Origin: Cutibacterium acnes
Lineage (GTDB): Bacteria; Actinomycetota; Actinomycetes; Propionibacteriales; Propionibacteriaceae
Direction: 5' to 3'
NCBI RefSeq assembly: GCF_003030305.1
Contig: NZ_CP023676.1
Coordinates: 1,364,001 to 1,428,000 of the forward strand
DNA: 64,000 nt
Both the position numbers and the translations under genes were made by a program. Of the stretch, positions 1 through 64,000 are shown in pieces. Each line of letters starts with the position of its first letter. Position 1 is the first letter of the stretch. Below the pieces are notes generated by a model, which was not told where the DNA came from, did no database searches, and saw only the letters and a program-made list of their open reading frames with translations.

Positions 1-32
1 TTTCGAGCAGCTGGTAAGTATTCAGAGGGGCA

Positions 33-446
33 TCAGCGGGTGAGTTGGTAAACCCTTTGGCGGGTCACCCCAAGCACGCGGGCGGTGTCGTTGGCGCTGT
101 ATTTCTTCTCGACCCTCAGCAGAGTGACGGCCTCACGCTTGCGTGTGGCCGCGTGATCAAGCACCTTCCGGGCTTGGTGCTCTTCCTCCTCACCTTCTTC
201 CCACATGCGGCGGGCGTCGGCCTCACCATCCAAGCGAACGTGAACCTTAAACGCCTTCTCATCGGGTCCATCCTCATCCCAGGCGGTAATGATTCCGCGG
301 GCCTCGTCTGCGACCTGACCCAACTTCACTGCTTGCCCAACCGCCCCGAGGGCCGGAATCTCGAATACCCAGAAATTCGCCTCAGGTGAGACCTCACGAT
401 GGGCGATCACGTCATAGACCGTCCCAACTTCTGCTGTCATGCTCAT
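33..446 (-). CDS. HicB-like protein with C-terminal helix-turn-helix
   Basis: Protein of about 137 residues. The N-terminal half reads like the HicB/partial RNase-H-like fold of antitoxins and phage proteins (a strand around FWVFEIPALG, then a helix with DEARGIITAWDED). The C-terminal end is a predicted helix-turn-helix (ANDTARVLGVTRQRVYQLTR) preceded by a charged helix rich in Glu and Arg. The ATG at 446 was preferred over an upstream in-frame GTG because GGAG lies at a good distance before it. It is probably a DNA-binding regulator of the accessory element. Two other proteins in this window, at 20379-20900 and 23079-23576, share the plan of a beta-rich N-terminus plus C-terminal HTH. No toxin partner is visible beside it, so an antitoxin role is unproven. 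Confidence 0.6.
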   Translation of the reverse strand: MSMTAEVGTVYDVIAHREVSPEANFWVFEIPALGAVGQAVKLGQVADEARGIITAWDEDGPDEKAFKVHVRLDGEADARRMWEEGEEEEHQARKVLDHAATRKREAVTLLRVEKKYSANDTARVLGVTRQRVYQLTR

Positions 447-597
447 TACTTTCACTCCTTCGGACTCGTCACGCCTGCTCGCTCCAGCTGCGCCAGGACA
501 CCAGCGGACATGAGCGGGTGACCTGTTGGTATCGATACACGCCCGGCCCCGTTAGACCTCCCCCAGATTTCACGACTTCGTTATCACCAACGAGACC

Positions 598-620
598 GGC
601 GACGCACCTAGTACGTCGCC
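598..620 (-). terminator. Hairpin downstream of the partition operon
   Basis: A 7-bp inverted repeat (GGCGACG and CGTCGCC) separated by 9 nt lies just past the end of the ribbon-helix-helix gene on the minus strand. There is no clear T tract, so it may be a weak terminator or a chance repeat. Confidence 0.35.
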
Positions 621-646
621 AGCCTCGTACCCTATGTCTCGTCCCC

Positions 647-904
647 TTACTGGTAGGGGTCGTAAGGGAAGCCGTAAGTGTGTTCCAGGGCCTTGCGCAA
701 AAGGTCGTTCATAGTCGTGTGCTCCTCGACGGCCCTCATCTTCAGCGCCGTGTGGGTAGCGGTGGGTAGCTTGACGTTGAACGCGGTGATCGGAGTCTTG
801 GCTGACTGAAACGTTTCAGAGACACTAGCTCCCTGACTTGCCGCCATCCGACCGGTGTAACGGCTGGCCTTGTCTGCGGCGGTGGGCTTGCGGTTCTTAC
901 TCAC
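647..904 (-). CDS. Ribbon-helix-helix partner of ParA (centromere-binding candidate)
   Basis: Small 85-residue protein with a basic, flexible N-terminus and a C-terminal ribbon-helix-helix signature (ITAFNVKLPTATHTALKMRA, then a helix with MNDLLRKALEHTYG). Its start overlaps the stop of the upstream parA gene by 4 nt, so the two are translationally coupled. In plasmid partition systems of this type (ParA with ParG, omega or other RHH proteins) the small partner binds the centromere and represses the operon. The phased ATC repeats upstream of parA at 1508-1534 fit such a binding site. The RHH fold and operon are seen; the role in DNA segregation is inferred from ParA linkage. Confidence 0.65.
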   Translation of the reverse strand: MSKNRKPTAADKASRYTGRMAASQGASVSETFQSAKTPITAFNVKLPTATHTALKMRAVEEHTTMNDLLRKALEHTYGFPYDPYQ

Positions 905-1485
905 TTCAGCATCTCCTGGATCTGGGCAGCAACCTGGGCGAACTCTCCTAGATCTGTTGGCCGGGTCCCGATGGCTTGCCGATAGGCGACCCGCCGATGA
1001 ACTTCCGCGTCGAGAACGTCTAGGCCCTCGACAGCGGCGGCCCCCTCATAGGCGTCACGGTATTGCCTGGTCCAATCGGCCTTGTTGAAGAGCAAGGCCC
1101 GGCGCGTGCCGTGGGCCACCTGGTAGGTCATCAACGCTCGATCCATATCCAGGTCCCCCGACTCAGTCGGGATAATAACCACATCAGCAACCTCGAGGGC
1201 TGCGGTAACCGTCTGAGAGTCACCAGGAGGAGTGTCAATAAAGACCAAGTCAGCATCGATGTCACGGCAACGCCTGACAATGGGGGCATTAGCCGGGCGG
1301 ACCTCAAAATTCAGCCGGTCACCGGTCTCAAAAGCATCAGTAGCCCAAGACGTCGCCGATCCTTGCGGATCGGCATCCAACAAGACGACCCGATCCTGGC
1401 AAGACAGGGCCGTAGCCAGGTAGACCGCCGTGGTCGTCTTCCCAACCCCACCCTTGGTGTTAACAACAGAAATAACCCGTGACAT
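901..1485 (-). CDS. parA: ParA-family partition ATPase
   Basis: About 194 residues, a short ParA/MinD-type P-loop ATPase without an N-terminal HTH (type Ib size). The deviant Walker A motif with its signature lysine is at the N-terminus (VNTKGGVGKTTTAVYLA), followed by the DADPQGSAT switch and the Walker B region VFIDTPPG. The ATG at 1485 places the P-loop directly after the start, as is usual; the longer open frame upstream crosses the repeat region and is unlikely. Such ATPases move plasmids on the nucleoid together with a small DNA-binding partner, here the coupled RHH gene. Its presence in an apparently chromosomal region suggests an integrated plasmid or episome. Confidence 0.85.
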   Translation of the reverse strand: MSRVISVVNTKGGVGKTTTAVYLATALSCQDRVVLLDADPQGSATSWATDAFETGDRLNFEVRPANAPIVRRCRDIDADLVFIDTPPGDSQTVTAALEVADVVIIPTESGDLDMDRALMTYQVAHGTRRALLFNKADWTRQYRDAYEGAAAVEGLDVLDAEVHRRVAYRQAIGTRPTDLGEFAQVAAQIQEMLK

Positions 1486-1507
1486 ATCTGCATCATTACA
1501 CACATGT

Positions 1508-1534
1508 ATCAGTGCATCAATACATCTATGTATC
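1508..1534. promoter_or_regulatory. Phased ATC repeats, putative partition-site operator
   Basis: The trinucleotide ATC occurs at 1508, 1516, 1524 and 1532, exactly 8 bp apart, embedded in similar octamers (gtATCAgt, gcATCAat, acATCtat, gtATCggc). It lies 23 bp upstream of the parA start. Short tandem repeats of this kind are typical operators or centromeres for ribbon-helix-helix partition proteins (compare the ATCAC heptads bound by omega). Assignment to the neighbouring RHH protein is inferred. Confidence 0.5.
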
Positions 1535-1788
1535 GGCGTGGTGTGAGAAGAAAACCCAGCCCACATACAACGATCCCCCAGCCGACACCAACTCCGAGAT
1601 CTTATGAAGAGACAACTCCCACAGGAGCTGCACCCCTCACAGGAGCCCACCAGATCCGCGTCAAGACCCCACACCCCTTACCAGCGCACCCTTCGTGACC
1701 AGCTCGAGACTCGACCCGATCAAGACACCGCGTAAGCGATGAGGTCACGGCCTGAACCACACCCTCAGCCTCAAGCCTGCACTCACAG

Positions 1789-1826
1789 AAACCCCTCCTG
1801 AACTGGACTTGCTCAGGAGGGGTTTT
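1789..1826. terminator. Strong intrinsic terminator, probably bidirectional
   Basis: Near-perfect 13-bp stem (AAACCCCTCCTGA / TCAGGAGGGGTTT) with an 11-nt loop, followed on the plus strand by TTTTGTCTT. It lies 33 bp beyond the stop of the DUF929 gene and on the upstream side of parA, so it probably ends the DUF929 operon and insulates the partition genes. The remaining sequence between 1535 and 1788 holds no recognisable gene. Confidence 0.75.
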
Positions 1827-1858
1827 GTCTTGCCATGCGCCTAGACCAAGGCTGCGGG

Positions 1859-2680
1859 TCACCTCAGTTTTTTAGCTGCTGCCTTCACGCCAGGCGACGT
1901 GCAGACGTTCGCAGGTTTGTTACCAGTCCTGGAGCAAATTTCGGCAGTGAAGAGATTCGCCCCTCCTACGATCGCCTGCGCTTCTTTTGAATTTGGATTA
2001 GAAAGAGCTTTTACCACGTTTTTCGGATCTTCCCTCGCCATCCAAGGCATGTAGCTGGGATTCGATGTGGTGATGTCGCCCCAGTAGGAGAAAGGGATGC
2101 CTCGTTCTGGGTTGTACTTGCTAAATATATCTTGCTTAGATTCCGGCAAGTTTGCTATTTGTCGACCTTCCCTATCGGCTAACTCATAGGCGTCCAAATC
2201 AACATACTTGCTGCTGTACTTGTAGTTCCTAAAAGTAATCGTAGGAATGTTGGAAAGTTCCTTTTCTGCTGGGCTTGACAGGGTGTCTTTTAGCCCGCTG
2301 AAGGTTCCGAATCGAGACAAAGCTGCCGCGAGAGGGAGTCTTTCCATCGCGCAGAAGGGGCAGAACTCGGACCCCACATAAAAGAGCTTTACCTTGCCGT
2401 CCTTGTCAGGTTTATTCCCAGTCTTGGTGACCTGGAGCTCTGAAGAACCGGGGCCAACCTTGTCATAAACGCTTTTAGGAATGGAGACAATCGCCTTGGA
2501 GATCGCACCTCGGGAAGTCTCTACAGCAGGACCCTGGTGGGACTTATTAATAGCAAGTATCGTACCAACGATGATAAGAGAGAGGGCCAGTAGACCCACG
2601 GCGACATAGGTGATCTTACGGCGCTTCATCTTGAGTGATTCGCGCTCTTGTTCCCTGCGGAGAATTTCTCGTTTGCTCAT
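1859..2680 (-). CDS. DUF929 family thioredoxin-like membrane protein
   Basis: 273 residues. A short basic cytoplasmic N-terminus is followed by one membrane segment (about residues 23-44, YVAVGLLALSLIIVGTILAI). An extracytoplasmic domain then carries a CxxC motif in FYVGSEFCPFCAMERLPLAA. This CPFC-in-thioredoxin-fold pattern with a long insertion is characteristic of DUF929, known from archaea and actinobacteria and presumed to act in thiol-disulfide chemistry outside the membrane. The gene starts 9 bp after the stop of the small secreted protein upstream, so the two form an operon. That protein has three cysteines in its mature part. The membrane protein may help it fold, or protect the host from it; both are inference. 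Confidence 0.7.
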   Translation of the reverse strand: MSKREILRREQERESLKMKRRKITYVAVGLLALSLIIVGTILAINKSHQGPAVETSRGAISKAIVSIPKSVYDKVGPGSSELQVTKTGNKPDKDGKVKLFYVGSEFCPFCAMERLPLAAALSRFGTFSGLKDTLSSPAEKELSNIPTITFRNYKYSSKYVDLDAYELADREGRQIANLPESKQDIFSKYNPERGIPFSYWGDITTSNPSYMPWMAREDPKNVVKALSNPNSKEAQAIVGGANLFTAEICSRTGNKPANVCTSPGVKAAAKKLR

Positions 2681-2689
2681 ATTAATTTA

Positions 2690-3067
2690 TCAGTAGAGAG
2701 AAATTGAGCTAATGTTCAACGGAGGATTAATGAATGCACAGAGGTTAGATTGGATGACGTACTTCTTCCACCCGTTTGAAGTACGAGATACCCACATGTA
2801 ACCCTTCTTGCCGCGGGTGATGTATCCATCAGCTCCCTTAAGATTGACAGAGATGCTACCGCTTCCCTTGAAGCAATAGTTACTCCAACGGTTCTTCTTG
2901 GGGTCAACCATGATGCGAATATCATGGGCTTTTTTACAATTAACCTGAACAAGTTTGCTAGCAGCTTCCGCCTGAGGGGAAGCTGCTGCAATTCCGCTAA
3001 AAGCAAACGCGGTAGCGGCTGCGACGGAAGTCACAGACTTGAAGGCTTTAGGTGAAATGAGATTCAT
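2690..3067 (-). CDS. Small secreted protein, beta/gamma-crystallin or killer-toxin-like
   Basis: About 125 residues. The ATG at 3067 starts a clear signal peptide (hydrophobic stretch VTSVAAATAFAFSGIAAA, then a cleavage-like ASPQAEA). The mature part of about 90 residues is basic and beta-rich, with three cysteines (NCKK, NYCF, SNLCAF). The order CF-GSGSISVNL, a GYMWVSRTSNG turn and a closing ISSISLY strand recalls the beta/gamma-crystallin fold of Streptomyces killer-toxin-like proteins. The resemblance is by eye only. It is followed at 9 bp by the DUF929 gene. A role as a secreted antagonistic or surface protein is possible but not shown. Base composition is AT-rich relative to the core genes. 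Confidence 0.55.
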   Translation of the reverse strand: MNLISPKAFKSVTSVAAATAFAFSGIAAASPQAEAASKLVQVNCKKAHDIRIMVDPKKNRWSNYCFKGSGSISVNLKGADGYITRGKKGYMWVSRTSNGWKKYVIQSNLCAFINPPLNISSISLY

Positions 3068-3400
3068 TGTTTTTCTTTCTGTCGATTTAATCGAAAGGCA
3101 GTAAGATATTACCACATGAAGGGGCAACGGGTCGCCGGCTCAGGGTGCTATGTCCAGAAATCGTGTCGCAACTGTGCCCGGTAAGCCCGGTTCTGGTCGA
3201 TAAGTCGGGCACGTCCGAGGTCGGACTTGGCGAGTTTTCCCTCTGCGGTCTGAGCACGAGCCAGTGCGCATCTCGATACTTTCGCACCTCGGCCAGCAGG
3301 CCTCACATCTGGTCTGCCGTTTTCGAGCACCTGGCCCACGTCAGCCTCGACGGAAACCACGGCCCCACAACGACTCCACGCGCCCCTGGCTCTTGGACCC

Positions 3401-3684
3401 TCAGCTGGCTTTGAGGGTCTGGGTGACCTCACGGGTGAGCGCTTGACAAGTCCACGCAGACACGGTCATGCCCTGCCGGGACGCATCCCGTTCGATCAGC
3501 CTCCACACGCTGGCACTCACTCGGATCGTGCAAGGTTCCAGGGGTTCAGTCTCCACTTCCTCCCAAGCTCGACCCCCGAACGACTCGACCTGCAACCCCT
3601 CAAAACCTGACTCAGCTTCACCAGCCCACCGACTGACCATCTCATCGCTAATAAAACACCATTGTCGGCAACAAACTCACTCAT
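3401..3684 (-). pseudogene. CopG/RHH antitoxin gene broken by a 1-nt frameshift
   Basis: The reading frame opens at the ATG at 3684 (preceded by GAGGAGGGCGAG) with MSEFVADNGVL and then runs out of frame. The next frame continues with SDEMVSRWAGEAESGFEGLQ and the RHH core TIRVSASVWRLIERDASRQG. Together they match the usual actinobacterial layout of these RHH antitoxins, so about one base is missing near 3650 (TTTTATTAGC instead of a 1-nt longer run). A remnant of a toxin-like gene lies immediately upstream at 3699-3884. Either real decay or a sequencing error would explain the break. Confidence 0.6.
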
Positions 3685-3698
3685 CTCGCCCTCCTCAT

Positions 3699-3884
3699 CT
3701 AAGCCAGAAACCCTTTCGTCAACCAATTCGCGTGAATCACCAATACGGACCCGTCAGCGCCACGAACAAACACCACCTCGATTACCCGCCCCGCACCATC
3801 AAATCCGATCGTGGCCCACCGCACCGGCTCAACATCCTCATCACCCCGACGCACCCGAGCCGGCCAAGGCGAAAACGGCCGACA
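3699..3884 (-). pseudogene. Remnant of a toxin partner gene (BrnT/DUF4258-like)
   Basis: An open frame of about 60 codons ends at 3699, 15 nt before the broken RHH antitoxin. It reads DEDVEPVRWATIGFDGAGRV and then EVVFVRGADGSVLVIHAN. This is the C-terminal half of the small toxins usually paired with such antitoxins (conserved RW.TIG.D..GR..E.V and IHA). No N-terminal half or convincing start codon is present, because a stop lies at 3885-3887. The call rests on pattern recognition of a short fragment. Confidence 0.4.
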
Positions 3885-4287
3885 TCAGTTAAGACACCTC
3901 AAATAATCGGTCTCGATATATTCGGCCCATTCAACTTCAACACAGCCCACACCAACACCAAAACGCTTCACACTGCCATTAAGCAGCATATTCAGACCAC
4001 CCTCGAAACAGCACCGTGCCACTGACACTAACAACCCCTTGAGGACACTCTTCAAAGGAAACCATAGCCATTAATAGCACCTCCTTAACCACACCTTTAT
4101 AAAAACGGGCGCGGTAAACCGAGGAAAGTTCTAAGAGCTACCCCTGTTCGACAAAGCATTCCGAAACAACCGTACGATTATGGTCCAATCTGGTGGAAGG
4201 ACTCGCGGTAGCTTCTTCCAAGCATAATTTCCAGAAAGCCGCCCGGTACAGGATCTGTCTGGGAACCATCAAACGGACTGTCCATCA
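3885..4287. other. Intergenic stretch without a recognised gene
   Basis: About 400 bp between the toxin remnant and the end of the MFS transporter gene. I see no conserved reading frame. The open plus-strand frames here have no family resemblance and no ribosome binding site. Confidence 0.4.
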
Positions 4288-5532
4288 TCATTTGCAACGC
4301 AGCGACAGAGCAGCCAGGGCTGTCAAAGCAATCCAGTACATGAGGCCAAGATGGGCATGCTCCAACTGGCTGTAGACGGACAGTCCTATCCAAACACCGA
4401 CCGTCTCACCTACAGCAGAGGTGAGCTGCCTCATGTTCATCGATTCCACGACAGGTCGGCCCTCGGTGAGGTTAGCAAAAGCAACATTAAGAATTGGCGT
4501 GAATACCGTCTCCCCCAACGAAAAGATAAACACCCCACAGAATACAAGGACTACGCCAAGCAACCCCCTTGAAGCATTAAAGAATAGCATCGATATGCCA
4601 AGAGTACACACTCCTGACATCATGATCTTCTGGACTTTCACTCCAATTTTTAGCTGGCGTTCCACAAGCAAAGATATCGGAATTTGAATCAACACGACAA
4701 GCACTCCATTAGTTGTATAGAACAGCGACCTCATCATAGAACTTGTCGCTATTGCAGAAAAGACTAGGGAAAAGCTTGAAAAGAATTGCCCTATCAGGAT
4801 ACTGCCTATCAGCGCTATAATCGTTATTTTTCTCGCATCAGCCGTCCTGAATAATTCACGAAAAATTTTGATCCCCATCGGCGGCCTCAGGGAACCTTCG
4901 CTCATCATCACGCCTTTCGGGGCAGCCATTGGCGCTAATATCGCAGCGATAAAGAGCGCTACACTGACTCCTAATAGAAACTGCTCATAAATATTTCTAT
5001 CAAGTATCATATTACCGAGTATAGGACCTACCGCCGCAGTGCAATTCGCGACAACTTGAATGACAGCGAAACCGCGGTTTTGGGAAGCTCTATCAGGAGT
5101 TGCTAGCGCTATAAAGCTTCGCACACCAGTACCATTAACACTGAACCCTAGGCCCGCAGCGCCCAGAGCAGCAATTATCGCATAGGGGTTTGCCGTAAGC
5201 GCCACAACAGCGTAAGAAACCGAGATCAGAGTAAGAGCAATTCTTACGCAACTTCGCACTGATAAACGGTGAAGTGGCGAAGCAAGAAATAGAGCACCAC
5301 CACGAGTCATCAGTGTAAGCACGCTTACCGACCCCGCGATGAGCCGTTCCTGCGTACTTCCAAATTTCAATGTAAGCAATAGAGGGAGGACCGGTAGCAA
5401 CGCAAAGTAAGATGATTGGCTGAGAACTTGGTCTGCCATAATGAGGTTGAATACACGCCCAGGAAGCCGCGATTTTGACGGTTTACTTCGTGTCCCTATT
5501 GTCTTCACTGGCACCCCTAGACTTGAGTCCAA
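4288..5532 (-). CDS. MFS transporter, putative product exporter
   Basis: About 414 residues with some 10-12 hydrophobic segments and little else, the profile of a major facilitator superfamily drug/siderophore-type exporter. Examples are the helices around LSQSSYFALLPVLPLLLTL, AIIAALGAAGLGFSVNGTG and LLGVVLVFCGVFIFSLGETV. The longest frame starts with TTG at 5532. A GTG a few codons later, preceded by AGGGG, may be the real start. It lies on the same strand as the NRPS operon but is separated from the ATP-grasp gene by about 560 bp with an IS630-family relic, so it probably has its own promoter. Export of, or immunity to, the cluster's product is the natural inference; the substrate is unknown. 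Confidence 0.65.
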   Translation of the reverse strand: MDSSLGVPVKTIGTRSKPSKSRLPGRVFNLIMADQVLSQSSYFALLPVLPLLLTLKFGSTQERLIAGSVSVLTLMTRGGALFLASPLHRLSVRSCVRIALTLISVSYAVVALTANPYAIIAALGAAGLGFSVNGTGVRSFIALATPDRASQNRGFAVIQVVANCTAAVGPILGNMILDRNIYEQFLLGVSVALFIAAILAPMAAPKGVMMSEGSLRPPMGIKIFRELFRTADARKITIIALIGSILIGQFFSSFSLVFSAIATSSMMRSLFYTTNGVLVVLIQIPISLLVERQLKIGVKVQKIMMSGVCTLGISMLFFNASRGLLGVVLVFCGVFIFSLGETVFTPILNVAFANLTEGRPVVESMNMRQLTSAVGETVGVWIGLSVYSQLEHAHLGLMYWIALTALAALSLRCK

Positions 5533-5689
5533 TCAACGACGCTAACAGCTTCTTTAATCGCTTCATCACAAACTTTATCTTCCCGCACGAATCTTCGAGT
5601 TTAATGCTCATATTGGTATGACATATTCGATGCATAAAGCTTTCTCTAGTGAATATTAGACATTATATCTATGCTCTTGGTTCATGCGA

Positions 5690-6060
5690 AGATTATCGGT
5701 CGTTCCAGAGGTTGGCGAAGGGTGCGAATAGTGGTGCTGTCTTCACTGGTTCCGATCATTCACATAGCTGATGGCCTGTCGGTCTATGACGCCAGAACAC
5801 ACCTCGACCGAGAGCTCAACCACGAGCCGCTGTGGGAATAGTGAACACGGAACTCATATTAGCAGCGACCCAATCACGCATCTCAACATGTTTGTGCGTA
5901 GAGAAATTATTCATAATTAGGTGCAATCCTTCCTAGAGGAGACAGAAAACCCTTGATGGCGATATTGGACGTTGACAACTCCAGCCAGGCGACTGACGAC
6001 GATGTTTAAAGCTGCGAACAAGGTTATCGTAGCGTGCCGCATAATATAGTCATGGTGTGT
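5690..6060 (-). mobile_element. IS630-family transposase relic
   Basis: No intact frame, but translating the minus strand gives LHLIMNNFSTHKHVEMRDWV. After a stop and frameshift it gives SVEVCSGVIDRQAIS. These match the DDE-region signatures of IS630-type transposases (L-I-x-D-N-[YF]-x-T-H-K-H and VE-x-F-x-G-I-x-x-RQAI). The catalytic aspartate before the second Asn is itself lost (MNN). Terminal repeats were not identified. The relic fills most of the gap between the ATP-grasp gene and the MFS gene. Confidence 0.6.
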
Positions 6061-6096
6061 GTTTCACTGCTCGCCGTAAAATCTACTGCCACGCAA

Positions 6097-7404
6097 CTAA
6101 TCTCTGCTTACAGGAGCGACACGCACTGCGCAAGCATTAGCAGCGCGATCCAATAACTGAGTCACTGTATGCTCGTCATTTCCACGGGCAACAATAGCAG
6201 CTACCCTTGCATGCGAACCATTTACTGCATGTGCTACTTCTCCTGGGAAGCATTCCCAATACAAATCGATTTCTTCAGGGACACTGTCATAGAGCGAAAC
6301 CTCTGATACCACTCCAGGCGAGGCTTCGATAAACTTTGAAGCAGCACACTGGGTTATCTCAGGCAAAGGATGGAGAGGAAGTCCACACAAAGAATCAATC
6401 AGATTTCCATAGTAGTCGATCCCTGGTCGCACAGCTGACACAAGATCCGGCGCAATAAAATCTCCGCCTTGACGCACGTGAAATTCTCCCCATACAATTT
6501 TTTTCTCAGGCGTGACCCAAAATTCAACATGCAGATTTCCACACTCAATTCTAAGCGCATTTACACAGCTTTGAAGCTGTTCTTCAAATTCAAGTTTGCT
6601 GGATATACTGTTCAGATCAGCTGGCTGGATATGACCAATTTCAACGAAATCTTCGTTGGTTGTTTTTGCTGTGGTTGTGTAGATGCATACCCGTCCATCT
6701 ATAGCAATACCCTCAACCGAGTACTCAATACCCGTGATAAACTCTTCTAAGCAGTAATTCCCCTCGAAAACGACAGCATCAAGTCCAGAAGTATCTTCAA
6801 CATTTAAGATGTGTCTAACGCCAACACTGCCCATTCCTATGGATGGCTTAACAATCCAGCCTCTTGGGCTATCGGTTGGTTTTTCAACGAAAGCGCCTGA
6901 TGCATCACTAAATTGTAGGCACCCATCAGAAGTCACTCCAACAATACGCAAGCTTTGTGGCTGATAGATACCAGCTTTTCGAAGCGCATCGCGGCACGCT
7001 GGTTTATCTTGGATACGTTCAATACAATCAGCAGTATTTCTAGCAACACCAATAGCTTCAGCTAAAAGACTATTCTGCAACTGATAATTTTCGCGCAGTG
7101 CCGTTGAAAGAGCTACCCTTCCAGGGCATCGGGTTTCAATTTCTGTCGCTATTTTAGCGATCTCATCAGCATCTAAGCTTCTCCTGTAGGGTCCGGATAT
7201 TCTAATTAAACAATCGACAGAAATCGGCGGAATTTTGTTCTTTAGTTCTTCCTCGAAATCTACGCCACATATCATTATGTGGCGCTTCTGGCACGCTTCA
7301 TAGAAGCTTTTAAACCAATGCGTTGAGGCATGAGATCCAGATGTGGTGACACCTACCAAAACCGCCCATTTTCTTTCAGCCACCACGCTGTCACGAGAAA
7401 ACAT
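6097..7404 (-). CDS. ATP-grasp carboxylate-amine ligase
   Basis: 435 residues with the ATP-grasp layout. There is a poorly conserved N-terminal domain. The ATP-binding core has the lysine and glycine-rich loop in GWIVKPSIGMGSVGVRHI. The metal-binding end has EFWVTPEKKIVWGEFHVRQG followed by GDF. The usual E-x-N-x-R motif reads E-F-H-V-R, an Asn to His change. Enzymes of this type join a carboxylate, activated as an acyl phosphate, to an amine. In dapdiamide synthesis such a ligase (DdaF) uses 2,3-diaminopropionate, which this cluster should make. The gene overlaps the thioesterase by 14 nt at the end of the operon. It may carry out the peptide-bond or amide step that the defective condensation domain cannot. 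That role is inference. Confidence 0.75.
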   Translation of the reverse strand: MFSRDSVVAERKWAVLVGVTTSGSHASTHWFKSFYEACQKRHIMICGVDFEEELKNKIPPISVDCLIRISGPYRRSLDADEIAKIATEIETRCPGRVALSTALRENYQLQNSLLAEAIGVARNTADCIERIQDKPACRDALRKAGIYQPQSLRIVGVTSDGCLQFSDASGAFVEKPTDSPRGWIVKPSIGMGSVGVRHILNVEDTSGLDAVVFEGNYCLEEFITGIEYSVEGIAIDGRVCIYTTTAKTTNEDFVEIGHIQPADLNSISSKLEFEEQLQSCVNALRIECGNLHVEFWVTPEKKIVWGEFHVRQGGDFIAPDLVSAVRPGIDYYGNLIDSLCGLPLHPLPEITQCAASKFIEASPGVVSEVSLYDSVPEEIDLYWECFPGEVAHAVNGSHARVAAIVARGNDEHTVTQLLDRAANACAVRVAPVSRD

Positions 7405-8104
7405 TTAACCATTCCCTTCTTCCAAAACCTTCATGTGCATAATGCCCTCCGGTCACTTCGATCAATCTGTACGTCTCACTCGTAGCTTCACGCCATTGGA
7501 CGGCCTCTTCGGAAGAAACAATCTTATCATCAATAGCGGAAACACAGGTTATAGGGACATGAATCTGCTTAAGTTGGTTACCACAACACGATTCCGCCAG
7601 TAAGAGATCATCGAGCGTAGGGCGAACAAACAGATCATCGGATTCATCGGAGTTCAGAATACTTTTAGGAGTCAATCCGTAGCTACGCATACGCTGCCGT
7701 GCACGTTCCAAGTTCCATCCCTCTCGCTCCCCCCTGTAACTCTTAGGACTTTGCCCACATAAGGCAACCAAACGAGTCGCGAAGATTCCGTCATTTTCTA
7801 AAATATTAGCAGCTACGAACGACAACATCGCGCCAAAGCTAACCCCGGCGAGTATCAACGGCCCAGTCGGAATTTCGAACGATGATCGAAAGTTGCTGAC
7901 GAACTCTCCGATGGTTCTGATGCCGGGTTCAAGTAATCGTTGACCCCTGCCAGGCGGGCAGTAACCCCAAACTGTAGTATCCCCCTCTAAGACAGACATC
8001 GATTGAAAGGCAGGAGCTCCGGCACCCGTAGGAGGGAATATCAGGACTGTGGAGCAACAAGAGGTAGTTGCTGAACTAATACGCTGCCAAACTTCCGGAT
8101 TCAA
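7391..8104 (-). CDS. Type II thioesterase of the NRPS cluster
   Basis: 237 residues, alpha/beta-hydrolase fold. The nucleophile elbow GVSFG puts the catalytic serine at about residue 89. The early strand and oxyanion region is VLIFPPTGAGAPAFQSMS, and the catalytic His is in GGHYAHEGF near the C-terminus, with an acid before it in SAIDDKIVS. This is the stand-alone GrsT-type editing thioesterase that removes misprimed or stalled acyl groups from carrier proteins. As neither NRPS carries its own TE domain, it may also release the product. Start and stop overlap both neighbours (4 nt with the A-T gene, 14 nt with the ATP-grasp gene), so the operon is tightly coupled. Confidence 0.85.
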   Translation of the reverse strand: MNPEVWQRISSATTSCCSTVLIFPPTGAGAPAFQSMSVLEGDTTVWGYCPPGRGQRLLEPGIRTIGEFVSNFRSSFEIPTGPLILAGVSFGAMLSFVAANILENDGIFATRLVALCGQSPKSYRGEREGWNLERARQRMRSYGLTPKSILNSDESDDLFVRPTLDDLLLAESCCGNQLKQIHVPITCVSAIDDKIVSSEEAVQWREATSETYRLIEVTGGHYAHEGFGRREWLNVFS

Positions 8105-9840
8105 TGCTCACGCTCCTCAACAGGCATCAGCAAGCTGACCAAGCAGGAAATCGTTGGATTGGAATAGAAGTTCCGCAAGGGGACACGAACACCAAACTGT
8201 TTACCGATGGCGGTCAAAAGCTGAACAGCGCGCAACGAATTTCCACCTGCGGAGAAAAAATCACGATCTTCACCGTGGCTCTTCTTTCCAAGAACCATAT
8301 CCCAGATATTTTGCACTTGATCGTGAACACTGTTACGCTGCATTTGTCCTTGGGATATTCTGTCGTGATCGTAGAGTTCGCTCTGTGCTACCAACTTCAG
8401 ACACTCGCACCGATCTATTTTTCCCGTTCTTGATCTAGGAACATTCTGCGTAGTTACGATCTTGAGAGGAATCATATAGGAAGGTAGAAATTCGGCAAGA
8501 CGAGAAGTCGTGACCTGAGACTCCCATTCGCGTGGAATCACGAGCGCCAAAACTCCACCACTGCCTTGGTGATAGACTGCACCACATTGTTTCGTGGAGT
8601 TAGCAACTCGAGCTGCAGCTCTTTCAACCTCTTCCAAGTGGATCTTGTGTCCAGCGATATTTACCGCATTATCGAGCCTGCCAACCAGTGAAAGGACACC
8701 ATCCTTGATGATTCCCAGATCACCAGTCCGTATTTCACGTTGTCCACTTCCAAGTGTAAAGAACGCATCGTCCCCTAGACTGAGTTGACCATTAACGATA
8801 TATCCATCGGCCACTGGGGCACCCTGTACGCATATCTGTCCCTCTTCCCCAGATAACTTTTCGTTACCTTTCATGTCCCGAATTACAATTTTCGTAGCAC
8901 AGATCGGCTTACCAAGGGGGATAGGGTCCGGAATGCTACCTGACCGAGAAACCTCGAAACTTGTCGTGTTAGCCGACGTCTCAGTAGCTCCGTAAAGATT
9001 CACTACTCGCGCACGGGGCGCGATCTCGAAGAATTGACGGACAACGCTTGCCATCAGCTGGTCTGCACTGCTGCACACTAGACGGAGCTGAGGAAGAGTG
9101 CTCCCTTGCTCTGTGGCAATGTCACACAAGCTGGCTAGTGCTGGAGGTGTCGTAAAAAGGTGGGTAGCACCACTAGACGCAAGTCGATCGAACATCACGT
9201 CAGGTCTGCTACGCTCGATATTAGTAATCAAAACACCAGTAACACCTGCCAGCAGAGTCCCCAACACTTCCCAAAATGAAGCAACAAATGAGAGTGGCTT
9301 CTGGACGACCACAAGATCGCTTGACTCGTAAGGGTAGGCGTTCCACATCCACGTGATACGGTTCCGCACCGCATCCATTCCTACTTGGACGGCTTTCGGA
9401 ACTCCTTCTGATCCAGATGTGAAATATAAGAATTTTGATTTATCGCTCCAGGTCAAGGACCTGACATCACTTATCCAGTTCCCTGCAAAAATTGCTTCTT
9501 CCGCTGTTGAGTCGTCGATCAGAACCGTTTTAGACCCAAGATTAATAATCATGTCCCGCTCTCGTGAAGCCGGACTATTCAACGGAATCCAAGCAATCTT
9601 GACAGGCAACGTCACAGCTGCTATTACAAGGGCAACAGATTTAGCAGATAAATCAAGTCGAGCAGCAAAAGTAACGCCCTCACTTTGCTCTCGGTTGAAC
9701 CACCTTCTCCACGCAAGGATATTTTTAACTAGCTGTTCCCATGAGCATTGCTCGCCGGCGGGACCGGTCAGACAGACATCACCTGGTTTCTGAATGACTA
9801 TATTACGAAACCGCTCCAGCAAATCATGTGACGGTTGCAT
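8101..9840 (-). CDS. NRPS adenylation-thiolation (A-T) protein
   Basis: 579 residues. The adenylation domain spans about 1-490: core A3 is FLYFTSGSEGVPKAV, A5 is NLYGATETS, A7 is RTGDLG, A8 is GRLDNAVNIAGHKIHLEEVE and A10 is PRSRTGKIDR with the catalytic lysine. A carrier domain of about 70 residues has its phosphopantetheine serine at about 535 (FFSAGGNSLRAVQ). The A4 motif reads SFVASFWEV, so the residue equivalent to GrsA Asp235, which binds the alpha-amino group, is Val. My by-eye pocket reading is V-A-W-T-V-S-L-A-N. The substrate is therefore probably not an ordinary alpha-amino acid; a beta-amino, hydroxy, keto or other carboxylic acid is more likely. It should act with the upstream A-T-C protein. 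No MbtH-like gene is present. Confidence 0.85.
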   Translation of the reverse strand: MQPSHDLLERFRNIVIQKPGDVCLTGPAGEQCSWEQLVKNILAWRRWFNREQSEGVTFAARLDLSAKSVALVIAAVTLPVKIAWIPLNSPASRERDMIINLGSKTVLIDDSTAEEAIFAGNWISDVRSLTWSDKSKFLYFTSGSEGVPKAVQVGMDAVRNRITWMWNAYPYESSDLVVVQKPLSFVASFWEVLGTLLAGVTGVLITNIERSRPDVMFDRLASSGATHLFTTPPALASLCDIATEQGSTLPQLRLVCSSADQLMASVVRQFFEIAPRARVVNLYGATETSANTTSFEVSRSGSIPDPIPLGKPICATKIVIRDMKGNEKLSGEEGQICVQGAPVADGYIVNGQLSLGDDAFFTLGSGQREIRTGDLGIIKDGVLSLVGRLDNAVNIAGHKIHLEEVERAAARVANSTKQCGAVYHQGSGGVLALVIPREWESQVTTSRLAEFLPSYMIPLKIVTTQNVPRSRTGKIDRCECLKLVAQSELYDHDRISQGQMQRNSVHDQVQNIWDMVLGKKSHGEDRDFFSAGGNSLRAVQLLTAIGKQFGVRVPLRNFYSNPTISCLVSLLMPVEEREH

Positions 9841-9862
9841 CTTTATCTCCCTTCATACTACA

Positions 9863-12800
9863 TCAATAGCTTTTGAGCATTGTTATCTGAGATGTATCAC
9901 AATCATTAAGGGCAGTTTTTATGGCATTAGCGACAGTCGTCTTCCCTGAGAGCCAATCAGAGGTAAGGAACCACGCTGTAAGAGCCAGTACTTTATTAGC
10001 GCGTTCTGGTGTCACATACGCCACTTTATAAGCAAGTTGCAGGGTATAATCTTCGCCGTGTCGCTGGATATAAAGAGACGCATCATATTTCGTAAACCCA
10101 GTATTCAATTCAGTTAAGTGAAGGCTTCGATCACCATCCCAAAACTCCAGAGACGGGTAAGTAAGCATATTCACCATCGTGCTAAACAATGGATCCTCGT
10201 TCGTGTGATCAGCGAACTCAGAAACAACCTTGCTAAATACGCTGTCACCGAATGAGACAGCTTCAGTCACATTAGATATCATCGAACGTACTGTGTCACT
10301 AATTTTCTTTTCGACATCTATACGAGTTCGTATTGCAATCATGTTAAGCATCAGAGTTGGGACGCCAATTTCATACTCATCGTTTCGCCCTGCTACTGGT
10401 GCACCGACAACAAAATCATGTTGGTCAGAGACCGCTGCCAACGCTAACGAATAAGCAGCCACGAATACTGCAAATGGGCTTGTACTCAATGCATGCGCAG
10501 TGGAACGGATCTCAGCAGTCGCTTCGTCATCTAGAGAGACCTCTATAACAGAAGCAGCGTAGGGATCACACGAATTATTTAATGTATCGCGCAATGGGAA
10601 ACATGATTTCACTCCATCGAGTGATTTTGACCAAAATTTTCGTGCTTCAGCGGATATCTCTTTAGGTTTCGACAGATGTTGGAAATATTCTAAAACTGAA
10701 GTCATAGCTGTCTTGACTTCGATTTCCTGATCGTCCATGTTACGACACTTAAAAAGAGAAATTAACTGTTCCATGAACTTCATTGCTCCCCAGCCATCGA
10801 TAAGGATCTCGTTCATGGTCAAAACGAACCAGGTAGAATATCCATTTATACGGATCTCGTCCACGGCGATAGCGGGACCTTCCTCCAGGTTAAAAGGGAC
10901 TGCTGCTTTCATCCAACAGATCTCACGAGCCTCTTGCGCAGAGGCCACTTCGTGTATTGAGATTTCATCCATATCGATAGCAGAGATAGGAAACGTCTGT
11001 GTAAATCTCCCAGTTGAATCCACTCCAAACTTCGCCATTAGCTGTGGATTCGCCCGTAATGCCTGGCCAAGAGCACGACGGATTCTATCGGTGTTCGGCC
11101 CAGCGCATTCTAACAATATCTGATAATTATAGTAAGGGCTTTCAGGCTCCAGTAGCCATTGAAAATAAATTCCTTGCTGAGCCGGATTCATATCACACGT
11201 CAAAGGAATTTTGACGTCATCGAAGCGGGAAGGAGATCTTTTTGCAGAGGTCGATTTCTTCGGAGATATCTGTTGTGCTTGATATTCTTTTGCTAGAGAG
11301 CCTAACGTATATGAAGAAAGCAAATCTCGTACTCTTACGTAAGATCCTCGTGAGCGGACAATATTGGCTAGCTGAATGGCTCGAAGAGAATCGCCTCCGG
11401 ATTCGATGAATGTTAGTTCTGGATTCACAGGAGTGCCAAGCACGTCCTGAACGAGAAGAATGAAAGAGTCCTGATTCTGTTCAACTCTACCGGGAATGGA
11501 TCCCTCTCTTGACTCTTGAATATCATTCAGTAACAGTTCCCCAGCACGGCGCTCTAATAACTTAATATCTACCTTGCCATTTGAAGTAGTGGGAATATCA
11601 GTAACCTTTATCCAACGGGATGGACACATCACTCTCGGGAGACTGCTTTTCGCGCGATTATTAAGCATTTTGGGAGTAACTAAACAATCGGCGCGAGGAA
11701 GATAGAATGCGGCCAAGCTAGCGTCTCCTTGGCGAAGAAACTGGTGCGTTGTTTCTCGGAGCACCATTGCGCGACTTTCACGGACACGAGGGTGGAATTT
11801 AACCACTACAACGTCTTCAAGCTCTGGGATTTCTCGAAGGATACGATTTTCGATTTCACCGGGCTCAATCCGTACTCCACTAATTTTTATCTGTCGATCA
11901 GCGCGGCCATCGTAAACCAGTTGACCATCCGCTCGCTGATGAACGAGATCTCCGGTGCGGTATATTCGGAATGGGTATCCGTCAATCCTGGCAAATGCTT
12001 GAGCGGTTTTATCTGGGCTTCCGATATAACCTAAACCCACACAAAGACCAGCAACAAAAAGCTCACCTTGCGCTCCAGGAGGAACTGGACGCCAAGTACC
12101 TTCTGCATACTCTAGGACGTATAAAGACGTATTAGGTATTGGAATTCCGATGGGAACTTCACCTGAGTTAAGCGATTCGCCATCCACGATCGCATGCGTT
12201 ACATCGTCAGAACATTCTGTAGGACCATACGCATTAATTAACGGGACAGACGGGAATTTTTCTGCCCAGTCTTTAGCCAACCGAAGGGGTAATTCTTCGC
12301 CAGTCACCAGAACATACTCAAGCCCAGAGAAAGACACGCTTGGCCCAATTTCGTGAATAAGTTCACGAAATACTGTCGGAACTAGTTCAATGTGTGTTAT
12401 ATGTTTCTCTTTCAGTAAAGAAAAAAGCTCATGTGGATCCTGTGAAATACCGTTGGGGACGATACGTACTGCACCGCCTACCAGTAAGGCCGAGCAAAAT
12501 TGCCAAATGGATACATCAAAGGTGGTGGGTGCCGTCTGGGCCACAACTGAGTCAGCACCAAGATGAAGGAGATGGGCTTTGCTATGCAAGTGATTCATCA
12601 TGCCCATATGCGCGATTAGCGCACCTTTCGGTTCACCTGTGCTACCCGAGGTGAAAAAGCAGTAGCTTGGAGCGTTGAAAGGATCATCCACACGCTCCAG
12701 AAATGTGACTCCTAATGGTGCCTTTGCTTCCGTTACGTGCGAGGTATTTTCAGTGAAAATGGCGGCCGCGTTCGTGATCGTCTTAATATGTTTACGACGA

Positions 12801-13159
12801 GCCTCTGGCCACTGAGGATCAATGGGTATATAGATGGCACCTACGGCACTACAAGCTAGGATATCGACAAGACATTCGATACCGCGCGAGTGCTCTGAAA
12901 TGACTACTCTCCCAAAGGCATGTTTCTTTTCCAAGAGATAGGCTCGATTGTTAACTCGATTCAATAACATTTCGTAGGTGATTTCTTCACCATGAATATC
13001 TATTACGGCAACGTGATGTGAAGTGATCTGGGCCCATTCAACTAAATACGAGTAGAGTGTGCGTTCTAAAGGCCAGTCGACGTTTTCCCCGACCAGTGCA
13101 CTCCGGGTAGCGAGCAAGCTCAACCCATTTTTTTCCAAACTTTTGGTAAGGTTTATCAC
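9863..13159 (-). CDS. NRPS with A-T-C domains
   Basis: 1098 residues. The adenylation domain covers about 25-555 (A3 CFFTSGSTGEPKGALIAH, A5 NAYGPTECSDD, A7 YRTGDLVHQRADG, A10 PTTSNGKVDIK). A carrier domain follows with its serine at about 591 (IESGGDSLRAIQL). A condensation-type domain runs from about 655 to the end. The A pocket read against GrsA PheA is D-V-W-E-V-G-A-D-D. Asp235 is present, so the substrate is an alpha-amino acid, and several acidic residues suggest a basic side chain such as diaminopropionate. The condensation signature HHxxxDG reads NEILIDG (residues 783-789), so both histidines are gone while the Asp-Gly and later motifs (VVGAPVAGRNDE, LMLNMIAIRT) remain. It is the third gene of the Dap operon. 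Confidence 0.88.
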   Translation of the reverse strand: MINLTKSLEKNGLSLLATRSALVGENVDWPLERTLYSYLVEWAQITSHHVAVIDIHGEEITYEMLLNRVNNRAYLLEKKHAFGRVVISEHSRGIECLVDILACSAVGAIYIPIDPQWPEARRKHIKTITNAAAIFTENTSHVTEAKAPLGVTFLERVDDPFNAPSYCFFTSGSTGEPKGALIAHMGMMNHLHSKAHLLHLGADSVVAQTAPTTFDVSIWQFCSALLVGGAVRIVPNGISQDPHELFSLLKEKHITHIELVPTVFRELIHEIGPSVSFSGLEYVLVTGEELPLRLAKDWAEKFPSVPLINAYGPTECSDDVTHAIVDGESLNSGEVPIGIPIPNTSLYVLEYAEGTWRPVPPGAQGELFVAGLCVGLGYIGSPDKTAQAFARIDGYPFRIYRTGDLVHQRADGQLVYDGRADRQIKISGVRIEPGEIENRILREIPELEDVVVVKFHPRVRESRAMVLRETTHQFLRQGDASLAAFYLPRADCLVTPKMLNNRAKSSLPRVMCPSRWIKVTDIPTTSNGKVDIKLLERRAGELLLNDIQESREGSIPGRVEQNQDSFILLVQDVLGTPVNPELTFIESGGDSLRAIQLANIVRSRGSYVRVRDLLSSYTLGSLAKEYQAQQISPKKSTSAKRSPSRFDDVKIPLTCDMNPAQQGIYFQWLLEPESPYYNYQILLECAGPNTDRIRRALGQALRANPQLMAKFGVDSTGRFTQTFPISAIDMDEISIHEVASAQEAREICWMKAAVPFNLEEGPAIAVDEIRINGYSTWFVLTMNEILIDGWGAMKFMEQLISLFKCRNMDDQEIEVKTAMTSVLEYFQHLSKPKEISAEARKFWSKSLDGVKSCFPLRDTLNNSCDPYAASVIEVSLDDEATAEIRSTAHALSTSPFAVFVAAYSLALAAVSDQHDFVVGAPVAGRNDEYEIGVPTLMLNMIAIRTRIDVEKKISDTVRSMISNVTEAVSFGDSVFSKVVSEFADHTNEDPLFSTMVNMLTYPSLEFWDGDRSLHLTELNTGFTKYDASLYIQRHGEDYTLQLAYKVAYVTPERANKVLALTAWFLTSDWLSGKTTVANAIKTALNDCDTSQITMLKSY

Positions 13160-13166
13160 TCTATAT

Positions 13167-14156
13167 TCACCGTTTCATGTCTCCGTGAAAGTCTGGAACA
13201 CGTAATCCATCGCCGGATATTTGAACGTGCTCGTACAAGCTTTGAGCAACAGCAAGGTCCAAAATTCCTAAACCAAAAGGAGAGAATACGGTTGGATGAT
13301 CAGGGTCAAGCTGCTTCTCAGAGCATATGAATTCCGCCAGTGTGCCTGTGATGAAATTTCGATTTCCGTTCAATTTTTCGAGGAGGTGGGGTGTAGTGTT
13401 TGCCTTCAGGCAATGTTCAACATCATCAAACACGTTATTAGCCGTTCGAATGGTCTCAGGGTGTAAATCACGAAGCGAGATATTGAGAACGAGCTGGTTC
13501 GGTTGGAAACGTACACTCATCGGCACATAAGGAGTTCCGGCGCTGGTGGCTAATAGCACGAGATCACAGCCAAGAGCTTCTTCTAAACTGGCTACCGAAC
13601 ACTCGGGGCCGTGGCGAGTGACTATACGTGCGACTAATTCACTATTTAAGTCGTGAATTTTCACTGGAACCGCTGTCGTGTATAGCGACTTAATAAAATG
13701 TAAAGTTGTCTGTGCGATAGGGCCACTGCCTACTACACCGATACTCGTAGGAGCACCGTGAAGAACTCGAACTGCAAGCGCAGCCGAGGCAGCTGTACGA
13801 GCCGCACTAATGCGGCTGGCCTCGATGAACGCATAAGCATAGCCGTTATCTGTGTTATTTAGCACGATGACTGCTGAAGCTCTTTGTAGCCCATGATCAA
13901 CATTCTCAGGAAAGCTAGAAATCCATTTAATTCCCGACACACAGGTTTGATCATTGATATAAGATGGCAACGCTATGATACGATCTCGTGGAGTATCTGG
14001 AAACCGAAGAAAATAACTATCGGGACATACTGTATTTCCAGCGTGATGTGCTCGATAAACACGTTCAACAAGATCGATGAGAAACGACTCTCTGCCTTTT
14101 AAAAATGTTTCGACAAGCTTGGCGTCTATAATTAGCATTTCACCATATTTCGTCAT
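13167..14156 (-). CDS. sbnB: SbnB-like dehydrogenase for 2,3-diaminopropionate synthesis
   Basis: 329 residues of the ornithine cyclodeaminase/mu-crystallin family, with the dinucleotide-binding glycine loop in GVVGSGPIAQTTLHFIKSL around the middle. The length and its place directly behind an SbnA-like gene match staphylococcal SbnB (about 336 residues). SbnB oxidatively cleaves N-(1-amino-1-carboxy-2-ethyl)glutamate with NAD to L-2,3-diaminopropionate and 2-oxoglutarate. The start codon follows the upstream stop without a gap, and the NRPS begins 7 bp downstream. The alternative, a true ornithine cyclodeaminase or amino acid dehydrogenase, is less likely given the SbnA-SbnI context. The gene symbol is by homology only. 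Confidence 0.82.
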   Translation of the reverse strand: MTKYGEMLIIDAKLVETFLKGRESFLIDLVERVYRAHHAGNTVCPDSYFLRFPDTPRDRIIALPSYINDQTCVSGIKWISSFPENVDHGLQRASAVIVLNNTDNGYAYAFIEASRISAARTAASAALAVRVLHGAPTSIGVVGSGPIAQTTLHFIKSLYTTAVPVKIHDLNSELVARIVTRHGPECSVASLEEALGCDLVLLATSAGTPYVPMSVRFQPNQLVLNISLRDLHPETIRTANNVFDDVEHCLKANTTPHLLEKLNGNRNFITGTLAEFICSEKQLDPDHPTVFSPFGLGILDLAVAQSLYEHVQISGDGLRVPDFHGDMKR

Positions 14157-15158
14157 TTAAATACCTTCCGTTTCTTTCACTTCGTGCGCAACAGGACGAA
14201 TGGCATAATTAAATGCTGATTCCCCAAAGTTTTCCATAACCCAATCGTCGTTATATACTCCATCCAGATACCTTTCACCAAGATCCGGCGCAATAATGAC
14301 AACGCGGCTTCCCTCGGGAATTTTATCTCGAAGAGCATCAAAAGCTGCTAGCACAGTGCCAGTCGATCCGCCCGGTAAAAATCCTTCTACCTGCGCAATG
14401 CGTCGGCACTGTCTCACGGTATCGATTTCATCAATATAATACCGTTTTAGAGGAAATTTTTCGTCAAAGATTGGTGGCTTTACACTAGCGCCTAGACCAG
14501 GGATATATCGCCGCGAAGGAGCTCCTCCGAAAGTCACTGAACCAGTGCTATCAATAGCACAAACTTTGGTGCATGAACCACGCTTCATGACAGCCCTAGA
14601 TACACCCATAAGCGTGCCAGTGGTACCAGCACCTACAAATAGGTAATCAGGATCTCCTAACTCTTCGACGATCGCTCTATATGTCTTCTTGGAATGAACC
14701 TCAGGATTGGCTACATTTTCGTACTGGTTTGTCCATAAAGGCCCTCCTGGCATCTCTACTAATTCGCGAACTCTAGCAAGTCGCGTCCCAAGAAATCCGC
14801 CCGCTGCATCCAATGATTGAACAACTTCCACTTCCGCGCCCAGTGCACGCATATGCGAAATCGACCTTGAATTTGCATTCACATCTGTAACAATTGTTAA
14901 TTTGTATCCTCGGCGCGCACATACACCGGAAAGTGCTATGCCTAAACTCCCAGAAGAAGACTCTACGACCCAACCTCCTGGCTGAAGACCATGAAGCTTT
15001 TCTAAGCTATCGACGAGTGCAATAGCCGTCTTGAGTTTTACGGAACCAGCAGTGTTTAAACCTTCTAATTTTGCGTAAACATCATGTTTAGGAAATGAAT
15101 TTTTCAAGCGGACAAATTGAGAGTTTTCATCTAGTTCTTCAATAGATCCTGCAATCAT
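14157..15158 (-). CDS. sbnA: SbnA-like PLP enzyme for 2,3-diaminopropionate synthesis
   Basis: 333 residues, cysteine synthase (fold type II PLP) family. The Schiff-base lysine is at about residue 41 in LNTAGSVKLKTA, and the substrate loop is VVESSSGSLGIALSG. The phosphate-binding loop is VGAGTTGTLMG and the C-terminal serine/glycine loop is LPGGSTGTV. SbnA condenses O-phospho-L-serine with L-glutamate to N-(1-amino-1-carboxy-2-ethyl)glutamate, the substrate of SbnB. It is the first gene of the minus-strand operon, and the sequence upstream is shared with the divergent PPTase gene. The SbnI-like gene at 16269-16973 would supply O-phosphoserine. A plain O-acetylserine sulfhydrylase is a possible but weaker reading. 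Confidence 0.83.
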   Translation of the reverse strand: MIAGSIEELDENSQFVRLKNSFPKHDVYAKLEGLNTAGSVKLKTAIALVDSLEKLHGLQPGGWVVESSSGSLGIALSGVCARRGYKLTIVTDVNANSRSISHMRALGAEVEVVQSLDAAGGFLGTRLARVRELVEMPGGPLWTNQYENVANPEVHSKKTYRAIVEELGDPDYLFVGAGTTGTLMGVSRAVMKRGSCTKVCAIDSTGSVTFGGAPSRRYIPGLGASVKPPIFDEKFPLKRYYIDEIDTVRQCRRIAQVEGFLPGGSTGTVLAAFDALRDKIPEGSRVVIIAPDLGERYLDGVYNDDWVMENFGESAFNYAIRPVAHEVKETEGI

Positions 15159-15444
15159 TTATGTGCTCCTACTGCGCATGACATGCCATCGGAAGTTTTC
15201 ATAACATACAAGCAAATTATAATGAGGAGTCTTGTACAGGCTATGGGCGTTATTAGAAGAGGTTTAGGCAAGAAGTTACGGATCTTGATCATGTTGATCC
15301 TGCCTACGAATGGCGTTGATAGAATGACAGAGACAACAACACATATGCGTGACCTCCCTAGTGATACACGCTGAAGTAACTTGTCACCTACTTCATGAGC
15401 TAGTCTATCTCCTTATAGGACCACATAAAAGAGAGGACCAAAAA
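15159..15444. promoter_or_regulatory. Divergent promoter region between the Dap/NRPS operon and the PPTase gene
   Basis: About 285 bp, AT-rich, with no gene that I can support. It must hold the minus-strand promoter of the sbnA-like operon and a plus-strand promoter for the PPTase gene. A TATAAT hexamer at 15218-15223 on the plus strand is a possible -10 box, but I see no good -35 at 17 bp. No iron-box or other operator was recognised. Confidence 0.4.
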
Positions 15445-16173
15445 TTGATCTACATCTCTCGTGTGTCACTCGATACATTCCCCAAGAGTGCCTTGCCACA
15501 GCTGATGGAAAGAGCTAGTCCTGAACGACGAGATAGAGCACGAAGATACGTGCGAATCGATGACTGCTTGCGCTGCCTCATAGCTGACGAACTCCGGGCC
15601 TATTCATTGAAGCTTGATTACAAGGTGCCAGTACAGTCAGAGGTATCGAAGAACGCTTTCGGGAAGCCGCTACTAGCAAACTGCGATGGTCCTAAGTTCA
15701 ACTTGTCGCACGATGGGAAGTGGATTGTCTGTGCCACAAGCCCACATCCTGTAGGCGTAGACGTCGAGGCAGTCGCTGAGCCAGGTTTAGCGGTAGTCTC
15801 GAACGATTTTTCAGTGGAAGAAGTGGAGGCCTTGCGGACAACCGCTACGGCTCCCCTCTCCATCGCTCGAGCGATGATCTGGACACGGAAGGAGGCATAC
15901 CTCAAATATCTGGGGTTGGGTCTCACTGTTCAGTTAGATTCTTTTTCAGTAATAGATCAAACCTTGCTGTCGCCAGCTGAAGGGATGACAGACGGTATTC
16001 AGTTTTATAGTTGGTGCGATGCCGATAACTCGCATGTGATCTCTGTCTGTGGCCACGGCGAGGAAGTCGTCATCTCTTGCGTCAGCGGGCAAGAATTACT
16101 AGATGGACTGCCACCATCTCACTGTTCAGAAGAACCTCAAGAGCAACTTCGTTGGTTGCCCAATCTTAGTTAA
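15445..16173 (+). CDS. Sfp-type 4'-phosphopantetheinyl transferase
   Basis: About 242 residues from the TTG at 15445, chosen because GAGAGGA lies 7 nt upstream and because the protein then begins at the Sfp-like strand (IYISRVSLD). An in-frame ATG at 15349 would add 32 residues without family support. It shows the two PPTase signatures, VGVDVEAV (magnesium and CoA binding) and WTRKEAYLKYLG, and the substrate motif FNLSHDGKWIVC. The enzyme moves phosphopantetheine from CoA to the serine of the two NRPS carrier domains, making them active. It is divergent from the biosynthetic operon and converges on the SbnI-like gene. A cluster-borne PPTase supports a self-contained, transferred pathway. Confidence 0.87.
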   Translation: MIYISRVSLDTFPKSALPQLMERASPERRDRARRYVRIDDCLRCLIADELRAYSLKLDYKVPVQSEVSKNAFGKPLLANCDGPKFNLSHDGKWIVCATSPHPVGVDVEAVAEPGLAVVSNDFSVEEVEALRTTATAPLSIARAMIWTRKEAYLKYLGLGLTVQLDSFSVIDQTLLSPAEGMTDGIQFYSWCDADNSHVISVCGHGEEVVISCVSGQELLDGLPPSHCSEEPQEQLRWLPNLS

Positions 16174-16268
16174 GATCATTTTGTAATTATCAAAATTCCA
16201 AGTCGCCTCGAGAAAAGCATTAACAGAGATCATATCTCACCAGGAGAGATGCGGCTTAAATATCTCTT

Positions 16269-16973
16269 TCAATCCTTCATGACAGCTAGGCTCTTCACCT
16301 CGTCACGATCAAGTACTGGATCACTCATGATAGATTTTTCGCGCTCAGCAATGCATCGTGGGCACTTTTTGAAAAAAACTGATCCGAAACGAGTTATACC
16401 TGCTGGTAGTGGCCCGTAATTAGTAGCTATCTTGGCTATAGCCCCCCATGAAGGAAGAACCCATTCCACAGACTGTCCTTGAGCAGGTACATCCGCTGAA
16501 CGTCGATAATAAAATCCACCCAAGAGCTCCGCAAGATCCCAATAAGCATAAAATAGATCCGAGGCCAAATCGCTCTTCGAATGGACTTCTTGTCGCAAGT
16601 CACCATCGTGTAAAATAGCGATAGTGGATCCCCGATCCTCCCCATGCACCAATGGTGGCATGAAAGAAAATTTCCGAGTATTATAGACATGTACCCAACC
16701 AGATACGGATTGCTCTGGAGCCATCGGGACAACATGTGCTGGTATGGAATCGAATCCTAAATAAAAAGCTGCTCGACACCTGTGGGCTCCATCAAGGATG
16801 ATGTAAGGTTCCCCTTGGGCTACGTGGATGCTTTCTCGTAATGCTTCATGTTCTAGCAATTTTGTAAGACGCTTGAGACGCAAAGTCTCACATTCCTCAT
16901 GCCATACGAGTTGGTTTAGCGGAAGATACGATGATAACTCACAGCTACTACTAATTTTCATCAATTTCATCAA
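16269..16973 (-). CDS. sbnI: SbnI-like ParB-fold protein, putative free serine kinase
   Basis: 234 residues with a ParB/sulfiredoxin-like N-terminal domain (LPLNQLVWHEECETLRLKRL, then a nucleotide-binding stretch ILDGAHRCRAAFYLGFDSIP). The rest resembles SbnI of the staphyloferrin B locus, including the closing LPAGITRF segment (SbnI has a near-identical VPAGVTRF). SbnI makes O-phospho-L-serine from serine and ATP, feeding SbnA; in Staphylococcus it also binds heme and DNA as a regulator. The acidic residue expected to be catalytic is present (HEECET). It is not in the main operon but transcribed from its own start, convergent with the PPTase gene. Plasmid-partition ParB is rejected, because the protein lacks an HTH and a ParB C-terminus. 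Confidence 0.75.
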   Translation of the reverse strand: MMKLMKISSSCELSSYLPLNQLVWHEECETLRLKRLTKLLEHEALRESIHVAQGEPYIILDGAHRCRAAFYLGFDSIPAHVVPMAPEQSVSGWVHVYNTRKFSFMPPLVHGEDRGSTIAILHDGDLRQEVHSKSDLASDLFYAYWDLAELLGGFYYRRSADVPAQGQSVEWVLPSWGAIAKIATNYGPLPAGITRFGSVFFKKCPRCIAEREKSIMSDPVLDRDEVKSLAVMKD

Positions 16974-17885
16974 CTCTCAATGCACTATTAATGGCAACCT
17001 GGTCTTGAGATATCCGATCTATGACTCGGACCACTTTTTCATTGAGTAAGACAGTTTCTAGTATGTTTACTACGAATAAGGAAAACTTTCTTCAATTTTA
17101 CCTTAGGGAAAGATATCTCATAGTTCCGCATCACGACTATTGAAATTTGCAGATCGACCGACTTCTATAACCGATAAATTATGGGCGACTACAGCGATGT
17201 CTGTCGAGGCACCAACGATGACTCTCGACAGCCCTGGACCTGCACTATCTCTTTTTTGGGGGGCGCGGGATGGAACCCATCGCATTGGCAATGCCTGACA
17301 GATCATGCTCTTCCGATCCTTGTCCATACTTAACTGATGACCGCAGAAGCACAGATGCGGTAGGCATGGGCGGTGTCCGGATCATCCCCCCTTGGGAGCC
17401 AAGAGACCGTCGTTGATCACTACGTCGAACAAGGCCTGCAGGATAGGTTTACAAAACCGATCCGCCGCTACCACCAGTTCCGACACAAGCTTACGTACCA
17501 TTGTTGATGCCATATCGCTCCTTCACAGAAGCGTTCCGGGGGGCTCGCAGACGGCATTGGCACCTTGGCACCGATGTCCGTGAATCCACAACGGAACCTG
17601 AAACTGCCCCACACGGTCTGATGCTCCGACTTTCGTCAGCTTCCCCAGATCATCCGGGGCATCAATCCATTACCAGATTGACACTTAGCACTGTACCCTC
17701 ACCAAGACCACACCAGCATCGAGGACGGCGGGAGAGAGGCGAACCCGCCACCACACGATGCACAAATACAAAAATACATAGGCATCATGATGCTCTTGGG
17801 CATCTCGCATACCCCCGTACGGTGCCCAAACTCAATCCCTACGCAAAGCTCGCAGGCCTAAGTCTGCCCATCAAAATCATGGCTT
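16974..17885. other. Junction region between the NRPS cluster and the replication module
   Basis: About 900 bp with no gene that I recognise. A 43-codon minus-strand frame at 17382-17513 has a good AAGGAG and starts MASTMVRKLVSELVVAADRF, but it has no family resemblance and ends abruptly. A T6-G6 run lies near 17251-17262. The mixture of short broken frames suggests decayed insertion-sequence or plasmid DNA at the edge of the cluster. Confidence 0.4.
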
Positions 17886-18683
17886 TCACCAAACATCGAT
17901 TTCTACACCGACTAGCCGACCCCTATCGGCGACATTGCCATACTGCTGACCCGCCTGGTCCTCTAGCCACGACAACGCATCCCGGAACATCCGCACGTCT
18001 TCCAAAGCGAAACCGCAGTCGTAGCCGCCCTTATCCCCCAACCGCACCATCTGGAGCTCCCGACGGCCACCTTCATCGACTTCGATCCATAGTTTCGCGT
18101 GCATCCGCTGGCCGCGGCCTTCTGACAGGATCTCGGTGAGCAGATCGGAGGCTTGTCCTCGCGCATCCTCGTTGTCGCGAGGGAATTGGAGTGTGTGGGA
18201 AGAACGGTGGTGGGGCAAGTTTGTGACCTCGTGACGCAGCAGGTTGCGCTTGCGCATCTGCCGTTCGAGGCGCTCGGGCTGACTCGTTGACGGGGTTGTG
18301 CCGTGGCGGCGTTTCCTCGGCAGGGTTTCAATGTGTTCCTCGCCCAGCACCTCCTCGTCGGACTGTTGTGGTGCGCGGCTTCGTCTCGGGTGCAGGAGTT
18401 CGGCATCCGGTTCGGTGGGACGGTGAGATGGTTTTCCGCGCTTACCGCGTACCTTCGCGGTCCGGCCTTTGCGATCATGCCGACGCCGCGGCGGGGTAAC
18501 CTCCTCGCCCCGCTCCAACTGTGTTAACGCCTCGACCAGGTTGGTGCCAGGCTTAAGCCCTTTTAGCACGAACCGCACCAGGCGGGGGTCTCGGCCGATT
18601 CGTCGGGCAATCTCGGCTTGGCTCCACCCTTCGGCTAACAGGGTGCGCACCAGGTCCTGAGCCCGATTGTCACGCTCAGTCAC
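17886..18683 (-). CDS. HTH protein resembling telomere terminal proteins (Tpg-like), tentative
   Basis: 265 residues starting with GTG, overlapping the stop of the polymerase-like gene by 8 nt. The N-terminus is a helix-turn-helix (WSQAEIARRIGRDPRLVRFV). A long basic, probably disordered linker (about 65-165) follows, then a C-terminal domain that closes with a strand (GRLVGVEIDVW). Streptomyces terminal protein Tpg has the same order: HTH, basic linker and a C-terminal domain ending in a short strand motif. Tpg is likewise encoded directly downstream of a replication-associated gene (tap). Pairing with a family-B polymerase-like gene makes a priming role attractive. The resemblance is weak and by eye. 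A plain DNA-binding replication or partition protein is the alternative. Confidence 0.45.
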   Translation of the reverse strand: MTERDNRAQDLVRTLLAEGWSQAEIARRIGRDPRLVRFVLKGLKPGTNLVEALTQLERGEEVTPPRRRHDRKGRTAKVRGKRGKPSHRPTEPDAELLHPRRSRAPQQSDEEVLGEEHIETLPRKRRHGTTPSTSQPERLERQMRKRNLLRHEVTNLPHHRSSHTLQFPRDNEDARGQASDLLTEILSEGRGQRMHAKLWIEVDEGGRRELQMVRLGDKGGYDCGFALEDVRMFRDALSWLEDQAGQQYGNVADRGRLVGVEIDVW

Positions 18684-20382
18684 TGGTCGCCTCCTCGGGG
18701 AGTCCTACTTGCTCGGCCTGCTCTGATAGAGCAGCCCGCTCCGATCCGGTCTGAGGCGCTTCCAAAGGGCCCGGCAAGACACCTTTGACACGCAGCCGCC
18801 CGTCCTTGCCGTCATCGCCGCCCCCCTGGGCCACAGGGAGCGCCCAGGGGGGCACGTTGCTGGTGTAGATGGCGTCGCCGTGGATAGCCAGCACGGTGCG
18901 GGAGTTCATGCGTAGTGCTCCTCCCTTGGTTGTGGCGTTTTTTCCGGTGGTGGGGTCGGCGATGGGTGTGTTGAGGGTGCGTACGCGGGACAGGGCCCAG
19001 ATGCGGGCGGCGATTTCGGGGTGCCAGGTGTCGGGGTCGGGGCGGCGGCGGGCGGTTTGGTATTGGTAGGCGATGGTGTCACCGGTTTTGTTGCGGATGA
19101 CGTCGAAGCCTTCGATGTCGGAGGGGATGTCGTCGGCGTCGTAGACGACGGTGGTGGTGACGGGGTTGGAGGCCGACATTTGGCCGATGGTCACGCGCAG
19201 CATGTTTTTCAACGCGGAGGTGAGGATTGTCGTGGCGGTGGGGTTTTTGTCTGCCCAGCGTTTCTCGGCGATGTCGATCATGTCTTGGATGGTTTTGACC
19301 CATCCTCGGATGGGATCGACTTTGGTCAGTTTGATCCCTTCGAGGAACTCGATGGGCTGGGTGATGGGCCCATCTGGTCCGGCTTCGGTGTCCCAGCCTT
19401 CGTCGATGGCTAGTTTCAGTTCGGCGGTATCGACCCATGTTTCGTGGGTGGTGCCGGGCACGTTGGGCCAAAACCATCCTGCTCGTCCTTTGGTGCGTTT
19501 GACCGGTAGTAGGCCGATGTCGTCCCACCAGGATGGCACGGTGAAGCGGATGTGGTAGCGGGCCGGGTGCCAGGGGTTGTTGGTGAACAGGTCGCGGGCT
19601 TCGGTGGCGCTGAGCAGAGTGGCGGGTGCGGCACCGATCTCTCCGGTCACTGATCCGGCATACATGAATCGGCCGTCGATGTACACGAAGTTAGGGATAG
19701 GGCCGGCAGGCACGGTGGGGCGCCAGCCCTTTTCGCGGTCCTCGGGGTTGCCGTCGTCGACGCATAGTTCGTAGCGGTGCTGAGGGGAGGTGTGTTGGAT
19801 GAGTGCGCCCAGTTCGGGGTCCATCGGCTCCATGCGATAGGACTCGGGGGTCCGTAGCTTCCAGAGGTTGATTCCTTCTGCTCCGGGGCGGTCCATGAGG
19901 GCCCAGTCGCGGTCGATTCTGGTGGCGATGATGTGGGTTAATTCGCGCCATGCCCAGCGGGCCTGGATTGGGGTGAGGGTCTGGCCAGGGAACCATTCAT
20001 CAGCGACCAGAATGTCGAGGTTGCGGTCGGTTTCTTTGTGGGTGAACCGGCCTCGGGCGGGCCGCCCGGACAGCATGAACAGGCCCCGCACGTGCCAGTC
20101 CTGGTTGAACTCGCGGGTGTGAGCGGGGGTGTCAGGCAGCAGCCAGGATTGAGGCTGGTCGGGGATGTTACCGCAGACGATCAGGCGTCGGGCGTTGTGG
20201 TGTAGCGCGGTTGTTAGCAGGTCTGACAGGGTCGCGTGCTTGGTGCGTCGTCCCCCCAGCACTGGCAGGATCTCGTTTCCGGCCGCGTCGACTCCCCGGG
20301 CGGTGTCGATGTCTAGCCACACTGTTTCGGGGTCGGGGGGCCGATGTGGGGCGGGACGGCGCTGCTCCTGGTCGTCTCTCAT
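18676..20382 (-). CDS. Divergent family-B DNA polymerase-like protein
   Basis: 568 residues. The central and C-terminal parts follow the protein-primed PolB palm. A motif A-like stretch has Asp236 (FVYIDGRFMYAG). The beta-rich segment YHIRFTVPSWWDDIGLLPVK is followed by ELKLAIDEGW and FLEGI, as in many PolBs. A motif B-like K-x7-G (Lys392, KNMLRVTIG) follows, then a helix EIAARIWALSRVRTL. A motif C-like HGDAIYTS (Asp503) keeps only the second Asp of the usual DTD, and KGVLPGPL closes the palm. The N-terminal 200 residues may be an eroded exonuclease (VWLDIDTARG). A strong AAAGGAGG precedes the ATG, which overlaps the upstream stop by 4 nt. It probably replicates the element; activity is uncertain. 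Confidence 0.6.
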   Translation of the reverse strand: MRDDQEQRRPAPHRPPDPETVWLDIDTARGVDAAGNEILPVLGGRRTKHATLSDLLTTALHHNARRLIVCGNIPDQPQSWLLPDTPAHTREFNQDWHVRGLFMLSGRPARGRFTHKETDRNLDILVADEWFPGQTLTPIQARWAWRELTHIIATRIDRDWALMDRPGAEGINLWKLRTPESYRMEPMDPELGALIQHTSPQHRYELCVDDGNPEDREKGWRPTVPAGPIPNFVYIDGRFMYAGSVTGEIGAAPATLLSATEARDLFTNNPWHPARYHIRFTVPSWWDDIGLLPVKRTKGRAGWFWPNVPGTTHETWVDTAELKLAIDEGWDTEAGPDGPITQPIEFLEGIKLTKVDPIRGWVKTIQDMIDIAEKRWADKNPTATTILTSALKNMLRVTIGQMSASNPVTTTVVYDADDIPSDIEGFDVIRNKTGDTIAYQYQTARRRPDPDTWHPEIAARIWALSRVRTLNTPIADPTTGKNATTKGGALRMNSRTVLAIHGDAIYTSNVPPWALPVAQGGGDDGKDGRLRVKGVLPGPLEAPQTGSERAALSEQAEQVGLPEEATSD

Positions 20383-20900
20383 GGTTTCCTCCTTTGGGCC
20401 AGGGAGCGGCCGGCGTCGAGGGCGTTCATGCGCTCGCGTTGTTCTTCGCGTAGTTGGTAGACCCGGCCTCGTGACACTCCTGCTGCCTCGGCGATGGTGG
20501 TGGCCGGCAGGTGGCCGATGGCGGCAGCGTCGGCAAGGACGTCACGCCAGGCCAGGTCAATGGTTCCCAGCTGGGCTAGAGCTTCGTCGCGGCGGCGGGT
20601 GGCATCAGCCACTACGGAGGCCCACCCTGTGGGGTGGATGGTCTTGACGACGATTCGGTTGTGGCGGATGGGGCCCCATGCATCAGCGGGGACTTGCCAG
20701 CCGTGATTGGCGGCGGACTCGGTGATCTTGAGGCGTCGCTCAGGTGCGCGGGTGCGGGCAGTGACGTCGGTGTTCCAGGTCTGGACTGGTACCCACGTCC
20801 CCTCTCGGATGCGTTCGATGACGCACGTGGTGACCTCGTCGGTGACTGTGATGACCAGACGATAATCTTTCCCGTCTGGGGTGGTTCGGTAGCTGGGCAT
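20379..20900 (-). CDS. HTH regulator at the head of the replication operon
   Basis: 173 residues. The N-terminal half is beta-rich (DYRLVITVTDEVTTCVIERI). A helical middle leads into a C-terminal helix-turn-helix (ATTIAEAAGVSRGRVYQLRE). The plan matches the proteins at 23079-23576 and, more loosely, 33-446. It is the first gene of a three-gene operon with the polymerase-like and Tpg-like genes (4-nt and 8-nt overlaps). The nested palindrome at 20918-20954 sits 18 bp before its start, a good place for an autoregulatory operator or an origin-associated site. Its function is probably control of the operon or of copy number; no named family was recognised. Confidence 0.6.
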   Translation of the reverse strand: MPSYRTTPDGKDYRLVITVTDEVTTCVIERIREGTWVPVQTWNTDVTARTRAPERRLKITESAANHGWQVPADAWGPIRHNRIVVKTIHPTGWASVVADATRRRDEALAQLGTIDLAWRDVLADAAAIGHLPATTIAEAAGVSRGRVYQLREEQRERMNALDAGRSLAQRRKP

Positions 20901-20917
20901 GTCACCCTCCCCTATCT

Positions 20918-20954
20918 GTCAAATGAGCTAGACACAGTGTCTATTTAATTTGAC
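20918..20954. promoter_or_regulatory. Nested 37-bp palindrome in front of the replication operon
   Basis: Two sets of perfect 7-bp arms share one centre at 20936: the outer pair is GTCAAAT / ATTTGAC and the inner pair is TAGACAC / GTGTCTA, with a single A in the middle. Partial copies (GTCAA, TAGACG) follow at 20960-20976. It lies between the GNAT-like gene and the first gene of the replication operon. An operator for the HTH protein downstream, or part of a replication origin, is likely. Confidence 0.6.
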
Positions 20955-20969
20955 GCAAAGTCAAGTGTG

Positions 20970-21530
20970 CTAGACGCCTTTGTGTGGATCCGCCCGCCCA
21001 GACAGGCACTCACGTCTCATGACCCGCCGCGACGTCTTAACGAAACCAAACCGCTTATAGAACCGCTCCGCAGCGGGCCCGGAGGGCTTCAGTTCGAGGG
21101 TGAGACCGTGCTCGTCGGCCCATTGGCAGACTTGTGTGAGGATCTGTGAGCCGTGGCCTTGAGTGTGGGGGACGGCGTGGACGCACATGAGCATGGGGCC
21201 GTGGCGGCGCGCTGGCGGGGCCACGTAGGCTCCGCCATGCCAGTCCGGTGTGGTCTGCCAGCTTCGCCATGTCGCGGTACGCCAGTGGTGGGCTTCGAGG
21301 GCCACCATGATCACCGCGACGACGACGAGCGTTGCGGCCCCGATCATGGCCAGCTCACCCTGACCAGGCCAGTTCCCGCAGATGATCCAGTCTCTTAACG
21401 CCCAGATGATCGCGGCTTCCACGCCTGCTGCGATCGGGATGAGCAAGGCAGAACGAAGGTGTCCTGCCATGATCTCGGTGATCTCGCTGCGATGCCATGA
21501 CAAGGAGAATTCCCACGACTCTTGAATCAT
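20970..21530 (-). CDS. Membrane-anchored GNAT-like acetyltransferase
   Basis: About 186 residues from the ATG at 21530, which overlaps the stop of the upstream gene by 4 nt. A longer frame to 21569 is open but less likely. The N-terminal half has two hydrophobic segments (LLIPIAAGVEAAIIWALRDW and LAMIGAATLVVVAVIMVAL). The C-terminal half is a partial GNAT fold: a strand MLMCVHAVP, then the acetyl-CoA loop HTQGHGSQILTQVCQWADEH, and the closing motif GPAAERFYKRFGFVKT. The canonical Q-x-x-G-x-G/A is present as Q-G-H-G-S. It probably acetylates a small molecule or protein at the membrane. It belongs to the plasmid-like module; the substrate is unknown. Confidence 0.6.
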   Translation of the reverse strand: MIQESWEFSLSWHRSEITEIMAGHLRSALLIPIAAGVEAAIIWALRDWIICGNWPGQGELAMIGAATLVVVAVIMVALEAHHWRTATWRSWQTTPDWHGGAYVAPPARRHGPMLMCVHAVPHTQGHGSQILTQVCQWADEHGLTLELKPSGPAAERFYKRFGFVKTSRRVMRRECLSGRADPHKGV

Positions 21531-21904
21531 GCTGATGTGTGAACGGCTTCTTCGGCTTCGCCCTGCCATAGTTTCTCCAAACGACGCTCAGCCAGCTCGT
21601 CGGGACACGGCGACAGCCTGCCGCACTCGGAGCAGACCCCGAAGTGGCGCGAGAGAGTGATGACCGGCTCGTCGGGAGCATGAACCGACTCGATGCCCGG
21701 GTGCTGCTCATCGGTGAGTCCCGAAGCGTGGCTGATCTCGATCAGACGGAGGTGGACCATGCCGTCGTAGCTGTCGGCTCTCTCGACATGGAACGGGTAG
21801 GAGCCGTCCGCGGTGTGGCCTGCAACCAGGTCCCCGATCTTCAACTGGCTGGCGGTCATGGTTCGCACCGGCGGCAGCGGGGTCCGGGTCGCGTTGATCC
21901 TCAT
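21527..21904 (-). CDS. Small protein with a C-terminal zinc-finger-like motif
   Basis: 125 residues from the ATG at 21904, supported by AAGGAGAG 5 nt upstream; the long upstream frame lacks support. The N-terminus (VRTMTASQLKIGDLVAGHTA) and a middle beta region look like a small barrel. Near the C-terminus is a CxxC-x5-C motif in VCSECGRLSPCPDELAERRL, a possible zinc-binding site together with a nearby His in SRHFG. The family is not recognised; such small proteins are common on actinobacterial plasmids and phages. The gene is the first of a pair with the GNAT-like gene, and the perfect palindrome at 22014-22047 lies in its divergent promoter region. Confidence 0.5.
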   Translation of the reverse strand: MRINATRTPLPPVRTMTASQLKIGDLVAGHTADGSYPFHVERADSYDGMVHLRLIEISHASGLTDEQHPGIESVHAPDEPVITLSRHFGVCSECGRLSPCPDELAERRLEKLWQGEAEEAVHTSA

Positions 21905-22013
21905 GGTCTCTCCTTGCTTCTGCGCCTTCATAGATGAAGGTGCCACAGCCGGGGTTGATGTGCGGAACCACAGCCACTTTTTCAATAAATCCATCACCAC
22001 GGTCTCACCCCTT

Positions 22014-22047
22014 CCCAAATGTGTAAACCATGATTTACACATTTGGG
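22014..22047. promoter_or_regulatory. Perfect 14-bp inverted repeat in a divergent promoter
   Basis: Arms CCCAAATGTGTAAA and TTTACACATTTGGG are perfect complements with a 6-nt spacer (ccatga). The site lies 110 bp from the start of the minus-strand gene at 21904 and 3 bp before the start of the plus-strand gene at 22050. It looks like a dimeric regulator site controlling both directions, and it may occlude ribosome binding for the plus-strand gene. Confidence 0.65.
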
Positions 22048-22049
22048 GC

Positions 22050-22418
22050 ATGATCGAACCCACAACCATCTCCACCACGCCCCGCGTGGCCATCATCTCC
22101 CCCAGCGGGCCAGCACGGTTCTGGGGCGAGCCTCCCAGCATCGCACTGCGCCGACACGGCCGGTCCCCCATGAGGTCCCTTCCTTCCGGGGCCCTGCTGC
22201 TGGTGTGGGACGTCACCGTTTTGACCGGGCCCACTCTCGGCCACCGCGTGCGTCCTCTCAGTAAGGACGCCGAGCTGACTGCCCGGCGCTGGCTCGACCA
22301 GGTCGCCGACAACCCCGGCTTCCTCGACACCCTTATCGAGGCCGCCCGCATCACCGATGGATGGCATCACGCGACGCCTCCGCACATTCAGGCCCCTTAC
22401 CGGACCCTTCATCAGTGA
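22050..22418 (+). CDS. Hypothetical accessory protein
   Basis: 122 residues, starting at the ATG just behind the palindrome and with only GGGG as a possible ribosome binding site. The sequence begins with a strand-rich stretch (TPRVAIISPSGPARFWGEPP) and ends in a helix (AELTARRWLDQVADNPGFLD). No family was recognised. It is followed after 16 bp by the HTH protein gene, so 22050-23576 is probably one plus-strand operon of three genes, diverging from the zinc-finger and GNAT pair. Confidence 0.45.
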   Translation: MIEPTTISTTPRVAIISPSGPARFWGEPPSIALRRHGRSPMRSLPSGALLLVWDVTVLTGPTLGHRVRPLSKDAELTARRWLDQVADNPGFLDTLIEAARITDGWHHATPPHIQAPYRTLHQ

Positions 22419-22434
22419 ACGGAGGTACAACGAC

Positions 22435-23016
22435 ATGACCAGCGACATTGACATTGACCGGACCCACAAACCCGACGACCGCGCCGAGGCTCCTCTTTAC
22501 CGGTCCTGGGCCAGGAGACTCGTGCACGTCTCCGGGATGCCCTGGCGTATCGTCGCCGCCTTGGCCGGGGTCTCCCCCACCTCCATGCACCGGCTTCTAT
22601 TCGGCCGCAACGGTCGACCCGTGGAATGGATCGGCATCAATGATGCTCGCGCCCTGATGGATATCGGCATCGATGATCTCGCCTCAGCGTCCACCGACCG
22701 TATCCCGGCCCGCGAATCCCGCGAGCTGTTGGTAGCCCTGCACACCCTCGGCTGGACCGATGAGCATCTAAGCCGCTGGCTGACCAGTTCCGACCTCGAC
22801 CTGGCCACCACCCCCAAGGCCCTCTACGTCACCCGGCTATCCGCCGCCCGCATCCAGGCCACCTACGACATGCTCATCAGCCAGCCCGTCCGCCGCTGCG
22901 GCCACCCCCGCACCCCGCCTATCTCGTCCCAGACTCCGGTTACCTCGCCCCAGCCCGGGCCCGAGGATGCCGAAACGTTCCAGCCCGCCCTGTTCGAGCT
23001 AGCCGACTGCGCATGA
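22435..23016 (+). CDS. Actinobacterial HTH protein
   Basis: 193 residues from the ATG at 22435, preceded by GGAGG; the open frame upstream of this is not needed. A helix-turn-helix near the N-terminus reads MPWRIVAALAGVSPTSMHRL, and a second predicted helical repeat contains LGWTDEHLSRWLTSSD. The C-terminus is Pro-rich. Proteins of this size with an N-terminal HTH, often followed by NRQHLYRL-like signatures, are frequent on actinobacterial plasmids and integrated elements, where they may regulate replication or transfer. Its stop overlaps an in-frame start of the next gene by 4 nt, so coupling is likely. Confidence 0.55.
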   Translation: MTSDIDIDRTHKPDDRAEAPLYRSWARRLVHVSGMPWRIVAALAGVSPTSMHRLLFGRNGRPVEWIGINDARALMDIGIDDLASASTDRIPARESRELLVALHTLGWTDEHLSRWLTSSDLDLATTPKALYVTRLSAARIQATYDMLISQPVRRCGHPRTPPISSQTPVTSPQPGPEDAETFQPALFELADCA

Positions 23017-23078
23017 GACCCCACACAAACATGGTTGAATCGAAGGGCTCAGCCAGCAGCCAGTTACCAGGAGTCCCC

Positions 23079-23576
23079 GTGCGTCTATACCGCGCTGTTC
23101 TTACCCACACCGACATCCAGATCACCGTCCGCATCTGGAGCACCACCGACCACGACTGGACCTGGACTCCCCTCGACACCTGGACCCCCGACCCGACCCC
23201 GACCACACCAGCCCAACTGGCCGACGAACTCCACCGACACGGATGGACCACCCCCGAGGACCCCACCACCCTCACCAAGGTGACTGTGATCCCCGAGAAC
23301 TGGCAGGCCCTCGTCGACCACGCCCTCGCTGCCCGAAACCACCAAGCCAACCAGCTGCGCGTCGCCGAGAACATCCTCACCGACATCCTCGGCGACGCCG
23401 CCGACGCTGGCCTTTCCGTGACCTTCCTCGCCCAGGCTGCCGGATTGTCCCGAGCTGCCTTCTACAAACGCAGCGCTAAGACCATCAACTCTATGAGGCA
23501 CGCCGACCAGCCGCGCGAAGACCCCTCCCAGCTCACCCGAGCCGAGAAAACAGCACTCAGCCTGGGCGACGAGTGA
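23079..23576 (+). CDS. HTH regulator, paralogue of the 20379-20900 protein
   Basis: About 165 residues from the GTG at 23079, which has AGGAG 5 nt upstream. A coupled ATG at 23013 is the alternative start. The N-terminal beta-rich part (VRLYRAVLTHTDIQITVRIW), the VIPENWQALVDHALAAR helix and a C-terminal helix-turn-helix (VTFLAQAAGLSRAAFYKRSA) match, segment by segment, the protein that heads the replication operon. The two are probably diverged paralogues that recognise related sites. It is the last gene of the plus-strand trio that starts at 22050. The DNA target and function are unknown. Confidence 0.55.
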   Translation: MRLYRAVLTHTDIQITVRIWSTTDHDWTWTPLDTWTPDPTPTTPAQLADELHRHGWTTPEDPTTLTKVTVIPENWQALVDHALAARNHQANQLRVAENILTDILGDAADAGLSVTFLAQAAGLSRAAFYKRSAKTINSMRHADQPREDPSQLTRAEKTALSLGDE

Positions 23577-23683
23577 TCCTCACACCTCCTGCGACAGCCC
23601 GGCCGTGGAGCCTTCCCACACGTGTCTAGCCAGCACTGACCGGGAAAACCTATTCGCGGCACCACACCGGGCCCACTCACCAG

Positions 23684-23989
23684 TCACCTACACCCCCGAC
23701 TGCCCCTCGCGAAGACCCAACCAGCGAACCAAGTCCCCAATGCGCCCACCACGATCAGCACACCCACGGCGACCACCAGGTGGGAAGCACTAACCGACCC
23801 CAACAACCCAAGATCAAACAGGCCCTGCCCGGGAACGCCGAGCAGCCCGTGATCGCGAAGCCATGCTCCGAGATGACCGATGATTTTAGGGGCCATCTTC
23901 TTCAGCAGGGCTATCCCTCCGATACCAACAACGATGAAGGCGAGGATTTCTTCGCATCCGTTGTTTCCTTCTCCGGTGGGGCCGTTCAT
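23684..23989 (-). CDS. Small membrane protein
   Basis: 101 residues from the ATG at 23989, which overlaps the stop of the upstream gene by 4 nt. There are two hydrophobic segments (EEILAFIVVGIGGIALLKK near the N-terminus and SHLVVAVGVLIVVGALGTWF near the C-terminus) joined by a linker with helical, amphipathic character. No family was recognised. Small two-helix proteins of this kind occur in plasmid and conjugative-element operons. With its partner gene at 23986-24303 it forms a minus-strand pair at the end of the plasmid-like module. Confidence 0.5.
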   Translation of the reverse strand: MNGPTGEGNNGCEEILAFIVVGIGGIALLKKMAPKIIGHLGAWLRDHGLLGVPGQGLFDLGLLGSVSASHLVVAVGVLIVVGALGTWFAGWVFARGSRGCR

Positions 23990-24303
23990 GCTGCCTTCTC
24001 GGGGTGGACGGCCAGCCAGCCGATGAGGTTGTCGGCGACCTGTCCTGAGGTTTCGATCAGTTCGACCTGTCCGGCCTGCCATGCGCGCGATGCGCCGGCC
24101 AGCAGTGATGCCGGGGCCCCTGCTGCGCGGCTGAGAGAAGCGACTTCAGTCAAGGCGGTGCGTAGCTCCTCGATGGCGCTTTCGATGTACCAGCCGCTGT
24201 CGGTACTGGTCTCGGTGGCGTCGGTGGCGGTGATAAGGGCGTCGGTGAGGTTGTTGACGGCATGGTCGAGATCAGCGATGCTCGGTAAAGCTACGGGAGT
24301 CAC
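23986..24303 (-). CDS. Small helical protein of unknown function
   Basis: About 105 residues from the GTG at 24303, chosen because GGAAGGA lies 8 nt upstream; a GTG at 24333 would extend it by 10 residues. The sequence is mostly alpha-helical (SIADLDHAVNNLTDALITAT, then IEELRTALTEVASLSRAAGA) and looks like a small four-helix protein without cysteines or membrane segments. It is coupled by a 4-nt overlap to the small membrane protein downstream. I cannot name a family; a helical partner for the membrane protein is a guess. Confidence 0.45.
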   Translation of the reverse strand: MTPVALPSIADLDHAVNNLTDALITATDATETSTDSGWYIESAIEELRTALTEVASLSRAAGAPASLLAGASRAWQAGQVELIETSGQVADNLIGWLAVHPEKAA

Positions 24304-24422
24304 GGTGTGTTTTCCTTCCAGGGATGCCTTCACTGGTAAAGGTTCCCTGGGTCCGGCCGATGTGCGGTGATTTAAGAAAGATGCTCCGCATCAAGTCGTT
24401 TGAGTCAGGAAAATTCGGCTAG

Positions 24423-24557
24423 AACGGCACCAAGGTTCGCTCCCACTCGTCCAAACCTGTGGCGGGGCTGCCCCTGTCTGAACGCACATGCGTGTGCACT
24501 GTCTGCGGGATGATCCTGGACCGCGGCATCAACGCCGCGGTCAGCCCCGCTCGCTAG
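24423..24557 (+). mobile_element. C-terminal relic of a TnpB (IS200/IS605 family) gene
   Basis: A 44-codon frame following an in-frame stop reads KPVAGLPLSERTCVCTVCG and then MILDRGINAAVSPAR before a stop. This is the zinc-ribbon tail of TnpB proteins (LSERT-x-C-x-x-CG, then LDRDxNAA). The first cysteine pair of the four-Cys ribbon and the whole RuvC body are missing, and the usual Asp of DRD is Gly. It is a dead fragment of a transposon-associated nuclease. Confidence 0.6.
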
Positions 24558-24574
24558 CCACGATGGGCACAGGA

Positions 24575-24651
24575 GAGCGGCCGAGACCGGGCGCAGCCCC
24601 TCCGACATCATGCGCACCGCCCTCATCGACTACCTCGATGCCGCAAGCTAA
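24575..24651 (+). pseudogene. C-terminal relic of an RHH antitoxin
   Basis: The frame reads AAETGRSPSDIMRTALIDYL and DAAS before a stop. This nearly repeats the C-terminus of the intact antitoxin at 25577-25939 (KTGRKPADIMRSAISAYLDA). No N-terminal part is present. It is a leftover of a second toxin-antitoxin module next to the TnpB relic. Confidence 0.45.
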
Positions 24652-24711
24652 CATCACCTCACATGCACGCGCTACAAGGAAGTCATGCAGGCGACAGCAT
24701 GAATCACGATC

Positions 24712-25170
24712 TCACCCCAAGATAATGATCTTGGGATTCTGAGCCGGGTCAATCCATCGCAGCGTGTTAGTCAGCTTTGACAGTGAGTCCATACTCACAC
24801 ACCCAGCAGTGTAACGCGTCGCATAATGCAAAAAGATCGCTGCCCCCGACTCAGCACCATGACGCGCCGGCGAGCCATAGTTGAAATCCAGTACGGCTGC
24901 TTGCCGGTACTGACGGCCCACGTAGCTCGTTGTCCGACTTCGACAACGCGCGACAGTCCTGACGCCACCGGTTGTAATCAGGGGCAGTGGGATCACCGAT
25001 CCACCACGAGCACGAATTGATCCGCCGATACGGCAACTTCGTCCCCGGATCACCAGCACCGAAAGCAAAGACGACCCCGTAGACACCTGATGGGGCGTCA
25101 TATCACCCTGAATACACTGAGATCCTGACGTGACACCGCGCAGCCCAAAATGAGCTCCCACACCCGACGC
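24712..25170 (-). pseudogene. L,D-transpeptidase (YkuD) pseudogene with two frameshifts
   Basis: Joining frames on the minus strand gives QGDMTPHQ, then in a second frame GVYGVVFAFGAGDPGTKLPY and SWWIGDPTAPDYNRW, then in the first frame QYRQAAVLDFNYGSP, GAAIFLHYATRYTAGCVSM and LRWIDPAQNPKIIILG. This is a YkuD-type L,D-transpeptidase, with its catalytic region IFLH-x6-TAGCVS intact but out of frame with the N-terminal half. Such enzymes cross-link peptidoglycan outside the membrane. No signal peptide can be joined to it, so the gene is dead here. Confidence 0.65.
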
Positions 25171-25277
25171 CGAGACTCTTATCCAACCGCGCGACAACCC
25201 GCACGGCAGAGCGGTCGACCTCACTACACGCCACCCCTCGACGCGCCCGAAAACGGTCGTTTTCGAACGCTCGGCTT

Positions 25278-25584
25278 ATGACCCCACAGCGTCGTACAAT
25301 ATTTACTGCGCGCATTATCCTTAAGCGGAGCGCTAAAAAACACCGTTTTACCGAGGCTGACGTGCTCTACGAGATGCGCAATGCCCTGACTGTTGAAGAG
25401 GATTTCGAGGCGTCAAGAATTCCCAAGACATGGTGATCCGAGCCTGCATATTAGGCCTGCCTTGTCCGGGGTGGCCATTGAGGTCATGGGGTACACGCGG
25501 TCAGATCACACACTCGTAATTTTCCATGACATGAAGTGTCGAAAGAAAACCTTTGAATTAATGAGGAGGAAGAACAATGACTGA
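25278..25584 (+). pseudogene. Frameshifted BrnT-like toxin gene
   Basis: From the ATG at 25278 the frame reads KRSAKKHRFTEADVLYEMRN and ALTVEEDFEASR and then stops. The +1 frame continues with GDPSLHIRPALSGVAIEVMG and SDHTLVIFHDMKCRKKTFEL. Together they make a small toxin of the type encoded just before RHH antitoxins (AKKH...E.D.L...RNA, then IGPA..G...EV and IFH.M.CR.K). The shift lies between about 25405 and 25440. Its end overlaps the intact antitoxin gene by 8 nt, the usual layout of the module. Confidence 0.5.
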
Positions 25585-25939
25585 CGAACTTGACGCGGAG
25601 TTGGCTGCATGGGCTGAGTCGGATGCACCCGTGACCGTGCCGGGCCGGATACTTCGTGGCGCAGCTGCTCGTGCTGCTGGGCGCCGCGCGTTGGCGTGGG
25701 CTGGATATCCCAATGTCGAAGCTGGCCGGACCACTCGTGCCGGGACCGGGCGCAGTCAAACAGGCAACTTGCGGCACCGCCAAGTACGCCTCGATGTTGT
25801 GACAGATGCGCGGCTCGATGATCTCGCGACTAAGACTGGACGCAAGCCCGCTGACATTATGCGCTCGGCTATTAGCGCCTACCTTGACGCCGCCGGGGAT
25901 ACAACGGTTTATCTTCGCGATAAAAGTAGGGAGAGATGA
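25577..25939 (+). CDS. RHH antitoxin of a type II toxin-antitoxin module
   Basis: 120 residues preceded by GAGGAGGAAG. An acidic N-terminus (MTDELDAELAAWAESD) and an Ala/Arg-rich middle, which would wrap the toxin, are followed by a C-terminal DNA-binding ribbon-helix-helix (HRQVRLDVVTDARLDDLATK and then GRKPADIMRSAISAYLDAAG). Antitoxins of this plan repress their own operon and neutralise a small RNase-like toxin. Here the toxin gene upstream is frameshifted, so an intact antitoxin remains without a partner. The hairpin at 26012-26046 probably ends its transcript. Confidence 0.65.
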   Translation: MTDELDAELAAWAESDAPVTVPGRILRGAAARAAGRRALAWAGYPNVEAGRTTRAGTGRSQTGNLRHRQVRLDVVTDARLDDLATKTGRKPADIMRSAISAYLDAAGDTTVYLRDKSRER

Positions 25940-26011
25940 CGAGAACCCAGAGTGGGTTTGGCCTTGGAGTCTGAGCTGGTCTTCAAGCATTCCGCTGTCC
26001 CTTACTCGCTG

Positions 26012-26046
26012 AGGCGGTGGCGCGGCAGCCGGCCGCGCCACCGCCT
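26012..26046. terminator. Perfect 15-bp GC-rich hairpin between convergent genes
   Basis: Arms AGGCGGTGGCGCGGC and GCCGCGCCACCGCCT pair perfectly around a 5-nt loop. The hairpin sits between the antitoxin gene (plus) and the small minus-strand gene whose stop begins at 26047. It lacks a T tract on either strand, but stems of this kind often serve as bidirectional terminators in high-GC actinobacteria. Confidence 0.6.
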
Positions 26047-26262
26047 TCACCGTTGGTTCTTACGTCTCTGTTTCGCGGCCATCTGCTCGATCGAGTCGCG
26101 GATCAGATCGTCGGCGCTAACCGGGGAGAAGTAATGTACATTCCGGGCTACCGACGCCTCTGTTATAGACATATATAACCCGTTGATGTCAATAGAAATG
26201 GGAACTCTCAGCTTTTTGGTGAGTTTATGTATTCGAGGCCAGGATGTGGCGTGGCTATTCAT
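26047..26262 (-). CDS. Small hypothetical protein
   Basis: 71 residues or somewhat fewer. The middle reads LRVPISIDINGLYMSITEAS and the end is a helix with a basic tail (ADDLIRDSIEQMAAKQRRKN). No family is recognised. There is no good ribosome binding site before the ATG at 26262, so this could be the surviving C-terminal part of a longer protein. Its stop abuts the strong hairpin, which suggests a real transcription unit once ended there. Confidence 0.35.
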   Translation of the reverse strand: MNSHATSWPRIHKLTKKLRVPISIDINGLYMSITEASVARNVHYFSPVSADDLIRDSIEQMAAKQRRKNQR

Positions 26263-27118
26263 GGCCCCGACGCTCCATGCATCATTCCTCGGCTGAGATT
26301 GACTTAGACAGCTCGGTGTTAGTGCCGAAGGTGGCGAGTTTTGAGGACGAGGGCGGGGATAAGTTCGTTGAGCTGATTGACGTCGAGGGTTCCGTTCATT
26401 CCGGCGGCGAGTTAGGCGGTTATGGTGTGGTCGACGTTGGTGATCGTGCCAGTGATACTGAAGGCAAAGGTATGCAGATGAACTTCAGTACTTGGCTGCA
26501 CGTGCGTCTTGGAACACTGGAGATCCAAACAATGGATTTACATCGGAGATTTTCACGCTTTTCGACCACATCCAACCCAACATATCCTCCCAAATTATTT
26601 AGACAATCCTGCCACGCATGCGGGCGCACTCACGGTGCACATAGTTTTCCACTCCCCATAGGATGCAAACGGTGTCGAGCAGAACACTCAGAACAAGGAC
26701 TTCAGGATGAGTCAATTCGTAGACATTGAACCCTCATACGCAATAACACCACTCCAGCAAGAAAATTTCTAGAGATACCCCCAAAAGGTAGGTGCTCCCC
26801 CACCGCTTTCTCCTTGGGTATCGTCTCCAATATGTAAGATAGCACAGTTTATTCAGAAAATAACGAGATTGAGCGGCCACGTCGACCAGAGTTTCTCAGA
26901 TCGTCCGGATCACATGTGATTCGTCGCAGACTCTACAAAACTGGCCAGAACTCGCCTCAAACCGGATGTTCGAAGGGAGGATTCATGCCCCACAGCACGC
27001 CTGACGTGCAAGAACATGCGCGAGGCGCAGCCGTCACGTCAGTCCGGCAGCAAGCCCGTTGGAGATAAGGAACGTCCGATGAGATGGCGACGAACAGCGG
27101 CCCACGATCCTGCTGCCA
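26263..27118. other. Degraded stretch at the border of accessory and core DNA
   Basis: About 850 bp with only short, interrupted frames and none I recognise. A hairpin-like pair (GATACCC at 26774-26780 and GGGTATC at 26816-26822) lies near the middle. A 27-codon frame at 26985 has a good GGGAGG but no known relatives. The change from short broken frames to long conserved genes at about 27.1 kb probably marks the edge of the accessory region. Confidence 0.4.
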
Positions 27119-27709
27119 TCACGAGCAGAGTGGGTGTTTCCAATCCTCGCCTCGAAGCGGCACGATGATGACCGGCCGCAGCTGACGGCGTCCCAACTGC
27201 ACGGCAACCGAGCCGTCCAACCACTCCTGAACGCCAGCGCGGAACCCGGGCCTACGGGTACCAAGGACGAAACATCCAGCGTTGATGGTGTGAGCTAGAT
27301 GCGCCAACTGCTGATCCGGCAAACCAGACAGATATACCAGCTCCCAATCCGCTTCCGGATAGTCAGACATGAAAGCGTCGAGAGCGCTATAAATGGCTGA
27401 CTTGGCAGTTTCCATTGAGATCCGCTGCGCTGTCGGGTCAAGCGGATGGCTGGTGTCGGGGTTCGACGGACTAGAGACTCGGTCCGTCGCCACGTGCGCG
27501 AACACAATTTTGCTGCCCATGGCCTTCGCGTATTCGACACCCGTCTCCAACACCGGCTTCGGGATGCCCGGCATGATCGCGACGATCACAGGACGGCACT
27601 TCATCGTTCCGCGAGGTGAACGCTGATATCTTCCGGGCGTGCGACGTGGCCCGTGGTCGGTCTGGTCCTGGACACGGACCTGTTCATGGACTGGTTGATG
27701 ATCCGTCAT
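27119..27709 (-). CDS. Universal stress protein (UspA family)
   Basis: 196 residues from the ATG at 27709, supported by AGGAGA 7 nt upstream. The Usp fold proper starts at about residue 38 (RPVIVAIMPGIPKPVLETGV, then GSKIVFAHVATDRVSS), so the first 35 residues are an unusual polar extension; an ATG at 27604 would remove it. The C-terminal half has AGCFVLGTRRPGFRAGVQEW and VAVQLGRRQLRPVIIVPLRG. These approximate the G-2x-G-9x-G-S/T nucleotide loop, but the spacing is altered, so ATP binding is uncertain. Usp proteins are made under growth arrest and stress. It is the first core gene at the island border and probably stands alone. Confidence 0.75.
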   Translation of the reverse strand: MTDHQPVHEQVRVQDQTDHGPRRTPGRYQRSPRGTMKCRPVIVAIMPGIPKPVLETGVEYAKAMGSKIVFAHVATDRVSSPSNPDTSHPLDPTAQRISMETAKSAIYSALDAFMSDYPEADWELVYLSGLPDQQLAHLAHTINAGCFVLGTRRPGFRAGVQEWLDGSVAVQLGRRQLRPVIIVPLRGEDWKHPLCS

Positions 27710-27779
27710 GATCGTCTCCTAGATGTGGCGGCACCACCGCGCACATTACCGACCAGAAGGCAGTTTTCGCGCCAAGTCG

Positions 27780-28322
27780 TCAGCGCAGGGTCTCCAGCAC
27801 GGCTGATTCCAGCGCAGGCACCAGATCAATCGAGCCAAGAAGCTCGTCGGGGTGCTCGACGAGACGGGCGACACCGTAGTGGCTTCCATCGCGAAGCGCC
27901 CCGGCCACCACTCGTACCTCTTGACGTTTCGGATGAGCAGCTACAAACGCCGCAGCTTTTTCCGGATCGTGAGGTATCTCATCGGCGCAGTCATCGGGTA
28001 AGAATATCCTCTCGACGCAGATAGCGGCCCCATCCACAGCATCACCCCACGTCGTGGTGGCAAGGGCCTGAGCAAGGTCTTCACCGGGACGAAAGTCGTC
28101 CTGCTCGATACTGGACAAGCTGTCATGGCTACCGATGGCAAGCTGACCAGCCAGCGCTGGCTCAGCTTTCACAAGATCGACGGTACGCACCAGCGCGAAT
28201 AGACGAGGCGGACCGCCCCAGCTCGACGAAGCAACAAACCTCTCGATCTCAGTCAAGCACGCAATCAAGGCATCATCAGCCGACTCTGATACTCCCTGTG
28301 CGACCTGGGGATCCTGCGTCAT
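27780..28322 (-). CDS. Conserved actinobacterial protein (PPA1309-like family)
   Basis: About 180 residues from the ATG at 28322; a TTG at 28346 that overlaps the upstream stop region is the alternative. It is acidic and soluble, with the conserved stretches SWGGPPRLFALVRT, ACVERIFLPDD-like (AAICVERIFLPDDCADEIPH) and RQEVRVVAGALRDGSHYGVA. A protein with these landmarks is encoded next to the YlbL-type protease in many actinobacteria. Its function is unknown. It follows the protease gene closely on the same strand, so the two probably share a transcript. The family name is from memory. Confidence 0.7.
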   Translation of the reverse strand: MTQDPQVAQGVSESADDALIACLTEIERFVASSSWGGPPRLFALVRTVDLVKAEPALAGQLAIGSHDSLSSIEQDDFRPGEDLAQALATTTWGDAVDGAAICVERIFLPDDCADEIPHDPEKAAAFVAAHPKRQEVRVVAGALRDGSHYGVARLVEHPDELLGSIDLVPALESAVLETLR

Positions 28323-28339
28323 CTCCACGTCCTCATCAT

Positions 28340-29488
28340 TCAACAATGCGGTATTCCCGTTCCCCCGGCACGGATTTTCTGGATAGCAGCGATGGCGTCC
28401 TTAAGACTCGATACTTTGACCAGTCTCATGGAAGTCTCGACTCCACTTATATCGCGGCAGTTGCCGGCTGGAACGAGGAAGATCTTCGCACCGTCGCGCT
28501 CAGCTCCCGCGATCTTCTCTTGAATTCCGCCAATAGCAACAACGTTACCGTCTGGGGAAATGCCGCCAGTTCCCGCGATCCGCAGTGAACCGATGAGGTC
28601 GTTCGGGGCCACCATTTGGTAAATCGACAATGCCATCGCAAGCCCAGCAGATGGACCGACGATATCCCCCGGAATGTTATAGGTGATCGTTGGGGTATAT
28701 CGGTAGCCCGTATCGATAGTGACACCTACTGCCGGGGCGCGTCGATCACTTACTGACGAAACTGTCGTCACCGCAATGGTTTTCACAGACGAATTGCGCA
28801 GAACCACAAACACGACGGTGTCCCCCACCGTATGTTTCCGGACGGCCTTGCCGACGTCGAGAACGGAGGCCATTGGTTTCCCATCCACCTTCTCAATGAG
28901 ATCCCCGGGCGCGAGTTTTCCATGCGCCGGACCTGCGGCACTGACAGCACTGACCATGGGCATCTCAGTGACAGGTTGACCGGCAGCTCGTAAAGCGGCC
29001 ACGGCGGCGTCACGCTCTGATGTGTCCATCATGTACGACTCATCAGCATCGACCTGCTGAGGAGACCGTCCCGGCGGGTAAATGGCCTCCCGCTGAAGTA
29101 CGTCATGGTCCGCGCGCAGATGAGCGACTAACGCCTCGGCCATGCTGAGACGTGAATCAGCACGGGTGATAGAGACGGTCGTCATCCGCATCTCGCCCTC
29201 ACCGTGCCGAGTGGTCAAGCCGTCGACCTGAATCATTGGCTTGCCCCGTTCGTTCGTCGAGAGCAGATTCACGGTCTGGCCGGGAGACCGCGCCACGAAC
29301 GGGATCGGGACGAGAATTAAGGCCAAGACGCATAGCAACACGACGAGGGCAGACGAGATCGCTGTCCAGCGAGTAGGAAAGCGCGCCGTTTGCCGGATTT
29401 CGGTCTCGACCGTTGCTATTACGTTGGCGGACGCGCCAGAGTCATGCGCCTGCGACGTGGGCGTGGTTGGCTCGGACATGATGGTCAT
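28340..29488 (-). CDS. Membrane-anchored PDZ and Lon-type serine protease (YlbL family)
   Basis: About 382 residues. There is one N-terminal membrane segment (SALVVLLCVLALILVPIPFV) and an extracytoplasmic region. A PDZ domain follows around GKLAPGDLIEKVDGKPMASV. The C-terminal Lon-like protease domain has the catalytic Ser-Lys dyad in GDIVGPSAGLAMALSIYQM and GGIQEKIAGAERDGAK. YlbL-type enzymes work in membrane protein quality control; Bacillus YlbL also helps recovery from DNA damage. The mycobacterial orthologue sits at the same place beside the DUF2342 gene. The gene is divergent from that one. The start could be the ATG at 29488 or 29479. Confidence 0.85.
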   Translation of the reverse strand: MTIMSEPTTPTSQAHDSGASANVIATVETEIRQTARFPTRWTAISSALVVLLCVLALILVPIPFVARSPGQTVNLLSTNERGKPMIQVDGLTTRHGEGEMRMTTVSITRADSRLSMAEALVAHLRADHDVLQREAIYPPGRSPQQVDADESYMMDTSERDAAVAALRAAGQPVTEMPMVSAVSAAGPAHGKLAPGDLIEKVDGKPMASVLDVGKAVRKHTVGDTVVFVVLRNSSVKTIAVTTVSSVSDRRAPAVGVTIDTGYRYTPTITYNIPGDIVGPSAGLAMALSIYQMVAPNDLIGSLRIAGTGGISPDGNVVAIGGIQEKIAGAERDGAKIFLVPAGNCRDISGVETSMRLVKVSSLKDAIAAIQKIRAGGTGIPHC

Positions 29489-29574
29489 GTTAGCCGCTGC
29501 GAACGATGACTTTTCCACGACTGCCACAGCCCTAGACTTGGTTAAGACCGCACGACGAGCGAACGGAGACGGGA

Positions 29575-30936
29575 ATGAACGACGGACCCCAGAATCCTGG
29601 GCAACCCGACCCCGAGGAGATGGCTGAGCAATTGCGTCGCATGATGCAGCAGTTAGGCCTACCCGTCAGCGGTGATCTCACCTCATTTATGACACAGTTG
29701 TCACAGATGTTCGGATCCGGTAGTTCGGTAGGGTTTGGCATGCCCGGGACAAACCCGAGTGATGGACCAGTCGACTGGTCTCACATCAAAGACATGGCTA
29801 GGCACATCACCGCTTCCCATGGCCCTGACCCGGCGCCAGGTCAGCAGGAACGCACAGTTTTACTCGATGCGTCCCGTCTTGCAGAGAGCTGGCTCGACCG
29901 CGAATGCGAGTTCGCTCAGGTGAACGTCCAGCCAGCGTGCTGGAGTCGTGCAGAGTGGATTGAACATACCTTCTCCTCCTGGCAGTCTGTCGTCGAGCCA
30001 GTGCTGTTCTCCCTCACGGAAGCCATGACCGGGCTGATGTCCCCGGGCGGCCCCAACGATCCGATGGCCGCACTTACCCAGATGATGGGCCCGGTACTGC
30101 GCAGGATGTCAGCGATGCTGTACGGGGCCCAGCTGGCCCAGGGGCTCGCAGAATTGTCGACCTCAACAGTCACCGGCAGCGAGATTGGCCTACAGGTGCT
30201 ATCTGTACCCCAAGTCGTCATCCTCCCCACCAATATCGCCGCCGCGTGGAACGACCTAGACCTCGATCCGAGGGACGTTGAGCTCTACCTCGTACTGCGT
30301 GAATCCGCTCGCCAACGCCTATTCAACGCGGTGAGCTGGCTCGGCCCGCAACTGCTAGCCCTGGTCGAGCATTATGCTCGCGAGATCCGCATCGATTCCT
30401 CGGCTATTGAAGATGCCATCGACATTGACGACCTCTCCCAGCTGACGCCAGAAAAAGCCCAGGAAATGTCGGAGCGTTTACGGGGACGCCTCTTCGAGCC
30501 AACCCGCACACCAGAGCAGGATGGCGTGCTTCAGCGTCTAGAGACCCTGTTGGCACTTATTGAGGGATGGGTTGACGAGGTAACCTTCCAGGTTGCTCGC
30601 ACCTGGCTTCCTAGTCACGATCAGCTTGCCGAGGCGGTACGACGTCGCCGTGCCACATCCGGCCCTGCAGAGGTCTTCTTCCAGTCCTTGCTCGGTCTCG
30701 AGTTACGTCCCCGCCGGGTGCGCGATGCCGTAAATCTGTGGGCAGCGCTGCGCGAGGCCCGAGGAACAGTCGGGCGGGACCATGTGTGGAACCACCCCGA
30801 CCTCGTCCCCACTGCCGCCGACCTCGACGATCCACTGGGCTATGTCTCGGGAGATCGCCAAGATCCCTCGGAGGGCGGCGACGACCTCGACGCTGAGTTA
30901 GAGAAGCTGCTGCGAGATCACGGTCACGACGACTGA
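29575..30936 (+). CDS. DUF2342 family protein with a degenerate metalloprotease motif
   Basis: 453 residues of the actinobacterial family often annotated as zinc-dependent metalloprotease or putative hydrolase (DUF2342, TIGR03624-like). It has a Gln/Met-rich N-terminus (EEMAEQLRRMMQQLGLPVSG), the QVVILPTNIAAAWNDLDLDP stretch and the core YLVLRESARQRLFNAVSWLG. The position that holds HExxH in active relatives reads Arg242-Glu-Ser-Ala-Arg246, so zinc binding seems lost. Many close relatives also have Arg first but keep the second His; here that is also changed. The C-terminus contains FFQSLLGLELRPRRVRDAVN and GRDHVWNHPDLVPTAADLDD, typical of the family. It is divergent from the ylbL-type gene. 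A non-catalytic role is inferred. Confidence 0.8.
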   Translation: MNDGPQNPGQPDPEEMAEQLRRMMQQLGLPVSGDLTSFMTQLSQMFGSGSSVGFGMPGTNPSDGPVDWSHIKDMARHITASHGPDPAPGQQERTVLLDASRLAESWLDRECEFAQVNVQPACWSRAEWIEHTFSSWQSVVEPVLFSLTEAMTGLMSPGGPNDPMAALTQMMGPVLRRMSAMLYGAQLAQGLAELSTSTVTGSEIGLQVLSVPQVVILPTNIAAAWNDLDLDPRDVELYLVLRESARQRLFNAVSWLGPQLLALVEHYAREIRIDSSAIEDAIDIDDLSQLTPEKAQEMSERLRGRLFEPTRTPEQDGVLQRLETLLALIEGWVDEVTFQVARTWLPSHDQLAEAVRRRRATSGPAEVFFQSLLGLELRPRRVRDAVNLWAALREARGTVGRDHVWNHPDLVPTAADLDDPLGYVSGDRQDPSEGGDDLDAELEKLLRDHGHDD

Positions 30937-31592
30937 TCCGCTGGGTTATCGTCAGGATCGTTCCTGGTGTTATCAGCTTCCCCGGAAACAGCCCACTGAA
31001 AACCAGTCAGAAAACCCTCCGCCCGTTCGGCGTTAGGGAACCCGGCGAGCAATTCGTGAAATCGTCGATTGTGATGGCCCTCCACGAGGTGGCAAAGCTC
31101 GTGGGCTAAGACATGGTCAACGACCCAGTCGGGGAATCCGATCATGCGGTCAGACAGCCTAATCTGACCGGTCGACGGCGTGCATGAACCCCAGCGGCTG
31201 TTCTGATTGGACACCCACCGCACCGACGCCGGCTCGACCGTGTCGTTGACACGCGGATCGAGATACTTCTGGCACAACCGAAGGGCGCGCCGAGTCAGTT
31301 CGTCATTGCTGTCATGGTGTCGCCGACGAGCATCGGACTTCGTCACCTTGTCCACCAGTTCCATCACTTGACGATCCTGGTCAGCCTTTCGCATACCCAT
31401 GGGCACCATGACGAGGACGGAACTCCCCTCCATCCTGGCGCTCAAGGTGCGACGTCTACGAGCGCTACGTCGAATGATGATCTCAGGTCTACCATCTCGT
31501 GCCTCGATGATCTCGTCCGGAACAGCCATGTCAGCCATAACGCCCATCATGCCGGGTGAGAAGGACACTTTTGACACCACTGACTTCGGCAA
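30924..31592 (-). CDS. YgjP-like (DUF45/M48-type) metallopeptidase
   Basis: Up to 222 residues; the start is uncertain, as several in-frame ATGs follow within the first 25 codons. The N-terminal half has a strand-rich region with many arginines (IIIRRSARRRRTLSARMEGS). The C-terminal half carries the zinc motif HELCH in VVDHVLAHELCHLVEGHHNR with the third ligand in HNRRFHELL. NSRWGSCTPSTGQIRLSDRM upstream of it is the hallmark WGSC motif of YgjP/DUF45 proteins. The fold is related to WSS1/SprT-type metallopeptidases. It converges on the DUF2342 gene with a 13-nt overlap of the ends. The substrate is unknown. Confidence 0.82.
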   Translation of the reverse strand: MPKSVVSKVSFSPGMMGVMADMAVPDEIIEARDGRPEIIIRRSARRRRTLSARMEGSSVLVMVPMGMRKADQDRQVMELVDKVTKSDARRRHHDSNDELTRRALRLCQKYLDPRVNDTVEPASVRWVSNQNSRWGSCTPSTGQIRLSDRMIGFPDWVVDHVLAHELCHLVEGHHNRRFHELLAGFPNAERAEGFLTGFQWAVSGEADNTRNDPDDNPADQSS

Positions 31593-31742
31593 AAGGACGT
31601 ACGAAGTTGACGAGAACTAGAGCCTGTCCTAGATTGACGTTAGCCTCCGGATCTCAGATGTGCAGGGGAAGGCACATCGTGATGGTCCGGGGGTTTTATG
31701 TATCTGTATCGTTCCCAGTCAGCTTCGGTAGCGTCCTGACGA

Positions 31743-31829
31743 CGTGTTGTCCCAACGGCATGAGATGTTGTCCGAATGGTTCAAGTTGTTGCCCATTTTC
31801 CTCATGGTGTTGCCCGTTTCTTCGCCGGG
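31743..31829 (+). repeat. Four imperfect 21-bp tandem repeats (CCP heptads)
   Basis: Four copies of a roughly 21-bp unit beginning TGTTG(T/C)CC lie in the leader of the next gene, in phase with it. In that frame they spell four heptapeptides: CCPNGMR, CCPNGSS, CCPFSSW and CCPFLRR. Whether they are translated (as an N-terminal extension or a separate small peptide from the ATG at 31682) or act as DNA or RNA is not clear. Confidence 0.5.
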
Positions 31830-31867
31830 ACTTACGTAAGCTCCCAGGTCCTGGGAAAACTCAGGTC

Positions 31868-32635
31868 ATGCACGTTGAACTTGATTGTCCTTGGGTCTCG
31901 GTTTCAGGCGGGTTACGCCTCCTCGCTCCGGATGGCCGGTCTTTCCGACTGCGCGGCGCGACGGCAAGCGCCGATGGACATGTCGAAGTCCCGGCAAAAG
32001 TTGCGCATCACTTATATGAAGCGGGCGTAGCCACCGAGCCCTGCGATCTTCGAGTGGCGGTCGTCAGTGATCATGGCTGTTCCGACGATCTGGTGCGGGG
32101 TCTCACAGCGCGTCGCATCGACATCACAACGTGGGTAAGAACGCCTGAGCCCGGAAACACCCGCGATCTTCGTCGCATCAGTGGGCATGCCAATCTTGAC
32201 GTTCATGTCGTTGTTATTTGCCCCCGCACCCTCCTCGGAGGCCGCGATGTGGCCGAGCAATGTCATCGCGCGGGGATCCCGTCGGTCGTCGCATGGGGAC
32301 GCCATCATTGGGCCGTGCTTGGCCCTATCAGCGATGGCAGCCCCGGATGCCAACACTGTGCTGACATGGCGATGGCAGCCCGCGACCCTGACTGGGTGAC
32401 GATGGCTCGCAGTATGAAGGAGGGGGAGTACGATCCCGCAGTCACCGAGTGGCTTGTCAATCGAATTGAACGTGCCGCACTATCTATCCGCGACTCGACG
32501 GTCTCCCGTCGACCGAAAACCTTCCACGTGCGTACCATTGCCGGCGAACGCAGTATTGAGGTGCCAGCCCAGCCTGGATGTCACTGTTGGTTATCCGAGG
32601 AACCGTGCAGCACCTTGATGAGATCAGCCGCGTAA
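31868..32635 (+). CDS. TOMM leader-binding/ThiF-like actinobacterial protein
   Basis: 255 residues from the ATG at 31868; an open frame continues upstream through the CCP repeats to 31556 but is weakly supported. It has LRVAVVSDHGCSDDLVRGLT, a Rossmann-like middle (DVHVVVICPRTLLGGRDVAE) and SVVAWGRHHWAVLGPISDGS. A GCQHCADM motif and a C-terminal GCHCW keep the cysteines of actinobacterial relatives (GC-x-x-C-LD and CGC). These are called TOMM precursor leader peptide-binding or cyclodehydratase-like proteins and sit between the DUF2342 and uvrD2 genes in many actinobacteria. No YcaO partner is present, so a peptide-modifying role is doubtful. Its end overlaps uvrD2 by 55 bp, tail to tail. Confidence 0.65.
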   Translation: MHVELDCPWVSVSGGLRLLAPDGRSFRLRGATASADGHVEVPAKVAHHLYEAGVATEPCDLRVAVVSDHGCSDDLVRGLTARRIDITTWVRTPEPGNTRDLRRISGHANLDVHVVVICPRTLLGGRDVAEQCHRAGIPSVVAWGRHHWAVLGPISDGSPGCQHCADMAMAARDPDWVTMARSMKEGEYDPAVTEWLVNRIERAALSIRDSTVSRRPKTFHVRTIAGERSIEVPAQPGCHCWLSEEPCSTLMRSAA

Positions 32636-34701
32636 AGATCGGCCTTGCGCCTACCAATTCCGGGGACCTGCAATAAACTTTCCATAGAGTTAGGTCGTTT
32701 CTCCGCCACGCCCAGCAAGGTAGCGTCCGTGAGAATGACGAAAGCTGGCACTCGATCGGCTTCCGCGCGTTCGCTGCGCCACTGCCGCAACCTCTCGACG
32801 AGAACTGGGTCGACCCCCACCTCGCAGGCAAGGTGATGGCCGAGTTTTCGGTCTCTGGCCGCCGTAAGGGCTTTGCCGCACACCGAGCAGACTGTGATCG
32901 TGGCACGACGTTTCCGGCGATGTCGCGGGGGTTTGTCGGTCGTTTCCCCCGTCCCAGGGAGGCCGCGCAAAAATCGCGAGATCCCCTGCCGGTCCCGGTT
33001 CCCTCCAGACCACGAGTACGAGACCCACAGGTCTCGTCGTGCTCGAGTTACGCCAACATGCAACAACCGGCGTTCCGAAGCCACCTCAGCCGGAGCTTCA
33101 GCCATGATGAAGGGCACCATCGTGTCATTTATGCCATAGAGGGCCACGACATCCCATTCGAGCCCCTTAGATGCATGCAAGGTTGCCAAGGTAACGCCGT
33201 CGCCGACCGGCGCCTCCTGAGTGGCCGCCCGACGGGAGAACACGGCTGCCAGTTCTTCCAGCGTCCTCGTCCCGTCGTCTACAACCGAGACCGTCAGGTC
33301 GTGCAAAGCTTGCAACGATTCCCACCGTTGCCGGACATCACCTTCTCCGTCGGGCGCAATAGCCGACCAACCTTGAGCTGCGAGTATCCGATCAAAAGCC
33401 CGTAGCGGATCCGCACCTGGTTCATCAGCAGCAAGCCGAGCCAAAGCGTCAAGGCTGCGTCGCACCTCGCCCCTGTCATAGAAGCGCTCAGACCCCTTCA
33501 CAAGATATGGGATGGACCTCTCGGCCAGCGCGGTCTCAAGCTGGGCTGCCTGAGAATTAATCCGGTACAAGACGGCAATCTCAGACCATGGGATTCCCGC
33601 AGCATGGCGCGATTCAATCCACATTGCTACAGCTGAAGCTTCGGAGGCATCGTCCCCGAGAGCTTGATAGATGGGCTCGGGACCGGATCGACCCCGCGAA
33701 ACCAATGTGACTCCCCTGCCATGTTCCAAAGCCTCCTCTGGAGTCATACGGTTGACAAGAACTTCATTGGCCAACTGAACGATCTCGGGAGTGGAGCGGT
33801 AGTTGCGAACCAAATCGATGCGTTTAGCGCCAGGATGATCGGCAACGAAGTCGAGGAGGTAGTCAGCTCGTGCGCCTGCATAAGAGTGAATGGCCTGGTG
33901 CGGATCTCCCACGACGCATACATCATTTCGATCGCCAAACCACAGTTCAAGCAACCTATGCTGCAGCGGAGAAACGTCCTGGTATTCGTCGACAACGAAA
34001 TGTCGGTACCGAGCCCGAATCTCCTCAGTGATGTCACGGTGCTGAACCAACAATCCCACCGCGCACAACAAAATATCGTCCAGATCAATGACGCAGCGTT
34101 CCCTCTTCACAGCCTCATATCCAGCGAGGACGCGTCCTACGTCAGTTGCCGAAACTCCCGCCACCACCCGGCCTTCCGCCCTAGCCAGGGATGCGTATTG
34201 ATCAGTCGGCACATTTGAGACCTTCGCCCACGAGATCTCGGCGGACAAGTCGCGCAGCAGCGCCTTGTCATTGCCCAGACCAATGCGATGGGTCGTCTCC
34301 GCCACCATCGAGAAACGAGAATCACTCACCGGTGGCAACTCACAGTTATATGCACGAGGCCAGAAAAACTTGATCTGCCGCAACGCCGCAGAATGAATAG
34401 TGCGAGCCTGCACACCAACAACCCCCAGATCGGCGAGTCGACCTCTCATCGTGCCAGCTGCCTTAGTCGTAAAAGTGACCGCGAGGGTACGACGCGGATC
34501 AAGCTTGCCTGTCACTGCGCCGTAGGCAATGCGATGAGTGACAGCACGAGTTTTACCTGTCCCGGCACCAGCTATGACGCACACTGGAACATCGAAGGTC
34601 TTCGCAACCTTAACCTGTTCAGGATCCAGTGCCGCCAGAATCGCATCTGCCGTTCGGGTTCTCACAGCGATCACCATAAGGGTCGTGACCGACAGCAACA
34701 T
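32581..34701 (-). CDS. uvrD2: UvrD2-type superfamily 1 DNA helicase with HRDC domain
   Basis: 706 residues. Walker A is in CVIAGAGTGKTRAVTHRIAY and motif II in HFVVDEYQDVSPLQHRLLEL. Motif III is VVGDPHQAIHSYAGA, motif V is LATLHASKGLEWDVVALYGI and motif VI is LHVGVTRARRDLWVSYSWSG. After the helicase core come a zinc-knuckle-like motif (CSVCG, then HHLAC) and a C-terminal HRDC domain (AFVILTDATLLGVAEKRPNS, then VPGIGRRKADLYA). This is the layout of mycobacterial UvrD2, an essential 3'-5' helicase there. The third Cys of the tetracysteine motif is His here (CxxC-x14-HxxC), which should still bind zinc. The start may be the ATG at 34701 or 34677. Confidence 0.9.
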   Translation of the reverse strand: MLLSVTTLMVIAVRTRTADAILAALDPEQVKVAKTFDVPVCVIAGAGTGKTRAVTHRIAYGAVTGKLDPRRTLAVTFTTKAAGTMRGRLADLGVVGVQARTIHSAALRQIKFFWPRAYNCELPPVSDSRFSMVAETTHRIGLGNDKALLRDLSAEISWAKVSNVPTDQYASLARAEGRVVAGVSATDVGRVLAGYEAVKRERCVIDLDDILLCAVGLLVQHRDITEEIRARYRHFVVDEYQDVSPLQHRLLELWFGDRNDVCVVGDPHQAIHSYAGARADYLLDFVADHPGAKRIDLVRNYRSTPEIVQLANEVLVNRMTPEEALEHGRGVTLVSRGRSGPEPIYQALGDDASEASAVAMWIESRHAAGIPWSEIAVLYRINSQAAQLETALAERSIPYLVKGSERFYDRGEVRRSLDALARLAADEPGADPLRAFDRILAAQGWSAIAPDGEGDVRQRWESLQALHDLTVSVVDDGTRTLEELAAVFSRRAATQEAPVGDGVTLATLHASKGLEWDVVALYGINDTMVPFIMAEAPAEVASERRLLHVGVTRARRDLWVSYSWSGGNRDRQGISRFLRGLPGTGETTDKPPRHRRKRRATITVCSVCGKALTAARDRKLGHHLACEVGVDPVLVERLRQWRSERAEADRVPAFVILTDATLLGVAEKRPNSMESLLQVPGIGRRKADLYAADLIKVLHGSSDNQQ

Positions 34702-34825
34702 GCCGCCGTGGCATTGTGAGTGTTCCGCACGTGTACCACAGCTGACTCGTCAACTTGTCATGACTCGCCACTAAACTGATTAATCAGTTCGGCAGAAGGC
34801 CGAGCTATCACGAGGAGGTGCGTCG

Positions 34826-37800
34826 ATGGCCGGTGTGGTGAAGGTCTTCCATTCCTGGCGCTGCGTCAGTGACGCCGTCGTAGCAGCTTTGTCGGAGCCC
34901 ACCACCGATCCATTCGTCCGGCCGATTCTGGTTGCTCCTGGCAATGCTCAGTCTCGATCTTTGCTGCAATCCCTTGCCCGCCGTCATGGAATCGCCGCCG
35001 GTATCGATACAACAACGCCGCTGGGCCTACGAGAACGACTCGAGGAAGATCTCCTGGGAGTCAAGCGGGAAAACGATCCGTGGCAGCCCGGGTCCCTGGC
35101 CCTGCGTATATGCCGCGTCATTGAGAACAATTCCCCCGGTTTTGAGGTTGTTTCAGCCCATCTGGAAGCCAGCCGTCGGCAAGGAGTGCCGCGTGCAACA
35201 TGGACAACTGCACGACAAGCTGCAGACGCGATCTGCGCGCTAGCTCGCGACTCTCACGACGTCTTGAATGCCTGGGCCGACGGTGCCACCCCCACAACTC
35301 ACCAGGGTGATACTGACCTTGCGGGTGACCCCCTGGATCCCGCCCGCGCGTGGTGGGCCCCGCTGTGGCGTACCCTTCTTGCCGAACCATGCCATGTTCC
35401 GGACCCCGTGAGCCGACACCAGCTCCTCGTCGACGCGATACTCACTCAGTCACGATCTGAACCGCCGATCGTGTGGTTTTCATCGACGACCACGGCTCAG
35501 CACGACGTCAGCTTGGCGGAAGCGTTGTCGGCCTCACACGACGTCACCATCGTCCATCTCGATCATGGCATTAGTGGTGCGGATCCGTGGCGGACCTTTG
35601 ACCGGGCGCGCTCTGCCACGACCGCGCGATGGACATCGTCATCGATCTGTACAGCGCAAAGCGCGGTTACCCACCGCAAAGAGCTGCCAACAGTCGAAAT
35701 ACACCAATGCCACGGAGTTGATCGTCAGGCCGAAGTAGTGCGTGATGTTGTATGCGCAGCTCTCGCCGACTACCCAACCTTGGAACCCAGGGACATCGTC
35801 GTCATATGTTGCGGGCGCCAGGACACCGCCCACCTTCTTTCCGCTGGGACTTTGGCAGATATCGATCACCCTGCACATCAGTTGCGGTTCACGACCCCTC
35901 CGCAACGCGAGCATGTTAATCCCGTCACTGAAGCGGTAACGACCATCTTGGGCCTGGCCTCCTCACGTGCCACGGGACAAGACTTACTCAGTCTGTGCGC
36001 CATGCCTGCGGTGCAGACTCGATTCGGATTCTCCGATGACGACCAGGAGGCGATTGAACGGCTGGTGAGCCAGGCCGATATCCGGTGGGGAGTTGACCCT
36101 GCCGCAAGGGACAAGGCAGGGCTGGGCCGGATCAAACAATCGACCTGGCTGGCTGGCATCGAAAGGATGATTCTCGCCATCGCGATGTCGTCTACACCAC
36201 CAACTTATCTGGGGACAGTGACGCCGATTACTGACGTCGGATCGACAACAATCCCCCTCGTCGGGAAACTCGCTGAACTCGTATCCCGAATGCGCAAGGC
36301 GTTCCTCGACACTGAAACACCTGCACCGATTGCCACCTGGAAACGCCGGGTCAGCCAGATCGTTGACAACCTTGCTGCCGCTCCCGCAGACGCTCCTCGA
36401 TCGGCGCTACAGACTCTTGCCCTGCTGACAGGTCTGGAAGGGGTCGCAGAAGACAGAGAGTTTGATCGCCAGGAGATCATTGACCTCCTCAACTGGCTCT
36501 CAGGCATCCATCGTGGGCGGCACAGCTGGTTCGATGGATCAATTCAGGTGTGCCGTCCGGGTGAGCTTACCCCCGTCGACCACGAAGTCGTGATTGTCGT
36601 CGACCCCGACCAAGAAGCTGTTCATGCCGATCTCCTTCAAGGCTTGCGAGATGAAAACCTCGATCCGGCTGCTAAAGCACGACAAGACCTTCTCGACGTC
36701 GCTCTGTCAGCCAGAACCCTCCTGGTCGTCGTGAGGCAGGCGCGCAGCCCTGTGAGCAACCTCACCGTGCTGCCGGGCCCCTTTACGAGAACCCTCTCTC
36801 AAGCTCTCAAGGCGCAGTCCGCAACACCGCGTTGCGTTAAACACGGTTTGCAACCATTCTCTGCCGATGAATTCTCTCATCACAGTGATACCGCTTGGAG
36901 TGGATTCGACAACACCGCGGCCGCAGCGGCAGGGTGTCATCCTGGATCACAGCCTCGACCCCATCGTGTCGTATTGCCCCCGGTAGCCAAGTTGCCTGAA
37001 TCCCGGATGTCCCTTATCGACCTCACTCTCGCCCTGTCTCACCCGGCACGGACGCTCTTGCGAGCCCGTGCTGGTGCACCAGCTAATGAAAGATCTACTG
37101 ACCTTCCGGTCGACCTGCCACTGGCACCAAGCTCATTAGACAAATACTGGATACGTTCCCGGATCCTGGCTGACCTGGAACACGGTTTTCTGCTAGACGA
37201 CGCCATCAATGCTGAACGGCTCCGCGGCTCTACTCCTCCAGGGCACCTGGGCCAGCACATCGTCACCAAATTGGCTGAGGACGCGATGCAGATTTGTCAG
37301 AGGGCCAATCGGCTCCGTGGCGACCAAGACGAGCAGTTCATCGAAATTGACTTCGATCTCGATGAGGGTAACAGCCCCCCATTGCTATGGCCTGACGAAC
37401 TCATTGTCGATCCCATGCACCCAGTTCACCTGCATGGTCGAGTCGGTGTGAGGAACCATCAGATTGTCCACGCTGTCGCATCCCGGGCGAATGCTAGACC
37501 GCTCCTCGACCTGTGGGTCGATCTGCTCGCTGTGACCGTCGCCACTGACGAACCCGGATGGTTTGGAGTCCTGGTCCCGAACGGCGACGTCCTGCGGATG
37601 GCTTCCCCAGCGCCGGATCATGCTCGCGACATCCTGGCTGGGCTCGCCCGAGTCGCCTGGTGGAGCAACCAGCAACTCATCCCGTTGCCTGTGAAATTGG
37701 CACACGCGCTCGTCGAGTTGTCCCCCATGGCGCATAACGACTATCGCACCGGAGCCAGCGCCCTCCAAGTGCAGTGGTCGCGAGAATGGGATCCAAACTG

Positions 37801-37975
37801 GGCGGCATTTTTGGGAACCGATGTGGGTGAGCTCATCGCCTGCTGCCATGAGTTAGGTACCACCTTGACGGAACTTTCCGAATGGCTTTTCGATCCGATT
37901 AAGCAGGCGTTGAGAGGGGCTGGGTCTTCACCATCGACGATGGCACAGTTTTCGAATTCGGGGAGGAGGGCATGA
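34826..37975 (+). CDS. recC: Exodeoxyribonuclease V gamma chain RecC
   Basis: 1049 residues, first gene of recC-recB-recD, with GAGGAGG before the start. RecC is a helicase-nuclease fold without activity that recognises Chi and splits the duplex. Landmarks are the N-terminal FHSWRCVSDAVVAALSEP and PILVAPGNAQSRSLLQSLAR, the RQAEVVRDVVCAALADYPTL and EPRDIVVICCGRQDTAHLLS segment, and the C-terminal part with LADLEHGFLLDDAINAERLR and DPMHPVHLHGRVGVRNHQIV. No Walker A is present, as expected. Its stop overlaps the recB start by 4 nt. The operon lies between uvrD2 and nudC in a spot where other actinobacteria have no recBCD. Confidence 0.9.
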   Translation: MAGVVKVFHSWRCVSDAVVAALSEPTTDPFVRPILVAPGNAQSRSLLQSLARRHGIAAGIDTTTPLGLRERLEEDLLGVKRENDPWQPGSLALRICRVIENNSPGFEVVSAHLEASRRQGVPRATWTTARQAADAICALARDSHDVLNAWADGATPTTHQGDTDLAGDPLDPARAWWAPLWRTLLAEPCHVPDPVSRHQLLVDAILTQSRSEPPIVWFSSTTTAQHDVSLAEALSASHDVTIVHLDHGISGADPWRTFDRARSATTARWTSSSICTAQSAVTHRKELPTVEIHQCHGVDRQAEVVRDVVCAALADYPTLEPRDIVVICCGRQDTAHLLSAGTLADIDHPAHQLRFTTPPQREHVNPVTEAVTTILGLASSRATGQDLLSLCAMPAVQTRFGFSDDDQEAIERLVSQADIRWGVDPAARDKAGLGRIKQSTWLAGIERMILAIAMSSTPPTYLGTVTPITDVGSTTIPLVGKLAELVSRMRKAFLDTETPAPIATWKRRVSQIVDNLAAAPADAPRSALQTLALLTGLEGVAEDREFDRQEIIDLLNWLSGIHRGRHSWFDGSIQVCRPGELTPVDHEVVIVVDPDQEAVHADLLQGLRDENLDPAAKARQDLLDVALSARTLLVVVRQARSPVSNLTVLPGPFTRTLSQALKAQSATPRCVKHGLQPFSADEFSHHSDTAWSGFDNTAAAAAGCHPGSQPRPHRVVLPPVAKLPESRMSLIDLTLALSHPARTLLRARAGAPANERSTDLPVDLPLAPSSLDKYWIRSRILADLEHGFLLDDAINAERLRGSTPPGHLGQHIVTKLAEDAMQICQRANRLRGDQDEQFIEIDFDLDEGNSPPLLWPDELIVDPMHPVHLHGRVGVRNHQIVHAVASRANARPLLDLWVDLLAVTVATDEPGWFGVLVPNGDVLRMASPAPDHARDILAGLARVAWWSNQQLIPLPVKLAHALVELSPMAHNDYRTGASALQVQWSREWDPNWAAFLGTDVGELIACCHELGTTLTELSEWLFDPIKQALRGAGSSPSTMAQFSNSGRRA

Positions 37976-40900
37976 CCACCAACACCTCCTTTGACATCAC
38001 TCAACCACTGCCACAAGGAACCGTCCTGCTGGCAGCAAGTGCCGGGACTGGAAAGACATGGACCATCTCGGCGGTGTGCGCGAAAGCTATCGCGACTGGT
38101 CTGGTTCACATGGAGAACCTTCTCCTGGTGACCTTCAACCGATCAGCTGCCCGCGAGCTGCGCGGACGAGTCTACGAACGCCTTGTCAACACCCGTTTGC
38201 TACTAGCAGGCGCCCGGGAACCCTCTGACCCCTGCGATTGGTCGCTTATCCGATGTGGCCAGGCAGGACTCACACGAGTGGAGTCTGCTCTCGATAACTT
38301 CGACAGGGCGGTTATCACCACCACCCATGAGTTCGCGTCCCGAATGCTTGTGGAGTTGGGAGTGTTATCAGACCATGACCCGTCCTCAGTGCTGATGACT
38401 GATCTTGCCCCCCTAGCAACCGAGGTATCCGATGACCACTACCTGGCACAGTATCTCGACTGTGACCGACCGCCCTCAGTGCGCGACAAACGCGAGCTAT
38501 CTCGAGATGTCGCGGTGAAATACGGCGAGGTTCCGATCTTCTCCAAGGACGATGCAGACACGCCTGTGCAAGACGTGCTGTGGGCCTTATCAGTACGAGA
38601 AGACGTCCGGAGACGCTCCAAATCGCGGTCGGTTCATACTTTTGACGACCTTATTGGCGATCTTGTCAAGGCTCTTCGTGACCCATACCGTGGCCCGTTA
38701 GCTTGCGCAACGCTTGCTCATCGGTTTGGACTCGTCATGGTTGACGAGTTCCAAGACACTGATCCCCTGCAATGGGAGATACTGCGGCGAGCCTTCCACG
38801 GCCACAGCAACCTTTGGCTGATCGGCGACCCAAAACAGTCGATCTACGCCTTCCGAGGGGCTGACATCCACGCTTATCAAGACGCGGCCCAATCTGCCAG
38901 CCATGTCCTTCATCTTGACGTCAACTACCGAACTGATAAGCCCATTGTCGAGGCCGTTAATACCCTCTTTAGCAACGCTCAGTTGGGCCACGATATCTCA
39001 ATGGAGTTAGTGACGGCCCATCATCAGGAATCTCGAATTAAGACAGCGGCCACCGATGGACCGCGCTACCACTGGTCTCAACCCTTCCAGATCCGCTGCC
39101 TCCAAGCTCCTGCCGGCGCGCAGCTCAACACAGCCACCTCCGATCAGTTCGTCACTGAAGACCTCGTTAATCAGGTAATCATGATGCTCGAGGGCGGAAC
39201 GGTCGTTCAAGATGGCGACGGGTTAAGGCCACTTCGCCCCACCGACATCGCGATCCTGGTGCGAACACGTCGCAGGGGTGCCGAACTTGCGACAGCGCTA
39301 TCACAGGCCCATCAGCCTGCAGTGTTCTCTGGTGCTTCACCGGTGTGGTCGTCTCAGGCGGCTGAAGATCTTATAACCTTGCTCGAGGCTCTCGAGAATA
39401 CCGATGAAAGGCTGCGGACCAGATTGTGCCTGTCTGACCTCATCGGTGCAACGCCAGCCGATTTGGCAGCATCCGATTCGCGGGTGCGCTCTGACCTGGC
39501 TATTGACCTGGCTCGCTGGTCGAGTACCTGGACGATGACGGGGGTATGGGGAACGGTTGAGGCTGCCCTTCATCGCCCCGGTGTGCTGGTGCGTCTGGTA
39601 AGCATGGCAGGTGGTGAGCGATACGTCACCGATCTACGTCAGGTGGCGCAAAAGGCGCATATTGCGGCCTGTGAAGGAAGGTTGACGGCGACGGCAACCG
39701 CAGCGTGGATCCGCGAGCAACAGCAACTGGCAGGCGACGACGAACCCCGTCGCCTTGATAGTGACCAACAGGCTGTCATCATCATGACCATCCATGAGGC
39801 AAAGGGTCTGGGATTCCCCGTCGTGTTATTGCCTGACATCACCAATGGATGGGCGCCGAAGCAGAGCATCAATGGTCCGATCGTGTGGCACGACGGGCAA
39901 CGGCGCGTGTTGGACATCAGTTCGCAGGGAACCGATCGTTCCATAGCAATCGAGAGCCACGAAGAGGACGAGCGGGGCGAGAACCTTCGCTTGCTGTACG
40001 TCGCCCTCACCCGCGCCCGATCTGCTGTACGACTATGGTGGTCCCCTTGTCCTCTGCGTCATCGATGGTCCGCCTTCCAACGCCTTGTCGAGATGGACCG
40101 CACGACGGGCGAGCTCGGCTCAGGCGTTGCCGGGACCGACCCCGGAACTCTCCCCTGGCTCAACTCCGGACCGATTGCGACAGTAATAGCGCCTGCTAAC
40201 CAGAAACTCCTTACCCGGTCGGTCAGCGCCCAGCCTCGTGCCTGCGTTGTCCCTAGGACGCTGACGCGACCACTCGACACCGCGTTTGCCCGAACCTCAT
40301 ATTCAGGACTGACGGCCAACCTCCACGCAGCCGTGTCAGAACCTATGACTGACGGCCTCATCGATGAACCCGTTGACGACGAGACCGTCGATGACACAGC
40401 CCCCGGTCTGTGTGGGTTACCCGGAGGAACCTCCTTCGGCACCCTGGTTCACACGGTCCTTGAGTACATCGACACCGCGGCCATCGACCTCTCCAGCGAG
40501 GTACTCTCAATCACCCGCAGAGCCCTTCGAATGTCGCCCTTACCAGACGTCCCGCCATCCGAACTCGCCACCAGTTTGGAGCAGGTTCTTCACAGTGATC
40601 TCGGACCCTTGGCCCCGGGCATGACCTTGGCAGATTTTTCCCCGGCGGATCGACTGGCTGAGATGAATTTCGAACTTGCCATGGCCCAGTCCGGACGATC
40701 GACCACCATGACAGACCTAGCGTCCCTCCTCTGCGATCCGAGTCTGGTGCCACCCGACGATCCCATCAGCGGCTACGGCGAAATATTGGCCCATATCCCC
40801 AATGGCGACCAGGCGCTACGCGGCTTTCTCACCGGTTCGATCGATGCGGTCTTAAGGCGACCCGATGGTCGTCATCTAGTTGTCGATTACAAGACGAACC

Positions 40901-41208
40901 GAATTCCTGGAGTCCACAAGCTCAGTCCTCATATGTATGACGCACACACGATGAGGACCATGATGTTCAGTTCTCACTACCCGCTGCAAGGATTGTTGTA
41001 TTCGGCAGCCTTGCATCGATTCCTGGCATCAAGTCTGCCTGGATACGACCCCGCAACCCATCTCGGCCCCATCGGCTACCTTTTTGTTCGAGGTATGGCT
41101 GATCGTCCAGTACCCGACGGTGACATGCCTGACGGAGTTTTTACCTGGCATCCGAGGCCTGAACTCATTGAGGCGATCAGCGAGCGATTGGGAGGTCTCC
41201 ATGACTGA
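37972..41208 (+). CDS. recB: Exodeoxyribonuclease V beta chain RecB
   Basis: 1078 residues. The superfamily 1A helicase motifs are Walker A in VLLAASAGTGKTWTISAVCA, motif II in GLVMVDEFQDTDPLQWEILR, motif III in LIGDPKQSIYAFRGADIHAY, motif V in IMTIHEAKGLGFPVVLLPDI and motif VI in LLYVALTRARSAVRLWWSP. The C-terminal RecB-type nuclease has the metal-binding series in GFLTGSIDAVLRRPDGRHLV and VDYKTNRIPG. RecB is the 3'-5' motor and the only nuclease of RecBCD. It is coupled to recC by a 4-nt overlap and to recD by 8 nt. Everything needed for activity appears intact. Confidence 0.92.
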   Translation: MTTNTSFDITQPLPQGTVLLAASAGTGKTWTISAVCAKAIATGLVHMENLLLVTFNRSAARELRGRVYERLVNTRLLLAGAREPSDPCDWSLIRCGQAGLTRVESALDNFDRAVITTTHEFASRMLVELGVLSDHDPSSVLMTDLAPLATEVSDDHYLAQYLDCDRPPSVRDKRELSRDVAVKYGEVPIFSKDDADTPVQDVLWALSVREDVRRRSKSRSVHTFDDLIGDLVKALRDPYRGPLACATLAHRFGLVMVDEFQDTDPLQWEILRRAFHGHSNLWLIGDPKQSIYAFRGADIHAYQDAAQSASHVLHLDVNYRTDKPIVEAVNTLFSNAQLGHDISMELVTAHHQESRIKTAATDGPRYHWSQPFQIRCLQAPAGAQLNTATSDQFVTEDLVNQVIMMLEGGTVVQDGDGLRPLRPTDIAILVRTRRRGAELATALSQAHQPAVFSGASPVWSSQAAEDLITLLEALENTDERLRTRLCLSDLIGATPADLAASDSRVRSDLAIDLARWSSTWTMTGVWGTVEAALHRPGVLVRLVSMAGGERYVTDLRQVAQKAHIAACEGRLTATATAAWIREQQQLAGDDEPRRLDSDQQAVIIMTIHEAKGLGFPVVLLPDITNGWAPKQSINGPIVWHDGQRRVLDISSQGTDRSIAIESHEEDERGENLRLLYVALTRARSAVRLWWSPCPLRHRWSAFQRLVEMDRTTGELGSGVAGTDPGTLPWLNSGPIATVIAPANQKLLTRSVSAQPRACVVPRTLTRPLDTAFARTSYSGLTANLHAAVSEPMTDGLIDEPVDDETVDDTAPGLCGLPGGTSFGTLVHTVLEYIDTAAIDLSSEVLSITRRALRMSPLPDVPPSELATSLEQVLHSDLGPLAPGMTLADFSPADRLAEMNFELAMAQSGRSTTMTDLASLLCDPSLVPPDDPISGYGEILAHIPNGDQALRGFLTGSIDAVLRRPDGRHLVVDYKTNRIPGVHKLSPHMYDAHTMRTMMFSSHYPLQGLLYSAALHRFLASSLPGYDPATHLGPIGYLFVRGMADRPVPDGDMPDGVFTWHPRPELIEAISERLGGLHD

Positions 41209-43087
41209 CCTCGTCCCGGTAGCAGCAGGAAGTCGGCTCGAGCCCTTCGCCCGAGCCGGAGTCCTCGAGGCCAGCGACATCCATTTAGCCAATCTAGTGT
41301 GCCGCATCGGTGGCGAGAGCAACTGCGATGTCAGCCTCGCCATCGCTTTATCATGCCGTGAGCTTCGGCGCGGGTCCGTGTTCTGGGACCCACATGAAAT
41401 CGCAAACGTCGTCCGCCAGCAAATCCTTGATCCGGCAATTCCAGACATCGAAACCAGCGACCAGGCAGCCCTATTCGCGGAATTGGAATGGCCACCTCCA
41501 GGCGAGTGGCTGTCCACGCTAGAGGCCAGTCCCGTCATTGCTGGCCGTGATGATCCGCTCAACCGGTTGCCGGCTCGGCTTGATGATGGCCTGGTCTACC
41601 TAGAGAAATATTGGCAAGCTGAGCATGATGTCGCCCGCGATCTCGCTACCCTCGCTGCGGATCCGCCAAGCCAAGGCCCAGTGTCGGCCGACGATGTTGT
41701 TTCCAGCATCAGTAATGCCTTAGCAGCATCCGGAATTATGTTGGATCCAGCTCAAGCTGATGCTGCCATCGCCGCAATTATGCACCGAGTTAGTGTGCTT
41801 GCAGGTGGCCCCGGAACCGGCAAGACAACTACGGTATGCGCCCTCCTAGCTGCCTTGCAACAGGCTGACCCTCATCTTGGAGCCGTGGCCCTTGCGGCTC
41901 CCAGCGGCAAAGCAGCGGCACGCTTGCGTGACTCAGTTTCGCAAGTTTCAGAGCGAATGCCCGATGACCTGAAACCGATTGTTGCTGACGCAACTACCGT
42001 CCACTCACTGCTGAAATGGCAGGGGCCGGGAACCTCATTCGGATATGACGAGCAACACAAGCTTCCGTTCGGAGTCGTCGTCGTTGACGAAGCATCAATG
42101 CTTTCTCTGCCTCTGGCCGCTAGCCTCCTCTCTGCAATCGGGCCTCAAACTCGTCTAATTCTCGTCGGGGACCCAGGGCAGCTTGTCTCGGTGGACGCCG
42201 GTAGTGTCCTGGCCGACATCGTTTCGTCGGCTGATGCCCTCCAAGCGCAGCTTCCTGTCACGATCCTCACCTGTAACCACCGCTCGAGAGGAGATATCGC
42301 ACGGCTGTCGGAGGCGGTACGCGAGGGAGACAAGAGCACTGCGTTGGACGTATTGGCGACAGCTGCTGGCGTGACACATGACTCTCCTTCCCCCGATAGC
42401 ATCGCGACGATCAGTGGTCGTCGCAGTATTACGTGGATCGACGCTGACCCGGCGAGTATCACCATGGCCGACCTTCCGGCGGTCGCGGAGGTGATCGCAC
42501 GCACCGGGGCAAGAATGCTTGAGCTTGCTCAGGCTAGTGCCGACGCTGCTGCTCTCAAACTCGTCGATGCCCACCGGTTGTTGTGCGCTCACCGAGAGGG
42601 GCCATACGGGGTAGACGAGTGGTCTCAGCGCATGGTTACTGTACTTTCAGATGTGTTGCCTGGTGTTGGCCAAGGCCGGTGGGTTCTCGGCGAAACTGCA
42701 ATAGTAACGCATAACCTCGCACAATTGGGAGTCAATAACGGCGATTGCGGGGTCATCGTTGAAACAAGGCCCGTCCCCACGATAGCTCTACCGGGACCCG
42801 GTGGAGTCCCCAGACGGTTGCCCTGTTCCCTCATCCCATCGCTGCAACCCTTACAGGCGATGACGATTCACAAAGCGCAGGGCAGCCAATTCACGGACGT
42901 AACGGTGGTCCTGCCACCACCCGACTCGCCCCTCCTCTCTCGTGAGTTGCTCTATACCGCCATCACGCGTGCACGTGAACACCTCACTGTGGTGGGCACA
43001 AGGGAGTCTGTGGAGAGGGCGATTGACCGGGCTAATGATCGACGTTCTGGGATTCAGCGCCGGTGGGAAGAAAGTCGCACTTCCTGA
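41201..43087 (+). CDS. recD: Exodeoxyribonuclease V alpha chain RecD
   Basis: 628 residues from the ATG at 41201, which overlaps the recB stop by 8 nt and has GGAGG upstream. The superfamily 1B motifs are Walker A in VLAGGPGTGKTTTVCALLAA and motif II in GVVVVDEASMLSLPLAASLL. The Q-containing GDPGQLVSVDAGSVLADI is motif III, TIHKAQGSQFTDVTVVLPPP is motif V and LLYTAITRAREHLTVVGTRE is motif VI. RecD is the 5'-3' motor of RecBCD and regulates the nuclease at Chi. The N-terminal domain is short (about 190 residues), as in classic RecD rather than RecD2. The end faces the nudC gene tail to tail. Confidence 0.9.
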   Translation: MTDLVPVAAGSRLEPFARAGVLEASDIHLANLVCRIGGESNCDVSLAIALSCRELRRGSVFWDPHEIANVVRQQILDPAIPDIETSDQAALFAELEWPPPGEWLSTLEASPVIAGRDDPLNRLPARLDDGLVYLEKYWQAEHDVARDLATLAADPPSQGPVSADDVVSSISNALAASGIMLDPAQADAAIAAIMHRVSVLAGGPGTGKTTTVCALLAALQQADPHLGAVALAAPSGKAAARLRDSVSQVSERMPDDLKPIVADATTVHSLLKWQGPGTSFGYDEQHKLPFGVVVVDEASMLSLPLAASLLSAIGPQTRLILVGDPGQLVSVDAGSVLADIVSSADALQAQLPVTILTCNHRSRGDIARLSEAVREGDKSTALDVLATAAGVTHDSPSPDSIATISGRRSITWIDADPASITMADLPAVAEVIARTGARMLELAQASADAAALKLVDAHRLLCAHREGPYGVDEWSQRMVTVLSDVLPGVGQGRWVLGETAIVTHNLAQLGVNNGDCGVIVETRPVPTIALPGPGGVPRRLPCSLIPSLQPLQAMTIHKAQGSQFTDVTVVLPPPDSPLLSRELLYTAITRAREHLTVVGTRESVERAIDRANDRRSGIQRRWEESRTS

Positions 43088-43117
43088 TGAGACCGGAGTC
43101 TCAAGGTCGATGGGCTA

Positions 43118-44020
43118 TCACCTCAGTGGGGCCGATAAGTCAAACCCGCTCTCTGGCTCCGGAAGTCGGTGTTCTAACCACGCGTCAATAAGGGCTCTTG
43201 CTATGGACAGAGTCGGTGGCAACTGGAGACGCCCAGCATTAACTTGGCCGGATACTTCTTGACGGCTGAGAAAACTAGCCTCCGCTAGCTCGTCGTGGCC
43301 GACATCGATGGTTCCGGTCGCCCGAGCTACGTAGCCGAACATGAGCGATCGGGGGAACGGCCATGCCTGCGACCCTATATAGCAGGCCGAGGTGATCGTC
43401 AGAGTTGTTTCCTCGGCAACCTCACGTACCACAGCATGCTCTGCTGGTTCGCCAGTTTCGACGAATCCCGCCAATACCGACCTACGATGCGGTTCCCAGG
43501 AACGTTGACGGGCAAGCACGATGCGGTCCTCGTCGTCAAGTACTGCGGTAATGATGGCCGGGTCTGTACGCGGGAATACGTAATGGCCCTGGGGACAGAC
43601 TCGGGCCGGCCCACCGCTCGTAACGCGGGTGGACTGCCCACATCGTGGGCATAACGGGTTGCTCTCATGCCAAGCCAGCGCTGCCACCGCCGACATGACG
43701 AGTTCCCGATCAACCGGGACAAGATCAACCGCGCGCACACTCCGAGCCTCCGGACGTGGCTCATTGGTACGACGGGTAAACCAAGGCACCCCGTCGACGA
43801 CACCAAGCAGTAGGTCGTGCTGATCGTCGCGCTCACCCTCAGTGGGAACCGCGACCACCCTGTCATGAGCCATGACAACCTTGTCGTAGGGATCAATGAG
43901 CAACAACGGGGCAGCCGGATCATCCCACCTAGCCCGATTTGCCTTATCATCGTTCCGATCAGCATGGCAGCGGTCTAATAAAGGCCGCCCGAAGATGCGG
44001 GAATCACTGATCCTATTCAC
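43118..44020 (-). CDS. nudC: NADH pyrophosphatase NudC (Nudix)
   Basis: 300 residues. The N-terminal domain is followed by a zinc-binding region with CPRCG and then CPQGH (the fourth ligand may be His). Next come the NudC landmark VFPRTDPAIITAVLDDEDRI and the Nudix box GFVETGEPAEHAVVREVAEE, whose last conserved Gly is replaced by Thr (EETTL). After the box, SQAWPFPRSLMFGYVARATG holds the SQPWPFPxS motif specific for NADH/NAD hydrolases. NudC splits NADH to NMNH and AMP and removes NAD caps from RNA. In mycobacteria nudC lies in the same place between uvrD2 and adnBA. The gene lies close to adnB on the same strand. Confidence 0.9.
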   Translation of the reverse strand: MNRISDSRIFGRPLLDRCHADRNDDKANRARWDDPAAPLLLIDPYDKVVMAHDRVVAVPTEGERDDQHDLLLGVVDGVPWFTRRTNEPRPEARSVRAVDLVPVDRELVMSAVAALAWHESNPLCPRCGQSTRVTSGGPARVCPQGHYVFPRTDPAIITAVLDDEDRIVLARQRSWEPHRRSVLAGFVETGEPAEHAVVREVAEETTLTITSACYIGSQAWPFPRSLMFGYVARATGTIDVGHDELAEASFLSRQEVSGQVNAGRLQLPPTLSIARALIDAWLEHRLPEPESGFDLSAPLR

Positions 44021-44056
44021 GCGGCCACTTTATACCCGTTATGAACCATCCGATTA

Positions 44057-47000
44057 TCACGCGTCAGACGCATTCTTCGTCGGCCTGTTCCCGGAAGACG
44101 ATGCCGTCAAAATAGCTGCTACCTGGTCCGCATCTAAGAGAGGTTCGGCGCTAATAGTCTCATTTGCGCCAACATGATGGAACACCGCCCGCACCCTCGA
44201 CGGATCAATCCCCCTCGCCTGCGCCCACGCCAACCGGTAGATGGATAGCTGGAGCGGGTCTGCTGAGCGTGGTGGTGAGGTCTTCCAATCAATGACGAGC
44301 TCATCTCCGGGGTGATCCGGATCAGCGACAACGGCGTCAAGACGACCACGCACGACCGTCTGACCGATCGTCATAACAAAGGATTTCTCTACTGCCAGTA
44401 CAGTGGCGCCCGCCCAGCGACTCTCTTCAAAGGCTTGGCAAAGGCTCCGCAGCGCACGGTTCTCGGCACCACTAGGCTCAACTGCGACAGCCTCCTGTGT
44501 AATGCTCTCCTCGTCAAGCTCCGCAATTTCCTCGGCATCAAACAGCGGGATCGGTTCTGCAGGCGCGAGCCGTTGGCTCACCCACTCATGGAATGCTGTA
44601 CCAATTCCAGCTCCTCTGTCAGCTGGTCGAGGCATTGGGCGGCGCAAATCGTCCCGGAACGCCTGCGGATTGGCGTGGAGCCTCACGATCTGCGAGGTAG
44701 TCAGGCGCGGTGGAAGCGCCACCTCATCCTGCAGATCGATGTGTCGTCTCGCATCTTTGAGCAGAGTATCAGCGTCAGTCCGCCACGCCTTCACCCGATC
44801 AGCCTGTCCAGGATCATCAACGGACCGGGATGTGTTGTCGATGAGGCCGTGACCCACATCCTTAGCGAACACAGGCCAGGGCGTGCCAGCCTGGATATCG
44901 TCGTCAGGACGCTCACCAAAGTCCGGCCACACCGTTCCAAGCATGTCGGCGAGAAGGTCTGCATATCGACCTGGCCCTAAACTACCCTTGCGGCGTGGGC
45001 GCCATTGATGCCACGACACCACCAATCGTTCTTTGGCACGGGTAAGGGCCACATAGGCGAGTCGAGCCTCCGCCCACTGTGAATCCTCCTTGAGCGCCGC
45101 TACGTACGCTTTAGTATCGACGACACTTCCCGATAGTGGATGGCTAATGTCGCTGGCATCTCCTCTAGCGAAGGAAGGCAGGACAGCAGCCTCCGAGGTG
45201 AAGTTGTCTGGAGTCGACGTTGACGGAAATACACCTTGAGCCATGTCGGGGATGATGACTAACGGCCATTCCAGGCCTTTGGCTCCATGAACTGTCGACA
45301 CCGTTACAGCGTCGCGATCGTCGGTAGCGGCTCGGGGAAGCCCGTCGCCAACATCTTCTTCAGCCGCCAACCAAGTGACGATTCCTGCGATCGTCATAGT
45401 GGGATCGCTGCGACGAGCCTCACGTATCGCATTCCACAGCGCATCCAGGTGACCTCGCCGTGCTGCACTCCGGTGCGGGTCGTCAGCAGCCATATCGTCG
45501 ACGAGTCCTGTAATGGCCTCAATGCGCAGAACCAAGTCATCGGGGCTATCCGCCCGGTGCGCGTCAACCTCGACGATCTCGGCACATACCCGTTTCAGGG
45601 CACACTGCAGTCGTTCATGACCACCGGGTCGTCCTTCCATCACAGCGTCAGAGAGGTGGATCTCGACATCATCGAGGTCTAGCCCATCGTCCTTGGCCCG
45701 AGCTTTCGCCAGAGCGCGGGCGCGCCGATACACCATCGCCAGATCATCCGTACTGAGTCCAAGACGTGGTGCGGCAAGTAGAGTCGCCATCGCCGCATCA
45801 TCCTGACGATCCACCAACACCCGAAGATGAGCGACCACCATGGCAATGTCCGGGAGTCGAAGCAATCCAGACAAGTTCGCAAATCGCACCGGGACATCAC
45901 GAGCAGTAAGGGAGTCGTAGAGGTCGGCCACGTCTGAATTACGTCGAACAAGGATTGCGGCATCAGACCAGCGTGCGATGGTGCCACGTTCCTTGGCTTC
46001 CACCAAGATATCGGCGCACGCCTGACATTCCTTAACCCAGTCAGGATATGCGGCCACCGTGACCTCGCCACGTCGATTCCCCTCGGGCGCGACAAGCGGC
46101 TGCCCAACTGCCACCTCAGCCCGATCGTCAGCAGGGTCATGATCGCCAGACTCCACCGCTGACGACAGCGTTTGTCGCAACTCTTCTGACGCTACGTTCG
46201 CCGCATTGATAATCTGATCGGCGCATCTGCGGTTGGTTGCGAGAGAGAGCACCTGGGCTGGCGTCCCTTCCTTATTCGGAAAGCGCCGGTGAAATTCTAA
46301 GATGTTACTGGCGGCCGCGCCACGCCATTCGTAAATGGCCTGAAGCGGATCGCCGACAGCCATCACTGGGTGGCCCATGCCATGAGCTGAGTCCGGACCC
46401 GAAAATAGGGCAGCAAGCACATCAGCCTGGGCCGACGATGTATCTTGATACTCGTCGAGGAGAACAACACGGTATCTGGCTCTCAGTTCCTCCCCCACTC
46501 GCGGGTGATGAGTTACTAGGTGGAGGGCTTGAACCATACGGTCGCCAAACTCGACCAATCCGCGTTCTTTCTTGAGATTCTGATAGGCGGCAACAAGATC
46601 AAGGAGTTCTTCGCGTTCATCGACTCGCGAGAGCCATTTATCGATATCAGCGTATCTATCCCCTCCCCTTTTTGTCGGAGCGGCAAGGAGCATCTGGCGC
46701 CACCGGGCATCAGCTCTCCTGACCTTGCCCGGACTCGCATCGTGTGAGGCCATGGCTCCAGCCAGTTTCACTACAGCTTGGGCTATGAACGTTGGCCCCA
46801 TATGGGTAGCGGCCAGCGGAGCCTTGTCAAGTCCCATGACGACCTCCGCCGCGAGCTGGTAAGCCCTGGCACCAGTTATGAGATGTGCCCCCGTGCTAAT
46901 ACCGTCCCAGGCTCCGTAATCGTTTACCAGTGTCCCCGCAAAACTGTCATAGGTCGCCACTGTCGGACGGGGCTGCTCTGACGTCAACAGGCCCACCCGA

Positions 47001-47275
47001 GTGAGGTTGGATTCAATGCGCTCGGATAATTCCGCAGTCGCCTTGTTGGTAAATGTCAACCCGAGGATTTCCTCCGGGCTTACCAGTCTGCTGGCAACCA
47101 ACCACACCACGCGAGCGGCCATCACCGTCGTCTTACCCGTGCCTGCTCCAGCTATCACCGCACAGGGTTTGAGTGGCGCCTGAACTGCTCGCTCCTGCTC
47201 GGCGGAAATGGGGATGCCTAGCAGCGCTGCCACGTCGACGCCATCAACCGGGGCGTTACCAATCAAGCTCGTCAT
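44057..47275 (-). CDS. adnB: AdnB-type helicase-nuclease
   Basis: 1072 residues. UvrD-like motor: Walker A in AVIAGAGTGKTTVMAARVVW, motif II in YRVVLLDEYQDTSSAQADVL, motif III in AVGDPLQAIYEWRGAAASNI, motif V in VSTVHGAKGLEWPLVIIPDM and motif VI in LAYVALTRAKERLVVSWHQW. The C-terminal RecB-family nuclease has GRLDAVVADPDHPGDELVID and DWKTSPPRSADPLQLSIYRL. In mycobacterial AdnAB, AdnB is the lead motor and one of two nucleases that resect DNA ends. It overlaps the adnA stop by 4 nt. The complete motifs, in contrast to AdnA, fit a lead-motor role. It may also be annotated as a generic UvrD or PcrA helicase. Confidence 0.87.
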   Translation of the reverse strand: MTSLIGNAPVDGVDVAALLGIPISAEQERAVQAPLKPCAVIAGAGTGKTTVMAARVVWLVASRLVSPEEILGLTFTNKATAELSERIESNLTRVGLLTSEQPRPTVATYDSFAGTLVNDYGAWDGISTGAHLITGARAYQLAAEVVMGLDKAPLAATHMGPTFIAQAVVKLAGAMASHDASPGKVRRADARWRQMLLAAPTKRGGDRYADIDKWLSRVDEREELLDLVAAYQNLKKERGLVEFGDRMVQALHLVTHHPRVGEELRARYRVVLLDEYQDTSSAQADVLAALFSGPDSAHGMGHPVMAVGDPLQAIYEWRGAAASNILEFHRRFPNKEGTPAQVLSLATNRRCADQIINAANVASEELRQTLSSAVESGDHDPADDRAEVAVGQPLVAPEGNRRGEVTVAAYPDWVKECQACADILVEAKERGTIARWSDAAILVRRNSDVADLYDSLTARDVPVRFANLSGLLRLPDIAMVVAHLRVLVDRQDDAAMATLLAAPRLGLSTDDLAMVYRRARALAKARAKDDGLDLDDVEIHLSDAVMEGRPGGHERLQCALKRVCAEIVEVDAHRADSPDDLVLRIEAITGLVDDMAADDPHRSAARRGHLDALWNAIREARRSDPTMTIAGIVTWLAAEEDVGDGLPRAATDDRDAVTVSTVHGAKGLEWPLVIIPDMAQGVFPSTSTPDNFTSEAAVLPSFARGDASDISHPLSGSVVDTKAYVAALKEDSQWAEARLAYVALTRAKERLVVSWHQWRPRRKGSLGPGRYADLLADMLGTVWPDFGERPDDDIQAGTPWPVFAKDVGHGLIDNTSRSVDDPGQADRVKAWRTDADTLLKDARRHIDLQDEVALPPRLTTSQIVRLHANPQAFRDDLRRPMPRPADRGAGIGTAFHEWVSQRLAPAEPIPLFDAEEIAELDEESITQEAVAVEPSGAENRALRSLCQAFEESRWAGATVLAVEKSFVMTIGQTVVRGRLDAVVADPDHPGDELVIDWKTSPPRSADPLQLSIYRLAWAQARGIDPSRVRAVFHHVGANETISAEPLLDADQVAAILTASSSGNRPTKNASDA

Positions 47276-50200
47276 GGGACATTCCTTCGTCGGTCAGAAC
47301 CGACAGTCGCCGGATCCATCGGTACCAGCGCGGGGCATCCTGCTCGAGCGGGACAGTGACCGCAGCCCCTATTCGCAATTGCGGGATACTCGCCCGATGT
47401 AACAATTCTCAATGCCTTATCGACGCTGGCTTCGACCCAGTTACAACAGCCGTCAACAGGCTCGGCTTCGTCAGGCCAAGGCACATCAACAAGACCACTC
47501 TGATAATCGACTTTCGGATTTGCTTGGCCTATACCTGCGCCAATCCGAAGATGTACTAATTCCGCGCCGCTCACCGACGCCGGACCTATGGCTTCGACTC
47601 CCCCAGATGCAACGACAGCTTGGTACACACCAATTTGTAGTCGGTGAGATTGTTTTATCTCATCGCTCTGGCTGGTCCCCGTTTTGAGATCCACCACGTA
47701 ATACGCACCTTCTGCGTCGCGCTCGAGCCGATCGATGCTGCCCCGCACTCGTGCTGTTCCGGAAGGCACCGTGATCGTGCCGTCGACCCGCACCTCAGTT
47801 CCGATGAGCTGACGGTTACGTAACTGCAACCACCCGTCAAAGCGCTGCACAGCTGCTTTCGCATCCGCAAGTTCCGCGCTGCGCTGCCATTCTGCCGACA
47901 ACTCGATTTCAGGCCATGCGGCTTCCAATTCGGCCAGGGCCTCAGGTAGTGACCACTGGTCCATGTTTCCCGCACAGATCCGGTGTACAAGAGAGCCAAT
48001 ACTTGCCCGAAGCGCTGATCCGCTGCTGGCACCGGCACGGCGGGTCATAAACCATCGTCTCGGGCAAGTGAGCAATTCCCCGATATGGGACGCGCTGAGC
48101 TCTATCTCCCCGGCCATGTCGGCCTGGCGAGGTACCCCTTGGCGCCACCAGGTCGCCGGGTCAGCTTGTGGCACCAATCGCCGTCCGTGATGCTCCTCGT
48201 TGCGCAAATCATCAAGTAGTGCTTGAGCCTCGGCTCGAACTCCCGGCGATTCAGACTCATCAGCAATGACTCGACGCAGCTCGCCGACGAGTTCAGTGAG
48301 GCTAGTAAAACTGAGCGAATCCGCATTGTCCTCGATGTGGGAAAGTCCGGCGACCAGCCCCGATGGGCGTTTCCCCTCCTCAGCAGAGTCGACCGAACAC
48401 AACAGCAGCTGGTGACGCGCCCGTGAACATGCCACGAGTAATAGCCTCGTTTCAGCCCGAAGGTTTTCTGACCATCCAGGCGCCGCTACGAGGCCGTCGG
48501 GAGACCAGCGGTCTGCGCGAACAAGGGACCCTGTGTGGTTACCAGCAGGCCAATTACCTTCTTCGAGACCACACACGGTAACGACGTCGAATTCGCGACC
48601 TTTAATGCGGTGGGCCGTCACAACGTTCACCCCATCACGGTCCTCATCGGATTCACGTGCTCGGTCAGCTGGGATCTGTTCCTGCCGCACTACTTCGATG
48701 AGACGCTGGCCTCCTGCAATTCCCGCCATCGTTTGAGCACTCTCGGCCATGTCAAAAAGAGAGCACAAACCATCCAGATCACGGTTAGCAGTCGAATCTC
48801 CTGCCACGGCTCGACTACGCAATGACGCCGCCCACGAACTACCCTGCCATAAAGCCCACAACGCTTCATGACACGTAGCACCAGAGCGCAAGAGATCCGC
48901 AGCACGTTGCACCCGCTGAGTCATCACGGCTAGCGGCTGAGCGAGAGCCCGTAAGCCTGGAGGCACTGAGTACACTTCGCATACGGTGTCGAGTTCTGCC
49001 GTACTGGCATCCTCGGATCGACTAGCGTCGTCAGTTCGCTCGGACTTCCCAGCTGCCGTGATCGTCGGATCAGCACCGAGCTCCTTTAGCAGCGCCCAGT
49101 CGACATCGACGCCGCGCACCAGCCGACACCAGGTTTCTAACCGATGAATAACACTGCGATCGATCCCAGCTAGCGGATTCGACAGCAGTGTTGCAACGTC
49201 TCGAGCACTGGGCTGTGCCCCCGATGCCAGAGCCACTGCCATCTCCAACGCATTCAAGATATGCGTAACGGCGTAGATATCCGACAGCGCGTATTCATCA
49301 CGCGACCTCAGAACCGGAATACCCTCGGCGGCAAGTATCGTCGCAATCACGTCCAGCTCACCGCCGTGGCGTGTGACCACTGCCATACTCCGCCACGCCA
49401 CACCATCAGCGACGCGGGCATGACGAAGTGTGCCGGCAATCTTTCTCACCAATCGCGTGATACTAGGGGCTCGCAGCGCGGCCACCGTTCCTGCCTCAGT
49501 GGAGGTGCTGTGATTAGCACGGCGACGTAACCGACTCGATGAGGGCATCACAGGCATCCCCGTTCGCAAGCTCTCGACAACCTCAGCGATGTGCTGACTG
49601 TTGCGATAATTCGTTGTCAGGTGGTGGACCGACACGTCAGGGAACTCGTCGATAACCTCGTCAAGCCTTTCCGCCACTGCGCCGCGGAACCCATAGATCG
49701 TCTGGTCGGGATCCGCAGTCAATACACAGGGGACGTGGCATCGCGCGATCTGAGCAAGGAGACGAACTTGGGACGGGTCGCATTCCGTCAGGTCGTCACA
49801 GATCAGAAGTTTGATCCGTGATCGCACCTCGACATCAGCTCCCGGCCGAGTTAACGCAATCCGAGCCCGATGAACAGCCTCGGCATAATCGAGTGACCCC
49901 TCCAAATCGAGAACATCCAAATAGTCGGCCAGGAAGGGCCCCAACACGCGCCATTCGGGCACCCCCGATGCGGTTCCTGCCTCAGTCAAATCCTGCGGAT
50001 CACATCCTTCCTGCCGCAGACGCGACGCCATCACCCGGACATCAGAGGCAAACTGAGCCGTACCAGCACAAGTACGTAACTCCTCCGGCCAGTCAGACAT
50101 GTCTCGCGCCGCGAGCAGTTCCCTCATCCGAAACTCCTGTTCCGGTGCCGTGAGCAACCGCTTCGACGGGGAGGCGACGATACGACGAGCGAGAGCGTGG

Positions 50201-50457
50201 ACCGTCATAACCTGAGGGTCTAGGTGAGCACCTCCGAGTCGACGAACAAGCGCTGTACGTAACGCCTGGGCCGACGGTCTGGTCTGTGCCAACACCAAGA
50301 CTTCAGACAACCGCCCCCCAAAGGCAACGTGCCGCGCCGCAATTTCGAGGCATACGCTCGTCCGCCCCGTGCCCGGCCCGCCCATGACGAGAACCGTACC
50401 GGCGTCATCGACAAGCACTCGAGTCTGGAGGCCATCCCAACCATGCATGACACACAT
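47272..50457 (-). CDS. adnA: AdnA-type helicase-nuclease with a degenerate motor
   Basis: 1061 residues. The P-loop reads VLVMGGPGTGRTSVCLEIAA, with Arg32 in place of the Walker lysine. The Walker B region is LLICDDLTECDPSQVRLLAQ, a poor match to DExQD. Later motifs persist (ADPDQTIYGFRGA, VVTAHRIKGREFDVVTVCGL). The C-terminal nuclease keeps VRGSIDRLERDAEGAYYVVD and DLKTGTS. An iron-sulfur set is present: one Cys in LLTCPRRWFMTRR before the nuclease motifs and three after (GCGHCPARAGCPALVP), as in AddB and mycobacterial AdnA. The subunit is therefore probably a nuclease with a weak or dead motor, working with AdnB. It is the first gene of the adnA-adnB-nudC run on the minus strand. Confidence 0.87.
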   Translation of the reverse strand: MCVMHGWDGLQTRVLVDDAGTVLVMGGPGTGRTSVCLEIAARHVAFGGRLSEVLVLAQTRPSAQALRTALVRRLGGAHLDPQVMTVHALARRIVASPSKRLLTAPEQEFRMRELLAARDMSDWPEELRTCAGTAQFASDVRVMASRLRQEGCDPQDLTEAGTASGVPEWRVLGPFLADYLDVLDLEGSLDYAEAVHRARIALTRPGADVEVRSRIKLLICDDLTECDPSQVRLLAQIARCHVPCVLTADPDQTIYGFRGAVAERLDEVIDEFPDVSVHHLTTNYRNSQHIAEVVESLRTGMPVMPSSSRLRRRANHSTSTEAGTVAALRAPSITRLVRKIAGTLRHARVADGVAWRSMAVVTRHGGELDVIATILAAEGIPVLRSRDEYALSDIYAVTHILNALEMAVALASGAQPSARDVATLLSNPLAGIDRSVIHRLETWCRLVRGVDVDWALLKELGADPTITAAGKSERTDDASRSEDASTAELDTVCEVYSVPPGLRALAQPLAVMTQRVQRAADLLRSGATCHEALWALWQGSSWAASLRSRAVAGDSTANRDLDGLCSLFDMAESAQTMAGIAGGQRLIEVVRQEQIPADRARESDEDRDGVNVVTAHRIKGREFDVVTVCGLEEGNWPAGNHTGSLVRADRWSPDGLVAAPGWSENLRAETRLLLVACSRARHQLLLCSVDSAEEGKRPSGLVAGLSHIEDNADSLSFTSLTELVGELRRVIADESESPGVRAEAQALLDDLRNEEHHGRRLVPQADPATWWRQGVPRQADMAGEIELSASHIGELLTCPRRWFMTRRAGASSGSALRASIGSLVHRICAGNMDQWSLPEALAELEAAWPEIELSAEWQRSAELADAKAAVQRFDGWLQLRNRQLIGTEVRVDGTITVPSGTARVRGSIDRLERDAEGAYYVVDLKTGTSQSDEIKQSHRLQIGVYQAVVASGGVEAIGPASVSGAELVHLRIGAGIGQANPKVDYQSGLVDVPWPDEAEPVDGCCNWVEASVDKALRIVTSGEYPAIANRGCGHCPARAGCPALVPMDPATVGSDRRRNVP

Positions 50458-50724
50458 GCCACCACATGCCTCCGACAGGGGGTAGCGAAGCCCGATGCTG
50501 ATGACACAGAACAGCGTCGTCAGGAGTCATTTCCTAGCCGCAGCTGCCTGCGATATGAAAAAGTGGAGTTGTTGCCTCATACGGATGAGGCACATCCGCG
50601 CGCCGAATAGCTCACTATGGACGTGCCGGTAGATGTCCATCCACCACTGGCACACGACCAAAGTGAGCACGATTCGTGACCCCAGGGTCCACGCGGAAAA
50701 CACCCGCTCAGCCTGAGGACTTTC

Positions 50725-51582
50725 ATGAACAAGTCGGACCAGTCCTACACCGTGACACCCGGTACCGCCGCCACCTTACGAGTGGACCTCACTGACGCAG
50801 CTGCAGCGCGTGGAGATGTCGCGTGTGCGTCACATATTGGGCTGCGTCACGAGACCAATCAGGATGCCGCAGCGCTCGGTATCGACGGGTCAGGACATCA
50901 CATTGTCCTTGTCGTCGCTGATGGCGTGTCCTCGACTGAGGGAGCCGAGGAATGCGCCAGGGTCGCCTCCCACACTGCGCGTGACTACCTCGCGGCAACA
51001 ATGGACCAGGGCCTGCCGATCAACGATGACGACACCGTCACCTTGTTCGAACGCACCTTTCAGAAAGCCCATGAGGCGGTAGTCAGTGGATCGGGTCCGA
51101 TCGGTGCGTGCACACTCGCTGCAGCAGTTGCTACCCACGATCGCATTGTCGTCGGCAATATTGGCGACACTCGTACATACTGGTTCCCTGATGACGGCGA
51201 CCCCATTCGCCTCTCGATTGATGATTCGATGGCCCAGGCCCAAATGGACCTGGGATTGTCTCGGGAAGAGGCCGAGAGGGGGATAGGTGCTCATGCCATC
51301 ACAAAATGGATCGGCGCATCGGCTACCGACGTTGCGCCTCGTGTCATGGCCTATAAACCTCAGCAATCTGGATGGCTATTGGTGTGCAGCGACGGATTAT
51401 GGAACCACGTACCGGATGCCGGCGATTTCGCCCGGCTTATGGCCGACCCCGTCAGTAAAGCGCACACTGATGACCACGGCCACGCTTCTCCGGCAGGCGT
51501 GGCCGACGGACTTATCGCCTACGCCAATAATTGCGGCGGTCATGACAATATTACGGTGGCTCTGTGGCGCCGGGATTCTTGA
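50725..51582 (+). CDS. PP2C-family serine/threonine phosphatase
   Basis: 285 residues. PP2C metal-binding motifs occur in order: IGLRHETNQDAAALGI near residue 40, VLVVADGVSSTEGAEECARV, VVGNIGDTRTYWFPDDGDPI, GWLLVCSDGLWNHVPDAGDF and GGHDNITVALWRRDS at the C-terminus. All the aspartates expected to bind Mn or Mg are present. There is no membrane segment, unlike PstP of the cell-division locus, so this is a soluble stress or signalling phosphatase. Its partner kinase is not in the window. The DUF3107 gene follows after about 20 bp, probably on the same transcript. The region 50458-50724 between it and adnA is an ordinary divergent promoter gap. Confidence 0.87.
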   Translation: MNKSDQSYTVTPGTAATLRVDLTDAAAARGDVACASHIGLRHETNQDAAALGIDGSGHHIVLVVADGVSSTEGAEECARVASHTARDYLAATMDQGLPINDDDTVTLFERTFQKAHEAVVSGSGPIGACTLAAAVATHDRIVVGNIGDTRTYWFPDDGDPIRLSIDDSMAQAQMDLGLSREEAERGIGAHAITKWIGASATDVAPRVMAYKPQQSGWLLVCSDGLWNHVPDAGDFARLMADPVSKAHTDDHGHASPAGVADGLIAYANNCGGHDNITVALWRRDS

Positions 51583-51603
51583 TCCGACGGTAGGTTGGTA
51601 CTC

Positions 51604-51831
51604 ATGGAGATTAAGATCGGTATCGTCAACGCCGCGCGCGAAGTCAGCATCGATGCTCAGGAGAGCGCCGAGACCATCGAGCAGCAACTCAGGGAGAGTC
51701 TGGCTCAGCCGAACGCCGTCCTCACTCTGACTGATGCCAAAGGCCGCAAGGTCCTCATTCCGGCTCATGGAATTGCCTACCTCGATTTGGGCCAGCCCAA
51801 TAGCCGTCAAGTGGGGTTCGGAACCCTCTGA
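51604..51831 (+). CDS. DUF3107 family protein
   Basis: 75 residues from the ATG at 51604. A beta-strand start (MEIKIGIVNAAREVSIDAQE), a helix (SAETIEQQLRESLAQPNAVL) and a final strand region (RKVLIPAHGIAYLDLGQPNS) match the small actinobacterial DUF3107 family; the mycobacterial member was described as a 9.4-kDa antigen. The GxIAYxDxG tail is well conserved. In mycobacteria the gene also lies near rhlE and the ferritin-like protein, as here. Its function is unknown. Confidence 0.85.
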   Translation: MEIKIGIVNAAREVSIDAQESAETIEQQLRESLAQPNAVLTLTDAKGRKVLIPAHGIAYLDLGQPNSRQVGFGTL

Positions 51832-51871
51832 CCTAAGTCACGACGAAGCTGTGGGAGCTTTCGGAGCGTCC

Positions 51872-52543
51872 TTAGGGCTCCAAGCCAAGTTCAATCATGC
51901 GCTGATCGTGGGCGCCAAGTACGCCGGCCATCACTTCATTGATGATATCAAGATCATCGAATTCACCGCCGCCAGCCTGAGTCAGTGCAGAGGTGAGGCT
52001 CTGATGTCGAGCAAAGAGTCGTTGGGCCACTGACAACACCTCACCTACAAGCCGCCGAGCAAAAAGAGAGTCACCAGACTTGTCTTGATGCGCTGCGAGG
52101 ACCTGGCGCATCGCGGCGTCCCACCTCACCCGGTTTCCAGTACTTCGTCCCAACCACGGGCCAAAGGACCCACCTCTAGGACGAAGCTGGAGCTCAAGAT
52201 TTGGCTCAACTCGATCCAGGAAGTCGGAAATAAGGCTTACCACGATGTGGTCGCGCAACAGGACCTGCGACCAGTCCTGGGCGGGAACGTATTCCTCCAC
52301 CGAGCCGATGAGAGGCTCGACCTCAGCGAGGGTTTCGCGGTCTGCGAGCCGCGTCCTAACCTCCGCCAGAATGCGCTGGATTTCGGCGCTGCGATCAACG
52401 ATGAGGAACCGTTCCGCAAGCCCGGGAGCTAACGCCATGCCGGAAACTATCGCCGAGAATCCATGCAGGGCGCAAGATGCCGAGACAGACCAAAAAATCG
52501 TCGCAACGGCGGTGTGGCTGGGGTTCGTGTCGTCGACGCTCAC
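51872..52543 (-). CDS. Ferritin-like fold protein, actinobacterial
   Basis: About 223 residues, almost entirely helical. Landmarks are the helix MALAPGLAERFLIVDRSAEI, then EPLIGSVEEYVPAQDWSQVL and a long block LLRDHIVVSLISDFLDRVEP. A C-terminal helix contains RLFARHQSLTSALTQAGGGE and ends with HDQRMIELGLEP. This is the conserved family placed between DUF3107 and rhlE in actinobacteria and modelled on the ferritin-like tRNA hydroxylase MiaE fold. The paired Glu/His iron ligands of true ferritin-like enzymes are not obvious to me, so a catalytic role is open. Its start may be internal (the ATG of MALAPG), since the first 35 residues look atypical. Confidence 0.65.
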   Translation of the reverse strand: MSVDDTNPSHTAVATIFWSVSASCALHGFSAIVSGMALAPGLAERFLIVDRSAEIQRILAEVRTRLADRETLAEVEPLIGSVEEYVPAQDWSQVLLRDHIVVSLISDFLDRVEPNLELQLRPRGGSFGPWLGRSTGNRVRWDAAMRQVLAAHQDKSGDSLFARRLVGEVLSVAQRLFARHQSLTSALTQAGGGEFDDLDIINEVMAGVLGAHDQRMIELGLEP

Positions 52544-52568
52544 CCCATCAGGTTAGAGGGTTGATGGC

Positions 52569-54263
52569 ATGAGAGGTAAAATGATTGATGGTGTGTCGAA
52601 CGCGTATCTTCGCTGGTCCACACCAGACGTGGCATTAAACGACGTCACAAGAACGACACCGGGCCTTGACGGGCCCACGCACGAAGAGGCCAAGACACTG
52701 ACCGAGACTACTGTTTCCGTTCCCACCTCCTTCGCCGACCTCGGCGTCCGAGAAGATATCTGCCAGGCGCTGGAAGGGGTGGGAATTGTCTCCCCGTTTC
52801 CGATCCAGGCCATGTCGATCCCGATTGCCGTCGAGGGCACGGATCTTATTGGGCAGGCGCGTACTGGCACTGGCAAAACACTCGCCTTCGGCATCACCAT
52901 CTTGCAGCGCATCACCCTGCCCGGTGACGAAGGTTGGGAAGAACTCACCACCAAAGGCAAGCCCCAAGCACTCGTGATGTGCCCTACCCGGGAGCTAGCT
53001 CTCCAAGTGTCTAAAGACATCTCCACTGCCGCTTCTGTCCGCGGCACACGCGTCCTTACCGTCTACGGTGGGGTTGGTTATGAGTCGCAGATTGACGCAC
53101 TTAAAGCGGGGGTCGATGTTGTCGTCGGTACTCCTGGACGCCTTCTTGACCTATCCCAGCGCAAGGACCTCGATCTGTCCCATGAGCGCATCGTCGTCCT
53201 TGACGAGGCCGACGAGATGCTCGATCTCGGCTTCCTGCCTGACGTCGAGAATCTCATCGGACGCACTCCAGCCTCTCGCCAGACGATGCTGTTTTCGGCC
53301 ACTATGCCGGCCCCGATTATGGCCCTAGCCCGGTCCCAACTGCGTCGTCCGGTGCACGTCCGCGCCGAAGGAGCCGACACCCAGACCACGGTGCCCGACA
53401 CCCAGCAGTTTGTATACCAGGCCCATCCCCTCGACAAGATTGAGATCATTGGACGCATTCTGCAGGCCAACGACGTCGAAAAGGTCATTATCTTCTGCCG
53501 CACCAAGCGTGCATGCCAGCGGCTTTCTGACGACCTCGACGACCGCGGTTTCAAAACCCGCGCCATCCACGGTGATCTCACGCAGGTCGCGCGTGAAAAG
53601 GCGCTCAAGAAATTCCGTCATGGCGAGGCGACCATCCTGGTGGCGACCGATGTCGCTGCCCGTGGCATTGACGTCACCGGGGTGTCCCACGTCATCAACC
53701 ATGAATGTCCCGAAGACGAGAAAACATACGTCCACCGCATTGGTCGCACCGGCCGCGCGGGTGCCAAAGGCCTCGCCGTCACCCTCGTAGATTGGGCTGA
53801 CGTCACCCGCTGGAAGCTCATCAACAAGGCCCTCAACCTCGAGCTGTCCGAGCCAGTCGAAACTTATTCCACCTCCCCCCACCTCTACACCGATCTCGAC
53901 ATACCCGAGGACGCTCAGGGACAGATCATCGATCCTGAGAAGGCCGCTACCGAGAAGAAACGGCGACAGCATCGCCACGGCCACGATGGCTCCCACCACG
54001 AGAAGGCCACACGGCGGCACTCCCGTGATGCTTCCAAGGATGGAGATAAAGCGCGGCGAAAGCGCATTCGCCGCCGCAACGGCAAAGTAGTCAGGGGCTC
54101 CTCACCCAACCCCGTGGCCCAGCCACCTCACCAGAAAGCAAACCAAAACCGACACGCAGCAAACAGCAACCATCACGATATAGTCGCCGGCCCGCGCGAG
54201 GCGCGGCCGAGACACCGACGCGCCCGGAATGCCCTGCACAACCGACCATCAAACAGGCTGTAA
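52569..54263 (+). CDS. rhlE: DEAD-box RNA helicase (RhlE type)
   Basis: 564 residues. The core at about 50-420 has all DEAD-box motifs: Q motif (SFADLGVREDICQALEGVGI), motif I ARTGTGKTLAF, Ia PTRELAL, II DEADEMLDLG, III FSATMPAP, IV VIIFCRTKR, V ATDVAARGID and VI HRIGRTGRAG. The C-terminal 130 residues are strongly basic and His/Arg/Lys-rich, a typical RNA-binding tail. Such helicases remodel rRNA and mRNA, often for cold growth or decay. The ATG at 52569 or the one at 52581 (with GAGAGG before it) starts the protein. Gene order with DUF3107 and the ferritin-like gene matches mycobacteria. It stands as a single transcript. Confidence 0.9.
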   Translation: MRGKMIDGVSNAYLRWSTPDVALNDVTRTTPGLDGPTHEEAKTLTETTVSVPTSFADLGVREDICQALEGVGIVSPFPIQAMSIPIAVEGTDLIGQARTGTGKTLAFGITILQRITLPGDEGWEELTTKGKPQALVMCPTRELALQVSKDISTAASVRGTRVLTVYGGVGYESQIDALKAGVDVVVGTPGRLLDLSQRKDLDLSHERIVVLDEADEMLDLGFLPDVENLIGRTPASRQTMLFSATMPAPIMALARSQLRRPVHVRAEGADTQTTVPDTQQFVYQAHPLDKIEIIGRILQANDVEKVIIFCRTKRACQRLSDDLDDRGFKTRAIHGDLTQVAREKALKKFRHGEATILVATDVAARGIDVTGVSHVINHECPEDEKTYVHRIGRTGRAGAKGLAVTLVDWADVTRWKLINKALNLELSEPVETYSTSPHLYTDLDIPEDAQGQIIDPEKAATEKKRRQHRHGHDGSHHEKATRRHSRDASKDGDKARRKRIRRRNGKVVRGSSPNPVAQPPHQKANQNRHAANSNHHDIVAGPREARPRHRRARNALHNRPSNRL

Positions 54264-54401
54264 CGATCACGTCTGATCCACAATTTGTGCGGGCAGATGC
54301 CCACGGAGTGACCGCATCACCCCCTACACTGAACAAAATGCGCGGCGTTTCCGGTTCACCGGAACACCACGTGCAGCCTAATCAGTCGTACTGGAAGGTC
54401 G

Positions 54402-55913
54402 ATGATGACCCATACAACCCAGCGATCACACGAGGGCAATCCGCAAGGCCCCAAGGTCACCGCGACCCGTGACGATCCCCGAGCCGCCACAATTGAAGAG
54501 ATCCAACCGATCGTCGATCGCGGCGACCAAGGTTATGCCGAGACCCTGACCAATCGCCAGGTCCAGATGATGGCGATTGGCGGGGCGATCGGGGTCGGTC
54601 TCTTTCTTGGAGCAGGGAGCCGCCTGCGCAGTGCCGGACCAGCGGTCCTCATCTCCTACGCGTTCTGCGCGGTCATCGCCTTCCTCGTCATGCGAGCGCT
54701 CGGCGAGTTGGTCATTCACCGCCCCTCTAGTGGTTCTTTTGTGTCCTATGCCCGGGAACTTCTTGGCGATCGCTGGGCCTATGCCGTTGGCTGGATGTAC
54801 ATGCTGAACTGGATGACATCGGGCATCGCTGAGTTGACCGCCATCGGTACCTATCTGCAATTCTGGTGGCCCAGCCTGTTGATGTGGGTACCCTCACTTG
54901 TCGCCTTGATGATCCTCGTGTCGGTCAATCTCATCAGTGTTAAGGCATTCGGAGAATTCGAGTTCTGGGCGGCGTTGCTCAAGGTTGTGGCTTTGACAGC
55001 GTTTATCATCGTGGCCATCGGCCTAGTGGCCTCCCATGTCAACGTCGGTGGGCACCGAGCGGCGGTGTCGAACCTATGGAGATTCGACGGCGGATTCGCC
55101 CCACAGGGGGTTCTGCCCCTCATCCTGGTCATCCAAGGCGTCATCTTCGCCTATGCCACCATCGAGTTAGTGGGCACCGCCTCCGGGGAGACGCAGAATC
55201 CCCGCAAAGTTATCCCCAAAGCCGTCCATGCGGTTGTCTTCCGGCTCGTTGTGTTCTACCTAGGGTCCTTGGCCTTGCTGGCCATGTTGCTACCGTATAA
55301 GGAATACTCCGCCGATGAATCGCCCTTCGTTACGGCATTCTCGGCCATGGGAGTGGGATGGATAGGCGACGCCATGAATATCGTCGTCATCACCGCTGCG
55401 TTCTCCTCAGTGAACTCCGGGCTGTATGCGACGGGTCGAGTCCTCAAATCGCTGGCGGCCGCGGGAGAAGCTCCAAAATTCGCGGGTACTCTCAACCGAT
55501 TCAAGACACCCTCCGGTGGCATCCTTATGACCGCCAGCGTTTTCCTACTGGGGGTGGGACTCGAGTACGTCGTTCCCGAGCGTGCCTTCGAGATATCCAT
55601 TAACACGGCTGCGGTCGGTGTCATCTGGACGTGGGCGACGATCTTCTGGTGCCAGTTGGTGTTGCGCCGACAAGTGAATGAGGGTCGGATCACAGATTCG
55701 GGTTTCCATATGCCGGGTTACCCAATTACGGGTATCTTCGGAATCGTCAGCTTGGCCGGGGTGACGGCCCTCATGGTGCTCGATCCCCAGAACCGAATTG
55801 TACTGGCTGCATCCCTGGTGTACATCGCCGTTATGCTCGTCGCCTGGCCAGCCGTTAAACGCAACAAGGCGCGCCATCCCGAGCTCAACGCCCAGGAAGA
55901 CATCACTTTTTGA
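54402..55913 (+). CDS. Amino acid permease (APC superfamily, AAT family)
   Basis: 503 residues with 12 predicted membrane segments. The first carries the family signature (RQVQMMAIGGAIGVGLFLGA), where the backbone binds the substrate amino acid. YAFCAVIAFLVMRALGELVI and the later NTAAVGVIWTWATIFWCQLV also match AAT-type permeases such as those for asparagine, GABA, proline or D-serine/D-alanine. The family uses proton symport. I cannot fix the substrate from sequence alone; AnsP- or CycA-like is the best guess. GGAAGG precedes the start. It lies alone between rhlE and the convergent trpS gene. Confidence 0.85.
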   Translation: MMTHTTQRSHEGNPQGPKVTATRDDPRAATIEEIQPIVDRGDQGYAETLTNRQVQMMAIGGAIGVGLFLGAGSRLRSAGPAVLISYAFCAVIAFLVMRALGELVIHRPSSGSFVSYARELLGDRWAYAVGWMYMLNWMTSGIAELTAIGTYLQFWWPSLLMWVPSLVALMILVSVNLISVKAFGEFEFWAALLKVVALTAFIIVAIGLVASHVNVGGHRAAVSNLWRFDGGFAPQGVLPLILVIQGVIFAYATIELVGTASGETQNPRKVIPKAVHAVVFRLVVFYLGSLALLAMLLPYKEYSADESPFVTAFSAMGVGWIGDAMNIVVITAAFSSVNSGLYATGRVLKSLAAAGEAPKFAGTLNRFKTPSGGILMTASVFLLGVGLEYVVPERAFEISINTAAVGVIWTWATIFWCQLVLRRQVNEGRITDSGFHMPGYPITGIFGIVSLAGVTALMVLDPQNRIVLAASLVYIAVMLVAWPAVKRNKARHPELNAQEDITF

Positions 55914-55976
55914 CGAGGTCCCACACCATGAGGCTGCTGGCACACTGGTGCGCGATAAGACTACGAAACAACTCCC

Positions 55977-57068
55977 TTAGTACACCATTTTCATAGCTTC
56001 GCGCACCTCCGCCAACGTCTGGTCAGCTACCGCAGCGGCCTTCGCATTACCATCACGAAGAACCTCACGAAGGTGACCCTCATCAGCTGCCAGTTCGGCA
56101 CGACGCTCTCGAATGGGGGCGAAATAGTCGTTGAGGGAAGCGGTGAGACGTTTCTTGAGAGTGCCAGAGCCACCATCACCAATTTCCTCAGCGATGGTAG
56201 CCGGATCATCGTGTTCGCACAGGGCGGTGAGCAGCAGCAGGTTGGAGACCTCCGGGCGGTTCTCCGGATCCCACGTGATGTGACGATCAGCGTCGGTCTT
56301 GGCCTTCTTGATAAGCTTTGCGGTCTGATCTGCGGTCATACCGAGCTCGATGGCATTACCCTTCGACTTGCTCATCTTGGTGCCGTCCAAGCCGAGAACG
56401 TGCGGGGTCGCCGACAACAATGCTTCAGGCTCGGGAAAGACGGGCTTGGAGGCCTCGGCGCGCCCGTACCGCTCGTCGAAACGACGCGCGATGACACGGG
56501 TCTGCTCGATGTGGGGAAGCTGATCACGCCCGACGGGAACAAGGTTCGCCTTACAGAAGAGGATGTCAGCGGCCTGATGTACAGGGAAGGTGAGCATGAG
56601 ACCGGACATCGGACGCTCTGACGTAGCCAACTCGTCCTTGACAGTCGGATTGCGACGCAGCTCAGCGTCAGTCACCAAGGACAAAAAGGGCAACAGCAGC
56701 TGGTTGAGAGCTGGCAGCGCTGAGTGGGTGAAAATCGTGGTAAGCGCTGGGTCAATGCCGATTGCCAGGTAATCGGCGACATTCGACATAACATTGGCCT
56801 GCAGGTCACCGACCCCGTCGCGGTCATAGATAACCTGGTAGTCAGCGACGACAAGGAAAGACTCAATGCCCTTGCTCTGCAGGCGTACCCGATTCGCCAG
56901 CGACCCGAAGTAGTGACCGATATGCAGGCTGCCAGTAGGACGGTCCCCGGTAAGAATGCGCCACTTGTCGGGATGGACCGCCAAATCAGCCTCGACCTTG
57001 TCACTGCGAGCCTGGGAACGCGCCAAAGTGGCCGCGTTCGAGCCAATCCCGGGGACGTCGCTAGTCAT
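55977..57068 (-). CDS. trpS: Tryptophanyl-tRNA synthetase
   Basis: 363 residues from the ATG at 57068, which has GAAGGA upstream; a longer frame to 57188 lacks support. Class I signatures are present: the HIGH motif in PTGSLHIGHYFGSLANRV and the KMSKS motif in LDGTKMSKSKGNAIELG. Between them lie EADLAVHPDKWRILTGDRP, MSGLMLTFPVHQAADILFCK and PVGRDQLPHIEQTRVIARRF, all standard for bacterial TrpRS. It charges tRNA-Trp with tryptophan. No T-box or trp leader is seen upstream. The protein is slightly longer than the common 330-340 residues because of the N-terminal extension. Confidence 0.93.
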   Translation of the reverse strand: MTSDVPGIGSNAATLARSQARSDKVEADLAVHPDKWRILTGDRPTGSLHIGHYFGSLANRVRLQSKGIESFLVVADYQVIYDRDGVGDLQANVMSNVADYLAIGIDPALTTIFTHSALPALNQLLLPFLSLVTDAELRRNPTVKDELATSERPMSGLMLTFPVHQAADILFCKANLVPVGRDQLPHIEQTRVIARRFDERYGRAEASKPVFPEPEALLSATPHVLGLDGTKMSKSKGNAIELGMTADQTAKLIKKAKTDADRHITWDPENRPEVSNLLLLTALCEHDDPATIAEEIGDGGSGTLKKRLTASLNDYFAPIRERRAELAADEGHLREVLRDGNAKAAAVADQTLAEVREAMKMVY

Positions 57069-57214
57069 CGTTAATCCTTCCTCGCCGCTCGCTCCCGGCG
57101 ACGAGGAGACGCCGCCAGGCAAGGCGGCCATCACAATGTCAGTGCCGCACGCAGCGACGCCACCACGAGGTGGCAATCGCAGGTGCACTCGTCATAGTGG
57201 TCACTGTAGCAGTC

Positions 57215-58075
57215 TCACCGGACGCGAAGGACTCCACCGCGCAGCTGAATCCTCGTCACCAGCTCTCGATACGCAGTCTCACGGGTCACATTGCACCCCA
57301 ACTGGTGATCCTTTTTGCCGGACCCGTGATAATCACTTGCGCCAGTCCGGACCAATCCGAGCCTTCCGCCTAAGTCGAAAAGCATCCGACGAGCGACCTG
57401 GTCATGATCTTGATGCTCGACTTCAATCCCGTCCAGCTGGTGGTACGCCGACAGGGACGCGATCACCTGCGGGGTGAGATCCTGCTGCGCTCCTCTTCCC
57501 CACGGATGGGCGAGCACAGCAACACCACCGGCATTGTGGATGAGGTCAATGCCTTCCTCTAGTGCCACGCTGCGCCTTGGCACATAGGCCGGTTTTCCGT
57601 CTGACAACCAGTCGCGGAAGGCTTCATCACGGTCCTCGACATATCCCTTAGCCACCATTGCATCCGCGACATGAGGGCGACCCAGGCTGGAAGCAGACCC
57701 GGAGGTCCGGTGCACATCGTCAATTGTTACCGTCATCCCGGCGTCAGACAGCCGTTGACAGATAGCGTCTAGACGTCCTGCTCGCGATGCTCGGGTGGCC
57801 TGCAGTTCCCTACCTAATACCGGATCGTCGGGACGGGCCCCGTAACCGAGCAGATGCACGTCTCGGCCGCCGATATGACATGTCATCTCGAAGCCGGGCA
57901 GCAGCCGGACACCAAAACGCTGTCCGGCAGCCTGGGCCTCCTCCAGCCCATCAAAGGTGTCGTGATCGGTCAGGGCGACAACGTCTAAACCACTCCCGGC
58001 AGCTTTCATCATGAGGCGGGTCGGTGAGTCTGTCCCGTCTGAGATCGTGGAGTGGGTGTGAAGATCAATTCTCAC
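57215..58075 (-). CDS. PHP-domain phosphoesterase (RNase AM/YciV-like)
   Basis: 286 residues beginning directly with the PHP signature RIDLHTHSTISDGTDSPTRL, which provides the first metal-binding histidines. VVALTDHDTFDGLEEA and RLLPGFEMTCHIGGRDVHLL follow, then VAVLAHPWGRGAQQDLTPQV and TGASDYHGSGK at the C-terminus. The layout matches the YciV/RNase AM family, a trinuclear-metal 5'-3' exonuclease that acts on short RNAs and on nucleoside 3',5'-bisphosphates. The GTG start overlaps the stop of the glutamate dehydrogenase gene by 4 nt, so it is translated from the same message. Confidence 0.83.
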   Translation of the reverse strand: MRIDLHTHSTISDGTDSPTRLMMKAAGSGLDVVALTDHDTFDGLEEAQAAGQRFGVRLLPGFEMTCHIGGRDVHLLGYGARPDDPVLGRELQATRASRAGRLDAICQRLSDAGMTVTIDDVHRTSGSASSLGRPHVADAMVAKGYVEDRDEAFRDWLSDGKPAYVPRRSVALEEGIDLIHNAGGVAVLAHPWGRGAQQDLTPQVIASLSAYHQLDGIEVEHQDHDQVARRMLFDLGGRLGLVRTGASDYHGSGKKDHQLGCNVTRETAYRELVTRIQLRGGVLRVR

Positions 58076-61000
58076 AATGTGACCTCCTGGCCCACGGCGG
58101 ACCGTAGATCACTGACCATCACGACGCAGTGCGCTAGATCCGGATTTGCCGCTATCGACTTCACAATACGACCACCGTCTGCCAGAACATTGTCTGTTCC
58201 AATCACAACGGCGCGTCGGGTCGCGTCCGACATCACTCGCAACAAATCTTCTCGCAAACTCGCCCGCACTCTGGCATCCGTCGGACGATCCTGCGGAAGC
58301 TGCTCGACGAGCCTGGTGAGGCGAATCATGTCGACGCGGCGGGCCAGCGTCAGATAAGCATCCGCAACCTCGTCAAGAGGGTGGCCCTCTTCCGAAATCT
58401 CTACGATGCTGAGGAGTACTGGGCTCCAGTCATAAGCGGCAACAACTGCGGCGTCAGAACGATCAAGCCCAAGCTCGGTGACCTCGTCGACCTTCTCCTG
58501 CCAGGCATCCGCACTGTCGCCAAGCAGCCGCTCAGACAACTTCTCAACAAGCGTAGCTACACCAGGCCGGTAGGTCTCGATAGTGCCAGCGATGTCGTCG
58601 GCGCCACCATGGTTGAGGAACCACCGGGTGGCATGCATGGCAAGATCTGTCAATGCGAGTCGAATCTTGGCGGTACGGACAGCATCCAACCCGAGGTGGG
58701 TGAGATCCGTTTCGACTCGCCCTAGTCCGAACACCGAGCGTGCTGCTAGCTGGCATCGGATGACCTGGGCAATGTCTGCCCCCGTCTGTAGGTGCAACCG
58801 GTAGTAGGCCGTAATACCCTGCGAATCTACGAAACGGTTCACGGCCTCGGTCGTGATGATCTCACGGTGCAGCCGATGTGTCGGCATCCGCTCAGTGAAC
58901 CTCTCCCTCAAAAGTGGCGGGAAGTAGCCCACCAAGCGGTCCGCAACGAAAGGATCCTCCGGCAAGTCTGTCGCCAGCACGGCATCACACAGGGCGATCT
59001 TCGTCCAAGCCAGCAGAGTGCACAGCTCCGGACTAGCGAGTCTCTCCCCTGCGGCCATTCTCCGGTTCATTTCAGTGGTCGACGGCATGGTATCGACAGC
59101 GCGATCAAGATGACCCGACTCTTCCAACTCGCACATCCACGCTTCTAACACTCCCGCAGTCGGGCCATCTGAGCTCAATGCGTTAGCTAAGGCCAAGTTT
59201 TGTGAATGGTTGTGGCGCAACACTAGGGAAGCAACATCATCCGCCATGGCCGGCAGCAATTCATCGCGTTCTTGTTCGCTGATTCGGCCTGCCGCAACCT
59301 CAGCGTCCAGGAGGATCTTGATGTTGACTTCGTGGTCCGAGGTATCTACTCCTGCCGAGTTGTCGATGAAGTCGGTGTTAATGCGGCCACCATTGCGGGC
59401 ATACTCGATACGGCCAGCCTGAGTCCAACCTAGGTTTCCACCTTCACCGGCAGCCTTCGCACGAACGTCCTTGGCGGTGACACGCACCGGATCGTTAGCA
59501 CGATCGCCTACCTGAGCATCAGTTTCACTGGTAGCGCGCACATAGGTGCCAATGCCGCCATTCCACAACAGATCGACGGGGGCTCGCAGGATCGCGGAGA
59601 TGAGGTCATCGGGCGTCATCCGGTTCACCGAAGCGTCAATTCCTAAAGCCTCGTGCATATGCGGGCTCACTGGGATCGACTTCAAGGTGCGATCCCAGAC
59701 GCCACCACCCTCAGAGATAAGGGAAGAGTCGTAGTCGCCCCAACTTGAGCGAGGAAGGTTAAAGAGACGGCGACGCTCTTGCCACGACGCCTCAGGATCT
59801 GGGTTCGGATCGACGAAAACATGGCGGTGGTTGAAAGCAGCAACCAATTTGATGTGCCTGCTCAACAGCATGCCATTACCGAAGACATCGCCCGACATAT
59901 CGCCGATGCCAACGCACGTGAAATCCTCGGTAGCCTGGTCAATCCCTAGATCTGCCAGGTGCCTAGTGACTGATTCCCACGCGCCACGGGCCGTGATACC
60001 CATCGCCTTGTGGTCGTAGCCATGCGAACCGCCAGAGGCGAAGGCGTCACCAAGCCAGAAGTGGTGTTCGGCAGCGATGGCATTTGCGGTATCAGAGAAG
60101 GTGGCTGTGCCTTTGTCGGCCGCAACAACAAGGTACGGGTCATCACCGTCGTGACGAACCACGTCCTCAGGTGCGACGACCTTGCCCTCAACAACGTTAT
60201 CTGTCAGCGACAGCAACGAAGACACGAAAATGCGGTAGCATTCCTTGCCTTCCGCAGCCCATTCCGCGCGATTGGTCGTTGAATCAGGTAGATGAGCAGG
60301 CACAAATCCGCCCTTGGCACCGGCCGGGACGATAACCGAATTCTTGACCATCTGCGCCTTGACCAAGCCGAGTACTTCGGTGCGAAAATCCTCGGGGCGA
60401 TCGGACCACCGCAGGCCACCTCGCGCGACGGCGCCAAACCTCAGGTGGGTTCCGGACACTCGTGGCGAGTTGACGAAAATCTCAAACTTGGGCCGCGGGG
60501 CCGGGGCAAAGCCGAGATCGGTAGGACGGACCTTGAAGGCCAACGCCCGTCGACCGCTCTGCCACCAGTTCGTACGGATCATAGCTCTGATGACGGCATG
60601 CATCATGCGTAAAATGCGGTCGTGGTCAAGCGAAGCCACTTCCTCAAGGTCAGTGAGGAAGGACTCGGACAGTTCCTCGACCTTAGCCAAACGCTGCGGA
60701 CCGGCGTCAACTCCATCATCAAAAGCAGTGGGATCGAACTTCGCCTCAACGATCCCCACTAGGTCCCTTGCCAGGTTCGGATTAGCCCGCAAAGCCCGCG
60801 CCATGTACGTCTGTGAGAAAGGGCTACCGAGCTGTCGTAGGTACCGAGCGATACAGCGCAGCATCGCTACTTGGGACCACGACAGTCCAGCTTCAGTCAC
60901 CAATCCGGAGAAGGTGTCAGACTCGCACTCCCCCTTCCACGACGCTGCAAACGCCTCGGTGAAACGACGTCGTCCAGCGACCTTCCATAGCTCACCAGGA

Positions 61001-62743
61001 GTTTGCAGACCAAGGTCGAACAGCCACACTTCTCGCCCGCGCAATATGATGCGATGGGGATGTTCATCAATAATCTGAACACCCAGGCTCGACAGGTGTG
61101 GCATCACCTGAGAAAGTGTCATCGGAGCCCGTTGGTTGAAGATCTTTAGTCGCAAATCAGACGGATCAGCTGGGTCATCGGGGCGATACATCACTAGTCC
61201 CAGATCATCCTCAGCCAGGCCGTTGAGGAGCTCCAGATCCAAAATGCCCTGCTTGGCGGTGAACTCTTGCTTGTACTCGGGGCCGAAATCGACTCCTCGT
61301 CGGTTGCTAGGAATGCCACTGGCCAAGGTGATGAACTCGTCATCCCAGTTCGAGGTGGCATCTGCAAGTTCAGCCTGCAATTTCTCGTCGTCGATCGGTG
61401 GTAGCACCTGTCCATCAGCAACCTTGGCTGTCACTGTGATCCGTACCAGCGAGGACTCCCCCATCATGGTGGTCGAGTCAACTTCCACCGCGCCAGTGCG
61501 TTTAGCCACAATTCCCTCAACGACGCCGACAGTGCTGGCGTCGAAACGATCTGCCGGAACAAAGACAAGAAGGTGGAAAAAACGACCCCATGGGCCCCGA
61601 CGCACCAGGGCACGCAAGCGCTGCTTCTCACGCAGATCGACAACGGCCATAATAAGCGGCACGAGTTCCTCGGCAGACGCCTCAAAGAAGTCATCACGCG
61701 GGAACTCAGCAATCGTGCGAACAACCGCCTTTCCGCTATGAGAGTTAGCGCGGTAGCCAGACAGCGCGAGGATACGAGACGCCTTAGCCCTCAAGACCGG
61801 AATATGGGCCACAGACTCCGTGTACGCCGCGGACCCCAGCAGGCCAAGGAACCGGTGCTCAGCAACGACGGCGCCGTGCTCGTCACGAATCCTTACCCCG
61901 ATGTAATCGCGGTAACCATTGCGTTGTACTGCCGAGCGCACCGAATCCTTGGTGACGATAACGGTCGCCTTATCGTCATTATGCGGAACGGCGTCAAATC
62001 GCTGCCCCTCCTCAGCGATGCCAAGATGAGTACCTGCGACCGGAGTCATCGTCTCGCCATCAACCGTGAATTCCTGGTAGGAAAGGTACATGAAGTGATC
62101 ATCAGCCAGCCACTCAAGTAACTCACGACTCGAATCGCGATCATCGGCTGGTCCTGGAGGAAGCGCTGACGAGCTCAGCAGTGCGCAGCATTGCTTCATG
62201 CATTGCCCCCCAGTCATCGGTGGCACAAACAACCTGATCAAGGCACGCACACAAATCGTCACGAAGTTGCTCGGCTGCCTGTCCGATATCGGTACCAAGC
62301 GGGGCCGTCGCATCAATGTGGATCCACGACTCCGAGGCACAACCTCCCCGACCGGGCATTCCGACCGCCTCAATCGTGCCGCGGTCGCGTTTCACACCGA
62401 TGATCGGATGCCGGACGTCCTCGACCCTCCACCCGTGCCTCAGCAAGCAGGACGCCACAGTGTCGACAAGGAAAGGACGGTCACCCGTCACGACCTGAAC
62501 AGAATTTATCTGCCCGTCTGACCACGGCGGATCGACGATGACGTCAACGCGAACCGGCCCAGGTCGCAGCGCAAGCTGCGCCTGGTGTTCCATCGCTTGA
62601 CGAATCGCATCGTCACGGTAATGATCTCCGGTGGCATGCTGCTCTTGCACAGCTGCCACGAGAGCCGGGATGACTTCATCCATCTCTGACACGATCAGGT
62701 CACCTTCGTCATGGTCACGGGGCCACCTCCACGTGGTCCTCAT
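58072..62743 (-). CDS. gdh: NAD-specific glutamate dehydrogenase, large form, frameshifted in this sequence
   Basis: Two minus-strand frames together give about 1550-1570 residues, the size of the 180-kDa-class (GDH-180) enzymes. The N-terminal part (to 62141) contains VVTGDRPFLVDTVASCLLRH and ends at MLRTAELVSASS. The other frame takes over between about 62150 and 62190 with PPGPADDRDSSRELLEWLAD and DHFMYLSYQEF. The catalytic part holds FGAVARGGLRWSDRPEDFRT, EVLGLVKAQMVKNSVIVPAG and AKGGFVPAHLP. The enzyme turns glutamate into 2-oxoglutarate and ammonia. Because everything outside one point is intact and the gene is normally important, a sequencing error is as likely as true inactivation. 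The start (62743 or nearby) is uncertain. The downstream PHP gene is coupled. Confidence 0.85.
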
Positions 62744-62834
62744 CGAGAACTCTACAAGGGTCAATGCCTTGGCGTGAACCACCACGCACAGGCATAGTGT
62801 GAGATGTGCCGTAACCGTCCGGCATCATGGTGGC

Positions 62835-63308
62835 ATGGACATCAATTCACGGGCCCATTTCGACGCAACCCCCGACCAAGTCGTCGCTATGATGACTGAT
62901 CCGGCATGGTGGCAAGACGTCCACCGTCGTGGCGGTGGCACGACCAGCAACGCCGTCGTTACAGGGGATTCACTGAGTTTGGACGTAGCTATGCCAGCCC
63001 CCAGCCAGATCACCACGTTCGTCGGTTCGACTCTGACCGCCAAGCAGACGCTGTCGTGGCAACCGGCCGGCCCCAACGGATCACGCGAGGGTACCCTCCA
63101 GATCGTCCCTCAAGGCATGCCTGCGAAAGCGGATGGACACGCATCAGTGCGCCCCGACGCCACCGGAACTGAGGTTATCTATACCGGAACCTTCACAGTG
63201 TCGGTGCCTTTAGTTGGTAAGAAACTCGAAAAAGCCGCAGCTCCTCACATCACTCAGGCATTTAACATGCAACAGGATGCTGGCAACGACTGGTTGGCCT
63301 CTCACTGA
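62835..63308 (+). CDS. DUF2505 family protein (START-like fold)
   Basis: 157 residues from the ATG at 62835; a frame from 62799 would add 12 residues without support. It starts with MDINSRAHFDATPDQVVAMM, followed by AWWQDVHRRGGGTTSNAVVT, and ends with KKLEKAAAPHITQAFNMQQD and AGNDWL. This is the pattern of actinobacterial DUF2505, which resembles the SRPBCC/START lipid-binding fold. Function unknown; proteins of this kind may bind hydrophobic ligands. The gene is divergent from the glutamate dehydrogenase gene and convergent with the DUF6912-like gene. Confidence 0.8.
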   Translation: MDINSRAHFDATPDQVVAMMTDPAWWQDVHRRGGGTTSNAVVTGDSLSLDVAMPAPSQITTFVGSTLTAKQTLSWQPAGPNGSREGTLQIVPQGMPAKADGHASVRPDATGTEVIYTGTFTVSVPLVGKKLEKAAAPHITQAFNMQQDAGNDWLASH

Positions 63309-63340
63309 ACACCACACCGGACCACGCGAGGCGGTCAGCA

Positions 63341-63838
63341 TCACTCAAGACCGCGGAAACCCTCCGGGTCGGTGCTGACCGCAGGAAGCTCCTCGGTGAC
63401 GTCATGCCATGACAACTCGTGCTCACCGATAAGGGTTTGGATAGTGACGTCGTTCCACGCGTCATCAATAGTCATGCCCTTGACTGCCTCCGCCGCCTCC
63501 CGTGAGTGAGCGTCGTCATCATCAGCGAACCACGCGGTGATCTGAGAAGGCTCGAGATGTGTCAGAGTCACTCCGCCGTTGTCGACCTCCTCATGGTCGG
63601 TGATCTGCTCAGGCGGGACGTGAGCTACGAGTACCAAGCGTCGACCAGTGTGGGTCAATCCCCACACAGAACCGATAACCATGGCGGCATGCTCGGTTTC
63701 CTCCGGATCGGTGACATCAAGGATGGATTGCAACTCCTCAGTAACCGTGAAAGCCGTTACCTGTTTCCCCGGTGCAGCAACGAGTTGATGAGCCCGCTCC
63801 GCACTGGTCGGGATGAAGACGATGGTGGATGTCGACAA
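63341..63838 (-). CDS. DUF6912-like small actinobacterial protein
   Basis: 165 residues from the TTG at 63838, chosen for the excellent AAGGAGGG 5 nt upstream; an in-frame ATG at 63874 lies before it. The sequence begins STSTIVFIPTSAERAHQLVA and carries EETEHAAMVIGSVWGLTHTG and RRLVLVAHVPPEQITDHEEV. SQITAWFADDDDAHSREAAE follows, then an acidic C-terminus. Actinobacterial proteins with this pattern are of unknown function. They often lie near helicase or secretion genes. The family name is from memory and could be off. Confidence 0.65.
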   Translation of the reverse strand: MSTSTIVFIPTSAERAHQLVAAPGKQVTAFTVTEELQSILDVTDPEETEHAAMVIGSVWGLTHTGRRLVLVAHVPPEQITDHEEVDNGGVTLTHLEPSQITAWFADDDDAHSREAAEAVKGMTIDDAWNDVTIQTLIGEHELSWHDVTEELPAVSTDPEGFRGLE

Positions 63839-63874
63839 TTGAACCCTCCTTGGTCGGCGTGGCCTCAGATCCAT

Positions 63875-64000
63875 GATCCACGCTACTCAAGTGCGAGCAA
63901 GAACCATATATTGGTTCGCGACATCCCAGATGATGGAACGATTCGCTCACCAGAGTTGTCCACAGATTTCCCGAACAACCCTTCCGCTTACGGTATCTCA
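63875..64000. other. Window end, no gene recognised
   Basis: The last 126 bases hold no complete frame that I can support. The sequence up to 63960 is probably the promoter region of the DUF6912-like gene. Confidence 0.3.

Follow-up and report, generated by a model that had tools for sequence, protein, structure and literature searches.

A cluster of nine genes in Cutibacterium acnes on balance probably directs the synthesis of a small, dapdiamide-like pseudopeptide containing 2,3-diaminopropionate (Dap). The cluster occupies positions 4288-16973 of the window, i.e., the whole 64,000-nucleotide stretch of C. acnes DNA analysed here. The sequence points this way in the gene content, the Dap genes, the Dap-type code of the first adenylation domain (A1), the unusual sites of the condensation (C) domain and of the second adenylation domain (A2), and the synteny with a cluster in Microbacterium.

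Gene content of the locus

The original prediction had described nine genes in AT-rich DNA of a skin-type commensal, and the host is indeed Cutibacterium. All nine ORFs were confirmed at 4288-16973 (Table 1): SbnI-like, SbnA, SbnB, the A-T-C and A-T nonribosomal peptide synthetase (NRPS) proteins, thioesterase, ATP-grasp, an Sfp-type phosphopantetheinyl transferase (PPTase) and an MFS protein. The GC content of this region is 46.6% vs. 58.7% from 25,267 to 64,000 (beyond the island). Pfam analysis of the nine ORFs gave MFS_1, ATP-grasp_4, Thioesterase, AMP-binding+PP-binding, AMP-binding+PP-binding+Condensation, OCD_Mu_crystall, PALP and ACPS, with no Pfam match for the SbnI-like ORF. Genome-wide, one condensation domain was detected at E ≤ 0.001, that of the A-T-C protein, and two PPTase-type genes, the cluster's own and another within an open frame of 138 aa. 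Promoter- and terminator-like sites were at chance level and were left out of the argument.

Table 1. Features of the Cutibacterium acnes cluster and its island (window coordinates).
Feature	Position	Strand	Remarks
Left 19-bp boundary repeat CGAAAACGGTGGTTTTCGA, end only	1..6	+	Other 13 bases left of window
ParA-type ATPase	901..1674	-	Part of the plasmid-derived island
MFS exporter	4288..5532 (mechanical ORF)	-	MFS_1; 54% identical in Microbacterium
Gap without gene	5533..6096 (564 bp)	.	Site of second ATP-grasp gene in Microbacterium
ATP-grasp ligase	6097..7404	-	Pfam ATP-grasp_4
Stand-alone thioesterase	7391..8104	-	GVSFG serine, Asp and GGH histidine motifs (by eye); 47% identical in Microbacterium
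NRPS A2-T2	8101..9840	-	Pocket VAWFCSLANK, Asp235 missing
NRPS A1-T1-C	9863..13159	-	A1 pocket DVWELTADDK (Dap-type); C domain NExxxDG
SbnB	13167..14156	-	402.4 bits, NCBIfam equivalog cut-off 326.9; 61% identical in Microbacterium
SbnA	14157..15158	-	392.9 bits, NCBIfam equivalog cut-off 349.95; 64% identical in Microbacterium
Sfp-type PPTase	15349..16173	+	ACPS by Pfam; would prime T1 and T2
SbnI-like protein (distant)	16269..16973	-	Weak SbnI match; HE and DGxHR motifs aligned
Right boundary repeat CGAAAACGGTCGTTTTCGA	25248..25266	+	19-bp island boundary

Dap supply genes and the A1 domain

A trio of SbnI-, SbnA- and SbnB-like proteins had been proposed. Two members hold up well: SbnA and SbnB exceed their equivalog cut-offs. 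SbnA is predicted to form ACEGA from O-phosphoserine and glutamate, and SbnB to convert ACEGA to L-2,3-diaminopropionate and 2-oxoglutarate. The third is a distant relative, its 26.1 bits falling below the NCBIfam SbnI equivalog cut-off of 350. SbnI structures are nevertheless its top solved relatives (E 1.4e-4 to 6.3e-4), and the protein is likely an L-serine kinase yielding O-phospho-L-serine. A counterpart with 26% identity was found within an SbnA/SbnB locus of another Cutibacterium genome. The SbnA/SbnB loci of other Propionibacteriaceae belong to clusters of a different kind.

A1 most likely loads Dap, because its pocket code DVWELTADDK belongs to a type over-represented next to SbnA/SbnB genes. 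Among the 23 SbnB loci whose A codes could be read, 14 had a code of the form D[IV]W[EQ]xTxDD (14/42 codes) vs. 2/84 control codes (Fisher p 2.7e-6, kinship among loci ignored); with E at the fourth place the counts were 10/42 and 0/84. These Fisher values are too small, since several SbnB loci look related and have the same codes and layout (e.g., L117/L119, L099/L113, L134/L139). The Dap-type code is missing from 9 of the 23 loci and was found in 2 control loci.

Copies of the window cluster were excluded before counting (L066 among 80 loci, L177 among the controls), and the 23-locus and 42-code figures were counted by hand. Readable A-domain rows numbered 79 of 93 aligned at SbnB loci and 85 of 110 in the controls; distant rows are open to misreading because the alignment profile was built from four A domains only. 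The control set comprised 44 loci (30 best-scoring small ones and 14 hand-picked NRPS-rich stretches), and its selection omitted one stretch of a G107 contig near an SbnB gene. A few control codes were counted twice, since 6 of the 30 small control loci sit inside large ones, and in one control genome (G008, L172) SbnB genes occur on a different contig. A search of papers for the signature codes as text gave no match.

The condensation domain and A2

In the C domain the motif HHxxxDG is replaced by NExxxDG (MNEILIDGW, residues 782-790 of the A-T-C protein). HH was present in 109 of the 141 scored C-domain rows, from a survey of 154 rows of which 13 had gaps; eight of the NE rows are copies of the Cutibacterium gene. 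The C domain may be inactive. The A2 pocket is identical to its Microbacterium counterpart at 10/10 positions despite 47% overall identity. The absence of Asp235 from A2 makes it probable that X, the unit it loads, is something other than an ordinary alpha-amino acid. The original prediction allowed for two modules at most; that number may stand, but with Asp235 missing from A2 and HHxxxDG from C, the modules may not be of the ordinary kind. A text search of papers for HExxxDG and NExxxDG returned no match.

A similar unusual pairing, a VAW-type A domain with Glu in the C domain, was found again in the two-module NRPSs of rhizobial plasmids (Sinorhizobium terangae and Mesorhizobium huakuii, L146 and L147). 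They have the A-T-C-A-T order seen here, a VAW-type second A domain (VAWFTSFSNK) and Glu at the second His of the C domain (HExxxDA), but differ in being a single protein with a further C domain and the first code DIWQSVHDGK. No sbnAB annotation was present near them within the stretches examined.

Comparison with related clusters

A syntenic cluster with 45-64% identity to that of Cutibacterium was found in Microbacterium sp. CBA3102 (NZ_CP042412.1). The gene order matches, reading sbnA-sbnB-ATC-AT-TE-ATPgrasp-(second ATP-grasp)-MFS-PPTase in Microbacterium, and both NRPS architectures, the A2 pocket and NExxxDG are the same. The Microbacterium cluster differs in its second ATP-grasp gene, which is missing from Cutibacterium, and in the PPTase gene downstream of MFS; no SbnI-like gene was detected in it by a search run without a positive control. 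Thirteen flank ORFs in Microbacterium include oligopeptide- and amino-acid-type ABC genes.

The dapdiamide/herbicolin I cluster of Pantoea (ddaA-I) has sbnA, sbnB, an A-T protein, a hydrolase and an ATP-grasp gene in an order parallel to the one described here, and DdaI is given as a predicted efflux pump (PMC3535389). A plasmid-borne cluster of this type on Pantoea vagans pPag2 reads sbnA-sbnB-oxygenase-A-T-hydrolase-ATPgrasp, and its A-T protein, like ours, has 579 aa. The Cutibacterium locus thus has sbnA/sbnB-type Dap genes and an A-T didomain with thioesterase/hydrolase, ATP-grasp and exporter, to which an A-T-C protein is added. In contrast, the oxygenase DdaC, the fumarate ligase DdaG and the AsnB-type amidotransferase of the dapdiamide cluster are all missing here; none of the DdaG, DdaH and DdaC genes (fumaramoyl/epoxy group) occurs among the nine ORFs. 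DdaD is nearer to A1 than to A2.

The ATP-grasp had been expected to join Dap as in dapdiamide synthesis. This stands as logic, but the protein is not a recognisable DdaF homologue: it matched neither the DdaF protein nor the DdaF model at E 1e-3. In P. vagans the ATP-grasp is itself annotated as two proteins, one of 284 aa and one short, and the second ATP-grasp of Microbacterium gave 47.7 bits against the DdaF model (cut-off 840). The likely task of the window ligase is to couple an amino acid to the acid once it is released. Distant ATP-grasp neighbourhoods in actinobacteria and plasmids proved to be other clusters, one of which (L060) has a related MFS gene adjoining the ATP-grasp, and no viral contigs carrying the ATP-grasp were confirmed. 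In two C. modestum plasmid copies a stop interrupts the mechanical MFS ORF at residue 3 (the remaining covered part is open), and the Microbacterium protein begins at a point matching about residue 32 of this ORF. The true start is thus probably later than 5532, near residue 32 (about 5439).

Staphyloferrin B had been dismissed in the original prediction, and we concur: the locus shares SbnA and SbnB with the sbnA-I cluster and has a remote relative of its SbnI, but contains NRPS genes in place of a NIS synthetase. Pfam detected no NIS synthetase (IucA/IucC-type) among the nine ORFs, and the SbnI equivalog cut-off was missed.

Plasmid origin and published record

The island is a circular plasmid that has integrated and is bounded by two 19-bp near-palindromes, and C. 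modestum plasmids carry 99% identical copies of the locus. The original prediction spoke of an unknown Dap peptide; the locus itself is already on record and very probably corresponds to the orphan NRPS island published under the names "island-like region 2" of C. acnes and NRPS cluster PPA1284-PPA1292. In the available parts of the published accounts (PMC3124536, PMC1489950, PMC3848858, PMC3316620), island-like region 2 is an NRPS island with a ParA gene, a possible plasmid insertion and a 'P. humerusii' counterpart, and the product of PPA1284-PPA1292 is described as surfactin-like or simply NRPS. The same parts contain no Dap assignment, no orthologues outside Cutibacterium and no remarks on the C and A2 sites. 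No report of a product was found in the literature. We rejected the published view of a surfactin-like lipopeptide because the locus offers just two A-T units and a single C domain, which closes the A-T-C protein; it has neither a lipo-initiating C domain nor several elongation modules.

Alternative readings

A metallophore, in which a Dap peptide would chelate iron or another metal and be induced by metal shortage, seems unlikely. Dap is a component of staphyloferrin B, and one paper calls PPA1287-1291 genes for peptide-based iron chelators and reports that they and feoAB were altered on removal of potassium salts contaminated with trace iron, although phosphate was removed as well (PMC3848588). 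The window contains no DtxR-type box at up to 3 mismatches, which is weak evidence because 0.38 would be expected by chance. Elsewhere in the genome 3 sites were found at up to 2 mismatches vs. 0 for a reversed control pattern, two of them just upstream of what we take to be a haem-binding HtaA-like protein and an iron-binding lipoprotein (by eye), with the third ahead of another protein. No second half accompanies the half-site-like TTAGGCAAG between sbnA and the PPTase gene (by eye), and a DtxR-driven siderophore is unsupported. Siderophore uptake genes were absent from the nine ORFs and the 13 Microbacterium flank ORFs, the rest of the window's island being scanned in part; ligand genes for catechol, hydroxamate or citrate were absent from the nine ORFs. 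Of the predicted roles (antibiotic, antimetabolite or metallophore), the last is thereby weakened, one paper's iron chelator notwithstanding.

We consider it equally improbable that the product is a peptide made by the NRPS only, with C active despite NExxxDG and an uncommon beta-amino or hydroxy acid as X. The thioesterase would then serve solely for editing, and the ATP-grasp would make or modify X instead of lengthening the product. Stand-alone thioesterases frequently have an editing role, and A2 has 6 of the 10 pocket residues of the beta-alanine code VDWVISLADK, but both acidic residues of that code are missing. Moreover, the ATP-grasp has weak matches to PRK02186 (in its ATP-grasp part), PylC and the L-amino acid ligase BL00235, and the nine ORFs contain no other release domain. 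A decayed remnant, which lost the second ATP-grasp and no longer makes the full product, is more doubtful still. The gap at the Microbacterium second ATP-grasp position carries a weak IS630-type (DDE_3) transposase remnant (E 0.01, below the gathering score), and dN/dS between the window and genome G506 is near 1 for SbnB and SbnI-like, on 4 and 5 changes. Against decay, all nine genes are free of internal stops in both copies, dN/dS is 0.10-0.44 for 7 of the 9 (several on few changes), and expression signals for the locus have been reported in PMC3848588 and the island-like region 2 literature. A search of the gap for a second ATP-grasp remnant found none, and a genome search, run without a positive control, found no second copy.

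The original prediction of a Dap-using NRPS and ATP-grasp cluster with two A-T units is supported, and strengthened by the A1 code enriched beside sbnAB. For the dapdiamide-like pseudopeptide we count the SbnA/SbnB scores, the code enrichment, the Microbacterium synteny, the P. vagans order, the open genes and the dN/dS values; against it, the ATP-grasp/DdaF mismatch, the nearness of DdaD to A1, the missing DdaG/DdaH/DdaC, the possibly inactive C domain, the code exceptions and the iron-chelator paper. If X has no amine, the direction of condensation becomes ambiguous, which also counts against it.

Proposed pathway and significance

In the proposed pathway the SbnI-like protein would convert serine to O-phosphoserine, from which SbnA and SbnB would make L-Dap. 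With T1 and T2 primed by the PPTase, A1 would load Dap on T1, and the C domain, with Glu at the catalytic His position, would join Dap to X, loaded by A2 on T2. The thioesterase would free the two-unit acid and the ATP-grasp ligase would couple an amino acid to it. The MFS protein would export the product and therefore may protect the producer. We infer the identity of X, the direction of condensation, the unit added by ATP-grasp, the order of release and ligation, and the biological role; the product most probably serves as an antimetabolite or antibiotic in competition among skin bacteria.

More tentatively, A-T-C(xE)-A(VAW)-T could be a distinct NRPS unit of actinobacteria and rhizobia, whose C domain works with Glu for the catalytic His on a carrier-bound unit other than an alpha-amino acid and forms a bond other than an alpha-peptide. 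A skin commensal might thereby make a new class of Dap pseudopeptide antimetabolites, spread by plasmid between Cutibacterium species.

No other NRPS with a condensation domain was found in this genome, and the cluster has figured in the literature as an orphan island for some two decades. New here are the Dap-type A1 code, the Microbacterium sister cluster with its extra ligase, the unusual C/A2 pair and the plasmid boundaries. The likely building block Dap and the dapdiamide-like logic would make the product searchable by labelled feeding and single-enzyme assays, and the locus offers a case for asking whether a condensation domain can function when its catalytic histidine is missing.

Gene content and layout of the cluster

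Searches against Pfam and NCBIfam agreed with the gene-by-gene assignments of the original prediction (SbnA, SbnB, an A-T-C and an A-T NRPS, thioesterase (TE), ATP-grasp ligase, PPTase and MFS exporter) for all but the SbnI-like protein; there the relation to SbnI held, but Pfam, NCBIfam and the solved relatives place it as a distant relative only. The GC content of the cluster is 46.6%, vs. 58.7% in the window past 25,266, and the surrounding genome is one contig of 2,495,001 bases, of which the window covers 1,364,001-1,428,000. The gene set and a ParA gene agree with the printed PPA1278-PPA1304 of C. acnes, which have a counterpart in 'P. humerusii'. Cutibacterium modestum plasmids carry 99% identical copies of the cluster, in whose public annotation SbnA and SbnB are named.

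Coordinates of the cluster, the island and related loci
Feature	Sequence	Coordinates	Remarks
Cluster	window	4288-16973	nine open ORFs, eight on the minus strand, PPTase alone on the plus strand
Island	window	1-25266	left end 13 bases beyond the window; flanked by two copies of CGAAAACGGTNGTTTTCGA
Boundary sequence	C. modestum plasmid		single copy, CGAAAACGGCCGTTTACGA
Segments joined directly on the C. modestum plasmid	window	24577-25266 and 1-582
Junction where most of the plasmid is missing	window	near 582-635
Separate SbnI-like/SbnA/SbnB cluster	L045, other Cutibacterium genome (G464)	~187-18132
Two-module synthetase	L146, rhizobial plasmid	5725-12186	MATE exporter adjoins
Two-module synthetase	L147, rhizobial plasmid	5725-12174	MATE exporter adjoins

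Probable plasmid origin, gene integrity and earlier descriptions

Since the C. modestum plasmid continues the right end of the island directly into its left end, the chromosomal island is an integrated, circularly permuted copy of part of a plasmid. With one mismatch allowed, the genome has exactly two copies of a 19-bp near-palindrome, one at each island end and 25,260 bp apart; none was found in seven other Cutibacterium genomes, and the plasmid-type contig of genome G506 has one. Insertion of a plasmid has been guessed at in print. The permutation and the repeats support this guess and extend it by locating the boundary sites.

All nine genes are open in the window copy and in G506, whose contig shares 99.8% identity over 14.7 kb with C. 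modestum plasmid NZ_CP017041.1. Across the nine genes the two copies differ by 57 synonymous and 46 non-synonymous changes; dN/dS was 0.10-0.44 in seven genes and ∼1 in SbnB and the SbnI-like gene (with 4 and 5 changes, respectively). This estimate is rough, but it places most of the cluster under purifying selection. In the two named C. modestum plasmid copies, the mechanical MFS ORF is interrupted at residue 3, ahead of where the gene probably starts; apart from this stop, the genes are open over the sequence present, with the MFS gene cut by the start of the NZ_CP017041.1 record.

In the available part of PMC3124536, the locus is named 'island-like region 2' and its NRPS cluster (PPA1284-PPA1292) is likened to surfactin genes. 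Strain SK137 is given there as lacking the region; in the strain table most strains were positive in both PCRs and the two type III strains in one of two, and expression of the island cluster was higher in KPA171202 than in strain 266. Excerpts of PMC1489950, PMC3848858 and PMC3316620 also name the locus. We infer that the one C. acnes NRPS family described as enriched in the external naris (PMC8549736, in part) is the present cluster. No Dap assignment for the cluster was found in the open-licence literature, among matches checked in part.

Relatives and a sister cluster in Microbacterium

The SbnB alignment was scanned over ∼85,000 genomes and the best 80 of 468 relatives were kept. SbnA, SbnB, A-T-C, A-T, TE, ATP-grasp and MFS were matched together in at least two of these 80 loci, a lower bound because loci span at most 10 kb on each side and some stop at contig edges. 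One (L066, CALUBS010000040.1) is a MAG contig labelled Corynebacterium that shares 99.8% identity with the window over 15.4 kb; it is probably C. acnes DNA that strayed into that bin. The other, from Microbacterium sp. CBA3102, has a conserved gene order, with proteins 45-64% identical. Two Streptomyces loci (L099 and L113) matched six of the seven genes, all but TE, with 23-53% identity and a different layout.

In Microbacterium a PPTase gene follows the MFS gene, and between the MFS gene and the first ATP-grasp gene lies another ATP-grasp gene (426 aa), absent from the window cluster. Sequence comparison found no trace of this ligase in the 564-bp gap at this position in the window; the gap encodes a short peptide weakly like DDE_3 transposase (E 0.01, under the gathering score). 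We think that one ligase was lost in the Cutibacterium lineage, perhaps through an insertion-sequence event; its gain in Microbacterium instead is a possible alternative.

A full-length A-T-C protein was found in two of nine Cutibacterium genomes, and four more gave weak partial matches only, which we take to be other adenylating enzymes. The ATP-grasp protein was matched at E ≤ 1e-20 in 4/394 actinomycete genomes, the window's own counted. The separate cluster L045 has FabD-like, adenylating, MocR/MppQ-like aminotransferase, GcvT-like, carrier-protein and ketosynthase genes beside its SbnI-like, SbnA and SbnB genes.

Pocket codes and the condensation domain

The A1 code, read by alignment, is DVWELTADDK in the window and DVWEMTADDK in Microbacterium. 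Codes were readable in 23 of the best 80 SbnB loci (copy L066 dropped). The pattern D[IV]W[EQ]xTxDD occurred once each in 14 of these loci (14/42 codes) and was absent from nine, vs. 2/84 codes (own copy dropped) in actinomycete control NRPS loci, which include 14 stretches hand-picked for distance from known SbnB genes. Fisher p values of 2.7e-6, or 5.5e-6 minus the Microbacterium sister, are too small since both sets contain related or overlapping members, but the contrast is still large. The version with Glu at the fourth place made up 10/42 codes at SbnB loci and 0/84 in controls. Because this code type is concentrated at SbnB loci, Dap is the most likely A1 substrate. The main alternative is Dab, as two Dap codes share 80% identity with Dab codes in the survey of PMC12283262 (available in part); the presence of Dap genes in the cluster argues against it.

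On a Kitasatospora sp. NBC_00039 plasmid (L062), an NRPS cluster combines a PLP-enzyme/ATP-grasp fusion (SbnA-like part first, ATP-grasp second) with a lyase-family and a kinase gene; DIWQATCDDK is among its A codes.

The A2 code, VAWFCSLANK, is the same in Microbacterium despite 47% identity of the A-T proteins. Its position 235 is Val, where nearly all alpha-amino-acid A domains have Asp. VAW starts were seen in 3/149 non-copy codes, from Microbacterium and two rhizobial synthetases (VAWFTSFSNK); 13 further codes also lack Asp235, several of which probably belong to acyl ligases or were misread. In the C domain, both here and in Microbacterium, NExxxDG replaces the expected HHxxxDG; solved C domains among the top alignments carry His at both positions. 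HH was present in 109/141 scored C-domain rows and is not universal, since NH (9), HA (5), SH (2) and single departures also occur. Glu at the second place was found in 11 rows (eight Cutibacterium copies, one Microbacterium, two rhizobial), which come from exactly the proteins or operons with a VAW-type A domain. This association, which suggests that acceptor unit and catalytic residue changed together, comes from two kinds of operon, the window and rhizobial C domains being only 22.5% identical.

The rhizobial synthetases L146 and L147 have HExxxDA in the first C domain and the VAW-type code in the second A domain. In five Streptomyces sbnAB clusters (L099, L113, L134, L139 and L150), the C domain before the Dap-type A domain reads HAxxxDG, Ala replacing the second His; four of these clusters have a Ser-type A domain (DVWHFSLVDK) ahead of that C domain.

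Proposed pathway and product

In the most likely order, the SbnI-like serine kinase, SbnA and SbnB would supply Dap, A1 would load it, C would couple it to the T2-bound unit and TE would release the product, to which the ATP-grasp ligase would then add an amino acid before export by MFS.

The original prediction had listed a metallophore among the possible products, which we consider unlikely. No DtxR-type box was found in the window at ≤3 mismatches (0.38 expected by chance), whereas the consensus matches three genomic sites outside the window, two of them adjoining iron/haem-uptake-like genes as read by eye. A siderophore uptake gene was not found among the nine genes or 13 scanned Microbacterium flank ORFs. 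A metallophore would fit a supplementary-table caption of PMC3848588 (available in part), where PPA1287-1291, labelled 'peptide-based iron chelator' genes, changed expression once trace-iron-bearing potassium salts were removed.

The best parallel to the cluster, in the accessible parts of PMC12568646, PMC12451424 and PMC3535389, is the dapdiamide pathway. A plasmid-borne relative in Pantoea vagans has, in a row, sbnA, sbnB, oxygenase, A-T (579 aa), hydrolase, ATP-grasp, DdaG and AsnB-type genes. Because the nine genes include no DdaG, DdaH or DdaC and the ATP-grasp protein is not recognisable as DdaF, we claim shared dapdiamide logic and not membership in the dapdiamide type. This analogy would make the product a peptide-like antimetabolite.
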